Assembly: GCA_007745835.1 (NCBI GenBank)
Contig: CP036424.1
Coordinates: 4,079,968 to 4,143,967, forward strand
Length of the DNA stretch: 64,000 nt
From: Planctomycetes bacterium MalM25
GTDB lineage: Bacteria; Planctomycetota; Planctomycetia; Pirellulales; Lacipirellulaceae
Reading direction: 5' to 3'
In this document: positions 1 through 64,000 of the stretch, one piece after another
How the letters are laid out: every line of letters starts with the position of its first letter
Position numbering within the stretch: position 1 is the stretch's first letter
Translations under genes and position numbers: made by a program
The notes under the pieces: model-generated
What the model saw: the letters and a program-made list of their open reading frames with translations, nothing else
Database searches by the model: none
Told to the model about the DNA's origin: nothing

Positions 1-953
1 AAGTCCATCCGCTTCACGAACGCCGCCGCGTCGCGGGCGCCGTACTCGCGGTCCATGCCGCTGTCCTCCCACTCGACCGACAGCGGGCCCTGATAGCCCA
101 CCACGTTCAGCGCCCGGATGATCTCCTCGAAGTTCACCCCCCCGTGCCCGGGCGAGCGGAAGTCCCAGCCGCGGCGGGGATCGCCGAAGTTGTAGTGGCT
201 GGCGAGGATGCCGGTGCGTCCGTTGAGCGTCACCAGCGCGTCCTTCACGTGCACGTGGTACTGCCGATCCGGGAACGCCCGGATGAACTCGACCGGGTCG
301 ACGCCTTGCCAGATGAGGTGGCTCGGGTCGAAGTTGAAGCCGAACGCCTCGCGACGGTCGATCGCCTCGAGGGCGCGCTCGGCGGTGTAGATGTCGAAGG
401 CGATCTCGGTCGGGTGGACTTCGAGCGCAAACCGGACGCCGCACTCGTCGAAGACGTCGAGGATCGGGTTCCAGCACTGCGCGAAGTAGGCGAAGCCCTC
501 GTCGATCATCGAATCGGGCACGGGCGGGAACGAGTAGAGCAGCGGCCAGATGCTCGAGCCCGTGAAGCCGTTCACGACCTTCACGCCGAACTTCTGCGCG
601 GCGCGGGCCGTGTTCTTCATCTCCTCAACGCAGCGGGCGTTCACGCCCTCGGGCTTGCCGTCGCCCCACAGGCGGGGCGGCAGGATCGACTGGTGCCGCT
701 CGTCGATCGCGTCGCAGACGCACTGCCCGGCGAGGTGGTTGCTGATCGCGTGACACTCCAGGTCGTAGCGGTCCAGGAGGGCCCGCTTCTCGACCAGATA
801 GTTCGGGTCGTCGATCGCTTTATCAACCTCGAAATGATCGCCCCAGCAGGCGAGCTCGAGGCCCTGGTAGCCGAAATCGGCCGCCATCGGCGCGAGCTTC
901 TCGAGCGGCAGATCGGCCCACTGGCCGGTGAACAGCGTGACGGGACGGGACAT
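1..953 (-). CDS. Sugar phosphate isomerase/epimerase (TIM-barrel, xylose isomerase-like), 3' end outside window
   Basis: The first 317 codons are present; the C-terminus lies beyond the window edge. The start is ATG at 953 with a good ribosome site (gcaggag) about ten bases upstream. The protein opens with a strand followed by the segment [11 protein letters not shown], and later has HVHVKDA and [11 protein letters not shown], the metal-site neighbourhood of the AP-endonuclease-2/xylose isomerase-like TIM-barrel family (seen in sequence, family knowledge). Such enzymes interconvert keto- and aldo-sugars or inositol derivatives using a divalent metal, in the cytoplasm. Planctomycetes carry many copies, usually beside Gfo/Idh/MocA oxidoreductases, and one lies 1.3 kb away at 2214-3581. 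The exact substrate cannot be read from the sequence. Confidence 0.85.
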
Positions 954-1071
954 GGGGGGCGCTCCTGCGGAGCCAGTGGGCAGCAGGCGGTAGGCGGCAG
1001 GCAGTTCTGCTGAAAAACTGCCTTCTGCTTACCGTCCTCTGCCGACTCGCTCGCCGTGCTAGAGTTGCGGT

Positions 1072-2121
1072 ATGGACTTTCGACAAGCAATCGCGGCGCT
1101 CGCGGCGTGCCTCACTCTCATCGCGGCGGAGGCTCACTCCGCCGTGCCGGTTGAGATCGCCAGCCACGCGCCGCCGCACGGTACCGCGCCCCGGCAGTGG
1201 CTTCAACGGTTGAGCGACGCGGGCGCGGGGAGCACGCGGCTGGTCGGCGCGAGCGGGCGTGAGAAGCCGCGCCTCGACGAGCTGGGCGAAGGACGCGACG
1301 GCCGGCCGATTGTGAAGGTCTACGCCGTGCTGACGCGTAAGAACGAGCTGCTGCTGCCCGGCGCTCGGGGCCACGAGCGGTACCGGCTGAGCGACCAGAA
1401 GAAGCTCGCCGAGTTCTTCCAGCGCCTCGAAGCCGGGGGCGCCGAAGGCGTGACCGCGCCGCGCGGCAAGCACGACCTGACCGAGGCCGAATTCACCGAC
1501 GCCTTCACCCGGCTGCAACGCCCCCTGCCTTCCCCGGCCGATGGCGCGACGCTGCAGGAGCTGATCGACGAGGCGGCGCGCGTCACCCGGCTGAAGATCG
1601 AGGCCGACGCCCCGTTGCGCCCCGTGCTGGCGACCCGCGTCGAAGACGCCGCGTCGCTCGACCGGCTGGCGTGCGGCACGGCCCTCGCCGCGGCGCTGCG
1701 TGCCGAGGGCCTCGCCCTCACGCCCGACAAGCCGATCGGCGGGGCGATGCGGCTGCGCATCGTCGCCTCGAAGGACGCGGCGGAGCCGTGGCCCGTCGGC
1801 TACAAGCCGGAGCGTTCGCCACGCGAGACGGCCCCGATCCTCATGGACTTCCTCACCATCGAGATCGACGGCTACACGCTCGCCGAGGCGCTCGGTGCGA
1901 TCCGCCCGCGGCTCGTCTGGAAGGACAAACCGCTGCCGATCGTCTGGGACCGCTTCGCGATGCGTTCGGCGGGCATCGATCCGGCGGCCGTGCCGGTCAC
2001 CTTCAAGCGGAAGCGGACCTTCTACAAGAAAGTGGTCGACAAGCTCGCGTTTCAGGCGCGGCTGAAGCTCGATCTCCGCGTCGATGAGGCGGGCACGCCC
2101 TTCCTGTGGCTGACTCGGTGA
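1072..2121 (+). CDS. Secreted protein of unknown function
   Basis: This 349-residue protein starts with a short charged N-terminus and a hydrophobic stretch (AALAACLTLIAAEAHS) that looks like a Sec signal peptide cut after about residue 24, so it should act in the periplasm or outside the cell. The mature part is soluble and mixed alpha/beta, with no catalytic motif that I recognise. Segments such as LQELIDEAARVTRLKIEAD and FLTIEIDGYTLAEALGAI resemble the repeated small alpha/beta units of secretin-type domains (weak inference). It is transcribed away from the isomerase gene at 1-953 and ends just before a strong inverted repeat at 2125-2194. The start is ATG at 1072; no strong ribosome site is visible. 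Confidence 0.7.
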   Translation: MDFRQAIAALAACLTLIAAEAHSAVPVEIASHAPPHGTAPRQWLQRLSDAGAGSTRLVGASGREKPRLDELGEGRDGRPIVKVYAVLTRKNELLLPGARGHERYRLSDQKKLAEFFQRLEAGGAEGVTAPRGKHDLTEAEFTDAFTRLQRPLPSPADGATLQELIDEAARVTRLKIEADAPLRPVLATRVEDAASLDRLACGTALAAALRAEGLALTPDKPIGGAMRLRIVASKDAAEPWPVGYKPERSPRETAPILMDFLTIEIDGYTLAEALGAIRPRLVWKDKPLPIVWDRFAMRSAGIDPAAVPVTFKRKRTFYKKVVDKLAFQARLKLDLRVDEAGTPFLWLTR

Positions 2122-2124
2122 AAC

Positions 2125-2194
2125 GGGAGGGCGACGCTCTTGCGGAGCCGAACCCGAACGCTAACTCGAGGCTCCGCGGGAGCGTCGCCCTCCC
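2125..2194. repeat. Long inverted repeat between convergent genes, probable bidirectional terminator
   Basis: Arms of 25 bases (2125-2149 and 2170-2194) pair at 23 of 25 positions around a 20-base spacer. The arms begin gggagggcgacgctc and end gagcgtcgccctccc. It lies between the convergent genes ending at 2121 and 2214, so it could stop transcription from both sides, although no T-run follows. Its length and near-perfection also fit a REP-like dispersed palindrome. I saw no second full copy in the window. Confidence 0.7.
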
Positions 2195-2213
2195 ACTGAC
2201 GCGTTAGGCGTGC

Positions 2214-3581
2214 TTACAACCGCGGGATCTCGTAGCCGGCGCGCTGCTCGCGGCTGAGCATCGCGGTCGCCTGCGCGTCGTTCGGGAAGGTGCGTGCCTC
2301 GGCGTCCCACTCGAGCTCGCGACCGAGCCGGGCGGCGATCCCCACGAGGTGGCAGACGTCCATCGCGGCGACGTGCGACTCGGTGTCGGAGACCGGCTCG
2401 CCCCCCTCGCTGAGGCAGCGGTAGAAGTTCTGCTTGTGCCACTCGCGTGGCTTGCCCTTGAAGAGCCCTTGCAACTGCTCTTCGCCGAACTGGCCTTCGT
2501 CCCAGTTCTCCTCGATCGGCTTGCCGACCAGCTTCTTGCGGTTCACGAAGATCCGCCCCTTGTCGCCCTCGAACAGGATGCCGTTGTCGCTGCGGCTGGT
2601 GACCGCCATCTCGACGCCGTCGGCGAAGTGGCAGACCACGTTGAAGTCGTGCGACGTGTTGTAGCGGTCATCGACCGTGGGGTAACCGTCGATCATCTCG
2701 ACCGGGTGCTTCGCGTCGCGACCGTCGATGCGGACGAGCCGCTTGTCGGCCGGCAAGTCGGGCGTGTTGCGGTTGAGCGCCCACAGCGCGATGTCGACGT
2801 GGTGCGCGCCCCAGTCGGTGAATTTGCCGCCGGAGTACTCGTACCACCAGCGGAACTGATAATGAGCGCGCTCCTTGCGATACGGCACGCTCTTGGTTTG
2901 GCCCTGCCAACGTTCCCAATCGAAGTCGCTTGGCACATCGATCACCGGGAAGGGCCCGCCGGTGACCGAGCCGTCGATCCCCACGGTCAGCTTCTTCGTG
3001 GCGCCCAGCAGGCCCTGCTGGACCAGGTTCACGGCGCGGAGGAACTGCTTGCCCGATCGCTGCTGCGTCCCGACCTGGAAGATCGAGTTGGGATACCGCT
3101 TTCGCGCGGCGGCGATGAGCTCGCCCTCTTCGACCGTGAGCGTGAGCGGCTTCTGGCAGAAGACGTGTTTACCGGCGGCCATCGCCTCGATCGCGATCTT
3201 CACGTGCCAGTGATCGACCGTCGAGATGCTGACGATGTCGATGTCCGAACGATCCAGCAACCGCCGGTAGTCGCTCTCGAGGTCCGCTTGCTGGAGCATC
3301 TCGGGCGTGAGCGCGTCCTTCGCTTCGGTCTGCGCGTAGCGCATCCGCTCGGCGTCGACGTCGCACAGCGCCCGCAGGTCGGCGAAGACCGCGTGGCCGC
3401 GGGCGTCGCCGCGTCCCATGCCGCCCAGGCCGATTTGCGCGTAGCCGGGGCGGTCGTTCGCCGACGCGTTCGCGAAAGCGGGCGCCGCCCAAGGGATCGC
3501 CCAAGCGGACGCGGCGGCGGCGGTGGTCTGCTGAATAAACGAGCGGCGTGTCGGCACGGGGAGCCCCTTCGCGTGTTCCAT
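2214..3581 (-). CDS. Gfo/Idh/MocA family oxidoreductase with Tat signal
   Basis: This 455-residue protein has a twin-arginine signal (TRRSFIQQ, then an Ala-rich hydrophobic stretch to about residue 38), so it is exported folded to the periplasm. A Rossmann-type segment follows (YAQIGLGGMGRGDARGH). It also contains the family-typical AAGKHVFCQKPLT, whose Lys-Pro lies at the active site, and WYEYSGGKFTDWGAHHVD, typical of the large Planctomycete branch of these NAD(P)-dependent sugar dehydrogenases. The likely role is oxidation of a sugar or sugar derivative; the substrate is unknown. ATG at 3581 gives the longest form. A GTG at 3557 preceded by gaagggg would give MPTRRSF and is a plausible alternative start. 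No operon partner is adjacent on this strand. Confidence 0.9.
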   Translation of the reverse strand: MEHAKGLPVPTRRSFIQQTTAAAASAWAIPWAAPAFANASANDRPGYAQIGLGGMGRGDARGHAVFADLRALCDVDAERMRYAQTEAKDALTPEMLQQADLESDYRRLLDRSDIDIVSISTVDHWHVKIAIEAMAAGKHVFCQKPLTLTVEEGELIAAARKRYPNSIFQVGTQQRSGKQFLRAVNLVQQGLLGATKKLTVGIDGSVTGGPFPVIDVPSDFDWERWQGQTKSVPYRKERAHYQFRWWYEYSGGKFTDWGAHHVDIALWALNRNTPDLPADKRLVRIDGRDAKHPVEMIDGYPTVDDRYNTSHDFNVVCHFADGVEMAVTSRSDNGILFEGDKGRIFVNRKKLVGKPIEENWDEGQFGEEQLQGLFKGKPREWHKQNFYRCLSEGGEPVSDTESHVAAMDVCHLVGIAARLGRELEWDAEARTFPNDAQATAMLSREQRAGYEIPRL

Positions 3582-3731
3582 GGAAAAGTGTGGGACCGCC
3601 CCGCCAATCGTCTTGGCGAGACGAACTCTCCCCTACTCATGTCGCACGCAAGCGAGACTCGCGGTTTTTCTACGACAAACCGTCGCCAGGCGACCGGCTC
3701 CGCCCCTCCGACGAAGCGGATCGATCCCCTC

Positions 3732-4325
3732 CTAGCTGCGCGATCCCCGCATCACTTCGCGCATCTCACGCGGCTCCATCGGGTCCTGCCCCCGATTGGC
3801 GAGCTCCTCATCGATCAGACGCTTGGTCTCGGAGAAGGCGCCTCGCATCTCCGGCGTCGTGCGATCGGCGATGCTCTTCATCCGGTCGGATTGGCTCATG
3901 TCGCCCCGATCGCGGCCGCCCGGTCCGCCGGGACGCCCCCCGCCGGGAGGGCCCGGCGGGCGATTGTCGGCGTCGCCGTTGGCGCGGGCTTCCATAACAC
4001 GATCGGCACGGGCGGCGATCTCGCGGCGGCGTTCTTCCGGCGGGAGGTTGAGCACCTCGGTCATGCGGCCCGACATCTCTTGCATCATCGTCTCGCGGTT
4101 CCGCATGAAGAAGCGACGGCGCTGCTGGTCGCTGAGCCCGTCGAGTCGCTCGCGCATCTGGTCACGCGGCGGCGGGCCGTCGCCTCGGGCGATCGACGCG
4201 TCGAACTCGCGCTGAAGCTCCGCCAACGCCGGGTCGTCGAACAACCCGAACAGGCCGACCCACACGCCGGCGAGCAACGCCAGCAGCGTCCCGCCCGCGA
4301 TCGCCCATTTCTTCTTCGCATTCAT
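3732..4325 (-). CDS. Membrane-anchored protein of unknown function with Pro/Gly-rich linker
   Basis: This 197-residue protein has one N-terminal membrane segment (WAIAGGTLLALLAGVWVGLFGLF, residues 7-29) preceded by Lys residues. The rest should face the periplasm. It is strongly charged and helical, with repeated RER/RRRR stretches, and carries a low-complexity linker (RPPGPPGGGRPGGPGG) around residue 135. This resembles Planctomycete proteins annotated only as hypothetical. It lies 41 bases downstream of the pseudopilin gene at 4366-4938 on the same strand, so co-transcription and a role beside the pilus-like apparatus are possible (inference). The start ATG at 4325 has gggaag upstream. Confidence 0.7.
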   Translation of the reverse strand: MNAKKKWAIAGGTLLALLAGVWVGLFGLFDDPALAELQREFDASIARGDGPPPRDQMRERLDGLSDQQRRRFFMRNRETMMQEMSGRMTEVLNLPPEERRREIAARADRVMEARANGDADNRPPGPPGGGRPGGPGGRDRGDMSQSDRMKSIADRTTPEMRGAFSETKRLIDEELANRGQDPMEPREMREVMRGSRS

Positions 4326-4365
4326 CTCGGCTTCCCTGGCTGATTAGGTTGGATCGATGGACCGC

Positions 4366-4938
4366 CTAGTCCTCGTTCACGGTCAACGCATCGACGTGCC
4401 CGTCGAGGTAGAGGTAGTTGGTGGCCCCGTTCTGGCCGCGCGACCCGTGGAACGCCTGACGGTCGAAGACGATCAGCACCCGGCTCGAACTGTCGAGCGA
4501 CCCACCGCCGCTCTTCGAGAGGACCTGTTGCCGCGTCTTGTTGGCGACGCTCACCACCGGGTAGTCGTAGCTGAGCCCCTCGCGCTCGAAGTAGCTGACG
4601 CCGTCCCCGCCATCGGGTCCGTCGTCGCTCGGGCACTCCCACATCTCGACGTTCGACTCGGCGAAGGGCATGAGCACGTCGTGCAATCCCGGCAGTTCGT
4701 CCGGGTTGATCGACTCGGGGAGCACGGCGACCAGCGGGAACTTCGCCTTCGAGCCGCCGCGGGACTCGAGGTACATCTCGAAGGCGAGGCCGACCTGCTT
4801 GAGGTGGCTCTTGCACTCCGTCCGCCGAGCCGACTCCCGCGCCGCCTGCACCGCCGGCAGCAGCAGCGCGACGAGGACGCCGATCACGGCGATCACGACC
4901 AGCAGCTCAACGAGCGTGAAACCGCGTGGGCGACGCAT
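4366..4938 (-). CDS. DUF1559-type pseudopilin (type II secretion/type IV pilin-like N-terminus)
   Basis: This 190-residue protein opens with a prepilin leader and cleavage motif ([20 protein letters not shown]). The Phe after the Gly would be methylated after cleavage by a prepilin peptidase. The hydrophobic helix to about residue 30 is followed by [21 protein letters not shown], which is characteristic of the DUF1559 family expanded in Planctomycetes. The C-terminus has a [15 protein letters not shown] segment, matching the H-X9-DG theme of the group. It is probably assembled at the cell envelope; the partner machinery is not in the window. Its 190 residues are shorter than the usual 300 or more. 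The start ATG at 4938 follows ggagag. The gene at 3732-4325 lies just downstream. Confidence 0.88.
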
Positions 4939-5125
4939 GGGGCTCTCCGAAGTCGACGGGGTTGAAGGCTCTCAAGACCTCTCAACCCCGTGCGGGAGCA
5001 GCGGCGCCGCGGATTATTGCAATAAACCGGCGTGGGCTGCTGGGCGAGCTAGGCGAATTGAACCAAGATTGAGACACCGCGGACGAAACCCATTCAACTC
5101 TCACCTACCCGTCCCCCGCAGGTCG

Positions 5126-5938
5126 ATGATCCGAGTCGAGAACCTCTGGCACCACTACGGCGTCCGCCCCATCCTGCGTGACGTTTGTTTCACCGTCGAA
5201 ACGGGCGAGCTGGTCGTGCTGCTGGGGCCCAACGGGATGGGCAAGTCGACCCTCCTGGGCTGCCTCGCGGGGGTGCTGTGGCCGCAGCGCGGGCACGTCG
5301 AGTTCGACGGCGTGCGTCGGCGACAGTCGGTTCAGGAAGAGCACGCGCTCCGCAAGCGGATCGCCTACCTGCCCGACGACTCGTGGCTGCCTATGCAGAA
5401 GACGGGACGCGAGTTCCTGCTGGCGGTGGGGCAGCTCTACGATCTCGACGGCTTCCGCCTGTTCGATCACGCCGACCGGCTGCTCTCGCTGTTCCAACTC
5501 ACCGAGAAAGCCGACGCGGCGATCAGTGGTTACTCCACGGGACAACGCAAGAAGATCGCCCTGGCGTCGGCGTTGATCACCGAAGCGCCCTACCTGCTGC
5601 TCGATGAGCCCTTCTCGGGCGGCCTGGACCCGGCCGGCATCCTTGCCCTGAAAACGGTGCTCAAGCGCCTGAGTGAGGAGAGCGATCGAACGATCGTCAT
5701 GACCACGCCGGTCCCCGAGCTGGTCGAAGAACTCGCGGACCGGGTCGCCATCATCCGCGAAGGGGAGCTAACGGCCTTCGACACGCAGCAAGGCCTTATC
5801 GAGAAGGCAGGAGTGGGCGACTCGCTCGAGCGAGCGCTGCAAGAGCTGACTTTCCCCGATGTGCTCGCCGGCTTGGAGAGCTACTTTCTCCCCGGCGACT
5901 TGCCACCCGATGCGGAGATCCGGGAGGTTGATCCATGA
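5126..5938 (+). CDS. ABC transporter ATP-binding protein
   Basis: This 270-residue ATPase has Walker A LLGPNGMGKSTLLG, the signature stretch SGYSTGQRKKIALA and Walker B YLLLDEPFSGGLDP, in the normal order and spacing. It therefore hydrolyses ATP at the inner face of the membrane to drive a transporter. The open frame runs further upstream, but ATG at 5126 is the natural start because IRVENLWHHYG is the usual first strand of the domain and gcaggt precedes it. Its stop overlaps the start of the permease gene at 5935 (ATGA), so the two are translationally coupled and form one exporter-type complex. The C-terminal 50 residues are an extra tail. The substrate is unknown. Confidence 0.93.
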   Translation: MIRVENLWHHYGVRPILRDVCFTVETGELVVLLGPNGMGKSTLLGCLAGVLWPQRGHVEFDGVRRRQSVQEEHALRKRIAYLPDDSWLPMQKTGREFLLAVGQLYDLDGFRLFDHADRLLSLFQLTEKADAAISGYSTGQRKKIALASALITEAPYLLLDEPFSGGLDPAGILALKTVLKRLSEESDRTIVMTTPVPELVEELADRVAIIREGELTAFDTQQGLIEKAGVGDSLERALQELTFPDVLAGLESYFLPGDLPPDAEIREVDP

Positions 5939-7176
5939 TCTTCCTCCGTCGAGCGACCTACGGATGGCTCAAGCTGGTGCTCGCGCCAAGCATCGTTTGC
6001 ATGCTCATCACTCTCGCCATCCTGGCTTTCGCGATCTGCCTGCTGAGCATGCACTACCTGTTCTGGCGGGCCTGGGCGCAACAGCTGTTTGACTACTCCG
6101 AAGCGCTGGCCGGTTTCTGTGCGTCCCTGAGCGTTCTGGCCGGCTACTACGGCTTGATGCGGGCGCTCGTGTTCCATCCGGCGCTGGACTATCGCTACCA
6201 CGAGTGGCTGAAGGCGACGCCCTGGGAACCGGGCCATCCCTTGCCCAAGGGGCCGCTCACGCCTGTGTGGCAGGACGGGGTCGTGCTGACAACGCTCACC
6301 GTCGTGAATGCGTTCTACGCGCCGTTGACAGAGCGCCCCGAAGGCACCGCGCTAGGTCCCTCCCTCTGCATGGCGGCGGGGATGACGCTCGGCTGGACCG
6401 CCGCCAACCTGGTGACCCGCAATCTGCTCGCGGTCTACGCGGTTCTCCTCACCTTCCCGGCGGTTGGTCTGCTGCTGATTGACCGAGGCCTGACGGGTAT
6501 CGCGATCGCCCTCGTGACGACGGCCGTCGTCGCCTATTCGGGGGTGGTCCGTGGCATGAAAGGCTACCCGTGGTTGGTCTTCGCCCGTGACAAGCGTTAC
6601 CTGTCTCGGATTACCAATCCGGACAACGAACGCCGGGTGAACTGGCAGCTTCAGGCGGCGGCGGGTTGGCCCTACATGCAGATGCTCGAGCCGCCCGAGG
6701 ACATACGCGTCCCGCGATGGCGAGCCGGCATGGAGGCCCTCATCGCCGGGGCTTGGGTCGCGTACTTCGGATGCTTGGCGCCCCCCGCGGCGGAGCCAAT
6801 GCTTATCTACTTCACCGCGCAGATCGGCTGTGGCTTGGTCATCGCTAAGCTGTTCATGAACCTCCTGCTGATGTGCCCGAAGCTCTGCCTGGGCGAACGC
6901 ATCGCGAAACGCCGGCCCATCCTCTGGCGACACGACCGACTCATCCTTGAGCCCCTGTTGGTCGCCCTCGTCATGTTCTCGATCCTCGGCGGGTGGTACC
7001 TAATGGATCTCGAACCACTTTGGGTCGGCGCTATACTGATGCTGATGAGTGGCGTTTGGCTAACGCGCCGTCTCGGTCGCCCCGTGGAAGACGCGTTCTA
7101 CACCGGATCGCAATCGATCCGCGGCATGGTCCCGAACCGAGCCTACTTCGAGCCCCTCGCCGCGCCGGGTGAATGA
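5935..7176 (+). CDS. ABC transporter membrane subunit (putative)
   Basis: This 413-residue protein is strongly hydrophobic with about nine to ten predicted membrane segments (for example residues 20-45, 55-80, 120-150, 165-205, 265-310 and 335-365). It overlaps the ATP-binding gene by four bases and is therefore almost certainly the permease of that transporter. The ABC-2-like layout, with a large soluble stretch around residues 205-260 (FARDKRYLSRITNPDNERRVNW), fits an exporter. I do not recognise a substrate-specific family. The next gene, topoisomerase VI B, starts 107 bases downstream and is unrelated. Confidence 0.8.
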   Translation: MIFLRRATYGWLKLVLAPSIVCMLITLAILAFAICLLSMHYLFWRAWAQQLFDYSEALAGFCASLSVLAGYYGLMRALVFHPALDYRYHEWLKATPWEPGHPLPKGPLTPVWQDGVVLTTLTVVNAFYAPLTERPEGTALGPSLCMAAGMTLGWTAANLVTRNLLAVYAVLLTFPAVGLLLIDRGLTGIAIALVTTAVVAYSGVVRGMKGYPWLVFARDKRYLSRITNPDNERRVNWQLQAAAGWPYMQMLEPPEDIRVPRWRAGMEALIAGAWVAYFGCLAPPAAEPMLIYFTAQIGCGLVIAKLFMNLLLMCPKLCLGERIAKRRPILWRHDRLILEPLLVALVMFSILGGWYLMDLEPLWVGAILMLMSGVWLTRRLGRPVEDAFYTGSQSIRGMVPNRAYFEPLAAPGE

Positions 7177-7283
7177 ACACGAGCAAGGCCGGCCCACCGA
7201 CCGGCCCCCCTTCGCTTTCGGCCCGTTTCCCGCTTGAATCGTAGGCTCGCCGCCCCGATTCTCCCGCTACGCCCCCGCGATCG

Positions 7284-9284
7284 ATGGCCAAATCCTCCCG
7301 CCGCAGCGACGCCAAGAAGATGGCGGCCGCTCAGAAAGAGATCTCCGTCAGCGAGTTCTTCGCGAAAAACCGGCACCTGCTCGGGTTCGACAACCCGCGC
7401 AAGGCGCTGCTCACCACCGTCAAGGAGGCGGTCGACAATTCGCTCGACGCCTGCGAGGAGGCCGGCATCCTCCCCGAGATCTGGGTCCACATCGAGTCGG
7501 TCGGCGGCAACAAGTACAAGGTGGGCGTGCAGGACAACGGGCCCGGCATCCTCAAGAAGCAGATCCCGCTCATCTTCGGCAAGCTGCTCTACGGCTCGAA
7601 GTTCCACCGGCTCCGCCAATCGCGCGGCCAGCAGGGCATCGGCATCTCCGCCGCCGGCATGTACGGCGTACAGACGACCGGCAAGCCGGTGAAGATCGTC
7701 TCGAAGACCTCCGTGCGCAAGCCGGCGCATTACTACGAGATCATGATCGACACCAAGCGGAACGTCCCGAAGATCCTCAACGGCAAGGGGGACGGCGTCG
7801 ACATCCCGCCCGGCGAGAAGGGCGCCGCCTACATCGACAAGCACGGCATCGAGTGGGTCGAGCAGAAGAGCGGCACGCGCGTCACCATCGAGCTCGAGGC
7901 GAAGTACGTCCGCGGCCGCGGCAGCGTCGACGAGTACCTCGAGCAAACCGCCATCGCCAACCCGCACATCACGCTGCACTACCTCGATCCCGAGGACTAC
8001 CAGTACGACTACATCCGCTCTGCCGAGTCGCTGCCGCCCGAGCCGAAAGAGATCAAGCCCCACCCCTACGGCACCGAGATCGGCCGGCTCGCGCAGATGC
8101 TCGAAGAGTCCGACCCGATGAGCGTGTCGGAGTTCTTCCGCACGAAGTTCAGCCGCGTCACGCCGGCGGTCGCGAAGCGCGTCTGCGAAGGGGCCAAGGT
8201 CAGCGCGCGGACCGGCGTCCACAAGGTCGAGCGCCCGCAGATCGAGAAACTCTACGACGCGATCCAGGCGACGAAGATCTCGCCCCCCGCGACCGACTGC
8301 ATCTGCCCGATCGGCGAGGACCTGATCCTGCGCGGGCTGCACCACGTGGTGCCCGGCGAGTTCTACGCGGCCGCCACGCGCCCGCCCGCCGTCTACCGGG
8401 GCAACCCGTTCGTCGTCGAGGTCGGCCTCGCCTACGGCGGCACGGCGCCGACGCAGAACATCACGATGGACCTACTGCTGGAGCTGCTCGAAGAGACCGA
8501 CACGCGGACCGTGCGGCAGTTCCTCATCAACACGTTCAATGGCCTCGGCGCCGAGTCGGCGGACAAGATCGTGAAGGCCTCCGGCCTGAAGACCCGCCAG
8601 ACGCCGACCAAGCTGAAGCCGAAGGAACGCCAGAAGCTGTTCGAGGCGATGAAGAACGTCAATGTCGCGGAGGGCCAGCAGATGGAGGTCCTGCGGTTCG
8701 CCAACCGGGTGCCGCTGCAATTCCAACAAGCCGCTTGCGCCGTCACCCAGACCGTGACCGGCACCAACTGGCGGGGTTACGGCCTCAGCCAATCGCGCGG
8801 CGCGCTGCCGAAGGGCCCCGTCACGCTGATGGTGCACATCGCCAGCGTCTGGGTACCGTTCACCAGCGAATCGAAGGAGGCGATCGCCAGCTACCCGGAG
8901 ATCCAGAAGGAGATCCGCCTCGGCCTGCAAGCGGTCGGGCGGAAGCTCGGCATGTTCCTACGTCGCCGGCAGAAGAGCAAGCAGCAGGCCGACCGCCGGG
9001 ATGTCTTCATGCGCTACCTCAAGGAGGTGTCGCAAGCGGTGAGCGTGATCAACGCCGCCGAGGAGAAGGAGCTGTACGAGCAGCTGGTGACGGTCGCCAA
9101 GAAGCGGACCGCCGACGCCGACGTAAAGCTCGACGACCGGGGCCGCAAGGTCGAGGAGGACCCGACCGAGCTGAACCTGGGCGAGAACGTCCTGATCGTG
9201 AACCCGGCCCACCACGAGGCGGCGATCAACCGCGTGGTGACGGCGCCGGAGGCGGAGGGCGCGGAGGAATACGAAGAGGAGTAA
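7284..9284 (+). CDS. top6B: DNA topoisomerase VI subunit B
   Basis: This 666-residue protein has the Bergerat (GHKL) ATP site: N-box [15 protein letters not shown] near residue 50, G1 box QDNGPGI near 87 and G2 box [15 protein letters not shown] near 117. The toprim-independent ATPase drives strand passage by the type IIB topoisomerase together with the DNA-cutting A subunit (established for the family). The helix-two-turn-helix and transducer regions are covered by residues about 230-560 (for example QITMD-like and [16 protein letters not shown] segments). A Lys/Glu-rich C-terminal extension makes it longer than archaeal Top6B (about 530). Topoisomerase VI is mainly archaeal and plant; patchy bacterial occurrence suggests old transfer. 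The A-subunit gene is not adjacent; a toxin-antitoxin pair follows instead. Confidence 0.92.
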
Positions 9285-9385
9285 GATCCAGGCGCCCCTC
9301 CTAAACGCCGAGCCGCGCCCGTCAGGGACCGACCGAATCGGTGTATAGTCGGAGGAGTCGTAACCTTCCCCTTGAGGCTGCCAAG

Positions 9386-9634
9386 ATGGTCCGCGTCACG
9401 ATCGACGACGATCTGAGAGTAAAGCTAGAAGCCGCCGCCGAGGAGGTCGTCGATCTCGTCGATGAATCGGGGAACGTCGTTGGACGGTTCTTGTCCAGCC
9501 TCGGCGTCCCCCCAGCCGGTGTCGAGCCGAGCACACCTCCGCTGGATGAAGAAGAACTGCAGCGACGCATCAACTCCCAAGAACCCGGTCTCTCAACGCA
9601 GGAGGTCCTTGAGCACCTGCGATCGCGACCGTGA
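9386..9634 (+). CDS. Probable antitoxin of a ParE/RelE-type pair
   Basis: This small acidic protein (82 residues from ATG at 9386) has a swapped-strand-like start (VRVTIDDDLRVKLEAAAEEV) and a disordered C-terminal tail rich in Pro and Glu. It lies immediately before, and overlaps by four bases (GTGA), the gene for a RelE/ParE-like protein at 9631. Order, size and overlap fit an antitoxin that binds DNA with its N-terminus and the toxin with its C-terminus (inference). An upstream TTG would add 15 residues, but ATG gives the compact form. It could equally be a non-toxin-antitoxin regulator; no homology could be tested. Confidence 0.6.
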   Translation: MVRVTIDDDLRVKLEAAAEEVVDLVDESGNVVGRFLSSLGVPPAGVEPSTPPLDEEELQRRINSQEPGLSTQEVLEHLRSRP

Positions 9635-9894
9635 GATACACCATCGAATGGGACCCGAACGCCCTGCGTGAGTTGGCGCTAATCTGGGACGACTCCCTGT
9701 CGAAACGCCGGATCGCCATCGACAAGGCGCTTGGCGACATCGACCGTTTGCTCAGAGCCGACGCCTCGTCCGTCGGTGAATCGCGATCGACTCCGGCGCT
9801 TCGTTGGGTCTGCGTCTTCCCGGTCATCTTGACCGTCTTCATCAACGATCGAATCCAAGTCGCAAGAATCATCGAAGCCCGGGTCTACGACTAG
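9631..9894 (+). CDS. RelE/ParE-family toxin-like protein
   Basis: This 87-residue protein starts at GTG overlapping the upstream stop. It opens with YTIEWDPNALRELALIWDDS, the usual first strand and helix pair of RelE/ParE folds. It ends with strand-rich VCVFPVILTVFINDRIQVARI, matching the last two strands, where these toxins normally have Arg-Val-heavy text. RelE members cut mRNA on the ribosome and ParE members poison gyrase; the sequence does not decide which. Catalytic basic residues in the C-terminal strand are only partly present (Arg in DRIQVAR), so activity is uncertain. It forms an operon with the gene at 9386. Confidence 0.65.
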   Translation: MRYTIEWDPNALRELALIWDDSLSKRRIAIDKALGDIDRLLRADASSVGESRSTPALRWVCVFPVILTVFINDRIQVARIIEARVYD

Positions 9895-9896
9895 CG

Positions 9897-10679
9897 ATGC
9901 CTGCCGACCCCTTGCACCCGCTCGAAACTCCCACCGACGCCGCGCTCGCCGACCCGCGCCGCTGGAGCGTGGTGACGCTCGTCGCCGCGAATGTGCTGCC
10001 GTTGCTGGGCGTGCTGTTCCTCGGCTGGCGGGCGTTCGATGTCGTCTTCCTCTACTGGCTCGAGAACGTCGTCATCGGCGTGATCAACGTCCTTAAGATC
10101 CTCACCTGCTGGCCCGATTCGGAACGCATGGAGGAGCGGTTCGCCGAAGAGAACTCGCACCTCGACGAGGACGAGCGCGCCCAACTCGAACAGCTCGCCG
10201 GCGACGGCCTCGCATGGCAATCGTCCAAGCTCTTCTTCGCCCCTTTCTTCGCGGTCCACTACGGCGGCTTCTGCGCGGTGCACGGGATCTTCGTCTGCGT
10301 GCTGCTGGGGGGCGATGGGCCGTTCGGCGGCATGCCGATGAACCCGGTCGCCCCGGCGCTTGAGGCGCTGCAGCGCCCCGGGATCTTGCTCGCCGCGATC
10401 GCCCTGGGGGCAAGCCACCTCGTCTCGTACTTCACAAACTTCTTGGGCCGTGGGGAGTACCGTCGGGCCACGCCCGTCGACCTCATGGCGAAGCCTTACG
10501 GCCGCGTCGTCGTGCTGCACCTTGCGATCGTGCTCAGCGGCTTCCTCACGGTGGCCCTCGGCTCGCCGATCTGGTTGCTGGTGCTCCTGGTCGCCGGCAA
10601 GACGTGGCTCGATCTCAAGCTGCACCAGAAGGAACACGCGGAAGGCGCGAGTGAGGAGTTGCGAGCCGCGAGCTGGTAG
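9897..10679 (+). CDS. DUF6498-like integral membrane protein
   Basis: This 260-residue protein has about five membrane segments. The opening WSVVTLVAANVLPLLGVLFLGW and YWLENVVIGVINVLKIL (residues about 20-60) match the consensus of DUF6498 membrane proteins as I know it. A charged loop (residues 70-105) is followed by further helices around 115-135, 160-180, 205-225 and 230-245. The start is ATG at 9897, two bases after the toxin stop; upstream in-frame text belongs to the toxin gene. No function is known for the family. It has no obvious functional link to the neighbours and may be read through from the toxin-antitoxin promoter. Confidence 0.75.
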   Translation: MPADPLHPLETPTDAALADPRRWSVVTLVAANVLPLLGVLFLGWRAFDVVFLYWLENVVIGVINVLKILTCWPDSERMEERFAEENSHLDEDERAQLEQLAGDGLAWQSSKLFFAPFFAVHYGGFCAVHGIFVCVLLGGDGPFGGMPMNPVAPALEALQRPGILLAAIALGASHLVSYFTNFLGRGEYRRATPVDLMAKPYGRVVVLHLAIVLSGFLTVALGSPIWLLVLLVAGKTWLDLKLHQKEHAEGASEELRAASW

Positions 10680-10767
10680 CCCGGGCCCCGGGCGGGCTCG
10701 ACGGTGGCGCCGCTCCGGATGAGAATCCCCCCGGTTCCCTCACCGCTCATCCCGCAAGCCTCGCTCC

Positions 10768-12246
10768 ATGGATCGCCTCTCCGAAGACTGGCTCGCCGTG
10801 CTGATCGGTGGGGTGCTGCTGATCCTCTGCCTCGGGTCGGTGCTTCCCAGCGGCGGGGCGGAGGCGCCTCTCAAGCCGCTGATCCGCTCGCCCACGGGCT
10901 GGAGCGATTCGCCGGCCGCGGCGTTCGACGCCCGGGTGCACGGCGTCACGGGGGCGGGCGTCTTGCTCGGGTGCCTCTTCGCCGCCGCCACGCCGAGCCG
11001 CGTCCGCTTCGCGAAGGCGTTCGCCGCGGTCTTCGCGTTGGCGACGCTGTCGGTCTTCTTGTCGAAGCAGGAGACGGTCGCCTACTACGGCCTCGCCTAC
11101 GCCCTCTGGGCGATCGTCCTGGGTCTGCTGATCGCCAACACGGTCGGCGTGCCCGATTGGCTGCGGCCGGCGCTGCGGACCGAACTGTACATGAAGGTCG
11201 GCCTCGTGCTGCTGGGCGCCGAGGTGCTGCTCAGCCGGCTGCTCGAACTCGGCCTGCCGGGCGTGTGCGTCGCTTGGATCGTCACGCCGATCGTGCTGTG
11301 CTCCACGTTCTGGTTCGGCCAGCGCGTGCTGCGGATCGAGTCGCCCTCGCTCAACATGGTGATCTCGGCCGACATGTCGGTGTGCGGCGTGTCGGCGGCG
11401 ATCGCCACCGCGGCCGCCTGCCGCGCGAAGAAGGAGGAGCTGTCGCTCGCGATCGGCCTGTCGATGGCGTTCACGGTCGGCATGCTGCTGGCGATGCCAC
11501 CGATCGTCCGCGCGCTCGACCTGCCGCCCGCCGTTGGCGGGGCGTGGATCGGCGGCACGATCGACGCCACCGGCGCCGTGGGCGCCGCGGGCGAGCTGCT
11601 CTCCACAGGCGAGGACGATACGGCGCTCGTCACCGCCACCACGATCAAGATGATCCAGAACATCCTGATCGGCGTCGTGGCGTTCTGCGTGGCGACGTAT
11701 TGGGTGACGCAGGTAGAAGCGAAGGCGGAGAGTGATAGCGCAACGCCCAAGGACGCCACCTTCGCCCCTCCCCCTTCCGCGTTTATCGAGGTATGGCGTC
11801 GCTTCCCGAAGTTCATCCTCGGCTTCCTCGCCGCCTCGCTCACGTTCTCGCTGATCTACCAGTTCGCTCCATCAGGTGAAGCGATCGTCGAGTCGTCGGT
11901 CCGCGGCGTGTCGAAGACGCTCCGCGGCTGGTGCTTCGCGCTGGCGTTCGTTTCGATCGGCCTGGAGACCGACTTCCGTCGGCTCGCCGGCGTGCTGCGC
12001 GGGGGAAAGCCGCTTGCGTTGTACGTTGCAGGTCAATCACTGAATCTCGTGCTCACCTTCGCCATGGCGTGGCTGATGTTCGGCGTGCTGTTCCCGGGGG
12101 CGGGCCAGCCCCCCATGGCGGAGGGGCAAGAAGCCGAGAGCCGCGCCGAACGCCTCGAAGCAGTGGGAGTCGACCCCGGGGCGTTCTTCTACACCGATCA
12201 CCCCCGCGCCTGGCGGCAGTCAGACCGTTCCGACTCGGTCCTGTAG
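10768..12246 (+). CDS. YeiH-type putative sulfate exporter family membrane protein
   Basis: This 492-residue protein has about eleven to twelve hydrophobic segments. The core [19 protein letters not shown] and [19 protein letters not shown], with [18 protein letters not shown], is the conserved text of the UPF0324/YeiH family (family knowledge). Members are predicted anion exporters, sulfate or related, in the inner membrane. Relative to typical 330-350-residue members this one is longer, with an extra N-terminal helix region and a soluble insertion around residues 310-340 ([17 protein letters not shown]) before the last helices. The start is ATG at 10768. No regulator or sulfur-metabolism gene is adjacent. 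Confidence 0.85.
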
Positions 12247-12342
12247 ACCTCTCATCGAGCGTTTGCTGGACCGCCGAACCGTGGGGGGTTACCCTGCCGC
12301 GGTGCTGGGTTGCCTCTTGAACCGTCTCATCGGGAACTTCTC

Positions 12343-14190
12343 ATGATGCCCCGCTGCCATGGCTTACTGGCCCTGCTGATCGCAGGAGCCGCGACGTCGG
12401 TTTCCGCCGAGACTTTCTTGCCCTCGATCGCAGGCCGGCTCGTCGACCTCGCGCCGCAGGGCGACGGCGCCGACCAACTGATCGCCAACTCGGGTCTCGT
12501 GGCGAACGTGAACGGGGCTCAGCACCGGCCGATCAAAGAATTCGATCTCTCTTCGATCGCCGGCCGCACGGTCTTGAACGCTTCGGTGAGCGGCCAGATC
12601 GTTCCCAACAACAGCTCTGACACCGGTCAGCGCGATCACCAGATCCGCGCCTATCAAGGCGACGGGTTCTTGGGCACGAACGATTACGACGCGCCGAGCG
12701 ATCTCCTCGGCTCGGTGTCGCACCCTTCGGGCGGATCGAGCGGCTTCGACTTCGACGCGACCGGCTACATCGACGAACTGCTGAGCGACTCCAACGACTA
12801 CTTCGGCCTGCGGGTGAATCCGGTCAACGAACCGCAGGGCTTCGACGTGCTCGTCAACGCCGAACTGACCGTCGACTTGCTGCCCGAGGGCTTAGAGGTC
12901 CGCAAGCTCAACCCAACCGTCGATGCGCAAGCGTTCGTGGGCAGTGGTATCTCCGGGGTCAACTCGGGCGGGAACTCGCTGCTGGCTTACGACCGCACCA
13001 CCGGCAACGACGACCGGGTCATCATGGAGTACAACCTCGCGTCGATCCCTTCGACCGCCCAGGTCTCCCACGCCTGGCTCGACATCGACATCTTCTCGTT
13101 CACCTTCAGCCAGTTCGATCGGCCGGAGCTGCGGGTCTACGGCTACGAGGGGGACGGCGCCGCCACGCCCGACGACGCCACCCAGACCGACACGCTGCTG
13201 GCGGCCTCCGATCCCGTGCAGCGCGGCGGGGCCTTCCGGGTCTTCCTCGACGCGCCGGCGGTCGAGTCGATCCTCTCCGGCGGCGCCAGCCACTTCGGCC
13301 TGCTCGGCGTCGGCGACCCGGATCACAACCAACTCTCCTGGTGGGCCAGCGAGGCGAGCAGCTTCGCGTCGCCGCCGAGCCTCACGATCGCCTACAGCGA
13401 AGCCACGCCGCAGAACGCCGACTACACCGGCGACGGCCGGGTCGATGCGGCCGACTACACCGTGTGGCGTGACTCGCTCGGCTCGACGAGCAACCTCGCC
13501 GCCGACGGCGACAACAGCGGCGAGGTCGATCAAGCGGACTACGACCTGTGGGCCGCCCATTACGGCCAGGAGTCGAGCGGTCCCGAGATCGCCAACGCCG
13601 ACTTCGAGACGGGCGAACTGTCCGATTGGGAAGAGGTCGTCACGCCCAACGGGACCCAGCTGTTCGGCTTCCCCCGGGTCGAGTCGTTCGATGTCGACGG
13701 CGACGGCGAGTCGTCGCTCGCCTACCGAACGGCGGTCGGGCAGCAGTCGATCGACTTCAACAACCCGGCCGGCGCCGGCATCCGACAAGAGGTCGACTTC
13801 GGCGCCGGCGGTGACTTCAACCTCTCCGTCGACGTGGCCGCGGCCAGTCAGGCGGGCGGCTTCAACTCCGGTCCGGGGCGGTTCGAGTTGCTGGTCGGTG
13901 GTGTGCTCGTCGACGTGGTCGACTTCAACGAATCCCCTGGCAGCATCTCGCCCGGCGAGGTCCTCCGCGATCAGCTGACCGCCGACCTGATCGGCCTAGC
14001 GCCGGGCGTCCACGACATCGAGGTCCTCATCCTGCGGCCCTTCGTCGCCGGCTCGGCGATCTACCAGTACCTCGACGACTTCGTGCTCACGCCCCTCGGC
14101 GGCGTGGCAGTCCCCGAGCCCACGACGGCGCTGTTGGCCGCCTTCGCGGCGGCGGCTTGCTGCGGGCGGCGGCGTCCCGCCGGTTTGTAA
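12343..14190 (+). CDS. PEP-CTERM secreted protein with type I dockerin repeats
   Basis: This 615-residue protein has an N-terminal signal peptide (HGLLALLIAGAATSVSA). It contains two beta-rich segments typical of DNRLRE-like surface modules, residues about 20-190 and 195-345. A dockerin-like pair of Ca-binding loops follows (YTGDGRVDAADYTVWRDSL then GDNSGEVDQADYDLWAAHY, residues about 360-405). The rest is beta-sandwich-like up to the sorting tail VPEPTTALLAAFAAAACC followed by GRRR. PEP-CTERM tails are cut by an exosortase at the membrane and the protein is released or surface-attached. The exosortase is not in the window. Two ATGs lie in tandem at 12343 and 12346; an upstream TTG is less likely. 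Confidence 0.85.
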   Translation: MMPRCHGLLALLIAGAATSVSAETFLPSIAGRLVDLAPQGDGADQLIANSGLVANVNGAQHRPIKEFDLSSIAGRTVLNASVSGQIVPNNSSDTGQRDHQIRAYQGDGFLGTNDYDAPSDLLGSVSHPSGGSSGFDFDATGYIDELLSDSNDYFGLRVNPVNEPQGFDVLVNAELTVDLLPEGLEVRKLNPTVDAQAFVGSGISGVNSGGNSLLAYDRTTGNDDRVIMEYNLASIPSTAQVSHAWLDIDIFSFTFSQFDRPELRVYGYEGDGAATPDDATQTDTLLAASDPVQRGGAFRVFLDAPAVESILSGGASHFGLLGVGDPDHNQLSWWASEASSFASPPSLTIAYSEATPQNADYTGDGRVDAADYTVWRDSLGSTSNLAADGDNSGEVDQADYDLWAAHYGQESSGPEIANADFETGELSDWEEVVTPNGTQLFGFPRVESFDVDGDGESSLAYRTAVGQQSIDFNNPAGAGIRQEVDFGAGGDFNLSVDVAAASQAGGFNSGPGRFELLVGGVLVDVVDFNESPGSISPGEVLRDQLTADLIGLAPGVHDIEVLILRPFVAGSAIYQYLDDFVLTPLGGVAVPEPTTALLAAFAAAACCGRRRPAGL

Positions 14191-14448
14191 GGATCACGCC
14201 ATCCGGGTTGGTCCGGATAGGTAGACCTTGAGGGCGTCCGCCGCCGCGTCGGGCCGGTCGTGCCGGCTGTGCGGGCCCCACGGGAAACTCTCCCCGTTCC
14301 GTTCGCGACGCGCCGATCGTTGGGGTTAGTCCGGCGGAGACCGGGCGTCGTGTGTGCCGCTGCCGCCAATCCCCCCCGGCGGTTGGCGGATCACACGGGG
14401 GGGCCGCAAGGCCCCAACGACACAAGCACGGAGCAGGGAGGCTTCCCC

Positions 14449-14898
14449 ATGTCACGCCCAGGCGTCACCCTCGCGATCGCCACGCTCGCGATCGCCACCC
14501 TCGCCACGGCGGTCGACGCCGGTAACGGCTGGAACGGCTACCGCCGCGTCAGCCGCCAGCGGCCGAACGACCTGTTCTACAACTACTACGTCGGGCCGAA
14601 CCCGTCGGGCACGGCGGCCGGGATGTACGTCTCGCCGCAGCCGGTGCCGCCCGCGATGGGCCACACCTACACGACCTACCAGCCCTTCATGCCGCACGAG
14701 ATGCTGTACGGCCACAAGCGGTCGTACTACACGCACCACGCCGGCTCGGGTTGGACCCGCACGAAGGTTCGCTACGGCGCCTATGGCAACCGCCTGCAAG
14801 CGGCCAGCTTCGGCCTGTTCGATGACACGGCGTTCGGGCACCTGAAGAGCGGCAGCTTCTTCAATCACCTCGACGTGCTGAACGTGTTCGACTACTGA
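14449..14898 (+). CDS. Small secreted protein, Tyr/His-rich, unknown function
   Basis: This 149-residue protein starts at ATG 14449 after a strong ribosome site (gcagggagg). The signal peptide contains an exact tandem repeat of five residues (LAIAT twice) encoded by a 15-base tandem duplication at 14470-14499. The mature protein is rich in Tyr, His, Asn and Gly (YNYYVGPNPSGTAAGMYVSP, HTYTTYQPFMPHEM) with no domain that I recognise. It is followed 51 bases later by another small secreted protein of similar flavour (14950-15303), and the two probably share a transcript ending at the terminator at 15351. A structural or envelope-surface role is likely (inference). Confidence 0.75.
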   Translation: MSRPGVTLAIATLAIATLATAVDAGNGWNGYRRVSRQRPNDLFYNYYVGPNPSGTAAGMYVSPQPVPPAMGHTYTTYQPFMPHEMLYGHKRSYYTHHAGSGWTRTKVRYGAYGNRLQAASFGLFDDTAFGHLKSGSFFNHLDVLNVFDY

Positions 14899-14949
14899 GC
14901 CAACGCGCGTCCCCCCGCAAGCCAGAAACTCGTAAGCGAGACCCCCGCC

Positions 14950-15303
14950 ATGCGTTCCCGTCTCCTCGCCGCCGCCGTGGCCGCGGTCGCCCTCGCCGGC
15001 GGCTTGGCCGAAGCGGGTGGACCCGTCATGTGGCCCCTGTACCGCGCCCAACGGTACAACTGGCACGCCAACTACGCCCACCAACAGTACAGCGCGCCGG
15101 TCGCGATGGTCGTCCCACCGACCGCGCAGATGCAAACCCAGTACGGCTGGGGCGTGAGCAGCAGCCGGGTCGGCCGTCTCGACCACCAATTCGGCCGCAA
15201 CTTCCCCGGCGGCGGCGGCTTCGGCGGCCCGTTCCAGAGCGAACCGATCTGGCCGCAAGACACGACCCAGTTTGGCGTGTACCACGTCCGCGGGCCCTGG
15301 TGA
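14950..15303 (+). CDS. Small secreted protein, unknown function
   Basis: This 117-residue protein has a clear signal peptide (LLAAAVAAVALAGGLAEAG) and a short mature part rich in aromatic residues, Gln and Gly (YRAQRYNWHANYAHQQYSAP, GGGGFGGPFQ). No enzyme motif is visible. It is the second gene of a two-gene unit with 14449-14898 and ends 48 bases before an intrinsic terminator, which supports a two-gene operon. It resembles the upstream protein in composition rather than clear sequence, so the two may be distant paralogues (inference). Confidence 0.72.
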   Translation: MRSRLLAAAVAAVALAGGLAEAGGPVMWPLYRAQRYNWHANYAHQQYSAPVAMVVPPTAQMQTQYGWGVSSSRVGRLDHQFGRNFPGGGGFGGPFQSEPIWPQDTTQFGVYHVRGPW

Positions 15304-15350
15304 GCCAACGACTCACCCATCAACAAGACAACGGATCCCCCCTTAGTGAA

Positions 15351-15389
15351 AAGGGCCGTCGGAGCGAAAGCTCCGGCGGCCCTTTTTTT
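15351..15389 (+). terminator. Rho-independent terminator of the secreted-protein operon
   Basis: A 15-base stem (aagggccgtcggagc against gctccggcggccctt) closes on a gaaa tetraloop and is followed by seven T bases. It stands 48 bases after the stop of the gene at 14950-15303 and reads in the same direction. Confidence 0.92.
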
Positions 15390-15524
15390 GTGCGTCGGAA
15401 CGGTCCCTCAGGACGCTGCATCCTTTCGATTTCAAGCCCAACGCCGCCACCCCTGACACTAAGATGTCGTTGGACCCGCTGACCCGATCGCCCCACGCCT
15501 AACCGACAGACAGGCCTCCGCGCC

Positions 15525-16670
15525 ATGAGCAGCGAGGAACAAGTCGAGATCAAATGCCTTGGGTGCGACAGGGTCTATTATCTGCCACCCGCGCAGGAAG
15601 ATCGTCGCGCTAGATGCCGGGCTTGCGGGGATGAATTCACGATCCCAGCGACGCCCGTCTCGCGTCGGCCCCGCGGGCCGGAACGGCGGCGGCGGGTGTC
15701 GGCTCCTGACACCAAGTTGGCGGCGGATATCGCCGCGAACGCAACGAAGCTGAGCCAGCAGAAGAGACGCGATGAACATGGCGGCAGAAGCCTGTGGATG
15801 ACCGTTTCCGCCGCCGCGATCGCCGCATTGCTTCTTCTCTGCTTCTTCTACTTCTTCAACGCCCCCCAGCACTCGGACACTGCCGATCGTCAGCCGGAGT
15901 ACCTTCAGCGTGGCCGAGTGGGCAAGCTCGCCGCGCCACGGACTGAGTTCGAGTTCCAAACCCTCGCCGACCTCATCGAGAGCGTCGAGCCAGCGATTGT
16001 GCAGATCAATACGAACCGCAGCATTGGCAGCGGGTTTGTCGTCGATCCCGCGGGGCTGATTGTCACCTGCCATCACTGCGTTGATCAGGCGTCGTCTGCG
16101 AGGGTCACGTTCGCCAACGAGGCCGTGATGCCGGTCGTCGGCCTCCGCGCGTTTCATGCCGGCGCCGATTTGGCCGTAATCCAGGTGCAAACCACAAAGC
16201 CGCTCCCGGCCCTGCCCCTCGCCATGTCGGCGCCCAGAAAGGGCGAACCGGTGGTCACGTTCGGATCTCCTGCCGGGCTCTCGTTCACGGTCAGCGAGGG
16301 CTCGGTCAGCGCTCTGCGGACCGTCGATGAGGTTGCCCCAATCTCACACAGCCTCCGTAGCGGGGGAGGCCTGAGCCTGAACTCCGATTGCGATCTCGTG
16401 CAATTCACGGCGACGACCATGCCGGGCCACAGCGGCGGCCCGATCGTCGACTACCGCGGGAACGTGATCGGGATCACTTCGTTCGCTCTACCGCACCAGG
16501 GCCGCAGCTTCGAGTTCGCGATCTCGTATGAAGAGATCCGGGGCCTGGTTAAATGCCTCAACGAAAAACCCAAGCCGCTGAAGGAGTGCTGGCCTGAGGA
16601 GGCCAAAGAGTTCGACGGCCTGCTCGGTGATAAGCCACTGTCGGGCGTCCGCTACGGACCGGCCAAGTGA
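15525..16670 (+). CDS. Membrane-anchored trypsin-like serine protease (HtrA/S1C-like) with N-terminal zinc ribbon
   Basis: This 381-residue protein starts with a four-Cys zinc ribbon (C11xxC14 and C31xxC34). A basic linker and a membrane helix (residues about 93-112, SAAAIAALLLLCFFYFF) follow. The protease domain then begins (AIVQINTNRSIGSGFVVDP) with the triad His184 (TCHHC), Asp215 (ADLAV) and Ser303 (GHSGGP). The topology puts the ribbon in the cytoplasm and the protease in the periplasm (inference). No PDZ domain follows, unlike DegP. It likely degrades or processes damaged envelope proteins. The zinc ribbon plus protease layout is common in Planctomycetes. Confidence 0.88.
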   Translation: MSSEEQVEIKCLGCDRVYYLPPAQEDRRARCRACGDEFTIPATPVSRRPRGPERRRRVSAPDTKLAADIAANATKLSQQKRRDEHGGRSLWMTVSAAAIAALLLLCFFYFFNAPQHSDTADRQPEYLQRGRVGKLAAPRTEFEFQTLADLIESVEPAIVQINTNRSIGSGFVVDPAGLIVTCHHCVDQASSARVTFANEAVMPVVGLRAFHAGADLAVIQVQTTKPLPALPLAMSAPRKGEPVVTFGSPAGLSFTVSEGSVSALRTVDEVAPISHSLRSGGGLSLNSDCDLVQFTATTMPGHSGGPIVDYRGNVIGITSFALPHQGRSFEFAISYEEIRGLVKCLNEKPKPLKECWPEEAKEFDGLLGDKPLSGVRYGPAK

Positions 16671-16726
16671 ATCGGGCGACTCCGATACGCGGATGTCCAA
16701 GCGATGTTGCAGGCATTCATGAGCGC

Positions 16727-16762
16727 AAAAAAAGGCGGCGCGACCGGGGGGTCGCGCCGCCT
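16727..16762 (-). terminator. Rho-independent terminator for the PEP-CTERM gene
   Basis: On the minus strand a GC-rich stem (ggcggcgcgac against gtcgcgccgcc, 16734-16761) is followed by seven T bases (A-run 16727-16733 on the plus strand). It lies about 50 bases beyond the stop at 16812 of the gene on that strand. Confidence 0.88.
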
Positions 16763-16811
16763 CGTCAGGTTCGATCGCCCGAGGCCGTTGCGGCCCCGTG
16801 GCGATAGGCGT

Positions 16812-17489
16812 TCAGCGCTGGCGACGGGCGGTCGCCACGCCGACGGCCGTCAGGCCGGCGAGCAGCAGACCGGTCGGCTCGGGGATCGCCGAGCTGGTCA
16901 GCGAAGCGTTGTCGAACAGCACGCTGTGGCTGTGCGGCACGTCCTGGTTGAACGTCGCCAACGCCATAACGACATTCACCGATTCGGTTCCGGCCGGGGC
17001 GGTCCCCATGACCGAGAACGGCTGGTACTCGCTGGTGAGACCACCGTCGAGCAGGATCTGGTCGCGGCTGATCTCACCGCCACCCCCGTCCCGGTACTCG
17101 ATGCGGAACTCGACGTTGCCGGTCAAGCCGCTGGCGTTGTTGCGGGCCCACACGCTGTAGACGAGCTCGTCGCCTTCGCTCACGCCGGGGACCGACTGGG
17201 TGTGGCCGACGAACGAGTTGGTTGCATTAACCGGCTGACCTTCGAAGGTACCCGCCTCGATGGTCAGCTCCAGAGCCTGGGCGCCGGCGAAGGCGGGCGC
17301 GCCCGTGTCGTTGAAGGCTTCCAGGAAGGCTCCGGGAGGGCCCCCAAAGAAGCCGTTCCAGTTAGTCACGTCGGAGAAGTCGAAGCCGAGCGGGTCTTCG
17401 AAGCCGGCGTTGTTCAGAAGGTTTGAGGCCTGCACGCCCGTGGTGAGGGTGAGGGCAGCCGCCAAGGCCAAGAGTAGATGTCGCTTCAT
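16812..17489 (-). CDS. PEP-CTERM secreted protein
   Basis: This 225-residue protein has a signal peptide (HLLLALAAALTLTTGVQAS). The mature part is a carbohydrate-binding-like beta sandwich, beginning LLNNAGFEDPLGFDFSDV, a common start of PEP-CTERM choice-of-anchor or CBM-like domains. It ends in the sorting tail IPEPTGLLLAGLTAVGVATARRQR. An exosortase would cleave after the PEP motif at the membrane. No catalytic residues are visible; a matrix or surface-binding role is likely. The gene is monocistronic, with a terminator just downstream at 16727-16762 and a gene-free stretch upstream that should hold its promoter. Confidence 0.85.
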   Translation of the reverse strand: MKRHLLLALAAALTLTTGVQASNLLNNAGFEDPLGFDFSDVTNWNGFFGGPPGAFLEAFNDTGAPAFAGAQALELTIEAGTFEGQPVNATNSFVGHTQSVPGVSEGDELVYSVWARNNASGLTGNVEFRIEYRDGGGGEISRDQILLDGGLTSEYQPFSVMGTAPAGTESVNVVMALATFNQDVPHSHSVLFDNASLTSSAIPEPTGLLLAGLTAVGVATARRQR

Positions 17490-18127
17490 CAGGTCACTCC
17501 AGAAACAGTTACAGATAAGTGGCGGCTACCATGCCAACCAGAGACGCCGCCATGTCACACATCCAGGCCAATAACGCCTACGCAATGCTATTATAGTTAG
17601 ATCATCCGAATTGGGTATCACTTAGCTCTTGTTACTCAATGTTTCTCATAGGGATCGTCCCAAGGCCCTGGAAACGGCCGTCGTGAAGCCGAATTCGCTT
17701 ACCAGAAGGCCGGAACGCCCTGTCGGGCAGGGAGATCCCCTCGCCTAGGTACGCGCACGCGTTCCGGTCGCCCTGCGTGATTCATCTCTTCGCCTTCCGT
17801 TCCGCGCAGGAAGTGGCTCCGCCTCCAGCCCCCGAGCAGCAGAATACGGAGTCGAAAGCGTCCGCACCTGGGCCAACGCGCGCTCGGCGAGGGTTCCCTA
17901 GGCAGCTTCTGAATGCAGCCCCCGCTGAGGAGCAAAGCGGGTGAGCGGGGCGACGCTCCACCGTTGCCAGGGCGTCGGCTGCGTTCTTGCTAACGCGGCA
18001 GCGATTGGGTTTCCAACTTTTCTTGCGAAGCCGCGTGCGCGCCGCGGTGGCCCGGCGTTTGTCCTGGTAGAGCCGACAACGAACACGGCCAACCACCTCA
18101 ACCGCTCATAAACAAGGAAACCTGATC
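17490..18127. other. Gene-free stretch of 638 bases
   Basis: This holds the upstream regions of two divergent genes (starts at 17489 minus and 18128 plus). Bases 17570-17660 are clearly AT-richer than the rest and are the likely promoter zone of the PEP-CTERM gene. Short open frames at 17700-18100 have no coding character that I can support. No repeat or RNA structure is obvious. Confidence 0.5.
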
Positions 18128-18736
18128 ATGGGACGCCTCCCCCTCGCCGCCGCCCTGACCCTCATCGCTCTTGGCGCCGCGGCGCCCGCCCAAGCCCAGA
18201 TCAGCTTCTCCTTCAACAAAGGAAACAACAGCGGCTCGATCTCGATCGGCGGTGGCGGCTCACGCTTCGTCCGCCCCGGCCGCCACGTCGTGCAGCGTCC
18301 GGTCAACAACTGGAACGGCGGCTGGAGCCGTCCGAGCCGGCCGGTCTACGTGACGCCCGACCAGGTCACGCACTACAACCCGTGGACCGGCGCCGTCCAC
18401 ACGCACAACCAGCAGGTCAACGACACCGCGTTCGATTGGGGCCGCAACGAGAGCCGCAACAACGGCACGCGGCGCTACGTGAACCGCCCGATCCGCGACT
18501 CCTGGGGCAACATCACCGGCTACGAGAAGGGCTGGGTCTGGAACAACAGCCTCACCGGCCAGGAGCACGGCGAGACGACGGTCGTCCGACCCAACGGCAG
18601 CGGCGGGAGCAGTTCGACGGACCTCGTCCGCTCGGTCGCCCCCGGCTCGTCGAGCACCACCCAGGTCTACCGCTCGGCGGCGCCCGGCTCGAGCAGCACC
18701 CAAGTCAGCTACGTGCCGCAAACCGTACAGCCGTGA
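18128..18736 (+). CDS. Secreted Asn/Ser-rich protein of unknown function
   Basis: This 202-residue protein has a signal peptide (LAAALTLIALGAAAPAQAQ) followed by Gly/Asn/Ser-rich text (FSFNKGNNSGSISIGGGG). The middle is aromatic and strand-rich (WTGAVHTHNQQVNDTAFDW, SWGNITGYEKGWVWNN). The C-terminus contains two near-copies of a 14-residue Ser-rich unit (SVAPGSSSTTQVYR and SAAPGSSSTQVSY). No known domain is recognised. The ribosome site aaggaaa precedes ATG at 18128, and an intrinsic terminator follows at 18769. A surface or matrix role is likely from composition (inference). Confidence 0.72.
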   Translation: MGRLPLAAALTLIALGAAAPAQAQISFSFNKGNNSGSISIGGGGSRFVRPGRHVVQRPVNNWNGGWSRPSRPVYVTPDQVTHYNPWTGAVHTHNQQVNDTAFDWGRNESRNNGTRRYVNRPIRDSWGNITGYEKGWVWNNSLTGQEHGETTVVRPNGSGGSSSTDLVRSVAPGSSSTTQVYRSAAPGSSSTQVSYVPQTVQP

Positions 18737-18768
18737 GCCGATCGCAAAGCATCAACCAAGCTATCAAG

Positions 18769-18799
18769 CGGGCGTCGGGAAACCGGCGCCCGTTTTTTT
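18769..18799 (+). terminator. Rho-independent terminator
   Basis: A ten-base stem (cgggcgtcgg against ccggcgcccg) closes on gaaa and is followed by seven T bases, 33 bases after the stop at 18736 and in the same direction. Confidence 0.92.
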
Positions 18800-18855
18800 G
18801 TGCGGTGCATCTCCACCGATCTGAACAGCCGATTCATCGCGAGCCGACCGATCGC

Positions 18856-19389
18856 TCAACCGCGTCGCTGGAATCCGTAGTGCTCGGCCAAAGCGTCGCG
18901 CAGCGCATAGGCTTCCCACGGGGCGCGGCTTTCGTCGCTGTAGAAGCACTTGACGGTCACTTTCGATCGGCCGTCTACGATGAAGACTCGATGCAAGTGC
19001 TTCGGTAGCTTCTCACCTCCGCTGTGGCTTTGGGGTAGCGACCGACTTTGCAAAGATGAATAAGCATCATCAGAGAGCCGTTTGCGTCGCGAGAAGACCT
19101 TCACGGCATCCAGTAACCAGTAGTCGACGATCGCGATCGGTCCATCGGACGGCGCGCGAAAGTACGTAGTAACCCCGAAGAACCAAGCGACCAATGCCCA
19201 CATCACGGCCGTGACAATGGTCATCTCTAGGTCGGGCGGCTCCTTCGACACGAAGTAACCGAAACAGAAGAAAGCCGTCACGGCGGCGAGGATAAGCAAC
19301 TGCCCCCGATGAGACATGCTGCCCAGGGTCCGCGGGATCGGCTTGGTAAGATCAAAGCCGCTGTCGATTCCATCGGGTATTGGGATCAT
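18856..19389 (-). CDS. Small membrane protein of unknown function
   Basis: This 177-residue protein starts at ATG 19389. The frame is open further upstream, but that text is the shadow of egtB. Two adjacent membrane segments lie at residues about 26-45 (GQLLILAAVTAFFCFGYFV) and 52-75 (MTIVTAVMWALVAWFFGV). A soluble, basic C-terminal region follows (FIVDGRSKVTVKCFYSDES). No family is recognised. It begins 14 bases after the egtB stop on the same strand, where egtD often sits in other genomes, but it has no methyltransferase motif. Co-transcription with egtB is likely; functional linkage is unknown. Confidence 0.65.
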   Translation of the reverse strand: MIPIPDGIDSGFDLTKPIPRTLGSMSHRGQLLILAAVTAFFCFGYFVSKEPPDLEMTIVTAVMWALVAWFFGVTTYFRAPSDGPIAIVDYWLLDAVKVFSRRKRLSDDAYSSLQSRSLPQSHSGGEKLPKHLHRVFIVDGRSKVTVKCFYSDESRAPWEAYALRDALAEHYGFQRRG

Positions 19390-19403
19390 GTCTGAAATCA
19401 ACC

Positions 19404-20708
19404 TCACCGCGCCAGCCGCACGCCGCTGAACTGCCAGCGTGCCGACGTTGGGAAGAAGTTGCGGTAGGTCGCGCGGAGGTGGTCGCTGCTCGTGGCGCAG
19501 CTGCCGCCGCGGAGGACCTGTTGGTTGACCATGAACTTGCCGTTGTACTCGCCGAGGGCGCCCTCGGCGGCGCGGTAGCCGGGGTAGGGCGTGTAGGGGC
19601 TGGCGGTCCACTCCCACACCTCACCCCGCATGGCGACGAGGGGCGTTGTAAATTTTTTATCTTGGCCACCCCCGCAAACCCCGGCCAAAGCAGGCTGAAC
19701 CCCCTGGCTCGCTTCCAACAATTCATCCACAAAACCGCCGCGGACGGGCTGATTCTCTTGGAGCCCACCCGTGGCTGGAGGGGCGAGGCAGGCAGTCTCC
19801 CACTCCTGCTCGGTCGGCAACCGGGCGCCCACCCACCGAGCGTAGGCGTCCGCCTCGAAGTAGCTGAGGCAGGTGACCGGCGCGTGCGGATCGATCGGGA
19901 CGCGGCCGGCGAGCGTGAACTGCGTGTACTCGCCGTCCGGCTCGCGGCGCCAGTACAGCGGCCCCCGCCAGCCTTCGGCTTGGACCGTCGCCCAGCCCTC
20001 GGCGAGCCAATGCATTGGGGTCTCGTAACCGCCATCGCGGATGAACTGCTGGTACTCGCCGCAGGTGACCGGCCGCGTGGCGAGCTCGAACGGCGGGACG
20101 AGGGCATCGTGCCTCGGGTACTCGTTGTCGTACGCGAAGCCCTCGCCGGTGTGGCCGATCGGGACCACGCCGCCGTCGAACGCAACCCAGTCGAGTGGCG
20201 TCGGTTCGCTGTCGCGCAGCGGCTCGGGGCGGTAGACCGGGTCGAGCGGGTTCTGGGAGAGCGCATGACGGATGTCGGTCAGCAACAGCTCCTGATGCTG
20301 CTGCTCGTGGTGGAGGCCAACTTCAAGAATGCCCCGAACCTCGGGCTCGTCGAATAAAGCCTGCGCTTCGAGTCGCTCGACCGCCTCGTCAACCCGCTTG
20401 CGGTAGTCGAGCGCCTCGCCGAGGGTCGGCCGCGAGATGAGTCCCCGCTGCGCACGCGGAAACTGCTCGCCGACCGTGTTGTAGTACGAGTTGAACAGCA
20501 CCGCGTACGCGGGATCGACGGCCTGGTAGCCGGATTGCTCGCGGTCGAAGCGGCCCACGAGAAAGGTCTCGAAGAACCAAGTCGTGTGCGCCAGGTGCCA
20601 CTTCGCGGGGCTCGCGTCGGGCATCGACTGGAGCGTCGAGTCCTCGGGCGTGAGGGTCTCGGCGAGGCGCTCGGAGAAGCGGCGGACGCGTTGGTAATTA
20701 GAAGGCAT
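19404..20708 (-). CDS. egtB: EgtB-like ergothioneine biosynthesis iron-dependent sulfoxide synthase
   Basis: This 434-residue protein has a DinB-like N-terminal half with His41 (HLAHTTWFFE) and the HX3HXE motif (H134 and H138 in HHEQQHQE), the three iron ligands of EgtB. The C-terminal half is an FGE-sulfatase fold (RPVTCGEYQQFIRDGGY, RLPTEQEWE, GEVWEWTASPYTPYPGY, QQVLRGGSC). EgtB joins trimethyl-histidine to a thiol through oxygen-dependent C-S bond formation. Between RLPTEQEWE and VWEWT there are about 15 more residues than usual by my recollection of the family (GVCGGGQDKKFTTP region). EgtD, the histidine methyltransferase, is not adjacent. The start is ATG at 20708. Confidence 0.9.
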   Translation of the reverse strand: MPSNYQRVRRFSERLAETLTPEDSTLQSMPDASPAKWHLAHTTWFFETFLVGRFDREQSGYQAVDPAYAVLFNSYYNTVGEQFPRAQRGLISRPTLGEALDYRKRVDEAVERLEAQALFDEPEVRGILEVGLHHEQQHQELLLTDIRHALSQNPLDPVYRPEPLRDSEPTPLDWVAFDGGVVPIGHTGEGFAYDNEYPRHDALVPPFELATRPVTCGEYQQFIRDGGYETPMHWLAEGWATVQAEGWRGPLYWRREPDGEYTQFTLAGRVPIDPHAPVTCLSYFEADAYARWVGARLPTEQEWETACLAPPATGGLQENQPVRGGFVDELLEASQGVQPALAGVCGGGQDKKFTTPLVAMRGEVWEWTASPYTPYPGYRAAEGALGEYNGKFMVNQQVLRGGSCATSSDHLRATYRNFFPTSARWQFSGVRLAR

Positions 20709-20813
20709 GAGGCGCGAGATAGGAGGCGCGAGGATGGCTCGCCCGAGCCGCGACCGTCAGGGAGCCGCCAAGAGAGCCCGGGACCACGTTATACGCGGTT
20801 CTCGCACCCCGGT

Positions 20814-22088
20814 TCAGTCGGCCCGCTGGATCACCGCGGCGACCGCCTGGCCGGTGAGGGCGTAGTTGAGGGCCAGCATCGCGTCGCCCGTGGCGGGGCG
20901 GTGCTCCGGGCTGGCGTTCACTGGGCAGGCGGGGTCGGGCGTGTCGTAGTTGAGCGTCGCGGGGACGAGGCCGTCCCGCCAGCCGATGAGCGCGAGCGCC
21001 AGCTCGATCGCCCCGCACGCGGCGCCCGACGATCCGACGTAGCTGGTCGGTGCGGTGACCGGCGTTTGACCGAGGGTCTCCGCCAGCGCGGCCGCCTCGA
21101 CCGCGTCGGTCTCAGGTCGGGCCGAGCCGTGGGCCTTCACCATAGCCAAGTCCTCGGGAGCGACCTTGGCTTGATCGAGCGAACCGGCAACCGCGTTGCG
21201 GATCGCCAGTCCGGTTGGCTTGCGGGTCTCGATGCTCGGCTCGGTGCGGGCCACGACCGAGGCGATCCGGCCCCACGGTTGCCCGCCCCGTTGGGCGAAG
21301 CCGCGGCGTTCGGCGTGCTCGCGGCTCTCGAGGACGAAGTACGCGGCGCCCTCGCCGGCGACCGAGCCGTCGCGGTCCGCGTCGAAGGGGCGGCACGCCT
21401 TCTCGGGCTCGTCGGCCCGGCGGCTGAGCCCGGCGCCGCCGTGGAACAGCAGATCGGTCAGGTCGAGCTTGGTGCTCGTGCCGCCGGCGAGCATCACGTC
21501 GGCCGCGCCGCGCTCGATCGCGGCGGCCGCCTCGCCGATCGCCAGCAGGCTGGACACGTCGCCCAGCGAGATCGTGTTGGTCGGGCCGAACGCCTGCCGG
21601 CGTATGCCGATGTGGCACGCGGCCATGTTCGGCAGGTACTTGAGCATCCAGAGCGGGAAGAGCTGGCGCATGCCCTGGGCGCCCCACTGCTTTAGATCGA
21701 CCGCGCCCTCTTCGTTGAGACTCTCCGCGAGCGGCGCGGCGAGCTCGTCGAGGCCGCAGTAGAGCAGCCCCGCGGCGCCCACCACCCCGACCCGGTCCGA
21801 GTCGACCTCCACGTCCGCCAGCCCGGCGTCCTCCCAGGCGAGCTCGCCCGCGGCGTAGCCGAGCTGGATCTCGCGGGCCATCACCTTGAGGCTCTTGCGC
21901 GGCTTCACGTACTGCTTCCCCTCGAAGCCCTCGACCCGGCCGCCGAAAGGGGCGATCCAGCCGACCTCGGCGTACTCGGGGATCGGTTTCACCCCGCTCT
22001 GCCGGGCCTCCAGCGCGGCGCGCACCGGCTCGACCCCGATGCCCAGGGGCGAGACGACGCCGACACCGGTGAGCAGGACTTCGGGCAT
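20814..22088 (-). CDS. Beta-ketoacyl-ACP synthase-like protein lacking the catalytic Cys
   Basis: This 424-residue thiolase-fold protein starts with LLTGVGVVSPLG and contains FDADRDGSVAGEGAAYFVLE, both typical of KAS II/FabF. At the nucleophile elbow, where FabF has STACATG, it reads SLGDVSS, putting Asp177 in place of the catalytic Cys. His320 (VKAHGSARPETDAVE) is kept, but the second catalytic His (GHLLGAAG in FabF) is replaced by Ser353 (VGSSGAACGA). It therefore cannot condense acyl chains in the usual way. It may be a chain-length-factor-like partner, a decarboxylase or a structural subunit (inference). It is divergent from the desaturase gene at 22281 and may share its regulation. Confidence 0.85.
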   Translation of the reverse strand: MPEVLLTGVGVVSPLGIGVEPVRAALEARQSGVKPIPEYAEVGWIAPFGGRVEGFEGKQYVKPRKSLKVMAREIQLGYAAGELAWEDAGLADVEVDSDRVGVVGAAGLLYCGLDELAAPLAESLNEEGAVDLKQWGAQGMRQLFPLWMLKYLPNMAACHIGIRRQAFGPTNTISLGDVSSLLAIGEAAAAIERGAADVMLAGGTSTKLDLTDLLFHGGAGLSRRADEPEKACRPFDADRDGSVAGEGAAYFVLESREHAERRGFAQRGGQPWGRIASVVARTEPSIETRKPTGLAIRNAVAGSLDQAKVAPEDLAMVKAHGSARPETDAVEAAALAETLGQTPVTAPTSYVGSSGAACGAIELALALIGWRDGLVPATLNYDTPDPACPVNASPEHRPATGDAMLALNYALTGQAVAAVIQRAD

Positions 22089-22280
22089 ACGGTTGAGGGA
22101 GCGACGCGGGGGATCGGGGGGGCGGTGTGAGCGGGAGCCCTAGAGTGTACTCACCCCGGGCCCGCTTGGCGGGGGGACGCCTTGATCTAGTTGTCGGCCG
22201 CGGCGTAGGAAGGAGCGGGGCCGAACTGGCGAGCGAGGCCCGATAAGCCCCGCCGATTGTGCCGATAGGAGCCGTTACGA

Positions 22281-23414
22281 GTGTTAGAGCGAAGCGAGAA
22301 CGCCGCTACCGAGCCCGACACGACGGGGCCGTCGGGCGCCGAGCCGGGCTTCTCGATGCGCCAGGCCCGCGACCTGCTCAGCGACGCCGACCTTCGCCCC
22401 AGCCTGCGGCACTACTGGACCGACCTGCTGCTCAGCTACTCGGGCCTGGCGGTCGGCCTGTTGGCGGTGCAGCTCACCATCTTGCCGTGGCCCCTGCGCG
22501 TGGTCGGCTTCGTGCTGGCGGTGATCCTCGGTTACCGCTGCGCGCTGTTCATCCACGAACTGGCGCACCAGCCCGATCGCGAGTTCACCACGTTCCGCCT
22601 CACGTGGAACCTGTTGATCGGCGTGCCGTTCTTGATCCCCACGTTCGTCTACCAGACGCACCTCGACCACCACCGCCGGCGGCATTACGGCACGAGCCAC
22701 GACGGCGAGTACCTCCCGTTCGGCTCGCGGCCCGTGTGGCACGCGCTCGGCTACTTGGCGGAGAGCTTCGTCATCCCGCTGCTGGCGATCGTGCGGTTCG
22801 GGCTGCTCACGCCGCTCACCTGGTGCGGGCGTCCGATCCGAGACTGGGTCCACCGCCACGCGTCGTCGATGATCATCGATCCGGCGTACGTGCGACCGCT
22901 CCCCTCGGAGAAGCAGCTCCGCCTGATCCGTTTGCAGGAGGCGGCCTGCCTCGGGTTCCTGATCACCGCCGCCGCGGTGACGGTCGTCAGCTACTACGGG
23001 ATCGGGCCGTTCGACGCGTGGCTGATCCCGCGCGTCTACGCGGTCGCGGTGACGGTCATCTTCATCAACGCCGTCCGCACGCTCGGCGCCCACCGCTACG
23101 TGTACGACGCCCGCGCCGCCGAGGACCGTCCGATGACGTTCACCGAGCAACTGCTCGACTCGCTGAATTTCCCGAAGCGTCCCTTCCTGACCACGCTGTG
23201 GGCGCCGGTCGGCCTGCGGTTCCACGCGCTGCACCACCTCTTCCCGTCACTCCCGTACCACGCGATGCCCGAGGTCCACGCGAAGCTGATGGCCGGCCTT
23301 CCGGAAGATTCGCCATATCGGAAGACCGAGAGCCCGGGGCTGCTGAGCACGCTCGGCGACCTGTGGCGGCGATCACACGCGAGTGGTAAGACAGTGGTTG
23401 AGAAGGCAGGCTAA
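22281..23414 (+). CDS. Membrane fatty acid desaturase
   Basis: This 377-residue protein has three His boxes of membrane di-iron desaturases: HELAH (92-96), HLDHHRRRH (127-135) and HALHHLF (near 314). Four membrane segments alternate with them (about 50-70, 72-92, 110-125 and 225-265). It introduces a double bond into acyl chains, or hydroxylates them, at the inner membrane using O2 and electrons from a redox partner. The start is GTG at 22281. The first 25 residues are a polar extension. The divergent gene at 20814-22088 is a ketosynthase-like protein, so a shared lipid-modification role is possible (inference). Confidence 0.9.
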   Translation: MLERSENAATEPDTTGPSGAEPGFSMRQARDLLSDADLRPSLRHYWTDLLLSYSGLAVGLLAVQLTILPWPLRVVGFVLAVILGYRCALFIHELAHQPDREFTTFRLTWNLLIGVPFLIPTFVYQTHLDHHRRRHYGTSHDGEYLPFGSRPVWHALGYLAESFVIPLLAIVRFGLLTPLTWCGRPIRDWVHRHASSMIIDPAYVRPLPSEKQLRLIRLQEAACLGFLITAAAVTVVSYYGIGPFDAWLIPRVYAVAVTVIFINAVRTLGAHRYVYDARAAEDRPMTFTEQLLDSLNFPKRPFLTTLWAPVGLRFHALHHLFPSLPYHAMPEVHAKLMAGLPEDSPYRKTESPGLLSTLGDLWRRSHASGKTVVEKAG

Positions 23415-23493
23415 CCTGCCCCGGAGGGTCACTCCTTTGTACTTAGCGATATCACGACTGACTCTGCCGAAGCCACGTGCTGCACGGCTTCTT

Positions 23494-24264
23494 CTACTCT
23501 TCCGTACTCTCGCTCTCGCTGGCAGTCTTCTTCAGTACTCCGAGGACTCGCGGCACATGCACTGACACCCACGATTTAGATTCCTCTTCGCCAAGCAACG
23601 CCTCCAGTAGCGGAATTGCCTCAGAAGCACCCTCCATGCTCTCTAGTGAGTTGACTGCCATCCAACGCCTCTCCCAATAGCCACCGAGCTGGGAAGGCGA
23701 AAGCTCGTCATCTGGCGGGTGCAGCCATCTGCTGACAAAGTCTCGGTACTGACCACGAGCTTCGGCTGGCACGAGAACGTAGAGCACGCCAGCAAGGTTG
23801 ATTTTCTCATCCACTTCGGCGTACGTACCATCTCTCGTAGCAGCTTTATTCTCGCTGCTTAGCGAATCGTACTTGCTGCGAAGATATGCGATGACTTCCT
23901 CATTATCAAAACCAACCGCCCCCAAGGCATCAACGAGATAAATCTCCACCAACTGCTCTGGTTCATTCTTCAGCTGTGCGAACACGCTACCGCCTAGAGC
24001 GTTTGCGTCAGGACCAATCTCTGCCACAACGTAAGCGGCACGTTGCCTCACATCGGGATTCTCATGTGCGAGAGCCACCGCCAATTCGGGCTGCACATCT
24101 GCCAGATTTGCGTGAAGGAACTGGACTTGCTCATCGTCAGGCAAATACATCCCCATCTCTGCCCACGAGTCTACCCACGCTTGAATGTGCTGTGGTTGGC
24201 TCGAAGGCTTACCGCAACCAATAACGACTACGGCAGCGAATGCTAAAAACGGGAGAGCTTTCAC
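23494..24264 (-). CDS. Putative lipoprotein with HEAT-like repeats
   Basis: From GTG at 24264 the protein (256 residues) has a short hydrophobic start (ALPFLAFAAVVVIGC) ending in a lipobox-like VIGC, so it may be lipid-anchored. An in-frame upstream start at 24336 would add 24 residues, but the lipobox position favours the shorter form. The body is alpha-helical with HEAT-type units (ENPDVRQRAAYVVAEIGPDA, EQLVEIYLVDALGAVGFDNEEVI, WERRWMAVNSLESMEGASEAI), which usually mediate protein contacts. Base composition is clearly more AT-rich than the neighbours, which hints at transfer. No partner is obvious. Confidence 0.65.
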   Translation of the reverse strand: MKALPFLAFAAVVVIGCGKPSSQPQHIQAWVDSWAEMGMYLPDDEQVQFLHANLADVQPELAVALAHENPDVRQRAAYVVAEIGPDANALGGSVFAQLKNEPEQLVEIYLVDALGAVGFDNEEVIAYLRSKYDSLSSENKAATRDGTYAEVDEKINLAGVLYVLVPAEARGQYRDFVSRWLHPPDDELSPSQLGGYWERRWMAVNSLESMEGASEAIPLLEALLGEEESKSWVSVHVPRVLGVLKKTASESESTEE

Positions 24265-24438
24265 GAATATGGTTCCATCGCCAGATACAGGGAGCGAACG
24301 ACGAGCATTGTAGCAGAAGTGCCAAAGTACTCGCACTCACGGCTACACCTAGAAGTTGCGTCAGCAGCGAACTGCGACGCTAATTTGGCGACCCGCTAAC
24401 CTGCAAAGGAGGCGTCGACCTGAGCAGCTCCCAAGGGC

Positions 24439-25569
24439 TTACAGCCCCTTCTCGAACAGCCGCCAGGTCTTGTACCGCTCGGCGCCACCCTTCTCGATCG
24501 TCTTGCGGCTGATGTCGTTGCTCTCCAGCACCCAGCTGAACTCGCAGTCGGTCACGCCGTGATCCAGGGCGGGCTTGAGCAGGTCGACCGTCAGGCAGAT
24601 GCCGACGCCCCAGGTCTGGTACTCGGGCAGCACGTTCGTGCTCACCAGGCGGATCCGCTTGAGCGCCTTCTTGTTGCCCAACAAGGTTGCCCAGCCGGTC
24701 GGGAACAAGCGGCCGTCGATCTGTTTGATGCGCGGGTTGTAATCGAGCAAGCCGAAGACGCAGCCGACCGGCCGGCCGTCGATCTCCGCGATGCGTGACA
24801 GCTCGGGCACCAGCAGTCGGCGGAGGTCGTTCGCGAAGTGGATGACCTCCTGCTCAGACATCGGCACGTGGCCCCAGGTCTCGGCCATCGCGCTGTTGTA
24901 GATCTCCAGGAAGGTCTCGACCTCTTCCTCGAACCGGTTGGCGCGCATGCCGCGAACCGTCACCCCGAACCGATCGCGGACCATCTTATCGACGGTCAGC
25001 ATCTTCTCGTTCTTCGAGATCGCGTCGAGCATGTCGATGTCGCCCCGGTAGGCGTACATGTCTTGGCACTTGCCGTAGCCCGCTCCCTCGATCAGGGATT
25101 GGTGATACGGCAGGTTGTGCGTCAGCAAGAAGTAGGGGGGGGTGTCGAAGCCTTCGATCAGCGTGCCGAACTCGTAGTTGATCGCCGGGTTCATCGGTCC
25201 CTGGCTCGACTCGAGGCCGCGCTCGCGGAGCCACCCCTCCGCGGCCCCGAGCAGTCCGCGGGCCGCCTCCGGGTCGTCGAAGCACTCGAAGAAGCCGAAG
25301 AAGCCGGTCTTGTCCTCGCAGTGCCGGTTGTGGGCCCGGTTCTCGATCGCCAGCACGCGGCCGACCGGCTCGGGCCCCCGCGAGGCGAGATAGGCTTGGG
25401 CCGTGCAGTCGTTCCAGATCGGGTGCGGCGCAAACCCCGCCAGCCGCCGCTGCATGTCCCGCAACGGCGGGACCCAGCACGGATCGCCCCCGTTCACCTT
25501 CCACGGCAGTTCGAGCCAGTCACGCTGCTGATACCGGTTCGTGACGGGCTCGATTCGGAGAGGACGCAT
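24439..25569 (-). CDS. GNAT-like acyltransferase (YghO-type; candidate ceramide synthase)
   Basis: This 376-residue soluble protein has the layout of large GNAT-type acyltransferases of the YghO group: an N-terminal domain (QRDWLELPWKVNGGDPCWVP, FFGFFECFDDPEAARGLL, GPMNPAINYEFGTLIEGFD) and a C-terminal GNAT half (VPELSRIAEIDGRPVGCVFG, STNVLPEYQTWGVGICLTVD, EFSWVLESNDISRKTIEK). The bacterial ceramide synthase bCerS is annotated as a GNAT-like protein of this general kind (established knowledge as I recall it). A divergent SDR-type reductase, another enzyme class of that pathway, starts 149 bases away. The assignment to ceramide synthesis is inference; a generic N-acyltransferase remains possible. 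Confidence 0.72.
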   Translation of the reverse strand: MRPLRIEPVTNRYQQRDWLELPWKVNGGDPCWVPPLRDMQRRLAGFAPHPIWNDCTAQAYLASRGPEPVGRVLAIENRAHNRHCEDKTGFFGFFECFDDPEAARGLLGAAEGWLRERGLESSQGPMNPAINYEFGTLIEGFDTPPYFLLTHNLPYHQSLIEGAGYGKCQDMYAYRGDIDMLDAISKNEKMLTVDKMVRDRFGVTVRGMRANRFEEEVETFLEIYNSAMAETWGHVPMSEQEVIHFANDLRRLLVPELSRIAEIDGRPVGCVFGLLDYNPRIKQIDGRLFPTGWATLLGNKKALKRIRLVSTNVLPEYQTWGVGICLTVDLLKPALDHGVTDCEFSWVLESNDISRKTIEKGGAERYKTWRLFEKGL

Positions 25570-25717
25570 ACGAAGGCGGAAAGGGGAAGGCGGAAGGTGG
25601 ACCCGTGTGGCGGTATCGCTCGCTGGGAGAAGTCGTCAGGAAGCGATAAACTCCCATGCTCACAAAGACTAGGCAAGCGGTCCTCCGCCTCCCCCCCTCC
25701 GCCTTCCCCCTTCGTTC

Positions 25718-26737
25718 ATGCCCCACACCCTGGTCACCGGCGCCACCGGCTTCATCGGGAACCGCCTGGTGGAACGCCTCGTGGAGCGGGGCGATGAGGT
25801 CGCCTGCCTTGTACGGCCGAGCAGCCGGACCGAGCGGCTGGACGCGTTCGGCGTGGGGCGGGTCGTCGGCGCGCTCGACGACGCCGAGGCCTTGGCCGAG
25901 TCGCTAAGGGCGGCGGGGCCGTTCGACACGGTCTACCACCTCGCGGGGCTGACGCACGCGACCCGCTTGGAAGACTTCCTGGCGGTCAACGCCGACGGCG
26001 TGGAGCACCTCGGCCGGGCGCTCGCCGCGATCGCACCCTCGCCCACGCTGGTGCTCGTCAGTTCGCTCGCCGCCGCCGGGCCCTCGCCGCCGGGCGAACC
26101 GCACACCGAGTCGACCCCGCCGGCGCCGATCTCCAACTACGGCCGCAGCAAGCTGGCGGGCGAAGAGGCGGCGCGGCGATACGCCGACCAACTCTCGCTG
26201 TCGATCCTCCGCCCCCCCGCGGTGTTCGGACCGGGCGACCGAGACGGGCTCATGCTCTTCCAATCGCTCAGGCGGTTCCCGCTGCACCTCGTGCCGCAGA
26301 TGAAGGGCCTGCCCCTCTCGCTGATCTACGTCGACGACTTGGTCGAAGCGCTGATCACCGTGGGCGACCGAGGCGAGCGGGTCGTCCCCGGCGCGGCCAA
26401 CGACGACCCGCGCGGCGTCTACTACGTGGCCGACCCGGAAGCCTCGTCGTACGCCCAGATGGGGCGCTACGTCGGCGCGGCGTTGGGCAAGAAGGTCTTC
26501 GTGCTGTGCCGCCGCAAGTACCCCTTCCTGCCGCTCGCCTGGGGCGGCGACCTGTGGGGCAAGATCCGCGGCAAGGCGCCCCTATTCGGCATGGACAAGC
26601 TGCGCGAGGCGTCCGCCAGCGGGTGGGTCTGCGACCCGGGCAAGATCCGCGAAGGCCTCGGCTGGTCCCCCGCCAAGCCCCTCGCCGAGCGCTACCAAGA
26701 GACCGGCGACTGGTACCGCGAAGCGGGCTGGTTGTGA
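25718..26737 (+). CDS. NAD-dependent epimerase/dehydratase (extended SDR)
   Basis: This 339-residue protein opens with TLVTGATGFIGNRLVERL (NAD-binding GxxGxxG) and has the catalytic YxxxK as YGRSK (near residue 142), with an upstream Ser-Ser (LVLVSSLAAAG). These are the extended SDR hallmarks. Members of this group reduce or epimerise sugars, sterols and long-chain keto compounds; CerR of bacterial ceramide synthesis is one. The divergent GNAT-like gene at 24439-25569 makes a ceramide-pathway pair conceivable (inference). Near the C-terminus GWSPAKPLAERYQETGDWYREAGWL fits the family tail. The start is ATG at 25718. Confidence 0.88.
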   Translation: MPHTLVTGATGFIGNRLVERLVERGDEVACLVRPSSRTERLDAFGVGRVVGALDDAEALAESLRAAGPFDTVYHLAGLTHATRLEDFLAVNADGVEHLGRALAAIAPSPTLVLVSSLAAAGPSPPGEPHTESTPPAPISNYGRSKLAGEEAARRYADQLSLSILRPPAVFGPGDRDGLMLFQSLRRFPLHLVPQMKGLPLSLIYVDDLVEALITVGDRGERVVPGAANDDPRGVYYVADPEASSYAQMGRYVGAALGKKVFVLCRRKYPFLPLAWGGDLWGKIRGKAPLFGMDKLREASASGWVCDPGKIREGLGWSPAKPLAERYQETGDWYREAGWL

Positions 26738-26856
26738 GGCGATCCTTGGCGAAAGAACCGGGAACTCGCCCCCATTGAACCGCGTCGGTTCGTCTAGCCT
26801 ACCGGGGTGGCCCGGCTTTAGAATGGTGGGCTACCCCCAACAAGGACTAGAAGACC

Positions 26857-27462
26857 TTGGCCGAAACGCCCGAGATGCCGCCCATTGACCTGCCGAACCC
26901 GAAAATCGCTGCGCTGCTGGCGTGGCTGGTGCCGGGGTTGGGGCACCTCTACCAAGGCCGCCGGGCGAAGGGCTTCCTCTTCATGGGGTCGATCATCGGC
27001 CTTTTTGTCGCGGGCATGTGGATCGGCGGCGGGCAGGTGGTCTACGCCTCGACGCTGCCGGTGCAGCCACTGCGGAGCTACCTGTACGACGGCTGGCCCT
27101 TCCTCTGCCAATCGGGCATCGGCGCGGTCGCCATCCCCGGCTGGATCGAGCGGTCCCGCTACCAAGCCAACAAGGACGCGTTGCTCGTCCCCGCGTTCTA
27201 CCCGCCGCAGGGCGCCGACCGCGCCCGACGTGACGGGGCCGAGAGCACGACCGACCAATCGGACAACCGGGTCGTTCACCCCGACGGCGCAGCGAAGCGG
27301 CGGTACCGACTCGGTTTCCGCTTCGAGGTCGGCATGGTCTACACGGTCATTGCGGGCCTGCTGAATCTGCTGGTCGTGTACGACGCGCACTCGGGGCCTT
27401 TGCTGCCCGAAGAGGAAGAAAAAAACGAGCCGAACGACGATCCGGACAACGCGTCCCCGTGA
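26857..27462 (+). CDS. Membrane protein of unknown function (DUF6677-like)
   Basis: This 201-residue protein starts at TTG 26857. The text PNPKIAALLAWLVPGLGHLYQGRRAKGFLF is the Gly/Pro-rich first membrane unit seen in TM2/DUF6677-like Planctomycete proteins. A second segment follows (FMGSIIGLFVAGMWIGGG) and a third near the C-terminus (MVYTVIAGLLNLLVVYDAH). The C-terminus is very acidic (EEEEKNEPNDDPDN). Function is unknown. It is followed 43 bases later by another small membrane protein gene (27506), and the pair is probably co-transcribed up to the tRNA gene. Confidence 0.72.
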   Translation: MAETPEMPPIDLPNPKIAALLAWLVPGLGHLYQGRRAKGFLFMGSIIGLFVAGMWIGGGQVVYASTLPVQPLRSYLYDGWPFLCQSGIGAVAIPGWIERSRYQANKDALLVPAFYPPQGADRARRDGAESTTDQSDNRVVHPDGAAKRRYRLGFRFEVGMVYTVIAGLLNLLVVYDAHSGPLLPEEEEKNEPNDDPDNASP

Positions 27463-27505
27463 CGGCTCCCCTCCCCCCTTCCCCAACCGCCAACGAGCCC
27501 AACCG

Positions 27506-27703
27506 ATGCTCCCCCTGCTGGCCGAAGTGAACCGCCTGGTCTATGCGCCGCTCCTGCTGGTGGCGGTGAGCCTCGTCTACGCCGGAACGCGGCACGAGGA
27601 CCTGCGGTCGATCCTCCGCCACGCGGGCAGCTTTGGCGCGTGGACCGTCGCGTTCATGGTGGGTGTCGCCGCCCTTATCGAAGCGATGGCCTTTTTCCAG
27701 TAA
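27506..27703 (+). CDS. Small membrane protein of unknown function
   Basis: This 65-residue protein has two hydrophobic segments (LVYAPLLLVAVSLVYAG and GAWTVAFMVGVAALIEAMAFF) separated by a short basic loop (TRHEDLRSILRHAG). No family is recognised with certainty. It follows the DUF6677-like gene at 26857-27462 and ends 17 bases before the tRNA gene. The same pairing is plausible in related genomes because the two look functionally linked by spacing, but this is inference. Confidence 0.65.
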   Translation: MLPLLAEVNRLVYAPLLLVAVSLVYAGTRHEDLRSILRHAGSFGAWTVAFMVGVAALIEAMAFFQ

Positions 27704-27720
27704 ACTGACGCCCTCCGCAC

Positions 27721-27794
27721 GCGCCCGTAGCTCAACTGGATAGAGCACTGGTCTTCGAAACCAGGGGTTGCAGGTTCGAGTCCTGCCGGACGCG
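27721..27794 (+). tRNA. tRNA-Arg (anticodon TCG)
   Basis: The 74-base cloverleaf has acceptor arms GCGCCCG and CGGACGC (one C-A mismatch at position 4), D-stem GCTC/GAGC, anticodon stem CTGGT/ACCAG around the loop CTTCGAA with anticodon TCG, and T-arm GCAGG-TTCGAGT-CCTGC. CCA is not encoded. The anticodon reads CGA, so it charges Arg. The gene borders the island that carries a tyrosine integrase 105 bases downstream on the other strand, as expected for a tRNA 3'-end attachment site. Confidence 0.93.
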
Positions 27795-27840
27795 CTTGGT
27801 ATCAAAGGACTTACGCCAACGCGGCAATCCGCGGTCCTTA

Positions 27841-27872
27841 AAAGTGTACCCAGGTTTTTGGGTACACTTTTC
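27841..27872. terminator. Perfect 13-bp inverted repeat between tRNA and integrase gene
   Basis: Arms aaaagtgtaccca (27841-27853) and tgggtacactttt (27860-27872) are a perfect palindrome around ggtttt. It has A/T tails on both sides, so it can act as a bidirectional terminator for the tRNA transcript (plus) and the integrase transcript (minus). A role as an integrase arm or core recognition site is an alternative. Confidence 0.65.
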
Positions 27873-27899
27873 CCCCACAGGAGGGGGTGCACGCGGACT

Positions 27900-29141
27900 C
27901 TAGGTTGCAGCTTCTTCGGTTAGGAGTCGGCGCAGCAGCCCCGCCTCGTTCTGGATGTTGCCCGGTGCGTAATGTCGTTGTGTGGTTTCCCACGAAGAGT
28001 GGCGCATGACGCGGCAGATGATCAGCGGGGGCACACCCGCTTCCCGCAGCCGCTCACCGCACGATCGGCGGAGGTCGTGGGCGCTGGCGTACTTGGTGGG
28101 ACGCCCGGTAGTCGAATCGGCTTCTTCGACAACGACCCCAGCCTGCTTGCCGATACGGCTGATGACCTTGCCGACCCACGCGGTGCTCGGGCGGTCTCTT
28201 GCGGACCGCCGACCCATTCGATTCTGGAGCGAGGCGGGGTTGAAGATCCAGCCGTGACGATCGGCGACTGGCGTCTTGAGCAGCAGCGTCTCGAACCAGG
28301 GCAGGAGCGGTATAGATTCGTTCCGCCCGTTTTTCTGCAGCGCCCCTGGGATCACTAATTCGGGTTCGCCCGTCGCCGGCCAGACCGGCCGAATCGCTAC
28401 AGCCTGATCCCAAGAAACGGCGAGCAGCTCCCCCAATCGCAGCGACGAGTTCCACAGGCCCTCAAGCACATGCCGCCAGGAGGCCGCCCCCTCAAGGCCG
28501 ACTACCGACTCGGTTGTCTCAAGCAAACGGGCGAACTCCTCCTCAGAGATCGGCCGACCGCGCATTGCCGTCCCCCGAGCCGCCCGAAGCTTCCTCAAGC
28601 GGGGGGCCTCGTCGAGCCACCCCTGAAGGTAGGCCCAATTCATCGCGGCGAGAATCGCTCCCATGTAGCCGCGTACCGTGTGCGGCGACCGCGGCTTGCC
28701 CCGGAGGCTTTGTTCGCCCGCGAGCAGTCTTGCCTGGAGCTCGGCAAGGGCCGAGGGGGCTCCAAGGTCCCCTAGTCGCTTCGGTTTGAGGAGTCGCGTC
28801 GCGATGTCGAGTCGCGTCTCAGCGTGCTCCGCAGAACCTTCTCGGAGGGTCGAGAGGTGCAGTCTTCGGTAGTGCTCACGGAATTCATCCCACGGCATCC
28901 GGGCATCCCCGGTCGCCACAGCCGACGCTTCGGGGCGGGCCTCCTGGCCGAGCAAGAGACGTGCTTCCATCTCGGCGCGTAGGACCTCGGCCTCGGCGAC
29001 CTCCCTGGTCCCGGTGGAGACGCGAACAGGTCGCCCGGTCTCTGGGCAAACATAACGCAACTGGATCGGCCTGCCGCTCGGGCACGCGATCCGAACACGC
29101 GGTCTCTCGGTCGCCTTAGTATCACTTTGCTTCTTACCCAC
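27900..29141 (-). CDS. Tyrosine recombinase (site-specific integrase)
   Basis: This 413-residue protein starts at GTG 29141, overlapping the upstream excisionase-like gene by eight bases. The catalytic residues of the family are present: Arg235 (SSLRLGELL), Lys270 (LQKNGRNES), His355-x-x-Arg358 (SAHDLRRS), His381 (VMRHSSWETT) and the nucleophile Tyr391 (QRHYAPG). An N-terminal SAM-like core-binding domain spans residues about 85-185 (HTVRGYMGAILAAMNWAYLQGWL). It would insert or excise the element at the 3' end of the tRNA-Arg gene 105 bases away. Upstream in-frame text lacks domain content and lies over the neighbouring gene, so it is not used as a start. Confidence 0.92.
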   Translation of the reverse strand: MGKKQSDTKATERPRVRIACPSGRPIQLRYVCPETGRPVRVSTGTREVAEAEVLRAEMEARLLLGQEARPEASAVATGDARMPWDEFREHYRRLHLSTLREGSAEHAETRLDIATRLLKPKRLGDLGAPSALAELQARLLAGEQSLRGKPRSPHTVRGYMGAILAAMNWAYLQGWLDEAPRLRKLRAARGTAMRGRPISEEEFARLLETTESVVGLEGAASWRHVLEGLWNSSLRLGELLAVSWDQAVAIRPVWPATGEPELVIPGALQKNGRNESIPLLPWFETLLLKTPVADRHGWIFNPASLQNRMGRRSARDRPSTAWVGKVISRIGKQAGVVVEEADSTTGRPTKYASAHDLRRSCGERLREAGVPPLIICRVMRHSSWETTQRHYAPGNIQNEAGLLRRLLTEEAAT

Positions 29142-29412
29142 CTTGCGACCCTCCGGATGCGTTTTCGTCCTGATCGGGGTCGAGGGATCGGACGTAGTCG
29201 ATCCAGTCTCCCCCCAAGACGTACCCGCGTCGGTGGGCGTAGCGGACGCGTAGACCAGCGCGCCGAGCCTTGCGGAGGGCGCCCTCACTCAGGCCGACGC
29301 GACTCTTGAATTCGGTGAGGGTGTAGAGGTTGTCCGGGCAGACAACCCCTGTATGGGGTGGCGGGGTAGTCATCACGTGCAATCGAGGGAGAGGAAAGGG
29401 GTCCTCTTTCAC
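29134..29412 (-). CDS. Excisionase-like small DNA-binding protein
   Basis: This 92-residue protein (79 from an alternative ATG at 29373) contains a winged-helix/MerR-like stretch (NLYTLTEFKSRVGLSEGALRKARRAGL) followed by GYVLGGDWIDYV, the layout of small excisionases and phage repressor-like helix-turn-helix proteins. It lies directly upstream of the integrase gene on the same strand with an eight-base overlap, so the two are translationally coupled. It probably controls recombination direction at the tRNA-Arg site (inference). Confidence 0.72.
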   Translation of the reverse strand: MKEDPFPLPRLHVMTTPPPHTGVVCPDNLYTLTEFKSRVGLSEGALRKARRAGLRVRYAHRRGYVLGGDWIDYVRSLDPDQDENASGGSQGG

Positions 29413-29539
29413 CTAGATCGCGGGCCTTAGCGGGGGCCGCACACGAAGATCGACGGGCGGAGTCCCGGTTCGAGCACCAAGGGCGCGGTCACGCGGTTCG
29501 CACATCCTCTCACACGCACACCGTTGGGTAGGGCACGAT

Positions 29540-30778
29540 TCAAAGCTGATCCGTGACCGATCGCGATGAGTCTCGCGCTCCTAGTTCGTGCTTCGCGATG
29601 AGCTTCCAGAGGTGATCCATGATCTTCCCTTGCTCGCAGAGCCGCTTGTAGGCCGCTTTTCCACCTCGCTGTCCTGCCCGGTTTTTCCCGGCAAACATCC
29701 ACTTCCACAGACGGGAGATCTTCGTGTGATCCTCCGGGCAGGGATCGGCTACAAGATTTCGCTTGCCGGCGTAGTCGTCCGAAATGTCGAGCCAGTGCTC
29801 GCGGAGTTCCTTATTCTCAAACGCCTTGAACGGTTGGCCGAGACACTTCTGCTCGTCGTGCAGCTGATGCATCAAATGCACCAGCCAGCGTCCTCCGGCC
29901 GGGTAGCCCGTCAGTTTCCGACCAGCGTAGCGGGGTCGATGGCTATCGCTCGCGTCGGGGGCGGTCCCCAAGATCGAGTCAAGCAGTTCGACGAGTGCTT
30001 TGGGGTACATCGGCTTGAGTGACCCAACGATAACCGCCGGCCAGGCCTCACCCCATTGCTTGCGCCAGTGCTTCGGGCCCTTGCCGGGCTCCCAACTCAT
30101 GGTGAGCAGAGGCAAAGCGTCGAAACCTGCCGGCATCGGCATGACGTCGAGGTCTCGGGGAGGGGCTTCGAGGCTCATCGAGGCGGTGATCTCGACACCT
30201 CGCTCAGAGGTCGGATGCGCTCCTGCGAAACCGAGCGACGCGCAGGCCCACTCGATGAGCTCGACGTTCTTGAGGGAGCGTCGCGGCAACCGATTGCACC
30301 ACGCCAAGGACGCGGGGGTCTTTCTCAGTAGACGGCCATACCGCTCCAAAGCGGTTGTCACCGCCGAGAACGAACGGAGGCTTAAGCACGGATCCGGGTG
30401 GGGCGACTCGTCGACGTCCCAGACGAACAACAACCCAAGATCGTCCGCCAACGACACTCCGGCGGTCACGACGTGTTTGTGCTGTGGCTTCAGGGGTAAA
30501 GGCGGGGCTTGGAACCGCCCCCAATCGGCCGTTACCGCCGCCGGCACCCCTTCTGGGTTATCGATGATTTCCAGCTCGGGGTACTGCCCGTCAAAGGTGA
30601 TCTGCGCGCAATCCACGTAGTGTTCCCACCATCGAGGGGCCGTGATCAGCATCACGTGTTGACGTATCTCGTTACCGGCGTAGTGTTGCCACTCCAGAAG
30701 GCGGCCACGTAGTTCGCACAATTGATCGCGAACCGAGCGTTCGAGAGATAATGTCGCCTTCCGCTTCGACTTTGCCAT
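29540..30778 (-). CDS. Island protein of unknown function
   Basis: This 412-residue soluble protein starts at ATG 30778 (AKSKRKATLSLERSVRDQL). Upstream in-frame text is not used because the Lys-rich start is natural for an ATG start. The N-terminus is basic and helical; the middle has strand-rich text (FDGQYPELEIIDNPEGVPAAV, HVVTAGVSLADDLGLLFVWDVDE); the C-terminus is basic (MFAGKNRAGQRGGKAAYKRL) and may bind nucleic acid. No known domain or catalytic motif is recognised. It follows the integrase and excisionase genes on the same strand, so it may be an element-maintenance or replication protein, or cargo. Confidence 0.68.
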   Translation of the reverse strand: MAKSKRKATLSLERSVRDQLCELRGRLLEWQHYAGNEIRQHVMLITAPRWWEHYVDCAQITFDGQYPELEIIDNPEGVPAAVTADWGRFQAPPLPLKPQHKHVVTAGVSLADDLGLLFVWDVDESPHPDPCLSLRSFSAVTTALERYGRLLRKTPASLAWCNRLPRRSLKNVELIEWACASLGFAGAHPTSERGVEITASMSLEAPPRDLDVMPMPAGFDALPLLTMSWEPGKGPKHWRKQWGEAWPAVIVGSLKPMYPKALVELLDSILGTAPDASDSHRPRYAGRKLTGYPAGGRWLVHLMHQLHDEQKCLGQPFKAFENKELREHWLDISDDYAGKRNLVADPCPEDHTKISRLWKWMFAGKNRAGQRGGKAAYKRLCEQGKIMDHLWKLIAKHELGARDSSRSVTDQL

Positions 30779-31125
30779 ACTGATCCCCAGTTCGTGCTCA
30801 GCAGTGCAGTGTTGGGCCTCTCGGAGGGCTTCCTCCGGTCTCAGATTCAAATCGCGGTCGGTCCCTCGGTCAATGTCATCCCTAATGATTCACAAGTGAG
30901 TCTAGGTGATTGGTCTCATTCTTGTTCGACAAGAGCCGCTGCGCTGTTGCCGGATCGAGCCGCGGGTCGCCAATCCGAGCGATCAGTATAAACAGACGCG
31001 ATTTGGGCCGAGCAGGTCGAGCCTGCCCCGACATGAGATCGAAGCTCCATGCCGTTTCGAAAGTGGTTCGTAGTTACGGACCGCCTTCCCGGCCCGAGTT
31101 TGGTCGTACCGGAAAGGCGGGAGCG
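30779..31125. other. Gene-free stretch of 347 bases
   Basis: This contains the upstream region of the gene starting at 30778 and the tail of the MBL gene region. It also holds most of the left copy of a 39-base direct repeat (31099-31137). Short open frames here have no supportable coding character. AT-rich text around 30870-30910 is the likely promoter zone of the unknown gene. Confidence 0.5.
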
Positions 31126-31137
31126 TTAGACGGCCTT
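31099..31137. repeat. Left copy of imperfect 39-nt direct repeat bracketing the defence genes
   Basis: 32 of 39 bases match the copy at 62388-62426 (core tttggtcg, then cggaaag, cgggag, ttaga and ggcctt). Both copies lie exactly across the stop codon region of a minus-strand gene. Confidence 0.6.
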
Positions 31138-32466
31138 TTTGGCGACCGTAATATCAGAGACCAGATCGTCCGCCAACGCAGCCACCCTGCCTGGCTCGAA
31201 GGTGTGGATTGGCACAATGGTCTTGGGATTGACAGCCCGCACGAACCGGCAGATGTCTTCTTCCAGCAGGTGCCCAGTCGAGTGGACGACCTCGAGCCGC
31301 CCACCGGCTGCGTCGAGCGCCCGTTGGACCGGCTTCCAGCTCGCCTCTTCAAGGTAGCCCATCCATCGTCCGTAGAGGCAGAGCGTCCGCTCGGGTAGCT
31401 CGCCGCCGAAGTCGAGGTCGAGCATCGACTCTCGGAAGATACAGACGTACCGGTCGGGCTCGGCGATGATCTCGCTGACGGGGATTGCATCTTCGCCGTA
31501 GGCATTGATCAGCTTGGCGAACCGCTTGAGCCGACCCCCTTTGGTGACCGACTTAGGCAGGAAGACCCGAACGTCGTGCTCGATCGCAGGGCGTGGCAGA
31601 TCGGTCTCGCTGTGGACCAGCTGCATGACGAACGCCGTGTAGAGATCGATGCAGAACGTCCGGCCCGACGCGATTGCCGCCCGGTAAAACGCCAACAGCC
31701 GATCCGTGTGCTGCGGCGACAGGCAGGCGAGTACGAGACTGTCCGACTCGGCGACGAGCCGGTCGATGTCGGACGCCACCTGCAATTCGGGCCGCGGGTC
31801 GCTGGTCGGCAGTCCGAAGTGGGTTCCCTCGACGAGCAGCGTGTCGATCCGCTTCTTGCGGAGGTCGAAGACCAGGCGGCTCATTTCGAGGTGATTGAGC
31901 CCGTGCATCCTCAGGTCGCCCGAGTAGAACAGCGACTGGCCGTCTGCTTCGAGGAGGAAACCAACCGCTCCGTGGATCGAGTGATCAACGCCGTAGGCGG
32001 TGATCGTGATCTCACCGATCGTGACCGGCTGACCCGGGTTGAGCTGCCGGAACCGCTCACGAGGAAGCTCGGCCTGCCGGGCGAACAGCTTGCCGGCCAG
32101 CATCATCTTGCTCGTGCCGCGGGTGGCGAAGATCGGGATGTCCGGGTGGCTGAAATCGACGAGCCCCGTGTGATCGAGATGGGCGTGGGAGAGCAGGATC
32201 GCGTCGGGGCGATCGACCAGTGAGTCGCTCACGGGGTCGCTCACGGCATCGGCGTCCGGGTCGAATAGTCCCGCCACCTCGGGCATGAGCCCCTCGTCGC
32301 CAAGGGCTTCGACCGTCATCTGGCGGTAACGAAAGGTGTCGGCCGCCTGACGATCCTTGTCGAACAGGGGCAGGCCCAGATCGAGAACGAGGCGGGTCTT
32401 GCCATGGATGACCTCGACGCAGTTGCCACCGACCTCGTGGGCTCCGCGGTGAATGGTGTGCTTCAA
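31126..32466 (-). CDS. Metallo-beta-lactamase-fold hydrolase, RNase J/beta-CASP-like
   Basis: This 446-residue protein has the MBL zinc ligands HAHLDH (94-99), His162 (VDHSIHG), Asp184 (YSGDLRMHG) and C-terminal STGHLLEED and VPIHTFEP. The last two mirror the SGHA and PVHGE motifs of RNase J. A beta-CASP-like insertion spans residues about 205-370 (VLACLSPQHTDRLLAFYRAA). It is therefore probably a nuclease acting on RNA or ssDNA (inference from fold). It is shorter than RNase J (about 550) and has lost that family's C-terminal domain. It is divergent, 413 bases away, from the large ATPase gene at 32880, which suggests joint regulation in a defence cluster. Confidence 0.82.
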   Translation of the reverse strand: MKHTIHRGAHEVGGNCVEVIHGKTRLVLDLGLPLFDKDRQAADTFRYRQMTVEALGDEGLMPEVAGLFDPDADAVSDPVSDSLVDRPDAILLSHAHLDHTGLVDFSHPDIPIFATRGTSKMMLAGKLFARQAELPRERFRQLNPGQPVTIGEITITAYGVDHSIHGAVGFLLEADGQSLFYSGDLRMHGLNHLEMSRLVFDLRKKRIDTLLVEGTHFGLPTSDPRPELQVASDIDRLVAESDSLVLACLSPQHTDRLLAFYRAAIASGRTFCIDLYTAFVMQLVHSETDLPRPAIEHDVRVFLPKSVTKGGRLKRFAKLINAYGEDAIPVSEIIAEPDRYVCIFRESMLDLDFGGELPERTLCLYGRWMGYLEEASWKPVQRALDAAGGRLEVVHSTGHLLEEDICRFVRAVNPKTIVPIHTFEPGRVAALADDLVSDITVAKKAV

Positions 32467-32879
32467 TCGGCTCTCCGGAAGTGCGGTAGTTCAGTCCGCC
32501 GAAAGCGGACCATGGGCTCCACTACTAGTACCCCCGAGTGCTGTCGGACCTCGGGCAGGGGCCGCTGGAGTCGGCGACTCATGATCCGTGGAGAGAGCCA
32601 TCAGACGCCCGTCCGAAGCCGCGTCGGTGGCGATGACCTCAGCGGATTCGCCCCGGGCCTTCGGTGCCGTGGGGGATGCTCCCGCCAACAGCAAGGAGAA
32701 CACGGAAGTCACACCATCAAGAGTCGCAAGGACTGGCTACACCGACGCTCCACGAGGTTCCGAGGACGGTTTCGCACGGGGCTTGCCGGCTAGTTATATT
32801 GACCCCACCAGCAGAGCCCTAAGGGCTTGCGATAACCCCGAAGCAACCCGCTTAGTAATTCTTTTTGCGAGCATGCAGG
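32467..32879. other. Divergent intergenic region between MBL and ATPase genes (413 bases)
   Basis: This probably holds both promoters. A small perfect hairpin (gtccgc, loop cgaaa, gcggac) lies at 32494-32510. Open frames here (32588-32908 plus, 32491-32712 minus) show no coding character or known motif. The AT-richer text just before 32865 is the likely leader of the ATPase gene. Confidence 0.5.
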
Positions 32880-35800
32880 ATGGACGAAGCAGCATCATCG
32901 ACCCTTGAGGATCTTCGCGACTCAATCGAATGGCTGCAAACCGCTGTCGGGAAGATCACCGAGGCAGCGGACTTCGCTCGGGTGCTCGGCGACTCCGGGG
33001 TGTCCGGTTTCGAGGCGACGCTGCAAGATGTTCGGAAATCGCGAGATGTGGTGGTTTCCAACCTCGAGAAGCTGGTCGGACCGGGCTGGCGAGACGAGCT
33101 CGAGCTGGCCAGCCCTGAGGCCTTACTGACGTCCTGCCGCCGGTTTAAGGAGGCGAGAGACTCGGAGCGAGTAGAGGCCCTAGCTCGGGAGACGCTGAGT
33201 GCTCTCGCCGGGGAGCTTGGGAGACATCGCGCGGAGGCGCACCGGTCATTCAAGCCCCGAGTCGAGCAGATCCTGAAAGAGGCAATTCGAGAATGCGAAG
33301 AGCTCGGCAATTCAACGAAGGCTCAACAGCTTCCGCTTCTAAGGCCAGACGGCGTTGCCCGCCTGATGATCAAGTGGCGTACGTCTGACGATGTAATGAG
33401 GGATCAGGAGAGCGCGGCCTGGAAGGCGGCCCTCCCGGCTCTTTCCCAACTCATCGAAGTTGCCGACCTCCTCTGCCCAATCCAGGACGAAGCGTGTGAT
33501 CCAGACGAAGATCAGACGCCCCCGGCGAAACCAGTCCCAGATCCCCCCGAGACGCCCGAGACTCGCACGGAAGTCGATGAACGGGAAGATCGCGACGTGG
33601 CGATTCCTGTCAAGGAGGCAACAAAGCTAGACGGTGCGGCTGGGGGCTTGGGCGGCGGGCTAGGCTCTAAACCGCTTGCGCCAGCGAGCGCGACCCTGTG
33701 CGAGCCGGCTGGGACCTCGGACCCGCGAGGGGAGCCGCTCGCCGACGAATTACCCAAGGAGGCACAGGATCCTGTCTCGACACTGGACGACGAGCAGGAG
33801 CCGCCGCAGTCGGCTGGACAGCAGACAGCGGCCGAACCCGGGACGAAATCGGAAGTCCTTCAAAGAGCGGAAGCGGCTGCGTGGCAAGCGCTGGTCGACG
33901 AGAAGCCGTCGTTGGCGTACCAGATCCTCAGCACCCTCGACGAGGTGTCGACCGACGTCCACCGGACCCCACGGGACCTAGCGGACCTCGTGCTTCTGGA
34001 GCCATCTTTTGTGCGGTCTCCGCAGGCCTTCGCCGAACCGCGTCGGGAAGCCAGCACTCGGTTCGCCAGCTGGTTGACCGGCCTCTCGGACGACGGAATT
34101 GCGACCGCTCACAGAATGGTTGCCTTGGCGGCTTCTTTGGTTCCCGCCCTCGTTTCGGTCCGCTCCGAGGCTTCCGAAGCGCTGGCACCGATCGCCGGAC
34201 TCGAGGCGGTATGGCCCGAGTTTGAGAAGGTCCGTGCGGCGGTCGAGTCGTTCACTAACAGTCGCGTTGAAGTTGCCCCATCAGTCTTTCGTGGCGTGAA
34301 GGACCACGCCGACTGGGATCAAGGATGTGAAGATCGGCGGCGGGAGCTGGACGTTTGGCTCCGTTCGGAGCAGACGGGCAAGCTCATCTACGGGCCAACA
34401 ACAGAGGTATGGCACGCATGGCTCAAAGCGGACGGGCACTTCGGCAAGTTGCTTCATCCGATGGTCGATGGTCAGAATCCGCCGCCTGATCGGCTGCGCG
34501 AGCTGGCCAGGGAATGGTCCTCGAGCTCCTTTGTCGATAAGAAGCTCGCCGAAACCGACCGACAGCTGCGGAAGATGGGGGCCAAGAGAAAACCGATCGA
34601 GGCGAGGGCGAAAGAGGCGGTGCGTCGCAAGGTGAGCCTGGCTCTCCGGCACATCGACGAGTGGCTGAAGCACTTCGAATCCGAGCCGGGTTCGCTGGAA
34701 GGGTATGTCGAGAACCAGATCGAGGAGTGCCGCCATGCAGTGGAGAACGCCGGCCTGCTTGCTGATCCGAGCATCGACCTGATCCGTTGGTCCAAGGAGA
34801 CGCCTTTCGGGGAGGAAGCCCTGAGCGTCACGCAAAGGTTGCTGAAGCGGCTACGCGACTTCATTCACGGCAACAACGCATCGGCGGACGCGGACAATGC
34901 GGTTCTTGACGGTCCAGAAATCCTCCGGAATGCAGACCTCTGCTACGTCGCAGCCTCGGACCCAATGGGAGGAGACCCACACAGGTGGCTTCAGCTGCTC
35001 TGCAAGACGGTCTGCGAGCCGACCGACGAGGACGATTTGTTCTCGTCTCATCTTGACAATGGCAGGCTTTGGGCGGCTGAGTCGCTACAGGACCGCTCGA
35101 GGGCACGCGGGTCCCGATCGCTCGGTGAGGATGACTCGAGGCGGCGGATCCAAGAGTCAAGGAAACAGCACCGAGTCAACCTGCAGAGGAAAGTCGAGGC
35201 CGCCGAGCGGGACATTGTTCGGGCGGTTCGGTTAGACCTCTTGGGGGATTCCGAGAGGGAGCAGCTCACCGGCGAGGTGACGATCGTTCGCGAGGGTCTC
35301 GACCGAGTCTTGGACGTGCCGAAGGCGGCCGCGCGAATAGACCGCGTCCGCAGCGAGATCGGAGAGAAGGAACAGATCCGCGTATCGGAGCTGAGGCAGG
35401 AGGCTGCGCGATTGCGTGAATCGGCACGCGGTGGTTTGGTGGGTTCGTCCCTGCACGACGATCTCGACAGAATCAACGAGACGCTCGAGAGCGGAGACTA
35501 CGTTGCGGCGGCCGAGTACATCGATATCGTGCAGCGCGGCGAGTCGCTAAGCGAGAGCGGCGAGCGTCACGCCGATTCCTTCGAGGTGTTCTTCCCCAAG
35601 TTCGTTGAGGCTTTTACCGATTGGTGCGAAAGCGGCCATGGCGCCACCATCGACATGGACTTCATCAAGTCGGTGGCCGTCGGGCGCCCCATCGGCCCGC
35701 TTCGCTTCGACGGCGTCGCCAAGCCACGCCTGCAAGAGGCCGAGACCCTGCTCAACGCCTGGCGTATCATGAAGCGGGGCGGAAACGCATCGAGCATCGG

Positions 35801-38369
35801 CAGTGAGCTATCCCGCTTTCTGAGCGCGATCGGCATGCGAGTGAGCAACGTAAAGGACTTCAACGTCCAGGGTCGCAAGGCGAACTGGGTGACCAAGATC
35901 GAATGCGAGACGATCCAGGATCGATCGATCTGCATCGTTCCGCGGTTCGGCTCCGAGGCGGCCGGTCGATACAACGTCTGCGGCATCCACGGCCGACCCT
36001 CCGGCACCGACTTGGTTGCAAGAGTCGAGAAAGTCACGGCGCGGGGCCCGACCTTGGTCCTCTACTTCGGCCGCATGTCTGTCAGGGATCGTCGGGAGCT
36101 GGCCCGCCACCGCCCCGACGCGGACCGCCCGCTCATCGTCTTAGACGAGGCGCTTGTTGCCTTCTTGGCGGCGAGTCGGGAGGCGAGGCTGCGGGCGATG
36201 TTCGCATGCACGCTGCCGTTCGCGTGCGCCCAGCCCTACACCGACACGGCTTCAACGGTCCCCCCGGAGATGTTCTTCGGCCGCGAGGACGAGTTTAACG
36301 ACGTCTTCCGCCCAGACGGGACAAACCTGGTGTTCGGCGGTCGGCAGCTGGGAAAGTCCGTGCTGCTCAGAGAGGTCGCGAACCGACGCCACGACGAGCA
36401 ATCGGGGTGCATCGTGGCGTGGTTGGACCTTAAGAACAAGGGAATCGGTACGACGCGGGCCCCCGGCGACCTCTGGCAGATAATCGGAGAGGAGCTGCAT
36501 CGGCTCAGAGTCCTGGAGCGGGAGGCGTCCTCCGCGTCCCGGATCGCGGGTCGGGTCAAGGAGTGGCTGGACGACGCCGCGCAGCGAAGGGTGCTCCTGC
36601 TGCTGGACGAGGCCGACGCATTCTTCGAGCAAGACAGCAAGTCGATGTCGTCAACGAAAGGGGGAGCGGCGTTTCCGGTCGTCTCTGAGCTGAAGGGGTT
36701 GATGGACGAAACGAATCGGAGGTTCAAGGTAGTCTTCGCGGGATTGCACAACGTGCAGCGCGCGGCGCGAGACCCAAACACGCCGATCGCCCACCTAGGG
36801 ACCCCCGTCAATATCGGTCCGATGTACGACAGCGGGCAGTGGAGAGAAGCCAAACGCCTCGTCGAAGAGCCGCTCTCGCGTCTGGGGTACCGCTTCGAGA
36901 CTCCCGAACTCAGTATGAGGGTGCTCTCCCACGCCAACTTCTACCCCTCTCTGATTCAGGTCTTCTGCAAACACCTCCTCAACGAGCTCCAGCGGTCGCG
37001 GGGCCAGGTCGATTACAGCGTGGCGCCGCCGTACACGATCACCGCGGCCCAAGTCGAGAAGGTGTACGGCGATAGAGGCCTGCAACAAGAGATCCGAAAG
37101 CGTTTCGAGCTCTCTCTCCTCCTAGACAACCGCTACCGCGTGCTGGCTTTAATCGTCGCGTTAGAGAGCATCGAGCTCGCGGAGGAAGGGAGCGGCAGCG
37201 ATGGGGTCATCGACGGATTTTCTGTACCGTGGCTTCGCAAGCAGGCGCTCGGGTGGTGGCCGGAGGGATTCCGAGAGGACAGCAGTCACGAGCAGCTCCG
37301 CATCCTCCTCGACGAGATGGTGGGGCTGGGCATCCTGCGGGCGATCGGGCCTGACTCTTACCGGCTGCGGAGCAACAACATCCTGCGGTTTCTTGGGAGC
37401 AGGTCGGAGATCGAAGAGAAACTGCAGGATGCCGCCAGCGAAATGCCGCCGGCTCCCTACGAGGCGTCCTCCTTCCGGCGATCGCTGCCGGAAAGCGGAG
37501 AAGTGCTCAGCCCGCTCACCGCGGCACAGGAGGCTGACCTGCTGGACAGGAGCAACGGTGTCTGCGTCGTCTCGGGCTGCTGCCTCTCGGATCTTGACAG
37601 GTTAGTGGACGGGGTCCGGGAGCTGGCAACACACGACGTTGCTGTCTGCGAGATCTCGGACGCTACCTTGCTGCAATCGTTTGCCAAAGCGCTCGAGGCT
37701 ATCGACGCGGAGAAAAAGGGGGATGGACTCACCCTGTGCTTGGTGAGGGGGGCGTGGAGGCCGGAGTGGGTTGAGCACGCGGTGAGCCTGGTTCGTCGGA
37801 AGACAAGCTCGAAGAAGAGTTTCTTGCGTGTCATCTTCTCAGCGAACCCCTCGCTGCTCTGGGAATGGGGCCGACAAGATCCGAAGACCCCTGGGGTCGT
37901 GGAGATCCAGCTTCGTCCCTGGTGCGTCGCGACCCTGCGCCGATGGCTGACGGAGCAGCAGTACGGGGCAGACACCGTTACGCCAAAGGGTCTACAAGAG
38001 ATCATGTCCCTGACAGGGGGCTGGCCGACGCTGCTGTATCGATTCCACGACAGGTGTGGGCGCACTACCCAGCCGCTCTTGAGACTGATGGAGGACGCCC
38101 GCGACGCCTGCATGATGGACTCGTCTTCCCTTGAACAAGAGTCGCCTTCGCTGCCGATAGCGGCGATTCGCGACATCGCCAACAACTGGGGGATGGAATT
38201 CGAGCCCGAAATGATCGGGGAATTGGTTGGGGAGTTGACCGGCAGTCTTGATGGGGACCGGTTGACCGAGTGGGCGGAGTGGCTGGGCTGGCTCCGCATT
38301 GGCGATGAAGCGGATCTCTACAGACTAGATACTGCGGTCGCGGGAGTGTTGAAGGAGCAACCGGTGTGA
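32880..38369 (+). CDS. Giant P-loop ATPase with long N-terminal helical region (candidate defence sensor)
   Basis: This is a 1829-residue protein from ATG 32880; TTG at 32865 is an alternative. Residues 1-200 are helical. Residues about 203-325 are a Pro/Glu-rich disordered linker. Residues about 325-1120 are long charged helices with coiled-coil character and a strand-rich insert near 1010-1080. An archaeal-ATPase/STAND-like domain follows: MFFGREDEF (near 1128), Walker A GGRQLGKSVLLRE (1154), Walker B VLLLLDEADAFF (1237) and sensor-like FKVVFAGLHNVQ, then a winged helix. A second, P-loop-less ATPase-like domain starts near 1558 (VCVVSGCC, FLRVIFSANPSLLWEW, TGGWPTLL). The stop overlaps the next gene (GTGA). 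The organisation resembles NTPase defence sensors, but I do not recognise the family. Confidence 0.75.
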   Translation: MDEAASSTLEDLRDSIEWLQTAVGKITEAADFARVLGDSGVSGFEATLQDVRKSRDVVVSNLEKLVGPGWRDELELASPEALLTSCRRFKEARDSERVEALARETLSALAGELGRHRAEAHRSFKPRVEQILKEAIRECEELGNSTKAQQLPLLRPDGVARLMIKWRTSDDVMRDQESAAWKAALPALSQLIEVADLLCPIQDEACDPDEDQTPPAKPVPDPPETPETRTEVDEREDRDVAIPVKEATKLDGAAGGLGGGLGSKPLAPASATLCEPAGTSDPRGEPLADELPKEAQDPVSTLDDEQEPPQSAGQQTAAEPGTKSEVLQRAEAAAWQALVDEKPSLAYQILSTLDEVSTDVHRTPRDLADLVLLEPSFVRSPQAFAEPRREASTRFASWLTGLSDDGIATAHRMVALAASLVPALVSVRSEASEALAPIAGLEAVWPEFEKVRAAVESFTNSRVEVAPSVFRGVKDHADWDQGCEDRRRELDVWLRSEQTGKLIYGPTTEVWHAWLKADGHFGKLLHPMVDGQNPPPDRLRELAREWSSSSFVDKKLAETDRQLRKMGAKRKPIEARAKEAVRRKVSLALRHIDEWLKHFESEPGSLEGYVENQIEECRHAVENAGLLADPSIDLIRWSKETPFGEEALSVTQRLLKRLRDFIHGNNASADADNAVLDGPEILRNADLCYVAASDPMGGDPHRWLQLLCKTVCEPTDEDDLFSSHLDNGRLWAAESLQDRSRARGSRSLGEDDSRRRIQESRKQHRVNLQRKVEAAERDIVRAVRLDLLGDSEREQLTGEVTIVREGLDRVLDVPKAAARIDRVRSEIGEKEQIRVSELRQEAARLRESARGGLVGSSLHDDLDRINETLESGDYVAAAEYIDIVQRGESLSESGERHADSFEVFFPKFVEAFTDWCESGHGATIDMDFIKSVAVGRPIGPLRFDGVAKPRLQEAETLLNAWRIMKRGGNASSIGSELSRFLSAIGMRVSNVKDFNVQGRKANWVTKIECETIQDRSICIVPRFGSEAAGRYNVCGIHGRPSGTDLVARVEKVTARGPTLVLYFGRMSVRDRRELARHRPDADRPLIVLDEALVAFLAASREARLRAMFACTLPFACAQPYTDTASTVPPEMFFGREDEFNDVFRPDGTNLVFGGRQLGKSVLLREVANRRHDEQSGCIVAWLDLKNKGIGTTRAPGDLWQIIGEELHRLRVLEREASSASRIAGRVKEWLDDAAQRRVLLLLDEADAFFEQDSKSMSSTKGGAAFPVVSELKGLMDETNRRFKVVFAGLHNVQRAARDPNTPIAHLGTPVNIGPMYDSGQWREAKRLVEEPLSRLGYRFETPELSMRVLSHANFYPSLIQVFCKHLLNELQRSRGQVDYSVAPPYTITAAQVEKVYGDRGLQQEIRKRFELSLLLDNRYRVLALIVALESIELAEEGSGSDGVIDGFSVPWLRKQALGWWPEGFREDSSHEQLRILLDEMVGLGILRAIGPDSYRLRSNNILRFLGSRSEIEEKLQDAASEMPPAPYEASSFRRSLPESGEVLSPLTAAQEADLLDRSNGVCVVSGCCLSDLDRLVDGVRELATHDVAVCEISDATLLQSFAKALEAIDAEKKGDGLTLCLVRGAWRPEWVEHAVSLVRRKTSSKKSFLRVIFSANPSLLWEWGRQDPKTPGVVEIQLRPWCVATLRRWLTEQQYGADTVTPKGLQEIMSLTGGWPTLLYRFHDRCGRTTQPLLRLMEDARDACMMDSSSLEQESPSLPIAAIRDIANNWGMEFEPEMIGELVGELTGSLDGDRLTEWAEWLGWLRIGDEADLYRLDTAVAGVLKEQPV

Positions 38370-39520
38370 ACGGTAGCCCCTGGACGCTCCCCGGGCCGAG
38401 TCGCTTCTTGATGGGCATCTTGGCAGCGATCGAGTCTGGTGAATGCGTCGTCCTCCAGGCGCCGCCTCACACTCCGCCCGGCATCGCCGAAGCCTTGCAA
38501 CGGATGTCGCGGGATTCGGACGCCCGCTACTGGCACCGTGTCCGAAGCAGCGAGTTCGACGCCGAGGACCTCTACGCCATCGTCGACCTGCTGGCTCGCA
38601 GACTGCTTCCGGAGGCTGCGAGGGAATCGTCTTGTGACATCGGCAGCTTCGTGGAGTCCCTCGGCGACAAGGTCGTCTGGATAGAGATCGATTGCGTGAA
38701 TCGGTGGAGCCATTGGCTTGAGTTGATTGAGGGGCTCCGGACCGAGCTGCACAGGCTCCATGAAGCGGACCGGCCGGCGTTTTGCTTCCACGCGGGACCG
38801 TCGCTCTCCGTTCCGTCCGAAGAGATAGGCGTTTCAATCCATCGGTTTCGAGGCGTGCTGTCGAGGACGGACGTGACGACTGCCGTTCGGGAACACCGCA
38901 GGGCCGCACGGCCATCTGCGGCAACCTGCCTTGCCGAGGAAACCGCCGTGGCTGTGGCGGCAATACTGGCGGGCGCCGATTACCGACTAGCGGAACACCT
39001 CGCGGCGCTGGATCTCAGAGACCTGTTGGAACCCTTGGCCGCATTGAACGCCTACGCCGCGGGGCAGCCCTGGCTGGGCGGAACGGACGAGCCGGACTGG
39101 GCACGGGGCACGTTGGACACGATCGGAGGCGAGAGTGTGGTACATAGCGCGCACCCTTCAATAGCCGGGAGACCGCAGCATATCGGGAGATTGGTTTGGG
39201 AGGGTCAGCTTGGGGTTCTATTCCCTTACTTGGAGAAACGGCGCCTAGCACTGTTAGAGATTGTGGGTCCCCAGCTGAGGCTGCCGGTGGAGACGCCGGC
39301 GGGTGTTGTGACCGATCCGTTGGATCTAGAGCTTGGGCCGCTGGTGTACCACCTCAAGGGCCGCGGGGTACCGAGGGGGGTCTGGAATGAGCTGGTGACC
39401 CTACGCAATGTGAGGCATCTTCTGGCTCACGTTGAGGTCGTGCCGGTCGATACGGTGCTGGATTTGCAACGGGCTCCAGACTGGGACGACGGCGTACCCG
39501 CCATCCGAGGGTCGCTATGA
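38366..39520 (+). CDS. Partner of the giant ATPase, degenerate NTPase-like protein
   Basis: This 384-residue protein starts at GTG 38366, overlapping the upstream stop by four bases, so synthesis is coupled to the giant ATPase. The N-terminal half is laid out like a P-loop domain: RFLMGILAAIESGECVVLQAP, where Walker A should be, then VVWIEIDCVNRW at the Walker B position, and RPAFCFHAGPSLSVPSE like a sensor strand. It lacks the GK(S/T) and the acidic pair, so it should not hydrolyse ATP. The C-terminal part (LEKRRLALLEIVGPQLRLP, RGVWNELVTLRNVRHLLAHVEVV) is helical and resembles an RNA/HEPN-like helical bundle only loosely. I do not recognise a family. It is probably a subunit of one complex. 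Confidence 0.7.
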   Translation: MNGSPWTLPGPSRFLMGILAAIESGECVVLQAPPHTPPGIAEALQRMSRDSDARYWHRVRSSEFDAEDLYAIVDLLARRLLPEAARESSCDIGSFVESLGDKVVWIEIDCVNRWSHWLELIEGLRTELHRLHEADRPAFCFHAGPSLSVPSEEIGVSIHRFRGVLSRTDVTTAVREHRRAARPSAATCLAEETAVAVAAILAGADYRLAEHLAALDLRDLLEPLAALNAYAAGQPWLGGTDEPDWARGTLDTIGGESVVHSAHPSIAGRPQHIGRLVWEGQLGVLFPYLEKRRLALLEIVGPQLRLPVETPAGVVTDPLDLELGPLVYHLKGRGVPRGVWNELVTLRNVRHLLAHVEVVPVDTVLDLQRAPDWDDGVPAIRGSL

Positions 39521-39694
39521 AACGGGGCCGGGTTGCCGCGAGAGAAGCCGGGCCCGTGCTGCTCTACGGCTGCTTGCGTGGAGTCGTCGATCGACTCGGG
39601 TGTGGGCATCGTGACCACGGGTGGAACGGTGGTGATCGACGTACTTGTTCAACTACAGGATCTCCCGACGTTCGTCGAGATTTATTCGCTCACG

Positions 39695-40462
39695 CTAACC
39701 ATTCCTCACGAGCCGCGGCTGGCTCTTCATCGCGAGGTACTCTTCGAGCCGATCGACCAACACCCGTTCGGCTCGGCCGTACTGGTTGCGGTTGGCGGTG
39801 ACCGCTCGGGCCAGATCGAGGAAGCCCAGCTCGCCGATAAACGGCAGCGGTGGCAACCGTGAAAAGAGTCGTCGGTTCGGCAGGCCTTCGAGCAGCTGCT
39901 CCGGATCCCGATACCGCCCGACCAGCTTCTCACCCCGCTTGCGGGCGATCAGCACCAACACAAAATCACGACGGTCGTCGAACAGCCGTTTCTCGTCGAT
40001 CCACCCGCACTGCCAGAGCCCGACCCGTGCGTTGCGGATCAGCTGGTCGGATGGGTAGTTGTGAGCGGTGCCGTTATGGTTGCTGACCTTGGCCCCCAGG
40101 CTGCTGTGCAACTTCCACTCTAGGAAGACCGTCGTCGGGGTCGGCTTCTCCCAGCTGAGGACCGCATCGACTTCGGTCTGACCCTCGGCCCACGGAGCCA
40201 GGTGCCGGGGGTAGGCGGGCTGTCGATCCCAGAGCCGGATCCGCACGCCGCGGTAACACTGCCGCCGGAAACGCGGTTCGCCCAAGGCCGCGTTCAAGAG
40301 GTCGGGGATCCACCACCGTGGGTTGAGGGCTTCGAGCACCCCCATGACCTGACCAGTGACGACATCTTCGGAGGTCGGCCGGACGATCAACGGGCACTTG
40401 ATTTCACCCTCACGGGCGTGCCGACAGACGTCGCCTCCCTTACCGCCTAGTTCGGTTAGCAC
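39695..40462 (-). CDS. PD-(D/E)XK nuclease-like protein
   Basis: This 255-residue protein starts at GTG 40462, overlapping the upstream nuclease stop (40456) by seven bases. The core TEVDAVLSWEK then TTVFLEWKLHSSLG gives the Asp and E-x-K of the PD-(D/E)XK fold. RDFVLVLIARKRGEKLVG and DLARAVTANRNQYGRAE follow as later core elements. Upstream in-frame text in the longer open frame is Arg/Gly-rich shadow and is not used. It is the third gene of an operon with 41378-41905 and 40456-41325. The likely role is DNA cleavage or binding in the island (inference). Confidence 0.72.
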   Translation of the reverse strand: MLTELGGKGGDVCRHAREGEIKCPLIVRPTSEDVVTGQVMGVLEALNPRWWIPDLLNAALGEPRFRRQCYRGVRIRLWDRQPAYPRHLAPWAEGQTEVDAVLSWEKPTPTTVFLEWKLHSSLGAKVSNHNGTAHNYPSDQLIRNARVGLWQCGWIDEKRLFDDRRDFVLVLIARKRGEKLVGRYRDPEQLLEGLPNRRLFSRLPPLPFIGELGFLDLARAVTANRNQYGRAERVLVDRLEEYLAMKSQPRLVRNG

Positions 40463-41325
40463 GTCGCGACCTCCCGATGATGTCCATTCTGGTCGTGCGA
40501 GAGCTGAACCAACTCGCGTTCTGCCGGTATCGTCGGCTTCCATTCCAGGCACTCGGCCCGGTAGGGACAGCCCGAGCAGTTCATCGGCGACTCGATCGGG
40601 TAGAAGACGCCCGTCGCGACCGCTCGCTCGATGGTCTGGACGAGGTCGCCAAGCCGCCCCAGATCGTCGAGGCCGCGGGTCGTGGTGAGCAGCTGAGCCT
40701 TGGGCGTCTTCGTCTTGGTAAGGACGGCGTATTCGATCCGGGGCCAAACGCCGCGAGTCTGATAGACCGCGTTGGCGTAGCAGCTCGCCTGCAGGGCCGT
40801 ATCGACCTGCTGTTGGTTGTAAGCCCGCTTGGAGGTCTTGAGTTCACGGATCGTGACGCCGTCGTCATCGCCGTAGATCAGGTCGGCGACCGTGGCGAGC
40901 GGCTTTTCGAGCGGGTCGCCCGCGGAGTTGAAGAGCGGCACGAGGACGTACTGCTCGACCTGCTGGATGCCGGTGGGCGGCTCGGTCTTGAGGTACGCTT
41001 CGACGAGCGTCATCCCCTGTTCGATTAGTCCGTCGCGGGTCTCGCGGGAACCGTAGACGACCTTCGCCTCGTTCTCGCGGCGTTCGAACTCCTCGATCAG
41101 CTTCCAGCGGACCTCCTCGACGTTGAGCTCAGGTCCACCCGCTCCCTCGATCCGTTGAAGCTGGAGGTGGTACTCGGCGAGGGCCTCGTGGACCGCCCCG
41201 CCGAGCACCAGCCCGCTAGCCACCGTGTCGGAAGGCAGCTTCAGGATCCGTTGAAAGTAGTACTGCAGCGGGCAGCGTTGGTACTGGCTGATCGCCGAGT
41301 ACGACGTGTGGGGTCGGTACCCCAT
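40456..41325 (-). CDS. RecB/Cas4-like PD-(D/E)XK exonuclease with probable Fe-S cluster
   Basis: This 289-residue protein starts YRPHTSYSAISQYQRCPLQYYF, the classic first helix of RecB-family nucleases. VHEALAEYHLQLQ carries the His-x3-Glu. ATVADLIYGDDDGVTIRELKTSK carries the Asp and E-x-K catalytic residues. A Cys cluster near the C-terminus (NCSGCPYRAECLEW), with the N-terminal Cys, fits the 4Fe-4S site of Cas4/AddB-type nucleases. It should digest single-stranded DNA ends. No CRISPR array or cas gene is in the window, so it is not called Cas4. It is the middle gene of a three-gene operon with a second PD-(D/E)XK protein. Confidence 0.88.
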   Translation of the reverse strand: MGYRPHTSYSAISQYQRCPLQYYFQRILKLPSDTVASGLVLGGAVHEALAEYHLQLQRIEGAGGPELNVEEVRWKLIEEFERRENEAKVVYGSRETRDGLIEQGMTLVEAYLKTEPPTGIQQVEQYVLVPLFNSAGDPLEKPLATVADLIYGDDDGVTIRELKTSKRAYNQQQVDTALQASCYANAVYQTRGVWPRIEYAVLTKTKTPKAQLLTTTRGLDDLGRLGDLVQTIERAVATGVFYPIESPMNCSGCPYRAECLEWKPTIPAERELVQLSHDQNGHHREVATC

Positions 41326-41377
41326 CAGATACCTCCATGCGGATCGAGGACGAGCGAGGAGTTGCCGACGACGCCCA

Positions 41378-41905
41378 TCAGGTGCGGGCGGGCTGCTCGG
41401 CGGTGAGCCGGTCCAGGACGGTGCCCGCCTCTCGCTTCGTCAGGTCGTAGAGGCCGACCGGCTTGCCGAGGATGTCGGCGATGCGGCCTTCGAGCTCCGG
41501 CGTCGATAGACCGCTCCGTTTGCCGATCGAGACGAGGTACTGGACCTGCTTGTTGGTCGCCGGCTCGTCAGGCTTGCCGTTGCCGAGAGCGGTCCCGGCA
41601 GCGGGCGTCTGAGTCGCTTCGGGCGTCGCGGCGATCCGGTTAACCGGTGGCGTCCGTGGTGGCGCCGAGGGACGAGCGGTCACGGGCGCCACGTCGTGGT
41701 GGGCGATCGCCGAGTCTGACTCGTGCCGCTCGATCTGGTCGCGGAGCGCCTGGTCCGCGACGTCGTACAGCTCACGGACCTTAGCGATCAGGGTCTCGGG
41801 GTCGTCAAGCGGCGAGCAGACCTCGCCGTCGAGGTTGATGCTGAAACCGGTGGAGTCGTAGTTCTTGGTGAGTTTGCGGGACAAGCCGACGTTGACGCGG
41901 AGCAT
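41378..41905 (-). CDS. Small protein of unknown function, first gene of nuclease operon
   Basis: This 175-residue protein has an N-terminal strand-rich segment (LRVNVGLSRKLTKNYDSTGFSINLDGEV), a helix (LIAKVRELYDVADQALRDQIERHE), a Pro/Ala-rich linker and a C-terminal helical domain (ATNKQVQYLVSIGKRSGLS, ILGKPVGLYDLTKREAGTVLDRL). The C-terminal unit resembles short domains seen in phage and plasmid proteins next to RecB-like nucleases (recollection, weak). It precedes the RecB-like gene by 52 bases on the same strand. It may bind single-stranded DNA or guide the nucleases (inference). Confidence 0.65.
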   Translation of the reverse strand: MLRVNVGLSRKLTKNYDSTGFSINLDGEVCSPLDDPETLIAKVRELYDVADQALRDQIERHESDSAIAHHDVAPVTARPSAPPRTPPVNRIAATPEATQTPAAGTALGNGKPDEPATNKQVQYLVSIGKRSGLSTPELEGRIADILGKPVGLYDLTKREAGTVLDRLTAEQPART

Positions 41906-42295
41906 GGCGGAAGTGCCTCGGGGTTTGAGGTTGGCAACCTAAGTACCCGTACGGACACCCCACTAACGCCGAGAATCTGTCTGCGGGAGTCGATAAAAGC
42001 ACACGGTCTCGATGCCGGGTTCGGATCAGTGGGTTGCTCGGCCCAGATCAGCCACTCGATGCCCCGAATAATCGAATTCTGCTCGTGCCTCGGAGAGCCG
42101 GAGGTGGCAAAAGAGTCCGCTGCACAAGCACTTGGTTTCAACTAGTCTAGGGAGCCTGGTTGGTGCCGATGAGCTGCCGTGGGAGCCAGCTGATCAGTCC
42201 GCTGCCTTGATGATCGTCTGCGGTTATGCTCATTCCATACCGTCCACAAAGCACTTCCGCACCCGTCTGCTTAGGCCCTTTTCGCACTTTCCGGA
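41906..42295. other. Gene-free stretch of 390 bases
   Basis: This lies between the nuclease operon (minus) and a small unknown gene (plus) and should hold both promoters. Open frames overlapping it (for example around 42226-42468) have no supportable coding signal. No clear repeat or RNA structure is seen. Confidence 0.5.
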
Positions 42296-42739
42296 ATGGA
42301 GCGATCAGTGAAGGAGTCTCTATTTACAACGAGCGATGGCTGCCGCGTGAGACTCCTAGCTGCTCACGTCGATCGCTTTGGAAGCGGCCATATGGAGGGA
42401 TCTGTTGTGACGATTGCAGATGCGGTCGTCCGAGGCCTTCCGAAGCGGGCGGAGAAGTTGTTCGGTGATCACGTGGGTATTTACGTACAGCCTATGGGCG
42501 TGCCGTCCCCTCTTTTCGCGGAGTTGAGCGACCGGCCTTTTGAACCGCCCGATGCCTTGTTTTTCTGTCTATTGGAGTCGGATCAGTTTGTCGCGGGTGG
42601 CGGTGAGCATCCAATCGAGGGATCCGCCGTCGTCGCTATCTTTTCAGGGGATAGTGTTTACGAGCCGATCTCCGACGTCATCCATCGGGGCGTTCCAGAG
42701 ATCGATTGGGCAGCTCACGCTACCGATTGGTCGTTCTAA
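42296..42739 (+). CDS. Small protein of unknown function
   Basis: This 147-residue soluble protein starts at ATG 42296. It is acidic and strand-rich (VVTIADAVVRGLPKRAEKLFGDHVGIYVQPMG, split by loops; DALFFCLLESDQFVAGGG; SAVVAIFSGDSVYEPIS). No catalytic motif or known family is recognised. It stands alone between the nuclease operon and the restriction operon. Base composition is somewhat more AT-rich than the flanking operons. An immunity or regulatory role is possible but unsupported. Confidence 0.55.
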   Translation: MERSVKESLFTTSDGCRVRLLAAHVDRFGSGHMEGSVVTIADAVVRGLPKRAEKLFGDHVGIYVQPMGVPSPLFAELSDRPFEPPDALFFCLLESDQFVAGGGEHPIEGSAVVAIFSGDSVYEPISDVIHRGVPEIDWAAHATDWSF

Positions 42740-43259
42740 GCGAACACGGCTAGACGGCGGAGTGTAGTTCTGATCTGAGCTTGTCGTTTTCGTAGTGGGT
42801 CAAGCCTTGGGCTTCGTAGCGTCGTCTTCGCGACAGGCAGAGCGGTGGTACGATCGGTACGAGATGCCCGCTTAGCCCGTCCTTCGGGCTACTGCTCGAA
42901 GAGGCGGTGGCAGCGTGAGGAGAAATCACTTTTCTGCAGGCGGGAGATCTAATGCTGTCGACTCTGGCGTTCGACGAGTGCCTTGATGATCCAATCAGCC
43001 AGGCGGGGGCGATACGCGACGGATGCTGTGCGCAGATCTCACCGGCGGCATGTCGATCGAGTACTCCTAATCCGCGCGTCTTAGTCCTAGAAAGCTGACG
43101 CTGCGTACTCGTGGTTCCTGCCTGCTGGCATGCCCGGCGTGGAAACCGTAAACTACATCCTCGCCTTCTTTCTTAGGGTCGGGGTCCCCTGCAGTCCGTA
43201 GAGAGGAGCAAGGTTTCTAGTGCCCATCGCGTGCGTTGAACCAGAAAGGCCCCTCGTCG
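42740..43259. other. Gene-free stretch of 520 bases
   Basis: This is the upstream region of the restriction operon. A small hairpin (agcccg, loop tcctt, cgggct) lies at 42874-42890 without a T-run. I see no protein-coding frame, tRNA or longer repeat. Confidence 0.5.
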
Positions 43260-46200
43260 ATGGAAAACCCCTTCTTCGACCACCCGATCCTCAACTCGCC
43301 GTACGAGCGCCCCCAATGGCACTGGGAGCTCGATGAGGAGCGGCAGCCGACCCAGGAGAAGGTCAACAAGCGGCGGATCGCGGACTACATCACGCCGATC
43401 CCGAAGCCGAAGAAGCGGAAGAAAAAGCCCGAGAAGCAGCAGGAGATCGTCTTCGACGAAGGGCTCGGGCTCTCGACCAAGGATCAGCAGTACGACACGA
43501 CCTCGAACATTAACGAGATCCGCGCTCAGGTCGAGCAGTGGCGTAACTGGCCCAAGCCGGCTGACTCGCAGGTCACTCCGGAGACAGCCCGGCTGCTGCA
43601 GCACTGGCGCCACCACGAGTTCAGCAGCATCCGGCCCTTCTTTTGCCAGGTCGAAGCGGTCGAGACCGCGATCTGGCTGACCGAGGTCGCCCCCAAACTC
43701 GGCAAGGCGGGCGCCAAGTACGTCGATCTGCTCGCCGGCGCCAGCGAGTTGGCCAACCCCGGCTTGATGCGGCTCGCCCTGAAGCTCGCCACCGGGGCGG
43801 GCAAAACGACCGTGATGGCGATGCTGATCGCTTGGCAGACCGTCAACGCGGTGCGGAGGCCCAACAGCAAGAAGTTCACCCGCGGTTTCTTGATCGTCGC
43901 CCCCGGCATCACCATCCGCGACCGGCTCCGCGTGCTCCAGCCCAACGACCCCGACAGCTACTACCAGAGCCGCGAGTTGGTGCCGGGCGATATGCTTCCC
44001 GACTTGCAGCGCGCCAAGATCGTCATCACCAACTACCACGCTTTCAAACTCCGCGAGCGGACCGACGTCTCCAAGGGAACCCGCGGGGCGATCGAGGGCT
44101 GGCGCGAAGAGAAGCTCCAGACGACCGAGTCCGAGGGCCAGATGCTCCAGCGGGTCATGCCCGACCTGATGGGGATGAAGAACATCGTCGTACTCAACGA
44201 CGAGGCCCACCACTGCTACCGTGGGAAGCCCGAGGAACTCGGCGAGGAAGGTGTCCTCAAGGGGGACGACAAGAAGGAGGCCGAAAAGAACCGCGAGGCG
44301 GCCCGGCTCTGGATCTCGGGCCTCGAAGCGGCCAACCGCCAGCTGGGCGTCAGCACGGTCTTCGACTTGTCGGCGACGCCGTTCTTCCTCAGCGGCTCGG
44401 GTTACGCCGAGGGGACGTTGTTCCCGTGGACGGCGAGTGACTTCTCGCTGATGGACGCGATCGAGTGCGGCATCGTCAAACTGCCACGCGTGCCGATCGC
44501 CGACAACATCCCTGGCGCGGAGATGCCCAAGTTCCGCACCCTCTGGGAGCACATCGGTCCCCAAATGCCGAAGAAGGGCCGCGGCGCCACGACGCTCGAC
44601 CCGCTCAGCATCCCCGTCACGCTGCAAACGGCGCTCGAAGCCCTCTACGGCCATTACGAGAAGACGTACAAGATTTGGCAGGAGAATGGCACAGCCGTTC
44701 CTCCCTGCTTCATTATCGTTTGTAACAACACCTCGACCTCGAAGCTCGTCTACGACTACATCTCTGGCTTCCATCGTCAGAGCGACGACGGGTCGTCCCA
44801 GCTCGAAAACGGCCGGCTCGCCCTGTTCCGCAACTTCGACGAGCACGGCAACCAGCTTGCCCGCCCCAACACGCTGCTGATCGACAGCCAGCAACTCGAG
44901 TCGGGCGAGGCGCTCGACAAGAACTTCCGCGAGATGGCCTCCGACGAGCTCGACCGGTTCCGGAAGGAGATCCGCGTCCGCGAGGGCTCGGGATCGAAGA
45001 CCGCAGAGAACCTCACCGACCAGGACATCCTCCGCGAGGTGATGAACACCGTCGGCAAGCCGGGCCGGCTCGGCGAGTCGATCCGCTGCGTTGTCTCGGT
45101 GTCGATGCTCACCGAGGGATGGGACGCCAACACGGTCACCCACGTGCTCGGCGTCCGGGCGTTCGGCACCCAGCTGCTCTGCGAGCAGGTCATCGGCCGC
45201 GCCTTGCGTCGGCAGTCGTACGACCTCAACGAGGAGGGACAGTTCAATGTCGAGTACGCTGACGTGCTCGGCATCCCGTTCGACTTCACTGCCAAGCCGG
45301 TCGTCGCGCCCCCGGCGCCGCCGCGTGAGACAATCCATGTCAAAGCGGTCAGCCCGGCCCGCGATGACCTTGAGATCCGCTTTCCACGCGTTCAGGGCTA
45401 TCGTGTCGAGCTCCCCGAGGAGCGACTCGAAGCGGAGTTTACGAAGGACTGCATCCTCGAGCTGACGCCCGACCTCATCGGCCCCTCACAGACCCGTAAC
45501 GAGGGCATCATCGGCGAGGGGGTGGATCTCAACCTCGTCCACACGGGAGACCTCCGCCGTTCGACGCTGCTGTTCCACGTCGCCAAGCGACTGCTCTACA
45601 CCAAGTGGCGCGACCCGGGCGACGAGCCAAAACTCCACCTCTTCGGCCAGCTGAAGCGGATCACCAAGCAGTGGCTCGACCAGTGCCTGGTATGCAAGGG
45701 CGGGACTTTCCCCGCCCAGCTGATGTACCAGGAGATCGCCGACATGGCGTGCGAGCGGATCACCGTCGGCATCACGCATAAGCTCGTCGGTAAGAGCCCC
45801 ATCAAGGCGGTCCTCGACCCGTACAACCCGAGCGGCTCCACCCAAAACGTCAGCTTCAACACGTCGAAGACCGACCGGTGGGAGACCGACTCACGCAAGT
45901 GCCACGTCAACTGGGCGATCCTCGACAGCGACTGGGAAGGGGAGTTCTGCCGCATCCTCGAACAGCACCCGCAGGTCCGCGGCTACGTCAAGAACCACAA
46001 CCTGGGCCTCGACGTGCCGTATCAGTACGGCTCGGAGATGCGGACCTACCGTCCCGACTTCATCGTCCTGATCGACGATGGCCACCCTCCCAAGGCGGAC
46101 GGCAGCGACGACCTGCTGCACCTGGTCGCCGAGGTGAAGGGCTACCGGCGTGAGGACGCGAAGGACAAGGCGCTGACGATGGAGACCTACTGGGTCCCCG

Positions 46201-46361
46201 GCGTCAACCACCTGGGGACTTACGGCCGTTGGGCGTTCGCCGAGCTGACCGAGGTGTTCCAAATGGAGAGCGACCTGGAGGCCAAGCTCCAGCAAGAAGT
46301 CGACCGGATGATCGCAACCGCCATCACGGCGGCGGATCGGCCCATAGCAACCGAGGCGTAA
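43260..46361 (+). CDS. Type III-like restriction helicase-nuclease (BPTD_3080-type)
   Basis: This 1033-residue protein starts at ATG 43260 after agaaagg. It is an SF2 helicase: Walker A LKLATGAGKTTVMAML (near 175), DEAH-like LNDEAHHCY (near 313), the SAT-like DLSATPFFLSG, and motif VI QVIGRALRRQSYDL (near 643). The C-terminal nuclease is PD-(D/E)XK: TYRPDFIVLID and LLHLVAEVKGYR (near 955). It is the translocating restriction subunit and cuts unmodified DNA, depending on its methyltransferase partner (family knowledge). The partner gene begins 11 bases downstream. The 1033-residue size fits type III Res subunits and the BPTD_3080 group. Confidence 0.9.
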   Translation: MENPFFDHPILNSPYERPQWHWELDEERQPTQEKVNKRRIADYITPIPKPKKRKKKPEKQQEIVFDEGLGLSTKDQQYDTTSNINEIRAQVEQWRNWPKPADSQVTPETARLLQHWRHHEFSSIRPFFCQVEAVETAIWLTEVAPKLGKAGAKYVDLLAGASELANPGLMRLALKLATGAGKTTVMAMLIAWQTVNAVRRPNSKKFTRGFLIVAPGITIRDRLRVLQPNDPDSYYQSRELVPGDMLPDLQRAKIVITNYHAFKLRERTDVSKGTRGAIEGWREEKLQTTESEGQMLQRVMPDLMGMKNIVVLNDEAHHCYRGKPEELGEEGVLKGDDKKEAEKNREAARLWISGLEAANRQLGVSTVFDLSATPFFLSGSGYAEGTLFPWTASDFSLMDAIECGIVKLPRVPIADNIPGAEMPKFRTLWEHIGPQMPKKGRGATTLDPLSIPVTLQTALEALYGHYEKTYKIWQENGTAVPPCFIIVCNNTSTSKLVYDYISGFHRQSDDGSSQLENGRLALFRNFDEHGNQLARPNTLLIDSQQLESGEALDKNFREMASDELDRFRKEIRVREGSGSKTAENLTDQDILREVMNTVGKPGRLGESIRCVVSVSMLTEGWDANTVTHVLGVRAFGTQLLCEQVIGRALRRQSYDLNEEGQFNVEYADVLGIPFDFTAKPVVAPPAPPRETIHVKAVSPARDDLEIRFPRVQGYRVELPEERLEAEFTKDCILELTPDLIGPSQTRNEGIIGEGVDLNLVHTGDLRRSTLLFHVAKRLLYTKWRDPGDEPKLHLFGQLKRITKQWLDQCLVCKGGTFPAQLMYQEIADMACERITVGITHKLVGKSPIKAVLDPYNPSGSTQNVSFNTSKTDRWETDSRKCHVNWAILDSDWEGEFCRILEQHPQVRGYVKNHNLGLDVPYQYGSEMRTYRPDFIVLIDDGHPPKADGSDDLLHLVAEVKGYRREDAKDKALTMETYWVPGVNHLGTYGRWAFAELTEVFQMESDLEAKLQQEVDRMIATAITAADRPIATEA

Positions 46362-46372
46362 GGAAACCCAAG

Positions 46373-49300
46373 ATGGGCAAGAAGAAGGCCAAGGCGAAAA
46401 AGACCGTCGCGACGCTGCGTCACGAGGACGCTTCGCGCAAGAACATCCCGACCGCCGAGTACGAGTCGGTGATGCGGCAGGAGGAGAAGTCCGCCGTCCA
46501 GGTCGCCTACGAGCGTCGCAACCGGGACCTTGACCCGCAGCTCGTCTGGCGTGGGAAGGACGAGCAAGACTGGTCTGACCTCGTAGTGCACGCCCCGCCG
46601 CTCTACATCCAGGAGAAGGTCCAGCCGAAGGTCCTCATCGACGACCTGCTCCGCCGCACGAAGCAGTCGGAGAAGTCGGCCGACCCGCAGATGGATTTAT
46701 TTGCGGACTTCAACGGGCTGCCGGAGGAAGCGAAGTCGACCGAGTTCTATCAGCACGACGCTAACTGGACGAACCGGCTGGTTCTCGGTGACTCATTACA
46801 AGTCATGGCGTCACTCGCGGAACGCGAAGGACTCCGCGGCAAGGTCCAGTGCATCTACTTCGACCCGCCCTACGGCATCAAGTTCAACTCGAACTTTCAA
46901 TGGTCGACGACCAGCCGTGACGTCAAGGACGGCAAGGCCGACCACATCACCCGCGAACCCGAACAGGTCAAAGCCTTCCGCGACACCTGGCGCGACGGCA
47001 TCCACTCCTACCTCACCTACCTCCGCGACCGCCTCACCGTCGCCCGCGACCTCTTAGCCGACTCGGGCTCCATCTTCGTCCAGATCGGCGACGAGAATGT
47101 TCACCGCGTGCGGGCGGTGATGGATGAGGTTTTTGGGGAGGACAACTGCTGTGCATTGATTCCCTTCTCCAAGACCAGCGGCTTTACTCCAAAGCTTCTG
47201 TCGGAGGTCAACGACTATTTGATCTGGTATGCGAAGCGAAAAGACCAAACGAAATTTCGGCGGCTGTTTACCCGGCGCGAACCCATCGAGAATCCGAAAG
47301 AACGATATATCTGTGTCGAGACCCCCGAAGGCAAGATTATCGATCTTTCACTCGCGCAGAAAATGGGAGAGGAGCCCATTCCAAGCGGGCGACTGTTACG
47401 GCTTCAGCAAGCCACTTCTCAAGGAAAGGGTGTCGATAACAGCGTTCCGGTTTACTGCGAGGGCCGTCCTCATTTTCCGCCAGATACCCGACATTGGTCC
47501 GTCACTGCGAGCGGAATGAATCGGGCGGTGAAGGCGGGGAGAGGCTATTCGGTAGGTAAGACTTTGACGTGGATTTCGTATCGTGATGAAAATGCCTTCA
47601 AGGTACTAAACAACAATTGGTCTCATGATCTTCGAGCCAGCGGCTTTGGTGATGCAAAGCGCTATGTTGTTGAGACGCTGCCGATGGTCGTCCAGCGTTG
47701 CCTCCTCATGGCGACCGACCCCGGGGATTTGGTGTTGGACCCGACGTGCGGGTCGGGGACGACGGCGGTGGTGGCCGAGCAGTGGGGCCGGCGGTGGATC
47801 ACGATCGACACCTCGCGGGTCGCGCTGGCGCTGGCCCGGGCGCGGGTAATGGGGGCGAAGTTCCCGTACTACCTCCTGGCCGATTCCAAAGAGGGACAGC
47901 AGAAGGAAGCGGAAGTGACTCACACGGAGCCGAGCACCGCCCCCACGCACGGCAACATCCGCCACGGCTTTGTCTACGAGCGAGTGCCGCACATAACGCT
48001 TAAGAGCATCGCGAACAACACCGAGATTGACGTGATCTGGGAGCAGTTCCAGGAGAAGCTCGAACCGCTTCGCGAGCAACTAAACAAGACGCTCAGCAAG
48101 AAGTGGGAGGAGTGGGAGATCCCTCGCGAATCGGAGTCAGGCTGGCCGGCCGACGCGAAGAAGGTGCATGCCGCTTGGTGGAAGGAGCGGATCGCCCGGC
48201 AGAAGGAGATCGACGCGTCGATCGCTGCCAAGGCTGACTACGAGTACCTCTACGACAAGCCGTACGAGGACAAGAAGACGGTCCGTGTCGCCGGGCCGTT
48301 CACCGTCGAGAGCCTCTCGCCGCACCGCACCCTGGCGGTCGATGCCGATGACGAGCTGATCGACCCGGAGATGACCGACGTCGAGACCGGCGAGGACGAC
48401 TTCGTCCAGATGATCCTCGAGAACCTGCGGACCGCCGGCGTGCAGCAGGCCCACAAGGAAGACAAGATCGACTTCACGTCGATCACCCCCTGGCCCGGCA
48501 AGTACGTCTGCGCCGAGGGGACCTATGCCGAGGAGGAGGGGCAGCCCGAGAAGCGGGCCGGCGTCTTCATCGGCCCCGAGTTCGGCACCGTCAGCAAGCC
48601 CGACTTGGCCGCCGCCGCCCGCGAGGCGGGGAACGCCGGTTTCGACGTGCTGATCACATGCGCGTTCAATTACGACGCCCACTCGTCGGAGTTCGACCAA
48701 CTGGGGCGACTCACGGTGCTCAAGGCGCGGATGAACGCCGACCTGCACATGGCCAACGACCTCAAGAACACCGGCAAGGGGAACCTGTTCGTCATCTTCG
48801 GCGAACCCGATATCGACGTGCTCGAGGGAGGGACCGACGAGTTATCGAAGGCCGTCGTACTCCGCGAGGAGCGTGTCGCGAGTATCCCTGCGGAACTGAA
48901 GGTCGCTACGGAGAACCTTAAGACGGAGAAGAAGAACAAGCCCAAGAAAGACGACAAGGACGAGAAGGACGCCCATGCCGCACGGCTTGCTGGACTTCAG
49001 GAAAGGATCGACGCCCTCGAACGCGAAGCCGCCTTGGCCGAGCGTTTCCTCGAACGAGCCGCCGTCGCTGAGCCAGGCGAAGTCTTCGTCCAGATTCGCG
49101 GCGTCGATGTTTTCCACCCGACCACGGGCGAGGTCCGCAGCGACGGTCCCGAGGGGATCGCGTGCTGGATGCTCGACACCGACTACAACGAAGAAAGCTT
49201 CTTCGTCCGCCACGCCTACTTCCTCGGCCAGAACGACCCTTACAAGAGCCTCAAGACGACGCTTAAGGCCGAGATCGACGAAGAGGCCTGGAGCACCCTC

Positions 49301-49417
49301 AACAGCGACACCAGCCGCCCCTTCCCGAAGCCAGAGTCCGGCCGCATCGCGGTGAAGGTGATCAATCACCTTGGGGACGAGGTGATGAAGGTTTTCAGGG
49401 TGGAAGAGGAAGAGTAA
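46373..49417 (+). CDS. Adenine-specific DNA methyltransferase (Mod, beta class)
   Basis: This 1014-residue protein starts at ATG 46373 after aaggaaa. Motif IV DPPYGIKFNSNF (near 163) comes before motif I LDPTCGSGTTAVVAEQWGRR (near 453), the beta-class order for N6-adenine or N4-cytosine methyltransferases with a target-recognition domain between. DPPY favours N6-adenine. Large N- and C-terminal extensions (GVFIGPEFGTVSKPDLAAAA and the coiled-coil-like segment near 850-895) are unusual in size compared with typical 550-700-residue Mod subunits. It protects host DNA and provides specificity to the restriction subunit just upstream. The next gene starts four bases after its stop. Confidence 0.9.
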   Translation: MGKKKAKAKKTVATLRHEDASRKNIPTAEYESVMRQEEKSAVQVAYERRNRDLDPQLVWRGKDEQDWSDLVVHAPPLYIQEKVQPKVLIDDLLRRTKQSEKSADPQMDLFADFNGLPEEAKSTEFYQHDANWTNRLVLGDSLQVMASLAEREGLRGKVQCIYFDPPYGIKFNSNFQWSTTSRDVKDGKADHITREPEQVKAFRDTWRDGIHSYLTYLRDRLTVARDLLADSGSIFVQIGDENVHRVRAVMDEVFGEDNCCALIPFSKTSGFTPKLLSEVNDYLIWYAKRKDQTKFRRLFTRREPIENPKERYICVETPEGKIIDLSLAQKMGEEPIPSGRLLRLQQATSQGKGVDNSVPVYCEGRPHFPPDTRHWSVTASGMNRAVKAGRGYSVGKTLTWISYRDENAFKVLNNNWSHDLRASGFGDAKRYVVETLPMVVQRCLLMATDPGDLVLDPTCGSGTTAVVAEQWGRRWITIDTSRVALALARARVMGAKFPYYLLADSKEGQQKEAEVTHTEPSTAPTHGNIRHGFVYERVPHITLKSIANNTEIDVIWEQFQEKLEPLREQLNKTLSKKWEEWEIPRESESGWPADAKKVHAAWWKERIARQKEIDASIAAKADYEYLYDKPYEDKKTVRVAGPFTVESLSPHRTLAVDADDELIDPEMTDVETGEDDFVQMILENLRTAGVQQAHKEDKIDFTSITPWPGKYVCAEGTYAEEEGQPEKRAGVFIGPEFGTVSKPDLAAAAREAGNAGFDVLITCAFNYDAHSSEFDQLGRLTVLKARMNADLHMANDLKNTGKGNLFVIFGEPDIDVLEGGTDELSKAVVLREERVASIPAELKVATENLKTEKKNKPKKDDKDEKDAHAARLAGLQERIDALEREAALAERFLERAAVAEPGEVFVQIRGVDVFHPTTGEVRSDGPEGIACWMLDTDYNEESFFVRHAYFLGQNDPYKSLKTTLKAEIDEEAWSTLNSDTSRPFPKPESGRIAVKVINHLGDEVMKVFRVEEEE

Positions 49418-49420
49418 TCC

Positions 49421-51496
49421 ATGGAATTCCGCATCTCGGACACCTTCACTGCCAGTCTCGCCAAACTCAACGGCGACGAGCAGAAGGCGGTCAAGACGAC
49501 CGCCTTTGATCTGCAGATGGACCCCTCGGGCGCCGGGATGCAGTTCCACAAGCTCGACCGAGCGAAGGACAAGAACTTCTGGTCGGTTCGAGTCAGCCGC
49601 GACATACGACTCATCGTCCACAAGTCGGACGCCAGCCTCTTGCTCTGCTACGTCGATCACCACGACAACGCCTACGCTTGGGCGGCACGGCGTAAGATCG
49701 TGACGCACCCAACAACTGGCGCGGCGCAACTGGTCGAGGTGCGAGAGACCGTCAAGGAGATTACGGTCCCGGTCTACGTCGAGGCACCCACCCCGGTGCC
49801 AAGCAAGCCGCCACTCTTCGCTGACATCACCGATGAAGCTCTCCTGGGATACGGGGTGCCTGAGGAGTGGCTCGCCGACGCCAAGGCGGCGACCGAAGAG
49901 ACGCTTTTCGAGGTTGCCAATCATCTTCCGACGGAAGCGGCCGAAGCCCTACTCAATTTGGCGGTCGGTGAGACTCCGCAGGTTACGACAGCCGCTGCCA
50001 ACGTCGCCGACCCCTTCGACCATCCGGACGCGAAGCGTCGCTTCCGTGTGGTGGGCAGCACCGAAGAACTCGCCCGCGCCCTGGACTATCCCTGGGAAAA
50101 GTGGGCCGTCTTCTTGCACCCCGCTCAGCGGGAGATGGTGCGTGCCAAGTTCAACGGCCCGGCTCGGGTGGCCGGTTCCGCCGGCACGGGCAAAACCGTG
50201 GTGGCCCTGCACCGCGCTGCGTACTTGGCCGAAGCGAACCGGGACGCTCGTGTCTTGGTCACGACGTTCAGCGACCCGCTCGCAGCCGCCTTGCGTGAGA
50301 AGCTCCGTTTCCTGATCGGAAACTCGCCCCGGGTCTTCGAGCGGATCGAGGTCGATGCGATCAAGACCGTGGGCAAACGCTTGTACGAAGCCCGGTTTGG
50401 GGCTATCCGCTTTGCGACCGAGGCCGAACAGAGGACCCAGCTCGGGGCGGCCGCCGCCGATGCGGGAGCCGAGAGCTTCACCGATCAATTCTTGTGGACG
50501 GAGTGGCGTGACGTCGTTGATGCTTGGCAGCTGAATGACTGGGAATCTTATCGTGACGTCAAACGGCTTGGCCGGAAGACAAGGCTACCCGAATCGCAAC
50601 GTCGAACACTGTGGGAAGTCATTAGTGTGGTCCGAGATCGGCTCGCCGAGCAGGGTTCCCTGACGTCCGCCATGATGTTTGGCCGACTGGCAGCAAGGCT
50701 CCGCACGGAAGGGAGCGGGCCGTACGGCTTTATCGTGGTCGACGAAGCCCAAGACATCGGCGTACCCGAACTCCGCTTTCTCTCTGCACTCTGCGGCGAG
50801 GAACCGGCAAGCTTGTTCTTCGCGGGCGACCTCGGCCAACGCATTTTTCAGCCCCCGTTCTCCTGGAAGTCGCTCGGAGTCGATATCCGGGGACGCTCGC
50901 GGACCCTCCGGATCAACTACCGCACATCCCATCAGATCCGCAGCCAGGCGGACCGGCTCTTACCCCCGGAGATCTCCGACGTGGACGGAGCATCCGAGCA
51001 GCGCAAAGGAACGGTATCAGCGTTTGAGGGGCCTGATCCCGTCGTGCAGGTCTTTGATACGCAAGACGCGGAGGAAGCGTCCATTGCGTCGTGGCTTCGC
51101 GGTTGCGAGTCCGCGGGCGTTCGACGCGAAGAGATTGCGGTCTTCGTTCGATCGCAAGAACTAATCGATCGATCGGTGCGTGCCGTGGAAGCCGCGGGGC
51201 AGCCCGTCAACCGTGTTGAAGAGGGCATCCAGACGGTTCCCGGTCACGTGAGCGTGATGACAATGCACCAAGCCAAGGGGCTCGAGTTTCGCTGTGTCGC
51301 CGTCATGGCCTGTGACGACGATCAGCTTCCATCGTTGGAACGCATCGAGGCGATCGGCGACGAGGCTGACCTTGAGGAGGTGTACAGTACCGAACGGCAT
51401 CTCCTTTACGTCGCTTGCACGCGGGCCCGGGACCGGCTGATGGTCACGGGGGTCGATCCCGCTTCGGAGTTCCTCGACGATCTTCTGGGGAATTAG
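49421..51496 (+). CDS. RelE-like domain fused to a UvrD/Rep-type helicase
   Basis: This 691-residue protein starts four bases after the methyltransferase stop. Residues 1-95 look like a RelE/ParE-family fold (MEFRISDTFTASLAKLN, DKNFWSVRVSRDIRLIVHKSD, LLLCYVDHHDNAYAWAARRK). A linker to about 220 is followed by an SF1 helicase: HPAQREMV, Walker A GSAGTGKTVVALHRAA (near 252), Walker B VVDEAQDIG (near 440), LRINYRTS, TMHQAKGLEFRCV (near 613) and YVACTRARDRL (near 660). Helicases of this class appear in Gabija-like defence. Here it is the third gene of the restriction operon, so a role in processing foreign DNA is likely (inference). Whether the RelE-like domain cuts mRNA is unknown. Confidence 0.87.
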   Translation: MEFRISDTFTASLAKLNGDEQKAVKTTAFDLQMDPSGAGMQFHKLDRAKDKNFWSVRVSRDIRLIVHKSDASLLLCYVDHHDNAYAWAARRKIVTHPTTGAAQLVEVRETVKEITVPVYVEAPTPVPSKPPLFADITDEALLGYGVPEEWLADAKAATEETLFEVANHLPTEAAEALLNLAVGETPQVTTAAANVADPFDHPDAKRRFRVVGSTEELARALDYPWEKWAVFLHPAQREMVRAKFNGPARVAGSAGTGKTVVALHRAAYLAEANRDARVLVTTFSDPLAAALREKLRFLIGNSPRVFERIEVDAIKTVGKRLYEARFGAIRFATEAEQRTQLGAAAADAGAESFTDQFLWTEWRDVVDAWQLNDWESYRDVKRLGRKTRLPESQRRTLWEVISVVRDRLAEQGSLTSAMMFGRLAARLRTEGSGPYGFIVVDEAQDIGVPELRFLSALCGEEPASLFFAGDLGQRIFQPPFSWKSLGVDIRGRSRTLRINYRTSHQIRSQADRLLPPEISDVDGASEQRKGTVSAFEGPDPVVQVFDTQDAEEASIASWLRGCESAGVRREEIAVFVRSQELIDRSVRAVEAAGQPVNRVEEGIQTVPGHVSVMTMHQAKGLEFRCVAVMACDDDQLPSLERIEAIGDEADLEEVYSTERHLLYVACTRARDRLMVTGVDPASEFLDDLLGN

Positions 51497-51778
51497 CAAT
51501 CGAGCAACCAGCACGAGTTTCTTGGAGTCCTCAATGTCGCCGAGTTGTTGGTGACCCGGCTGCTGGACGTCATGCACCTCGGGCTGCCCGCAGCCCAAGC
51601 ACCTCCGAGGTCACTGACGATCAAAAGACGTCTATCCCCGAGCCTAACTACAATCGACAGGCGATCTCGCTCACGTGGAGGTCAGCCGATACGCGAGTGA
51701 AACCGTTGGTCGATTCCTTCGCGGAAGCGACGGCCAACCGCCAACGGCAGCGTCTCAAGCCGGGGATGGTTTGCCGGA

Positions 51779-54700
51779 TCAACCCTCTCGAGGATCGATC
51801 ACGTACACGTGCATCCCGTGATCGCCGAGAGAAACGTCTCGGTCGAGAACGCGCAGTGCCTCGGATTGAACGAGCGGGGCCGCCGCGAAATCGAACGGGC
51901 ACGATCCTCGGACCCTGGTGAACCCCATCCCTTGGTCGAGGATCACGCGGATCGTTTTCGACTCCCCCCAGAAGAGATCGAGCGACCGGGCGTGCGGGAC
52001 GTCCTTCGTTGCCACGGCGACTCGCAGGTCGATCCGGAAGCCTTTGCCGAGCAACCCTTCGAGGACCTTCTTCTGCTTGGCGAGATCGTTCCAGTTGTGC
52101 TCGACATACCGACCGACACGGCGCTCGGTCACGGCGCACGTTCGTACGAGCAATGAGGGGGACCGACCCGAAGCGTTGGCAAACGGTCGGAGAACCTCGT
52201 AGAGAGCTTTCGCGGTTAGGGGCGACTTCAGGTACCGGTCACGGTACTCGATCCGAGACGGGGGTTCGGCTAAGGCCCGATCAAGAGCCCCCGACATTTC
52301 TCGCAGCGACGTCCAAAACCTGTCGCCGAGAGAACTCATCGGACCGTTCCATTCCTCACCGACGACCCCATAGTCGCACTGGGTCGCTCGGGCTTCCTGG
52401 AGATCGGGCTGCTTGAGTGCAACGCCGGGCAACTCGTTGGCGTCCGGCGACTCACCGCGCACGACTGGATCGACCCCTCCAGCTCCGCCCCAATCGGGGG
52501 ACGGGTTGAGAGCCGTGTTGTTGAACACAGCCCATTCCACGGCCCCGTCTGGACCAGAGAGCCTCGCGCCCAAGACGCCCCCTTGCCTAGCAAGCTGCTT
52601 AGGATCCACGCCGGTGAGTTCAATCCCGAACAGCTCGCATCGCGACCACAGCTGGTGCCGAACGGGCCACGGCAAGTCTTCGTAGAGCGAGGTCGGCAGG
52701 ACGAGGCAGACCGCGGTTTTCCTTTCGCCGATCCGCAATGAAGATAGGCTCCGCCATAGCGGCCAGTGATCGATCTCCCAATCGTCGGATTCGCCCGCGA
52801 CAACGATCTCGACTCGCGTGTACTTCGCATTCGTCAGACGCTGCGTGACCGCATCCGCCAGACTGAGGCTCTCGTGTCGGGTGCGATCGCCAAAGGCGCT
52901 GTACCGCTCGGGCACCTCGAAGAAGGAATCGTACTCGGCGCCGAACCACTCGGCCGCGCTGCCGCGATCGAGCTTGTCGATGTAGCGTTGGGTATCGAAG
53001 TCGAGGAGGCAAGCATGACAAGCCCTTTCGCACTGGCAGTCGAGAAGCTCACGAGCTTCCTCGATCAATCCGCGGACGTCGGTCCCAACCTCGGCCGCGT
53101 AGCCGGCTCCGCCCCCAGCCGTGTCGAAGAGGTAGATGTCTCGGAAGAGGATGTCGCTCTCTCGGTTATCTTGTACCGCCCAACCGATCTCACGGTCTTC
53201 GATGCCGATGCGCCGCGCAAAGGCGGTGCGTAAAGCTATCGCCAACGAATAGGCCACTCCCTCGGGGAGCGTCGCGTGTGGTGTGCCCGGGTGGAGCAAC
53301 CGCAACTGAAACACGTCCGTCGCGTCTTCACCTCCCAACCAGAGGTTGCGCTGGATCGCGAATTGCTCGTCGGCGCCGGTGCAGACATCGGTACTCTCGG
53401 ATTGCCGTCCGGTACGAAGCCGCAAGTGTGGCCCGTCTCGGTCGAAGGGCGCCGGTGTCCCGGAGGCATTGGGGTCCTGCTCGGATGCGCCGCGTCCGCA
53501 CCTCAAGCAGACCGCGAAGCCCTGTCCGTTGGCCCCCTTGTTGTAGTGAAAGACGCGACCCGCCGGATCGTGCCGGAATCGTCCCAATCGCGGATCGGGC
53601 AAGCTGATCCACTCACCCTGGCACGACAGGCGGGGTTCGGCGGCAGGCATGAACACAGCGCGGTCGCCGACTGTCTTCGGCCTGCCGGTGCGGATGTCGA
53701 CGGCGAACCCTGATGGCTGGATGTAGGAGTTGTAGATCACGCGTCCTGTTTCGCATCGGGGGCAAGTCGATGGCCGTGAGGTGTTGCTGCCCGATTCGCC
53801 GCACCCTTCGCAGAACCAGAAGATGCGGATCGCTTGGGCTTCTGAGAAGGACTCGTCTTGGGGCGGTAGTCGCCAGTGCATCGTGAGTCCGCTGGATAGA
53901 TAAGAAAGCCCGTCGATAACGATGGAGTTGCCCGGCGCGTACTCACGGATGGCGATGGGGAGCTCACGCGAAGGGTAGTCCTGTCGCTGCTGCCCATTGT
54001 CTTCACGGGATTGCGAAGCCTGGGCCTGTCTCTGCTGACCGACTTGGATCGACTCGATGCTGGTGTTGACGAAGGGGAGGACATGCACCGGGAACCCGTG
54101 CGCCGGCAGGAACCCGCTGCTCACCAGGTCCTTGAGCAGGTACTCGTCGTTGTGGCGCCGCAGCTGAACCGTTAGCGCCCGCTGCTCCGAGGACGACTTT
54201 TGTCCGGGCGTCGGCGGGCCCCCCGCAAGAGCCAGCTCCGCTTCGAGCGATTCGCTCCCGACTCGCCAAGTTGCAGCGATTTCGTCGATGGCCAGGGCGG
54301 CGCGGTCGAAGAGAGCCCCGATGCTTTCGGACGCCAGGGCCGTGCGGGCAACGATACGAGCAACGCTCCGACGGATGACTTCATCCGACTCGGCCGGCCC
54401 ACGCAGCCAGGCTACCAGCTTGTCGGCGTGTGCCGGCTCTTCGTCGCGTGAGAACATCCATTCGCTCGTTGTCTTGATCGCATTATCCAGTCCGAGCGCA
54501 CGCAAGTAGGTCGCGAGCAAGAACGCCTGCACATGGCGTTGGACGATCCGAGCGCTGTCCAGTCCAACCCGCGGGACGTGGATCGGCGTGGTGAACGGCC
54601 AGAGAGGATTATCGAAGACCGCTTGGCCGTGAGGCTGATCTTGGCACAGGGTTAATGTTGTGGCCCGGTCGATCCCGCGTCGCCCAGCCCGCCCGGACCG

Positions 54701-57700
54701 TTGGAGCCAGTTCGCGGGGCCAGGCGGCACGTTGTTGAGCGCAACGACGGTTAGCCCTCCGATATCGATCCCCATCTCCATCGTGGTCGAGCAGCTCAGG
54801 AGGTTGGTCTCGCCACGGCGGAATCGTCTTTCGAGATGCTGGAGACGGGCTTTATTGATCTGCCCTGAGTGCTCGGCGATTTCGAAGTACTCAGACCACG
54901 CCGCGATCCGATCGTTGAACTCATTCCAGACCCCGGCCCCGCGAGCCGACCGGACGATCGGGTCGGCGTTGAGCCAGGCCGTGATCTCCGACTGAGGAAC
55001 AGGGGTCCCCTCTGACTGGCGGAACGGGAACTTCAGACGTGGCATCTCAACATCTTGGCATCTCCCGAAGACCCTCAGCGTCCGCTCGGTGTGGTAGGGC
55101 GAAACCCCGTTGAGCGTGTGAGATAGCAGCCGCCTGGTCACCGGACAAAACGGCCCCTTGGCGACCAAGCGAACCTCGGCTCTAGCGAAGTCAAGCCGCC
55201 GACCGTCCCCAGAGTGGTCGAAGACGCCCGCGTTCACCAAAGCCCTCCATGCCTCCCTAAGGATTCTGTCGACTCGTTGCTGATCCGCTGACACGTCCTC
55301 CCTCAGGCGGAGACCGAGACGGAGCAACTGCACGATCCGCTGACCGGTTCTCCTGCCGGGTGCGAGGGTGGGCCATCGGACGGCTCGCGTCGAGACTGCC
55401 TCGGCATCGGGCTCCACCAGCTGCTTGGGCCGAAAGTTGAGACCGATCCACCGGAGTATTTCTTCACTGACGCGGATGCCGTAGCGGTCCCGAATGAAGA
55501 AGTCGATGAACAGCGAAAGGAAGGCACGCCAGTTTTCTTGATCGCCACCCGCTTCCTCCCAGTCTTGAGGCGGCCGTATCGTGTCGATCCCCGCGAAATG
55601 AAGCGAGGCCAGTCCCAGGGTCTCGAGTGTCGCCCCGCGTCGTGGCCTCCTGGCGAGCTCGCGGAACAAGAGCATCTCCGCCAAGACTCTTGGGGCGAGG
55701 CTCGAGGGATCGTATCGCGACTTCGAGGCTTGTGGGATGAACCGCTCGACCGGCATTTGGCTTGCGAGGCTGTCGACGAGTTCAGGCCAGGAAATCGCGG
55801 AGACGGGCCCGTTGATCTTGCGACGCTCTTCCTCAAGTTCGTCTTCCAGCGACTCGCAAATGGAGCCGCCTCCGAGCGTCTCGATTGCCGCCTCCAATTG
55901 CGCCACTTTCGCCAGATCCCCGCGACCGACTTGTGACCACAACTTGTGATAGATGAAACTTCGGACGTACCCTCGCTCCGACTCGAACTGCATGCGGCTC
56001 GCGAATCGCGCGGTCCCTTGTCGGGAGTCGCTGAACGTGATCATCTGCCGGCCTCCGAAAGGAAGCTCGGCTTCCTGATCGGGCTTTGGCGGGGTGTGCC
56101 CGAGCAGAGCCGGGACAGCGATCCCCAGGTAAAAGGGCGCCCCCACTCGGAACGGCGTGAAACGGGGCGCCCTCGCCGTCGAGCGTTCACCGCAGGTCAC
56201 GCACCTGGGTCGGTTGTCTCGCTCGTCGCGTCGGGCGAGCCTGACACTTACGCTGCCACCACCGGCGGGGTTGATCCCGCCGGTCAAGGCGTCGTAGGTC
56301 GCGGGGGCGTCGGTGTAGTCGTTGCCCTCGCACGAACAGATCAGTTCGTAGTCACTTTGGGGATCGGGTTCATCGGTGACCTCGTCGAGATCCTCTTCGG
56401 GTTCCTCGTCCGGATCAATCTGGAAGTCATTCGCAGGCGTGTTCGGAACAACCCGCCTCGGACGCAGGGCATTCTCAGCGGTCTCGGCGGCCGCCAAGTA
56501 GACTTCACCGCAGCCGCGGCAGACGACCACTTCGAAGACCTGACTCCCGCAGTGTTCGCACCGTTCGCGTGAGGAGAAAAAGAGCTCGCCGAAGGGCCAA
56601 TCGGCGGGTGCCTGCGTCGATTGCTTCCCGCGGCACTGCGCGTTCCAACAGGCCCAGAGTCCGGCCTGCGTCCTCATGAAAAAGTGGCCCCGGAGCGGCA
56701 GCAAGGCGCCTTGCGGTCCCTCGTCCGACAGGTGGTCGAGGTACTTGAGAGTCGTTTCGGAGCTGGCGGAGCCGAGAAGGTCGCCGATCTGACTGAGTGG
56801 GAGCGGGCTCTCGGTCAGCGTGTGGCGGAGGTCGCGGATTACCTTGCTCGACGCGAGTTGATCGAAGGTCGCGTCGTCCGCTTCCGAGCCAGCCAGCGCT
56901 TCCAGGGTGGGCAGGGGTCCATTCGCTCGCTCGTAGCCATCCAGCTCCGGCGTGACACGCCGGCCGCGGACAACGCTTACCTGCGATGAATCGATCCCGG
57001 CCAGGTCGGCCAGGTACTCCTGCAACTGTGTGTCGGCGTCGCCTTCGGAGGAACTGATCGTCGCGGAGGTCGCGATAAAATGCACCTTGTCCGGAGTGAC
57101 TTCGAACGCCTCCATGACCCGGCGAAGCAGGAGCGACACCTCCGCGGCGTTGGAGCCTAGGTAGGTGTGGGCTTCGTCGAGGACGATCCAGCGGAGAAGC
57201 CCTTTCGACTTCTCGACGATTGGGGCGTCGATGTTGCGCACGAGCATGTACTCCAACATGGTCGCGTTCGTGACCAAGATCGGCGGCGGAGAGTCCCGCA
57301 GCAACTTCCGGGAGAGCACCTCCTCCGGGGTCTTGCGTTGGGCTTCGTTCTTGTGCTCTTCGGGCGTCGCCCCGTTGTAGAGACAGAACCGGACGCCCCC
57401 GCCGAGGCCCGCCGTCCATGCCGCGAGCCGCTCGCGCTGCGAGTTGATCAACGCGTTGAGTGGGTACAGGAAAAGAGCGCGGACGCCTTCGAGCGGCTTC
57501 CGGCGCGACGCCTCGAACTCGCGAACGAGGTCGTCCAAGATCGGGATCAGAAAGCACTCGGTTTTCCCGGACGCCGTGCCGGTGCTAACGATCGTCGATC
57601 GAGCCGGTTCCTGCCTGAGCGTTTCCCAGGCTTCGATCTGATGCTTGTAAGGGTGCAAGGTTCGCGCGAAACGGCGGTCGGCGTGCTCTTCGGGCGGCTT

Positions 57701-57946
57701 GTCGAGCAGGTCAATCGTCAACGGGTGGAGGTCCACCTCATCCAGCCTCCGCGGCTGTGACTCGTACGCGAAGAGTGACTCAAAGACGGGCTCACCGAGC
57801 AGGCTACCGTTGGCAGGCGGGAGCTGCTCAAGGCGTTGCCGGACATACTCGCGCAGTCCGGGGTGTGCGGGCTGGAGATCGCCAACGGTCGCCCTCGCGG
57901 CTCGCTGGCAGAGGGTTTCCGCGATCGTAGAGAAGTAGGCAGACAT
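51779..57946 (-). CDS. druE: Druantia DruE helicase with DUF1998
   Basis: This 2055-residue protein starts at ATG 57946. The N-terminal helicase has Walker A STGTASGKTE (121-130) and DEAH (IVLDEAHTYLG, 254-264). ITFSDSRQGTARFA, SCSTTMEMGIDIGG and motif VI QRSGRAGRRG (near 1080) complete the SF2 core. The C-terminal DUF1998 carries FDTAGGGAGYAAEV and the Cys cluster DCQCERACHACLLDFD (near 1638). Size and layout match DruE of Druantia (established family description); DrmB of DISARM is much smaller. It lies 62 bases downstream of the druH-like gene, giving the druH-druE order of Druantia type III. It would act on phage DNA. Confidence 0.88.
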   Translation of the reverse strand: MSAYFSTIAETLCQRAARATVGDLQPAHPGLREYVRQRLEQLPPANGSLLGEPVFESLFAYESQPRRLDEVDLHPLTIDLLDKPPEEHADRRFARTLHPYKHQIEAWETLRQEPARSTIVSTGTASGKTECFLIPILDDLVREFEASRRKPLEGVRALFLYPLNALINSQRERLAAWTAGLGGGVRFCLYNGATPEEHKNEAQRKTPEEVLSRKLLRDSPPPILVTNATMLEYMLVRNIDAPIVEKSKGLLRWIVLDEAHTYLGSNAAEVSLLLRRVMEAFEVTPDKVHFIATSATISSSEGDADTQLQEYLADLAGIDSSQVSVVRGRRVTPELDGYERANGPLPTLEALAGSEADDATFDQLASSKVIRDLRHTLTESPLPLSQIGDLLGSASSETTLKYLDHLSDEGPQGALLPLRGHFFMRTQAGLWACWNAQCRGKQSTQAPADWPFGELFFSSRERCEHCGSQVFEVVVCRGCGEVYLAAAETAENALRPRRVVPNTPANDFQIDPDEEPEEDLDEVTDEPDPQSDYELICSCEGNDYTDAPATYDALTGGINPAGGGSVSVRLARRDERDNRPRCVTCGERSTARAPRFTPFRVGAPFYLGIAVPALLGHTPPKPDQEAELPFGGRQMITFSDSRQGTARFASRMQFESERGYVRSFIYHKLWSQVGRGDLAKVAQLEAAIETLGGGSICESLEDELEEERRKINGPVSAISWPELVDSLASQMPVERFIPQASKSRYDPSSLAPRVLAEMLLFRELARRPRRGATLETLGLASLHFAGIDTIRPPQDWEEAGGDQENWRAFLSLFIDFFIRDRYGIRVSEEILRWIGLNFRPKQLVEPDAEAVSTRAVRWPTLAPGRRTGQRIVQLLRLGLRLREDVSADQQRVDRILREAWRALVNAGVFDHSGDGRRLDFARAEVRLVAKGPFCPVTRRLLSHTLNGVSPYHTERTLRVFGRCQDVEMPRLKFPFRQSEGTPVPQSEITAWLNADPIVRSARGAGVWNEFNDRIAAWSEYFEIAEHSGQINKARLQHLERRFRRGETNLLSCSTTMEMGIDIGGLTVVALNNVPPGPANWLQRSGRAGRRGIDRATTLTLCQDQPHGQAVFDNPLWPFTTPIHVPRVGLDSARIVQRHVQAFLLATYLRALGLDNAIKTTSEWMFSRDEEPAHADKLVAWLRGPAESDEVIRRSVARIVARTALASESIGALFDRAALAIDEIAATWRVGSESLEAELALAGGPPTPGQKSSSEQRALTVQLRRHNDEYLLKDLVSSGFLPAHGFPVHVLPFVNTSIESIQVGQQRQAQASQSREDNGQQRQDYPSRELPIAIREYAPGNSIVIDGLSYLSSGLTMHWRLPPQDESFSEAQAIRIFWFCEGCGESGSNTSRPSTCPRCETGRVIYNSYIQPSGFAVDIRTGRPKTVGDRAVFMPAAEPRLSCQGEWISLPDPRLGRFRHDPAGRVFHYNKGANGQGFAVCLRCGRGASEQDPNASGTPAPFDRDGPHLRLRTGRQSESTDVCTGADEQFAIQRNLWLGGEDATDVFQLRLLHPGTPHATLPEGVAYSLAIALRTAFARRIGIEDREIGWAVQDNRESDILFRDIYLFDTAGGGAGYAAEVGTDVRGLIEEARELLDCQCERACHACLLDFDTQRYIDKLDRGSAAEWFGAEYDSFFEVPERYSAFGDRTRHESLSLADAVTQRLTNAKYTRVEIVVAGESDDWEIDHWPLWRSLSSLRIGERKTAVCLVLPTSLYEDLPWPVRHQLWSRCELFGIELTGVDPKQLARQGGVLGARLSGPDGAVEWAVFNNTALNPSPDWGGAGGVDPVVRGESPDANELPGVALKQPDLQEARATQCDYGVVGEEWNGPMSSLGDRFWTSLREMSGALDRALAEPPSRIEYRDRYLKSPLTAKALYEVLRPFANASGRSPSLLVRTCAVTERRVGRYVEHNWNDLAKQKKVLEGLLGKGFRIDLRVAVATKDVPHARSLDLFWGESKTIRVILDQGMGFTRVRGSCPFDFAAAPLVQSEALRVLDRDVSLGDHGMHVYVIDPREG

Positions 57947-58008
57947 GGCGAATTTGCGTGTTGCAGGCTCACTGGGACCGTGGGCGGTGTCGTGATGGCG
58001 GATACAGA

Positions 58009-61000
58009 TCAGGCCGACTCATCGGTCGCTATCGCCTCCAACCAGTCGGGTTGCTCGTCGCTACGGCGACCAATCAAGCGAATCATCGCGAGCTGGAAGG
58101 CGTAGTCGAACCAGGTGGCGTCGAAAGAACGGAGGCGTTGATACCGGGTGAGCTGAGACGGATTGATCGGGATTCCGTAGACGGCATGTATCGCCGCCAA
58201 CGAGGGACCGTTGATGACTGCCCACTCGTGCGAGTAGCGGTAGGTGTTGAGCAGGCCCGGCGTGCCCTCAAGAAGGCCGCGCGCTTCCGACCCATACTTG
58301 GGGCGCTCGCTTGGCCAGGTCTGGCGACTATCAAAACGCTCGTGGCGTGAGACCAAGGCATTGAATCCGACCGAGTAGTCGGAATCGGTCGAGGAGAGTC
58401 GAAGCTGGGTCGGCGGCTTGTCTACTAGTCCTGCCGTGAATAGGCAGGCCGATACCACCCCGGCCGACGGGTGGTGATGCCACGCACAGTCGACGAAATT
58501 GGCAATAGGAAGGCCGGCATGCTGATTCGCCAGCTCGGCCGACAGACCAGCTTGCTCGAATTGCGTGTGCCGGTGCCTCATCAAGCGGGCAGTAGCGCGG
58601 ACCCAAGCCTCGATGGGAACCAGGCACCACAAGAACGGCAGTTCTTCCAAACGCCCCCAGAGCGCAGCATCGGACGGGTTAAGAAGCCCGACCCGGGCGG
58701 CGGCGATGGGATTGCGTATGAGCCCGGTAACGGCTTCATAGGTGGTGATCGGCAACTCGATCGATGCCTCGGTCACCGCATCGACTTTCGCCCAATCCGG
58801 GGCGCCGAAGTCCTCGGTAACCCGGGTGTAGAAAGTGTCCCAGACCTCTCGTCTTTTCCGCTCTTCACGGATCGTTGAGACCTCATCGAAGCTGTAATCG
58901 GCTTGCGATTTTTCGGGGGGCGCGTCGGGAAGCTCTCCGGCAGTGATGCGTAGCGGTCGCAACAGATCCCCGGAAGCCGTTCGGCCCGTGACCAGGTAAT
59001 AGCCCGGCTCCGCGTCCGCCAGATCGATACGCCAAACCCCTGGCGATTCCTCGGCAACGCAGTGCGGGGGCAGCACGATCTCTGGATCGTTCAGCGCGAT
59101 GACCCCCATCCTCGCGGGATCGTCGGCGAGGGCGTCCACGAGATCGGTGTCTTGGAGACGGACCCGCTCTTGATCGGTTTGGTCGGCCGCTGCCGGCTGA
59201 AGTTTGTAACCGTACCGGCCGATGCGAAGCTCCATCACGCGATCATGGGTATTTCCGATCGCGACCGAGAGTCGGATCAAGCAATCGCGGTCGTCCGTTT
59301 CCGCCAGGAGTCCTGTCGCGCGTTCTTTTGCCCGAGAGAGCGGGTACTCCCAGACCCCGTCGGAAGCCTCACGGAACGCATCGATCACCACGTCGTTCGC
59401 GACATCGATGAGAAGAGGCCGCTTGCCGTCAGGTCGTACAACACGGATCCAAAGGCCGTCGAACTGCTCGATCGCGATCCCTCTCTTAGCGTCGATCGAT
59501 GTCCCGGCGACGGTGATCAGTTGACACGACACCGTTGGCGTAACGAGCACCAACGTCGCGACGCAATCGTTCGGAAAGCTCAATCTCGTCGCAATCCGGT
59601 CGGGCCGTTCTCCATCGAGGGTGACGTCCACGACGAGGTCATCGCCGCTTGCAGTCGCTCGGGCGCTCACCCCCGGAGAGTCGGCAAGGCTGAAGCCGCA
59701 TGTCCCGATATTACGGAACGTCCAGCGACCCCGATGCTGATCGCGTCCGGGCCTAGTCTCGAGTCGGAAGTCTGGCGGTAAGATGGTGGCCCGCGTCTGC
59801 AGCTTCGTCTCACCGGCCACCGAGGCTCGGAGGATCACGTTGCCGACGCAGTCGCTTCCCATCCTCTGCCAATCGCCGCCGCGGATCGGACGCCAACGCA
59901 CCTCTTCCCGTGTCAGCTTCCTGGATTGGTCGGTGGCGTCCAGTCGAAGCTCAAACACCTCGGGGACGTCGAGCCATGCTTCGGATCCACCGGTGCCGGA
60001 GCACCAACGTCTGCCTCGGAGTTCGTAGAGGAACTCCGTGCTGTCGCTGTGGCCGGTCCGCACGCAGTAGGTCGTATCGTCGTGCTCGATCTGTGCAGAA
60101 CCTTGGATGCGGAAGAGCCTCCGACCCTCGATCTGGCTGGGCAGTTCGTCCGCCCGCTCCGCGTCGATGAGGGCGGACTCGGGCGAAGCGACCAAGACCG
60201 AGGGCTGACGCGTGCTCACACTACCCACTCCGATCAGACTTTGCGGGGCGTCTTCGCGAAAGACCCAGGGGGAGTCCGGGAGCATGTCACCCCCGGGAAG
60301 AATCGCGTCGAGAACGTGTTCCGTACCGCTGCGGACCTCGAGTCGAGTTGGGTGCTCCGTACTGACCGGGACGATCCGCGCACTCCCAGCGGGACTCAGG
60401 CTTAGTTCAGGGTCCTCGCTGGACGCCGTGTAGGGTTGTGTGAATTTACAAACCGCAGCGTGCTTCGAACCGGCCCTTAAGAAGCCGGTCATGCGGGGAA
60501 AGAGCGGGGCTCCGGGCTCGAGGCCACACAGAGATCGAAAACGAGCGGCGTTGATCCTGGGCGGAAACTGGAGCCGGCGTTCGAGGTAGTAGCCTTGCTC
60601 ACCCTCGGTGAGGCCGGTGATCACCGCGAGAAGCTGACGATCAACGGCGATCGGTTCTGGGGAGTCCAACAAGGAGAGCAAGACGGCTTGCCCTTCTTGG
60701 TCCTCAAGGCGGAACGGGAGTTGGTGATGCCAATCCCGCGAATTCTCATCGAGCCAATCCCGACGGCTGACTTGCTGCTGTGCCGCTTCCGTGCAGTCCT
60801 TGCGTATCTTCGCGACCGCCTCGACGGTTCGTGCAAGCAGGTGGAGGAATCCGGGGGTGCGGAGGGTTTCTGGCAACCGAGTTCGATGCTGTTCGATGAT
60901 CCGATCGACAGACTCTTCGGGGAACTGTTCGTGCTCCTGCAAACTTTGTTTGAGCAGGCGGCTGAGGCTGGCTCCGTCGTTGCGGAGCGTATTCACCGGG

Positions 61001-61398
61001 AAGCCGCCCTGGCAAACCAGGGTCGCGAGGAATCGACGAGAAGATCCTGTGTTGATCACTGCCAGGTTCCACCAAGCGAGACCGCTCAACGTGTAGTCGC
61101 ACAAATCGGATCGGGTCCAGACGCTCGGATCACCGCCGATACCGTTAAGGATGGTGACCCACTCCCACGGACCACGCTGGTGCTCGATACGGAACCACTC
61201 GGAGGCAAACAAGCAGAAGGCGGCGTGCTCGCTCGATGTGCGGAGGCGACCAGCGAGCGTCAGACGATTCCGGAGCTCGATGCGGATCTGCTCGATCTCG
61301 TGCTCGGTAACCCGGTAGGCGTAGAGCGGAGAACCATCCGCGGACTTCAGTCCGGCGCGGTTAATGACCGAGGAGAGGATCTCGTGACACGTTGGCAC
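58009..61398 (-). CDS. druH: Druantia DruH-like protein (STY4851/ECs_5259 family)
   Basis: This 1129-residue protein starts at GTG 61398 and has no recognisable enzymatic motif. Its opening (CHEILSSVINRAGLKSADGSPLYAYRVTE) and segments such as FASEWFRIEHQRGPWEW and LSGLAWWNLAVINTGSSRRF match the STY4851/ECs_5259 group as I recall it, which is DruH of Druantia type III. The middle is beta-rich, and the C-terminus is Trp-rich (WLEAIATDESA end). It is followed by druE with a 62-base gap, so both share one transcript. Its biochemical role is unknown; DruH and DruE together suffice as the type III system. Confidence 0.82.
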   Translation of the reverse strand: MPTCHEILSSVINRAGLKSADGSPLYAYRVTEHEIEQIRIELRNRLTLAGRLRTSSEHAAFCLFASEWFRIEHQRGPWEWVTILNGIGGDPSVWTRSDLCDYTLSGLAWWNLAVINTGSSRRFLATLVCQGGFPVNTLRNDGASLSRLLKQSLQEHEQFPEESVDRIIEQHRTRLPETLRTPGFLHLLARTVEAVAKIRKDCTEAAQQQVSRRDWLDENSRDWHHQLPFRLEDQEGQAVLLSLLDSPEPIAVDRQLLAVITGLTEGEQGYYLERRLQFPPRINAARFRSLCGLEPGAPLFPRMTGFLRAGSKHAAVCKFTQPYTASSEDPELSLSPAGSARIVPVSTEHPTRLEVRSGTEHVLDAILPGGDMLPDSPWVFREDAPQSLIGVGSVSTRQPSVLVASPESALIDAERADELPSQIEGRRLFRIQGSAQIEHDDTTYCVRTGHSDSTEFLYELRGRRWCSGTGGSEAWLDVPEVFELRLDATDQSRKLTREEVRWRPIRGGDWQRMGSDCVGNVILRASVAGETKLQTRATILPPDFRLETRPGRDQHRGRWTFRNIGTCGFSLADSPGVSARATASGDDLVVDVTLDGERPDRIATRLSFPNDCVATLVLVTPTVSCQLITVAGTSIDAKRGIAIEQFDGLWIRVVRPDGKRPLLIDVANDVVIDAFREASDGVWEYPLSRAKERATGLLAETDDRDCLIRLSVAIGNTHDRVMELRIGRYGYKLQPAAADQTDQERVRLQDTDLVDALADDPARMGVIALNDPEIVLPPHCVAEESPGVWRIDLADAEPGYYLVTGRTASGDLLRPLRITAGELPDAPPEKSQADYSFDEVSTIREERKRREVWDTFYTRVTEDFGAPDWAKVDAVTEASIELPITTYEAVTGLIRNPIAAARVGLLNPSDAALWGRLEELPFLWCLVPIEAWVRATARLMRHRHTQFEQAGLSAELANQHAGLPIANFVDCAWHHHPSAGVVSACLFTAGLVDKPPTQLRLSSTDSDYSVGFNALVSRHERFDSRQTWPSERPKYGSEARGLLEGTPGLLNTYRYSHEWAVINGPSLAAIHAVYGIPINPSQLTRYQRLRSFDATWFDYAFQLAMIRLIGRRSDEQPDWLEAIATDESA

Positions 61399-61525
61399 AA
61401 TGGTTACCAGTTAGACCGGAATCTGACTTGCTAAGATTGTCGTGGATCGGCCGTAATAGTCCAGTCGGTCTTTCCTGAGCAGAAATGCGAAGAGGCATGA
61501 CGGTCTCGGTGAAAGCATTGAATAG

Positions 61526-62146
61526 TTTGCGCGACTGCACCCGACCGTCTGCCGTTTCACTTCGGAACAGTACTACGACGGCCGCCTCGCCAGCCGACAG
61601 GAGGCCGCTGAGCGCGCACTCACGGGCCCGTCCGCCCTCGGCATGACAGGCCTCGCCATGGTCGCGGTGGCCCACGCGGGTAACCAGAACGAGTCATTTG
61701 AAGAGCTCGACGCCGTCGATTCTTTGGTGGCACATTTGCTGGACGGCCAACACCTCTGGACGCCCGGCGAGAACCAGGACCCGCGGCCGCTGACGATCGA
61801 AGACGTCCTCATCGTGGCCCCCTACAACCGTCAAGTCGCCTCGTTGACGAGGAGGCTCCCCGATGGTGCGCGGGTTGGGACGGTCGACAAGTTCCAGGGA
61901 CAGGAGGCCCCCGTCGTGATCTACTCGATGACCACCTCATCGGCCGAGGACGCCCCGCGGGGCATGAGTTTCCTGTACAGCCCCAACCGGTTGAACGTCG
62001 CGACTAGCCGCGCCCAGGGGCTGGCGATCGTCGTCGCTTGCCCGGCGCTGCTCGAGGCCGAGTGCGGAACGCCCGAGCAGATGCGATTGGCGAACGGGTT
62101 GTGCCGTTTCGCCGAGATGGCCAGGGTCATCGATCGACCAACGTAA
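61526..62146 (+). pseudogene. 3' remnant of a DNA2/TM0106-like helicase gene
   Basis: The frame from the codon after a TAG (61523-61525) to 62146 encodes LHPTVCRFTSEQYYDGRL, typical of the RMHP region before the last motifs of SF1 AAA_12-type helicases (DNA2/TM0106 group). It then has VLIVAPYNRQVASLTRRL, VGTVDKFQGQEAPVVIYSM and LNVATSRAQGLAIVV, the normal C-terminal motifs V and VI. The N-terminal two thirds, including Walker A and B, are missing. An internal ATG at 61643 would give a 167-residue fragment that cannot be an active helicase. It is probably a relic of another defence or repair gene, broken next to the Druantia locus. Confidence 0.8.
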
Positions 62147-62387
62147 TCCCAGGAGCTCGGGATACACGCCGCCGGGCCGCAGGTTGCTGCTCCAGAGGAC
62201 TATTGAGTCGCGCCGTGACCTAGCCGTTGTGTCCGATCCAGCCGCTCCGAATCCCGAGCGAAACCGGTACACTGCCGTTAGCGGGAGGTCTTTCCGAGAC
62301 CTTCCAGCATGACCGCTTCGGTTCCCTGGTGAGTCCCCCTAGCAGCGAGAGCGACGCGAGCAGGACCTCCTATCCGACTTTCAAGGA

Positions 62388-62426
62388 TTTGGTCGAGTCG
62401 GAAAGACGGGAGGCTTAGATGGCCTT
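62388..62426. repeat. Right copy of imperfect 39-nt direct repeat
   Basis: 32 of 39 bases match the copy at 31099-31137. It lies just before the stop codon (62427) of the RNase H-like gene on the minus strand, as the left copy lies across the stop of the MBL gene. The two copies are about 31.3 kb apart and bracket all defence genes. Confidence 0.6.
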
Positions 62427-63140
62427 CTACGCGCTGGCGGGTGACGGTGGATTCGACTCGATTCGTCGGCGCCCCTGCTTGGTCTGGTAGCGGGCTCCAC
62501 AGTTTGGGCATCGAAGTAGCCAAGCCCAACAATACCGTTGTCCCGGTTTGCGAGTCTGGCCCGTGACCTCTCGACGGGTGACCGATACTTGGCACTTCGG
62601 ACAGGGATCACCGGCTTGAAGTGGCCGAGAGGTAGGACGGTTGGTGGGCCGCTGAGACGGCCGGCTGCTGCGAGTGGGGGTAGGTCGGTACCCGCGGTCG
62701 GTCAGCTTCAGCGGCGACTGGGCAGCGCCGCGAGCGAGGCGTACGCACTCAGAGAAGTTGTCGTCGTCGCGGTTGGCGAGGGCGACGACGACGTCCCTGT
62801 CGGCAGCGGCGTTGTCGAGATCCCGCCAAAGATCGGCATGCTTGATGGGCTTGCCTCCCACCCGGGCCTTCCAGCTGTCGAGTCGCCACCGCTCTAGGTT
62901 GCCGCTGGCGATCGCGTCGTAGACACGACGTCGATCGAGGTAGAGCCGAACGCTCGAGCCTGCCGGGCAGGACCGCAGGGCGGACGTCGCCGCCCTGATC
63001 GCCATCCGATCGGCCGTCGTGTGGCGGTAGGCGTGCTGAATCACGCGTCGGCTGGTCGGGGTGACGGCGATCGCGGCGTAGGAGCCAAGGCCATCCGGGT
63101 GGGCGGAGAGGCCGTGGGCGTAGGCGTGATAACGCGGCAT
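62427..63140 (-). CDS. RNase H-like protein with lost active site and C-terminal zinc ribbon
   Basis: This 237-residue protein follows RNase HI over residues 5-140. Where E. coli RNase HI has Asp10, Glu48, Asp70 and Asp134, this protein has His9 (YAHGLS), Ala47 (ADRMAIRAA), Asp69 (LYLDRRRV) and Val133 (SECVRLARG). Three of four catalytic acids are therefore gone, and hydrolysis is unlikely. HADLWRDLDNAAA matches the NRDLWQRLD segment. After a Thr/Arg/Ser/Pro-rich linker (about 150-172) a zinc ribbon follows (CPKCQVSV, CPNCGARY). It may bind nucleic acid without cutting (inference). The start is ATG at 63140. The residue alignment is by eye. Confidence 0.78.
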   Translation of the reverse strand: MPRYHAYAHGLSAHPDGLGSYAAIAVTPTSRRVIQHAYRHTTADRMAIRAATSALRSCPAGSSVRLYLDRRRVYDAIASGNLERWRLDSWKARVGGKPIKHADLWRDLDNAAADRDVVVALANRDDDNFSECVRLARGAAQSPLKLTDRGYRPTPTRSSRPSQRPTNRPTSRPLQAGDPCPKCQVSVTRREVTGQTRKPGQRYCWAWLLRCPNCGARYQTKQGRRRIESNPPSPASA

Positions 63141-63394
63141 CGGATTGCCCCTGGGTTGCGGGTACGCGTGGACGGGTGCCCGGATGAGCGAGACGCCCGA
63201 CTGCTACGAAGGAGCCGTGAGGCCAATCGCCATTCAGCGACGACCGCTTCCGACCGCTCGTCGAGCCGCTAGGAGTCTCAAACCGGACCGACGGAGGTGA
63301 ACAGTCGCGGGCTACGCGAATGGCGATCGTCCCGAGAAGAAGGTCGCGGGGGCCGCTCCGTCTGCCCACGCGACCTGTCTACCGTGGGTAGCGA

Positions 63395-63721
63395 CTATCG
63401 GGCGTTCGCGTCGTTACGGTCGTCCACGAGCGGCTTGCGTATCAAACCGTACTTGTAGGTGGCCACCGGGCGGTTTGACCGGAACTCGATGATGACCGAG
63501 TAGAGCACGCTCCTCGCCTCGAGAGCGAAGTGGTTAGTGTAGTAATTGAGGGGTTCCTCCTCGATTTCGTCGTTGATGCCCCTGGCGAAACGCTCTGCCT
63601 CGTCGAGAGTTCGAAAGACGCCTACCGGGATGGTACAGTTCTCGTTAGCGCAAACGAGGTAGGTCGCCTGATCGTCCTCCTCTGATACGGTCGGCGCGTT
63701 CAGCTGTTGTTCGGACAACAT
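63395..63721 (-). CDS. Small protein of unknown function
   Basis: From ATG 63721 this is a 108-residue protein; an upstream in-frame ATG at 63775 would add 18 residues. It has a Cys pair (VCANENCTIPVGVF) and a helix-strand arrangement (TLDEAERFARGINDEIEEE, SVLYSVIIEFRSNRPVATYKYG) reminiscent of small alpha/beta proteins. No family or catalytic motif is recognised. Base composition is more AT-rich than the surrounding genes. It stands near the RNase H-like gene on the same strand, 254 bases upstream; a link is not shown. Confidence 0.6.
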   Translation of the reverse strand: MLSEQQLNAPTVSEEDDQATYLVCANENCTIPVGVFRTLDEAERFARGINDEIEEEPLNYYTNHFALEARSVLYSVIIEFRSNRPVATYKYGLIRKPLVDDRNDANAR

Positions 63722-63913
63722 GTAGATATCTCGCTTCTGCGGGGTAGTAAGGCGGGCGACACCTCGGTCACCCAACTCACTCCCATACCCTGTCGCGTCC
63801 CCTACTCTCTCTTGGTGGGATTTTTTTCGCGGGGGTTGTCCGCGTCTTGAGTACGTGACCCGGTGGCAGGCTTCGCGTCAGGTCGGCGTTCGAAGGGACG
63901 GCTCGGTAGCGAT

Positions 63914-64000
63914 TCAAGCCGCGGCCTCGGCGGCCGCCTTACGAGCGAGCCGCTGGCAGCGTCGCCCCTCTTCGCAGAACGGCTTGCCGTGCAGCCAGCG
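63914..64000 (-). CDS. C-terminal fragment of a gene running past the window end
   Basis: The last 28 codons and stop of a minus-strand gene are present (WLHGKPFCEEGRRCQRLARKA then an Ala/Glu tail). Two Cys residues seven apart suggest a zinc or Fe-S site, but too little is present for a call. Confidence 0.45.
   Translation of the reverse strand, partial: RWLHGKPFCEEGRRCQRLARKAAAEAAA

Follow-up and report, generated by a model that had tools for sequence, protein, structure and literature searches.

The window analysed here is a stretch of 64,000 nucleotides from Planctomycetes bacterium MalM25 (host genome of 4.72 Mb, single contig), in which a gene encoding a giant ATPase is followed by a gene encoding a smaller partner. 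As judged from sequence comparisons, there is strong evidence that the giant and its partner constitute a conserved two-gene operon that is both old and mobile. This pair is rather likely to be an anti-invader module that has a HEPN RNase as its effector and that would serve, behind systems built around a helicase, as a second and lethal layer. The predicted effector is the partner, which with its HEPN Rx4H motif appears better placed for this role than the product of a neighboring MBL gene. The features concerned are listed in Table 1.

Table 1. Features of the window discussed in the text (positions are those of the window)
Feature	Position	Strand	Basis or remark
Integrase	27900-29288		adjoins tRNA-Arg
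RNase J-like MBL protein	31126..32466	-	Lactamase_B_2 9.6e-19; PDB EF2904 8.9e-26, RNase J 3.9e-10
Giant ATPase, 1829 aa, ATG start	32880..38369	+	ORF; Pfam AAA_22 2.2e-6; relatives in many phyla
N-terminal region of giant, mainly helical, residues 1-987, variable among homologues	32880..35840	+	alignments
Alpha/beta domain directly before ATPase, residues ~988-1098	35841..36173	+	AF2 secondary structure
Walker A GGRQLGKS, residues 1153-1160	36336..36359	+	alignment
Walker B LLLLDEAD, residues 1239-1246	36594..36617	+	alignment
Second AAA+-like module without P-loop, residues ~1540-1785	37497..38234	+	AF2 model, Foldseek to tandem AAA+ proteins
Partner, 384 aa, GTG start; degenerate ORC-like AAA domain and C-terminal HEPN-like domain	38366..39520	+	
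HEPN-like domain of partner, residues ~262-368	39149..39469	+	HEPN_Swt1 matches, hhalign
Rx4H motif R350-H355	39413..39430	+	47/47 aligned copies; 8/8 independent plasmid partners
DruE3, Druantia III helicase, associated defence gene	51779..57946	-	PADLOC DruE3 2088 bits
DruH3, Druantia III associated defence gene	58009..61398	-	PADLOC DruH3 196 bits

Alignments and structure prediction together show that the giant has the predicted make-up of an ORC/Cdc6-like AAA+ protein in which the ATP site is intact and a second AAA module is degenerate. As initially annotated, this 1829-residue protein contains an intact ATPase domain (FFGREDEF, GGRQLGKS and LLLLDEADAFF, at residues 1132-1249). Residues G1153, G1154, R1155, G1158 and K1159 of Walker A and D1243, E1244 and D1246 of Walker B are invariant in 24 sequences. 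The AF2 model of residues 757-1829 (1073 aa, pLDDT 83) matched tandem AAA+ proteins (Rix7, Cdc48) and Orc1/Cdc6 (1.4e-5) in Foldseek; these matches identify the P-loop-less domain already noticed behind the ATPase as a second module of AAA type. The helical region described before the ATPase is present too, and an alpha/beta domain with conserved residues G1024 and D1089 lies between the two. This helical region is a putative sensor or scaffold, a role that fits with the finding that residues ~240-830 also occur as separate proteins of 860-1000 aa in Planctomycetes. Such stand-alone versions of the N-terminal helical half were observed at four planctomycete loci (L113, L114, L115 and L118), and at L113, L114 and L118 they are followed by TPR or STAND-like/NTPase genes.

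The start of the partner gene overlaps the stop of the giant gene by four bases, and both reading frames are as originally described. The partner had been viewed as a degenerate NTPase. This holds for its AAA domain: Foldseek searches with the whole chain (AF2 model, pLDDT 88) gave ORC/RFC matches dominated by this domain, which is ORC-like and lacks a P-loop. However, the C-terminal HEPN-like domain had been overlooked. This C-terminus is probably a HEPN RNase domain. R350 and H355 are its only fully invariant residues (47 of 47 sequences), and their context, LRxxRNxLAHxE, corresponds to the Rx4H motif of HEPN RNases. HEPN_Swt1 was the top Pfam family for 12 of 45 partner C-termini, the best value (0.0012) being under the curated cut-off, and other HEPN-type families (DUF4145, HepT-like and pEK499_p136) were also among the Pfam matches of these 45 C-termini; the window's own partner had no Pfam HEPN match. 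Furthermore, hhalign against four true Swt1-HEPN domains gave a score of 27.4 (P 2.9e-4) with the motif aligned, the maximum for column-shuffled controls being 15.9. The AF2 model places helices at residues 270-303, 323-330 and 337-354 of this C-terminus. When the HEPN profile was run against PDB sequences, only weak matches appeared, probably due to chance (ribosomal S15, for instance).

Relatives of the giant were retrieved by a profile scan of GTDB contigs with an alignment as query (144 found, 80 loci kept); a contig scan queried with the single giant sequence found none. The homologues are typically 1600-2450 aa long, reaching 3100-3270 aa in alphaproteobacteria. About 690 residues separate the GGRQLGK[ST] loop from the C-terminus in nearly all of them, and the N-terminal part is very variable. 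Clustering of flanking genes showed that in 48 loci the gene immediately downstream of the giant is a partner homologue, and partner HMM matches were found beside 54 of the 79 giants included in a tree that spans about 15 phyla. Eleven plasmid loci that were outside the training of this HMM served as an independent test, and eight of them carry the partner directly downstream with its motif intact. According to RefSeq annotation, several plasmid pairs have gaps of -1 to +11 bases between the two genes. The partner is also present in two loci from a viral collection (L146 and L147). Hence, the ATPase and its partner recur together in unrelated genomes, which supports this part of the initial annotation. 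The giant itself has a patchy distribution, as 3 of 197 relatives carry one, and it was found on 27 plasmid records, five of them conjugative. In L007 and several other loci the giant had been taken for a solo gene; this was rejected after an HMM search of all ORFs, which detected the partner there, L007 being a locus from the host's own taxonomic order.

Some of these loci have further particularities. On the conjugative Agrobacterium plasmid pTiCFBP4996 (L157), the giant-HEPN pair is immediately preceded by a WYL gene and immediately followed by ThiF and patatin genes. In L061, L042, L063, L070 and L100, the operon runs on into several more genes of the same strand. A cyanobacterial giant (L036, ORF 6698-14053) carries a complete sigma-70 factor (regions 1.2, 2, 3 and 4) at its N-terminus; a transcription factor joined to an ATPase in this way is striking.

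One actinobacterial clade lacks HEPN and has, in the partner slot of 7 of 7 loci, a beta-CASP protein of 680-700 aa that is of the aCPSF1 type (193 bits). Its gene overlaps that of the giant by three bases in L097 and L103. This protein occupies the position of the partner and speaks for a slot downstream of the giant that would hold an RNase. Two other observations weigh on the opposite side: cyanobacterial giants have no HEPN partner, which counts against the anti-invader reading of the pair, and some copies of the giant are surrounded by housekeeping genes, such as that of L007, which lies among glycogen genes and adjoins glgC; this counts against a role in defence.

Several giants are linked to known defence systems. 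In alphaproteobacteria, a single reading frame combines an N-terminal pPIWI-RE part (X 7e-21, MID 2e-13, RNaseH_pPIWI_RE 1.7e-32) with the ATPase as its C-terminal part; the RNaseH_pPIWI_RE domain is absent from the window giant. These fused giants are preceded by PprDinG (575 bits) and followed by the HEPN partner, and plasmid annotations agree with this order. Elsewhere the pair adjoins Druantia genes, the order being DruH-DruE-giant-HEPN in L088, giant-HEPN-DruH-DruE in L159 and DruE1, PD-(D/E)XK, giant, HEPN in L078, and in L146 the C-terminus of DruE lies near giant-HEPN. Moreover, several cyanobacterial giants lie next to a PLD-SNF2 helicase that resembles NF042964 and DrmD. When PADLOC families were compared between near and far neighbors of the giant, no clear enrichment next to it was found. 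The giant of the window is separated by about 12 kb from the Druantia genes, which are on the opposite strand. Both points count against the anti-invader reading. We put forward more tentatively, at somewhat less than even chances, that the giant is the core of an undescribed portable immune module, which would plug into various systems of helicase or Argonaute-like type, namely Druantia, pPIWI-RE (by fusion) or PLD-SNF2, and relay detection to an exchangeable RNase, HEPN in most lineages and beta-CASP in the actinobacterial clade.

In the mechanism that we propose for the pair, the giant and the AAA domain of the partner would assemble together. The trigger would be phage or plasmid activity, probably perceived as aberrant DNA or as a helicase-bound intermediate from a co-resident system, and it would cause an ATP-driven rearrangement of the giant-partner assembly. 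Once paired, the HEPN domains would cleave RNA (tRNA or mRNA) and thereby bring the growth of the infected cell to a halt. By analogy, the module may be a lethal second layer behind Druantia, pPIWI-RE or PLD-SNF2. Such a logic has been proposed for auxiliary effectors of Dnd and BREX (PMC10853773, PMC12839542), and recurrent recruitment has been shown for nuclease-protease pairs (PMC12799240).

An overlapping two-gene operon found on plasmids and integrase-linked islands could also be viewed as a toxin-antitoxin or plasmid maintenance system, especially as HEPN domains are frequent as toxins (PMC3710099). The giant would then restrain a HEPN toxin and stabilise islands and plasmids rather than sense phages. 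We consider this unlikely, since the giant is far bigger and more variable than an antitoxin, its ATP site is strictly conserved, it can be fused to pPIWI-RE, and HEPN can be swapped for other nucleases or missing. It is more doubtful still that the giant serves mobile elements in DNA replication, repair or partition as an ORC/Cdc6-like factor, with a structural partner and a non-catalytic Rx4H helix, even if the helicase links and the ORC/Cdc6, RFC and tandem AAA+ proteins matched in Foldseek go in this direction. A factor of this kind would hardly be so rare and patchy among relatives, nor would the sole invariant residues of the partner's C-terminal domain be an R and an H of catalytic type. 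That a different RNase fold can take the place of the partner also suggests a nuclease role.

The initial annotation had proposed a trio, in which infection would be sensed by the ATPase together with its partner and the RNase J-like MBL protein would be the effector. Its description of the MBL gene was accurate, as this gene is divergent from the giant, with 413 bases between them, and this arrangement favors the trio. So do an MBL gene located 120 bp upstream of the giant in L043, the beta-CASP MBL directly after the giant in the actinobacterial clade and the fact that MBL nucleases are among the effectors that AVAST, Hachiman and Lamassu can exchange (PMC12799240). The metal motif HxHxDH of the window protein is present as SHAHLDH, and its match to the RNase J family TIGR00649 (52.8 bits) does not reach the curated cut-off of 400. 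We tested the trio via homologues of each gene and rejected it for the window MBL; as a whole, it has a low probability. Near-full-length homologues of the MBL protein (44-48% identity in G022, G073, G170 and G183 and 30% in G057) belong to five other genomes in which the giant was sought and not found. At L136, L137, L139 and L140, the MBL homologue has a WYL regulator no more than about 2 kb away, often along with PD-(D/E)XK-like genes. The host itself has a second copy (L134:12843-14294), 87% identical, 3.1 Mb away and without a giant; it is 230 bp from a different tyrosine integrase, which suggests that it is part of an integrase-linked cassette. On these sequence grounds, the MBL gene is best regarded as independent cargo, outside the pair. 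Moreover, the window MBL is only about 25% identical to the actinobacterial MBLs, over part of the length, and the latter belong to a different subfamily. The proposal of an MBL effector thus fails for the window gene and is borne out in part by the distantly related beta-CASP MBL of the actinobacterial partner slot.

The association of an ATPase with HEPN is an already known design, described for DUF499-HEPN and STAND-HEPN in the 2013 HEPN survey (PMC3710099), and giant-HEPN is therefore counted as a variant of it. Among the HEPN RNases of the Swt1/Abi2 group, which include the DUF499 ATPase-HEPN systems (Hma/BREX-related; PMC3710099, PMC12839542), an ORC/Cdc6-type AAA+ ATPase is also joined to a HEPN RNase and likewise tied to helicases in defence loci. 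However, in giant-HEPN the HEPN domain belongs to a protein other than the ATPase and follows a degenerate AAA domain, the giant is neither DUF499 nor BrxC, and no methyltransferase is required. BrxC, PglY and DUF499 gave no PADLOC, NCBIfam or Pfam match. BREX resembles the pair in associating a large ORC/Cdc6-type ATPase, BrxC, with a P-loop-less STAND/ORC protein, the inactive-STAND BrxB (PMC12839542), but none of PglZ, BrxA, BrxL and BrxX was seen, PglZ having no match among the window proteins scanned, and the partner of the giant carries HEPN. AVAST type 1 (Avs1: MBL nuclease, protease, STAND) also has a large ATPase near an MBL-fold protein; by contrast, no protease was found, the ATPase is near the C-terminus, and the MBL protein is RNase J-like and unlinked. 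None of the three window proteins matched an Avs model, and PADLOC as a whole gave them no match at E<=0.1. The alphaproteobacterial giant is fused behind pPIWI-RE and accompanied by DinG and a preceding gene, as in the three-gene pPIWI-RE system (PMC3702460), whereas the window giant has no PIWI; the 2013 paper on that system mentions neither ATPase nor HEPN. Druantia III (DruH-DruE), which adjoins giant-HEPN in several loci and is present in the island of the window, is known to have two components, neither of them a giant or a HEPN protein (PMC13316683).

As first annotated, the trio corresponds to no named system: PADLOC, NCBIfam and Pfam gave no named defence family, and the giant had AAA_22 as its only Pfam match, with none in PADLOC or NCBIfam. 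Nor did the ATPase match a housekeeping family, which had been named as a point that would tell against a defence role. The giant-partner pair is not described in the passages searched of papers on HEPN (2013), NTP-dependent systems (2020), Dnd (2024), BREX (2026), DefensePredictor (2026) and nuclease-protease pairs. In the databases and open-access literature searched, whose coverage is partial, no description of the giant family, of its pPIWI-RE fusion or of the RNase exchange was found, and the novelty of giant-HEPN is provisional. If the proposed reading is true, this pair would be an immune module without a name that is widespread, with about 15 phyla and also plasmids carrying it, and that is missing from the 2023 PADLOC library. 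DNA-targeting systems that are not related in other respects would then have taken up one large ATPase time and again, among other ways by fusing it to a prokaryotic PIWI protein, the role of which has so far only been predicted. This reading would also lead to testable claims, namely on how DNA-targeting systems could be backed up by an RNA-cutting toxin and on the swapping of RNase folds behind one sensor.

The surroundings agree with the integrase-bordered island with other defence systems that had been annotated. The integrase lies by a tRNA-Arg gene, and around the three genes the island holds a Cas4/DruK-like PD-(D/E)XK gene, type III R-M genes, a UvrD-type helicase and Druantia III, whose assignment by PADLOC is based on the presence of both DruH and DruE. 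A second copy of the tRNA-Arg 3' end with at most one mismatch was sought genome-wide and none was found, hence no attachment repeat could be shown. Between the integrase and the MBL gene, positions 29540-30850 encode a 436-aa protein without family match. Downstream of the partner, a minus-strand ORF (39695-40747) contains a PD-(D/E)XK-like segment (TEVDAVLSWEKPTPTTVFLEWKL) without Pfam match; its start is uncertain because its 5' part overlaps the next gene. The UvrD-type helicase (49421-51496), directly after the type III R-M genes, has a weak N-terminal match to HigB/RelE-like toxins (Pfam 0.0021) and a 37% homologue in L107. Next to Druantia, a short ORF (61643-62146) is 42% identical to part of a 1116-aa protein of L096 and is probably the C-terminal remnant of an SF1 helicase, a decayed gene.

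Follow-up and report, generated by a model that had tools for sequence, protein, structure and literature searches.

The window analysed here is a stretch of 64,000 nucleotides from Planctomycetes bacterium MalM25 (contig CP036424.1, positions 4,079,968 to 4,143,967), a genome that consists of one 4.72-Mb contig (C1 below). Near its right end, the window contains a gene for a protein that combines an RNase HI-like domain with a zinc ribbon and is predicted to be catalytically dead (hereinafter type A). The gene lies in an integrated element, and the relevant features, in window coordinates, are:

27721..27795 (+): tRNA-Arg (tcg), left end of the integrated element
27900..29288 (-): tyrosine integrase adjoining the tRNA (PF00589, E=7.1e-10)
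40456..41325 (-): PD-(D/E)XK (RecB/exonuclease-type) nuclease, backbone
41378..41905 (-): 175-aa backbone protein, no family
43236..51496 (+): cargo, type III restriction-modification (helicase/Res, methyltransferase) and UvrD-like helicase
51779..61398 (-): cargo, Druantia-type genes
51779-57946 (-): DEAD/MZB helicase, presumably DruE-like
58009-61398 (-): DruH (PADLOC E=2.4e-58)
61532..62146 (+): nuclease-helicase remnant, C-terminal 200 aa, 64% identical to a 1120-aa same-genus protein
62388..62428 (+): island-only repeat with the core TTGGTCGWRTCGGAAAGGCGGGAG, ending at the stop codon of the type A gene
62427..63140 (-): type A gene, predicted catalytically dead RNase HI with C-terminal zinc ribbon, 237 aa, ATG start
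62430..62615 (-): zinc ribbon region of type A (C180xxC183, C211xxC214), a homologue of the ribbon found in the intact RNase HI-zinc ribbon enzymes
63395..63775 (-): 126-aa ORF between both dead RNase H genes, no match in the family search
63914..64000 (-): window part of the type B gene (C1:4143881-4144339 = L037:3882-4340), predicted dead RNase HI-like protein, 152 aa, no zinc ribbon

The tRNA-Arg gene, the integrase and a 47-bp direct repeat of the 3' part of the tRNA (96% identical, same orientation, C1:4178246-4178292) delimit an element of about 70.5 kb with the type A gene inside, and near 28 kb there is a drop in G+C content, from about 0.66 to 0.63. The Rfam search of the whole window detected only the tRNA, and in the region 61000-64000 it yielded two chance-level matches below the gathering threshold.

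Comparison with a second island in the same genome revealed four matching proteins encoded in the same order and on the same strand, namely the PD-(D/E)XK nuclease (85% aa identity), the 175-aa protein (74%), the dead RNase H-ribbon protein (61%) and a DUF932 protein (58%). Each island also carries a clamp-loader-like AAA gene near the DUF932 gene, and the two AAA genes show no match to each other. The intervening genes are different, with restriction and Druantia genes in the focal island and an ABC-3C-type gene (PF20282) in the second, which argues that the RNase H-like protein, located between the integrase/tRNA end and the direct repeat and kept with backbone genes in both elements, is a backbone component, as distinct from the variable defence cargo. 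The possibility that the type A gene is a part of Druantia or another defence system was rejected: no PADLOC model matched at E<=0.001, and the locus of its paralogue lacks Druantia.

Several other features of the islands deserve mention. The approximately 40-bp repeat with the core TTGGTCGWRTCGGAAAGGCGGGAG is present in six copies in the genome, all of them on the plus strand and located within or close to the two islands, several at gene 3' ends (window positions 31095-31149 and 62388-62428; C1:4144506, 967816, 978889 and 992178). The copy at C1:967816 lies just beyond the mapped stretch, a weaker copy is located at the end of the paralogue gene, and two copies flank the segment that holds both dead RNase H genes. 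The repeat could represent a module boundary or a terminator; an integron attC site was set aside by eye, there being no GTT/AAC core pairs. At L038:3161-6587 in the second island, an ABC-three-component gene (CTD6, PF20282) lies beside the gene for a 623-aa protein that appears SMC-like by eye. Farther to the right in the focal element, large ORFs (L050:9971-12946 and L050:17453-19969), which we take to encode NACHT plus sulfatase-modifying-factor proteins, share near-identical stretches.

Fold, active site and substrate contacts

The type A protein consists of an RNase H domain (about residues 1-145), a linker (about 146-175) and a ribbon (about 176-225). It matches the Pfam RNase_H profile PF00075 (37.5 bits, E=3.3e-9, cut-off 25.8), and phmmer retrieved solved E. 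coli-type RNase HI chains with E-values down to 3.6e-13. Against the NCBIfam equivalog NF001236 it scores 58.6 bits, below the cut-off of 160, as compared with 187.7 for the genome's own rnhA. The AlphaFold2 model, obtained from an alignment of the window protein with 17 relatives, contains the complete RNase HI fold, with strands b1-b5, helices aA-aE and the handle helix aC; pLDDT is 83-97 in 10-residue blocks over residues 1-150, about 58-83 in the ribbon and about 50-60 in the linker. In a Foldseek search of the PDB, E. coli RNase HI structures rank first (E about 1e-14, TM (target) about 0.85-0.93), and comparison of the zinc ribbon with solved structures gave no match below E=0.02. The RNase H fold that an earlier note had read from the sequence of this locus is thus borne out, and the linker and CxxC...CxxC ribbon that it described are present as C180xxC183...C211xxC214.

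In the phmmer residue alignment, D10, E48, D70 and D134 of the E. coli enzyme correspond to H9, A47, D69 and V133, so the residue-by-residue numbering given in that note is right: three of the four acids are replaced, by His, Ala and Val, and one, D69, is retained. The His124 loop of the E. coli enzyme (GHxGxxENERCD) is absent, with ANRDDDNFSECV in its place. T43 and R46-M47 are unchanged (T42 and R45-M46 in type A), and the RM motif and the LAR segment, also claimed to be conserved, are kept in the alignment. The equivalents of W85, W90, K91, K96, K99 and W104 are retained as well. The residues N44, N45 and Q72, which contact the RNA/DNA hybrid in RNase HI, are replaced in type A by A43, D44 and R71, and the equivalents of W81 and K87 are missing; given these changes, specific binding of hybrids may be weaker or different. 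The protein, linker included, is strongly basic (pI 10.7; 42 K+R vs 19 D+E).

From these substitutions we infer that the type A protein does not cleave RNA, since a two-metal site cannot form from the one Asp that remains here, or from none in the paralogue described below. Judging from the retained handle tryptophans, basic residues and ribbon and from the strong basicity, the protein probably binds nucleic acid. The earlier note, too, suggested nucleic-acid binding, or else a decoy role.

The type A paralogue, selection and origin

The second type A copy (C1:998862-999548) is about 62% identical to the first over residues 5-233. By alignment, its residues at the four acidic positions are H/A/G/V (at the last of these, the automatic column count reads A and the alignment reads V), so that D10, E48 and D134 are gone, as is the His124 loop. 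The pair has diverged with ps of 0.618 vs pn of 0.273, and constraint is strongest in the zinc ribbon (pn 0.21, ps 0.86) and in the handle (pn 0.20). When 300 neutral simulations were evolved to the observed nucleotide divergence of the pair, they accumulated 4.6 stops on average, with only 1% of the runs remaining stop-free, and reached a mean amino acid identity of 42% (maximum 49%), as against 0 stops and 62% identity observed. The type A pair has diverged under purifying selection.

The earlier note had reasoned that close homologues sharing the substitutions would indicate a genuine non-catalytic family, and close homologues with intact DEDD residues a copy that had simply decayed. The nearest homologue, at 62% identity, carries the same His, Ala and Val, with Gly in place of D70 as a further loss; intact proteins are found only at a distance, at about 27-35% identity. 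Shared substitutions together with purifying selection argue that the dead site has become fixed in a small lineage, as opposed to decay. By parsimony, the common ancestor of both copies would already have lacked D10, E48 and D134. Among the candidates scored (at most 7 or 9 in most genomes), no further type A members were detected in 396 genomes of the order or in 392 genomes of the phylum; type A has two known members, both in one genome.

At E<=1e-11, the type A protein has matches in at least 15 of the 396 order genomes, namely the focal genome (with the two type A copies), one genome of the same genus (type B) and 13 others, in which the full or partial matches show 27-35% identity. All 13 carry a homologous zinc ribbon C-terminal to the RNase HI domain and retain the motifs DG, NNRMEL, SDS, GHAG and NERCD. 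One more intact ribbon enzyme comes from outside the order (G301), so that the active site is intact in 14 of the 14 distinct ribbon proteins found outside the focal genome, and both copies within it are defective. These intact RNase HI-zinc ribbon enzymes (loci L041, L057, L058 and L171-L182, in 14 genomes) include one, in G039, that sits among chromosomal genes; for L041, no NCBIfam family specific to the RNase HI-zinc ribbon architecture was matched.

The ribbon of the type A protein aligns well with those of the intact enzymes (KPGQ..Y..W.L.C..C....Y), which suggests, as the simplest scenario, that type A descended from an RNase HI-zinc ribbon enzyme. In the RNase H tree, type A forms one clade (100/100) with a very long stem; in the fuller tree, from which all viral rows were dropped, it joins the ribbon enzymes with a support of 71/96, not starred. 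With a smaller set that lacked the extra intact enzymes, and from which four long viral rows had been dropped, the result was borderline against grouping type A with the intact ribbon enzymes (p-AU 0.055); these placement tests were made once the trees were already known.

Other degenerate RNase HI-like proteins

PF00075 matches occur at five places in the focal genome, one of which is the intact rnhA. The end of the type B gene lies some 0.77 kb upstream of the type A start, and the gene runs past the window edge. The first acidic position of the type B protein is unaligned and the others read T, A and Q; a relative from a genome of the same genus (L042, 41% identical) reads Y, A, D and K. 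The gene of this relative is arranged tail-to-tail with that of a 1120-aa nuclease-helicase, and the helicase remnant in the window, in which the C-terminal 200 aa of that helicase survive at 61532-62131 (+), is likewise tail-to-tail with the type A gene. Types A and B as one group gave a p-AU of 0.345, and the two may or may not derive from a single shared inactivation.

The fifth match (C1:1514707-1514949, within C1:1514641-1514973; L036:1372-1962, plus strand) belongs to a second paralogue that is distributed across the order. With one of its members, L024, as the query, 57 of 57 genomes of the order gave matches at E<=1e-8, a count to which canonical rnhA rows also contribute. Among the 30 top-ranking loci (L141-L170, from 30 genomes), Asp occupies the D70 position in no more than 3 and the D10 position likewise in 3 (with Glu in 15), the E48 position has Glu in 27, and Trp stands at the equivalents of W85 and W104 (handle, DLW) in all 30. 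RNase HI-like paralogues with sites that appear degenerate are thus conserved order-wide on chromosomes.

Across 106 RNase H-like ORFs that we compared, all five residues (DEDHD) are intact in 90 and at least one acid is missing in 16, and the substitutions in type A are above chance. Exclusion of a truncated ORF (L122), an opposite-strand artefact (L074) and a repeat of the focal protein (L033) reduces the defective set to 13. This set includes the IMG/VR viral contigs L115, L116, L126, L127 and L133 and a gut phage record (L140); in L116, a relative of the intact SSU5-type phage-plasmid RNase H, D10 and D70 are lost. None of the named phage copies (SSU5, Cyrano, pJN2-26 and USC-1) is among the defective rows. 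Searches with the type A protein itself gave no tblastn match at 1e-5 in phage and plasmid collections and none in a close scan of IMG/VR, and three weak loci in the genome contigs (L047, L048 and L049). The matching frame of L047 presumably encodes a prolyl-tRNA synthetase, which makes the shared peptide a chance similarity, and L048 was rejected as a type A candidate, the weak match being to the order-wide paralogue.

Possible functions and relationship to known systems

We propose, with a probability of roughly 60%, that the type A protein is a pseudoenzyme that binds nucleic acid and acts as an accessory factor when the element is replicated, recombined or maintained. Under this proposal, the two-metal site of an RNase HI-zinc ribbon protein would have been lost, with the fold, the aromatic and basic handle and the ribbon held by selection. 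The gene would be part of the backbone of a family of tRNA-integrated elements, near the genes for the DUF932 protein, the clamp-loader-like AAA protein and the PD-(D/E)XK nuclease, neighbours whose replication roles are assigned by family name. The handle and the ribbon would bind nucleic acid, most likely an RNA/DNA hybrid or a primer-template, and the cutting of RNA would be left to the intact chromosomal rnhA.

A possible, albeit unlikely, alternative is that the dead protein acts as an RNase H antagonist, covering primer hybrids or R-loops of the element and shielding them from the host RNase HI. Type A is, after all, a dead version of precisely the enzyme by which such hybrids are removed, in a host with an intact rnhA, with replication-type neighbours and with a second dead RNase H gene in tandem; nevertheless, the hybrid-contact residues are altered, and the origin, the primer RNA and the R-loop of the element are postulates. 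The loss of these contacts would fit with a scaffold or regulator that interacts with a protein partner, for example the clamp-loader-like AAA protein, the DUF932 protein or RNA polymerase, and has no need to bind nucleic acid, as would the conservation of the neighbourhood in two islands. We consider this rather unlikely in view of the retained handle tryptophans and basic residues, the strong basicity of the protein and the placement of the zinc ribbon among its most constrained parts.

Activity through an unusual metal site, formed by H9 and D69 or by ribbon residues, appears highly improbable. H9 and D69 do occupy two former metal-site positions, and Halo-RNase HI is described as an active enzyme despite having neither the catalytic His nor the basic protrusion (PMC9719913); but the paralogue has Gly in place of D70 and so retains none of the four acids, and D10, E48, D134 and the His124 loop are absent from both proteins. 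Decay of an RNase HI-zinc ribbon enzyme into a pseudogene can be practically dismissed: the truncated helicase next door indicates that the locus does lose genes, but the open frame, the substitutions common to two diverged copies, and the purifying selection evident from pn/ps and the neutral simulation argue against this reading.

RNase HI is among the best-studied enzymes, and the type A protein resembles it in the fold, the RM motif, the W85/W90 handle, the DLW motif and the LAR segment (rnhA; PF00075, NF001236); it differs in the loss of D10, E48, D134 and His124 and in the addition of the linker and the zinc ribbon. With the RNase HI-zinc ribbon enzymes of the order and phylum, it shares the architecture and a homologous ribbon, whereas those enzymes keep all catalytic residues and are only about 27-35% identical to it. 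The RNase HI of SSU5-type phage-plasmids is likewise encoded within a replication gene set, but has no ribbon, and that copy is not defective. We know of no zinc ribbon in RnhP, the RNase HI of Bacillus subtilis NCIB 3610. RnhP resembles type A in being encoded on a mobile replicon, a plasmid, but is reported to be active (PMC9719913). RNase HI on mobile replicons and active RNase HI without the catalytic His and the basic protrusion are already known (same source). In the open-licence literature, we found neither a natural dead bacterial RNase HI nor a bacterial RNase HI-zinc ribbon protein, and no treatment of YpdQ in connection with RNase HI.

Inactive RNase H folds are represented by YpdQ of B. 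subtilis, which has the fold without the activity, and by the eukaryotic Prp8; unlike type A, these belong to other lineages and other contexts. A natural dead version under selection, along with the active parent architecture in relatives, provides a clean pair for the question of what the fold does without catalysis, and the order-wide second paralogue extends this question beyond a single element. It is a decidedly speculative idea, to which we give little weight, that the dead RNase HIs, two in tandem here, are hybrid shields against the host RNase HI and that the order-wide degenerate paralogues on chromosomes are domesticated hybrid readers. Dead RNase H probes are used for R-loop mapping; should the type A protein read or shield RNA/DNA hybrids, it would be a natural bacterial counterpart of these probes and could offer mobile elements a means of controlling priming.
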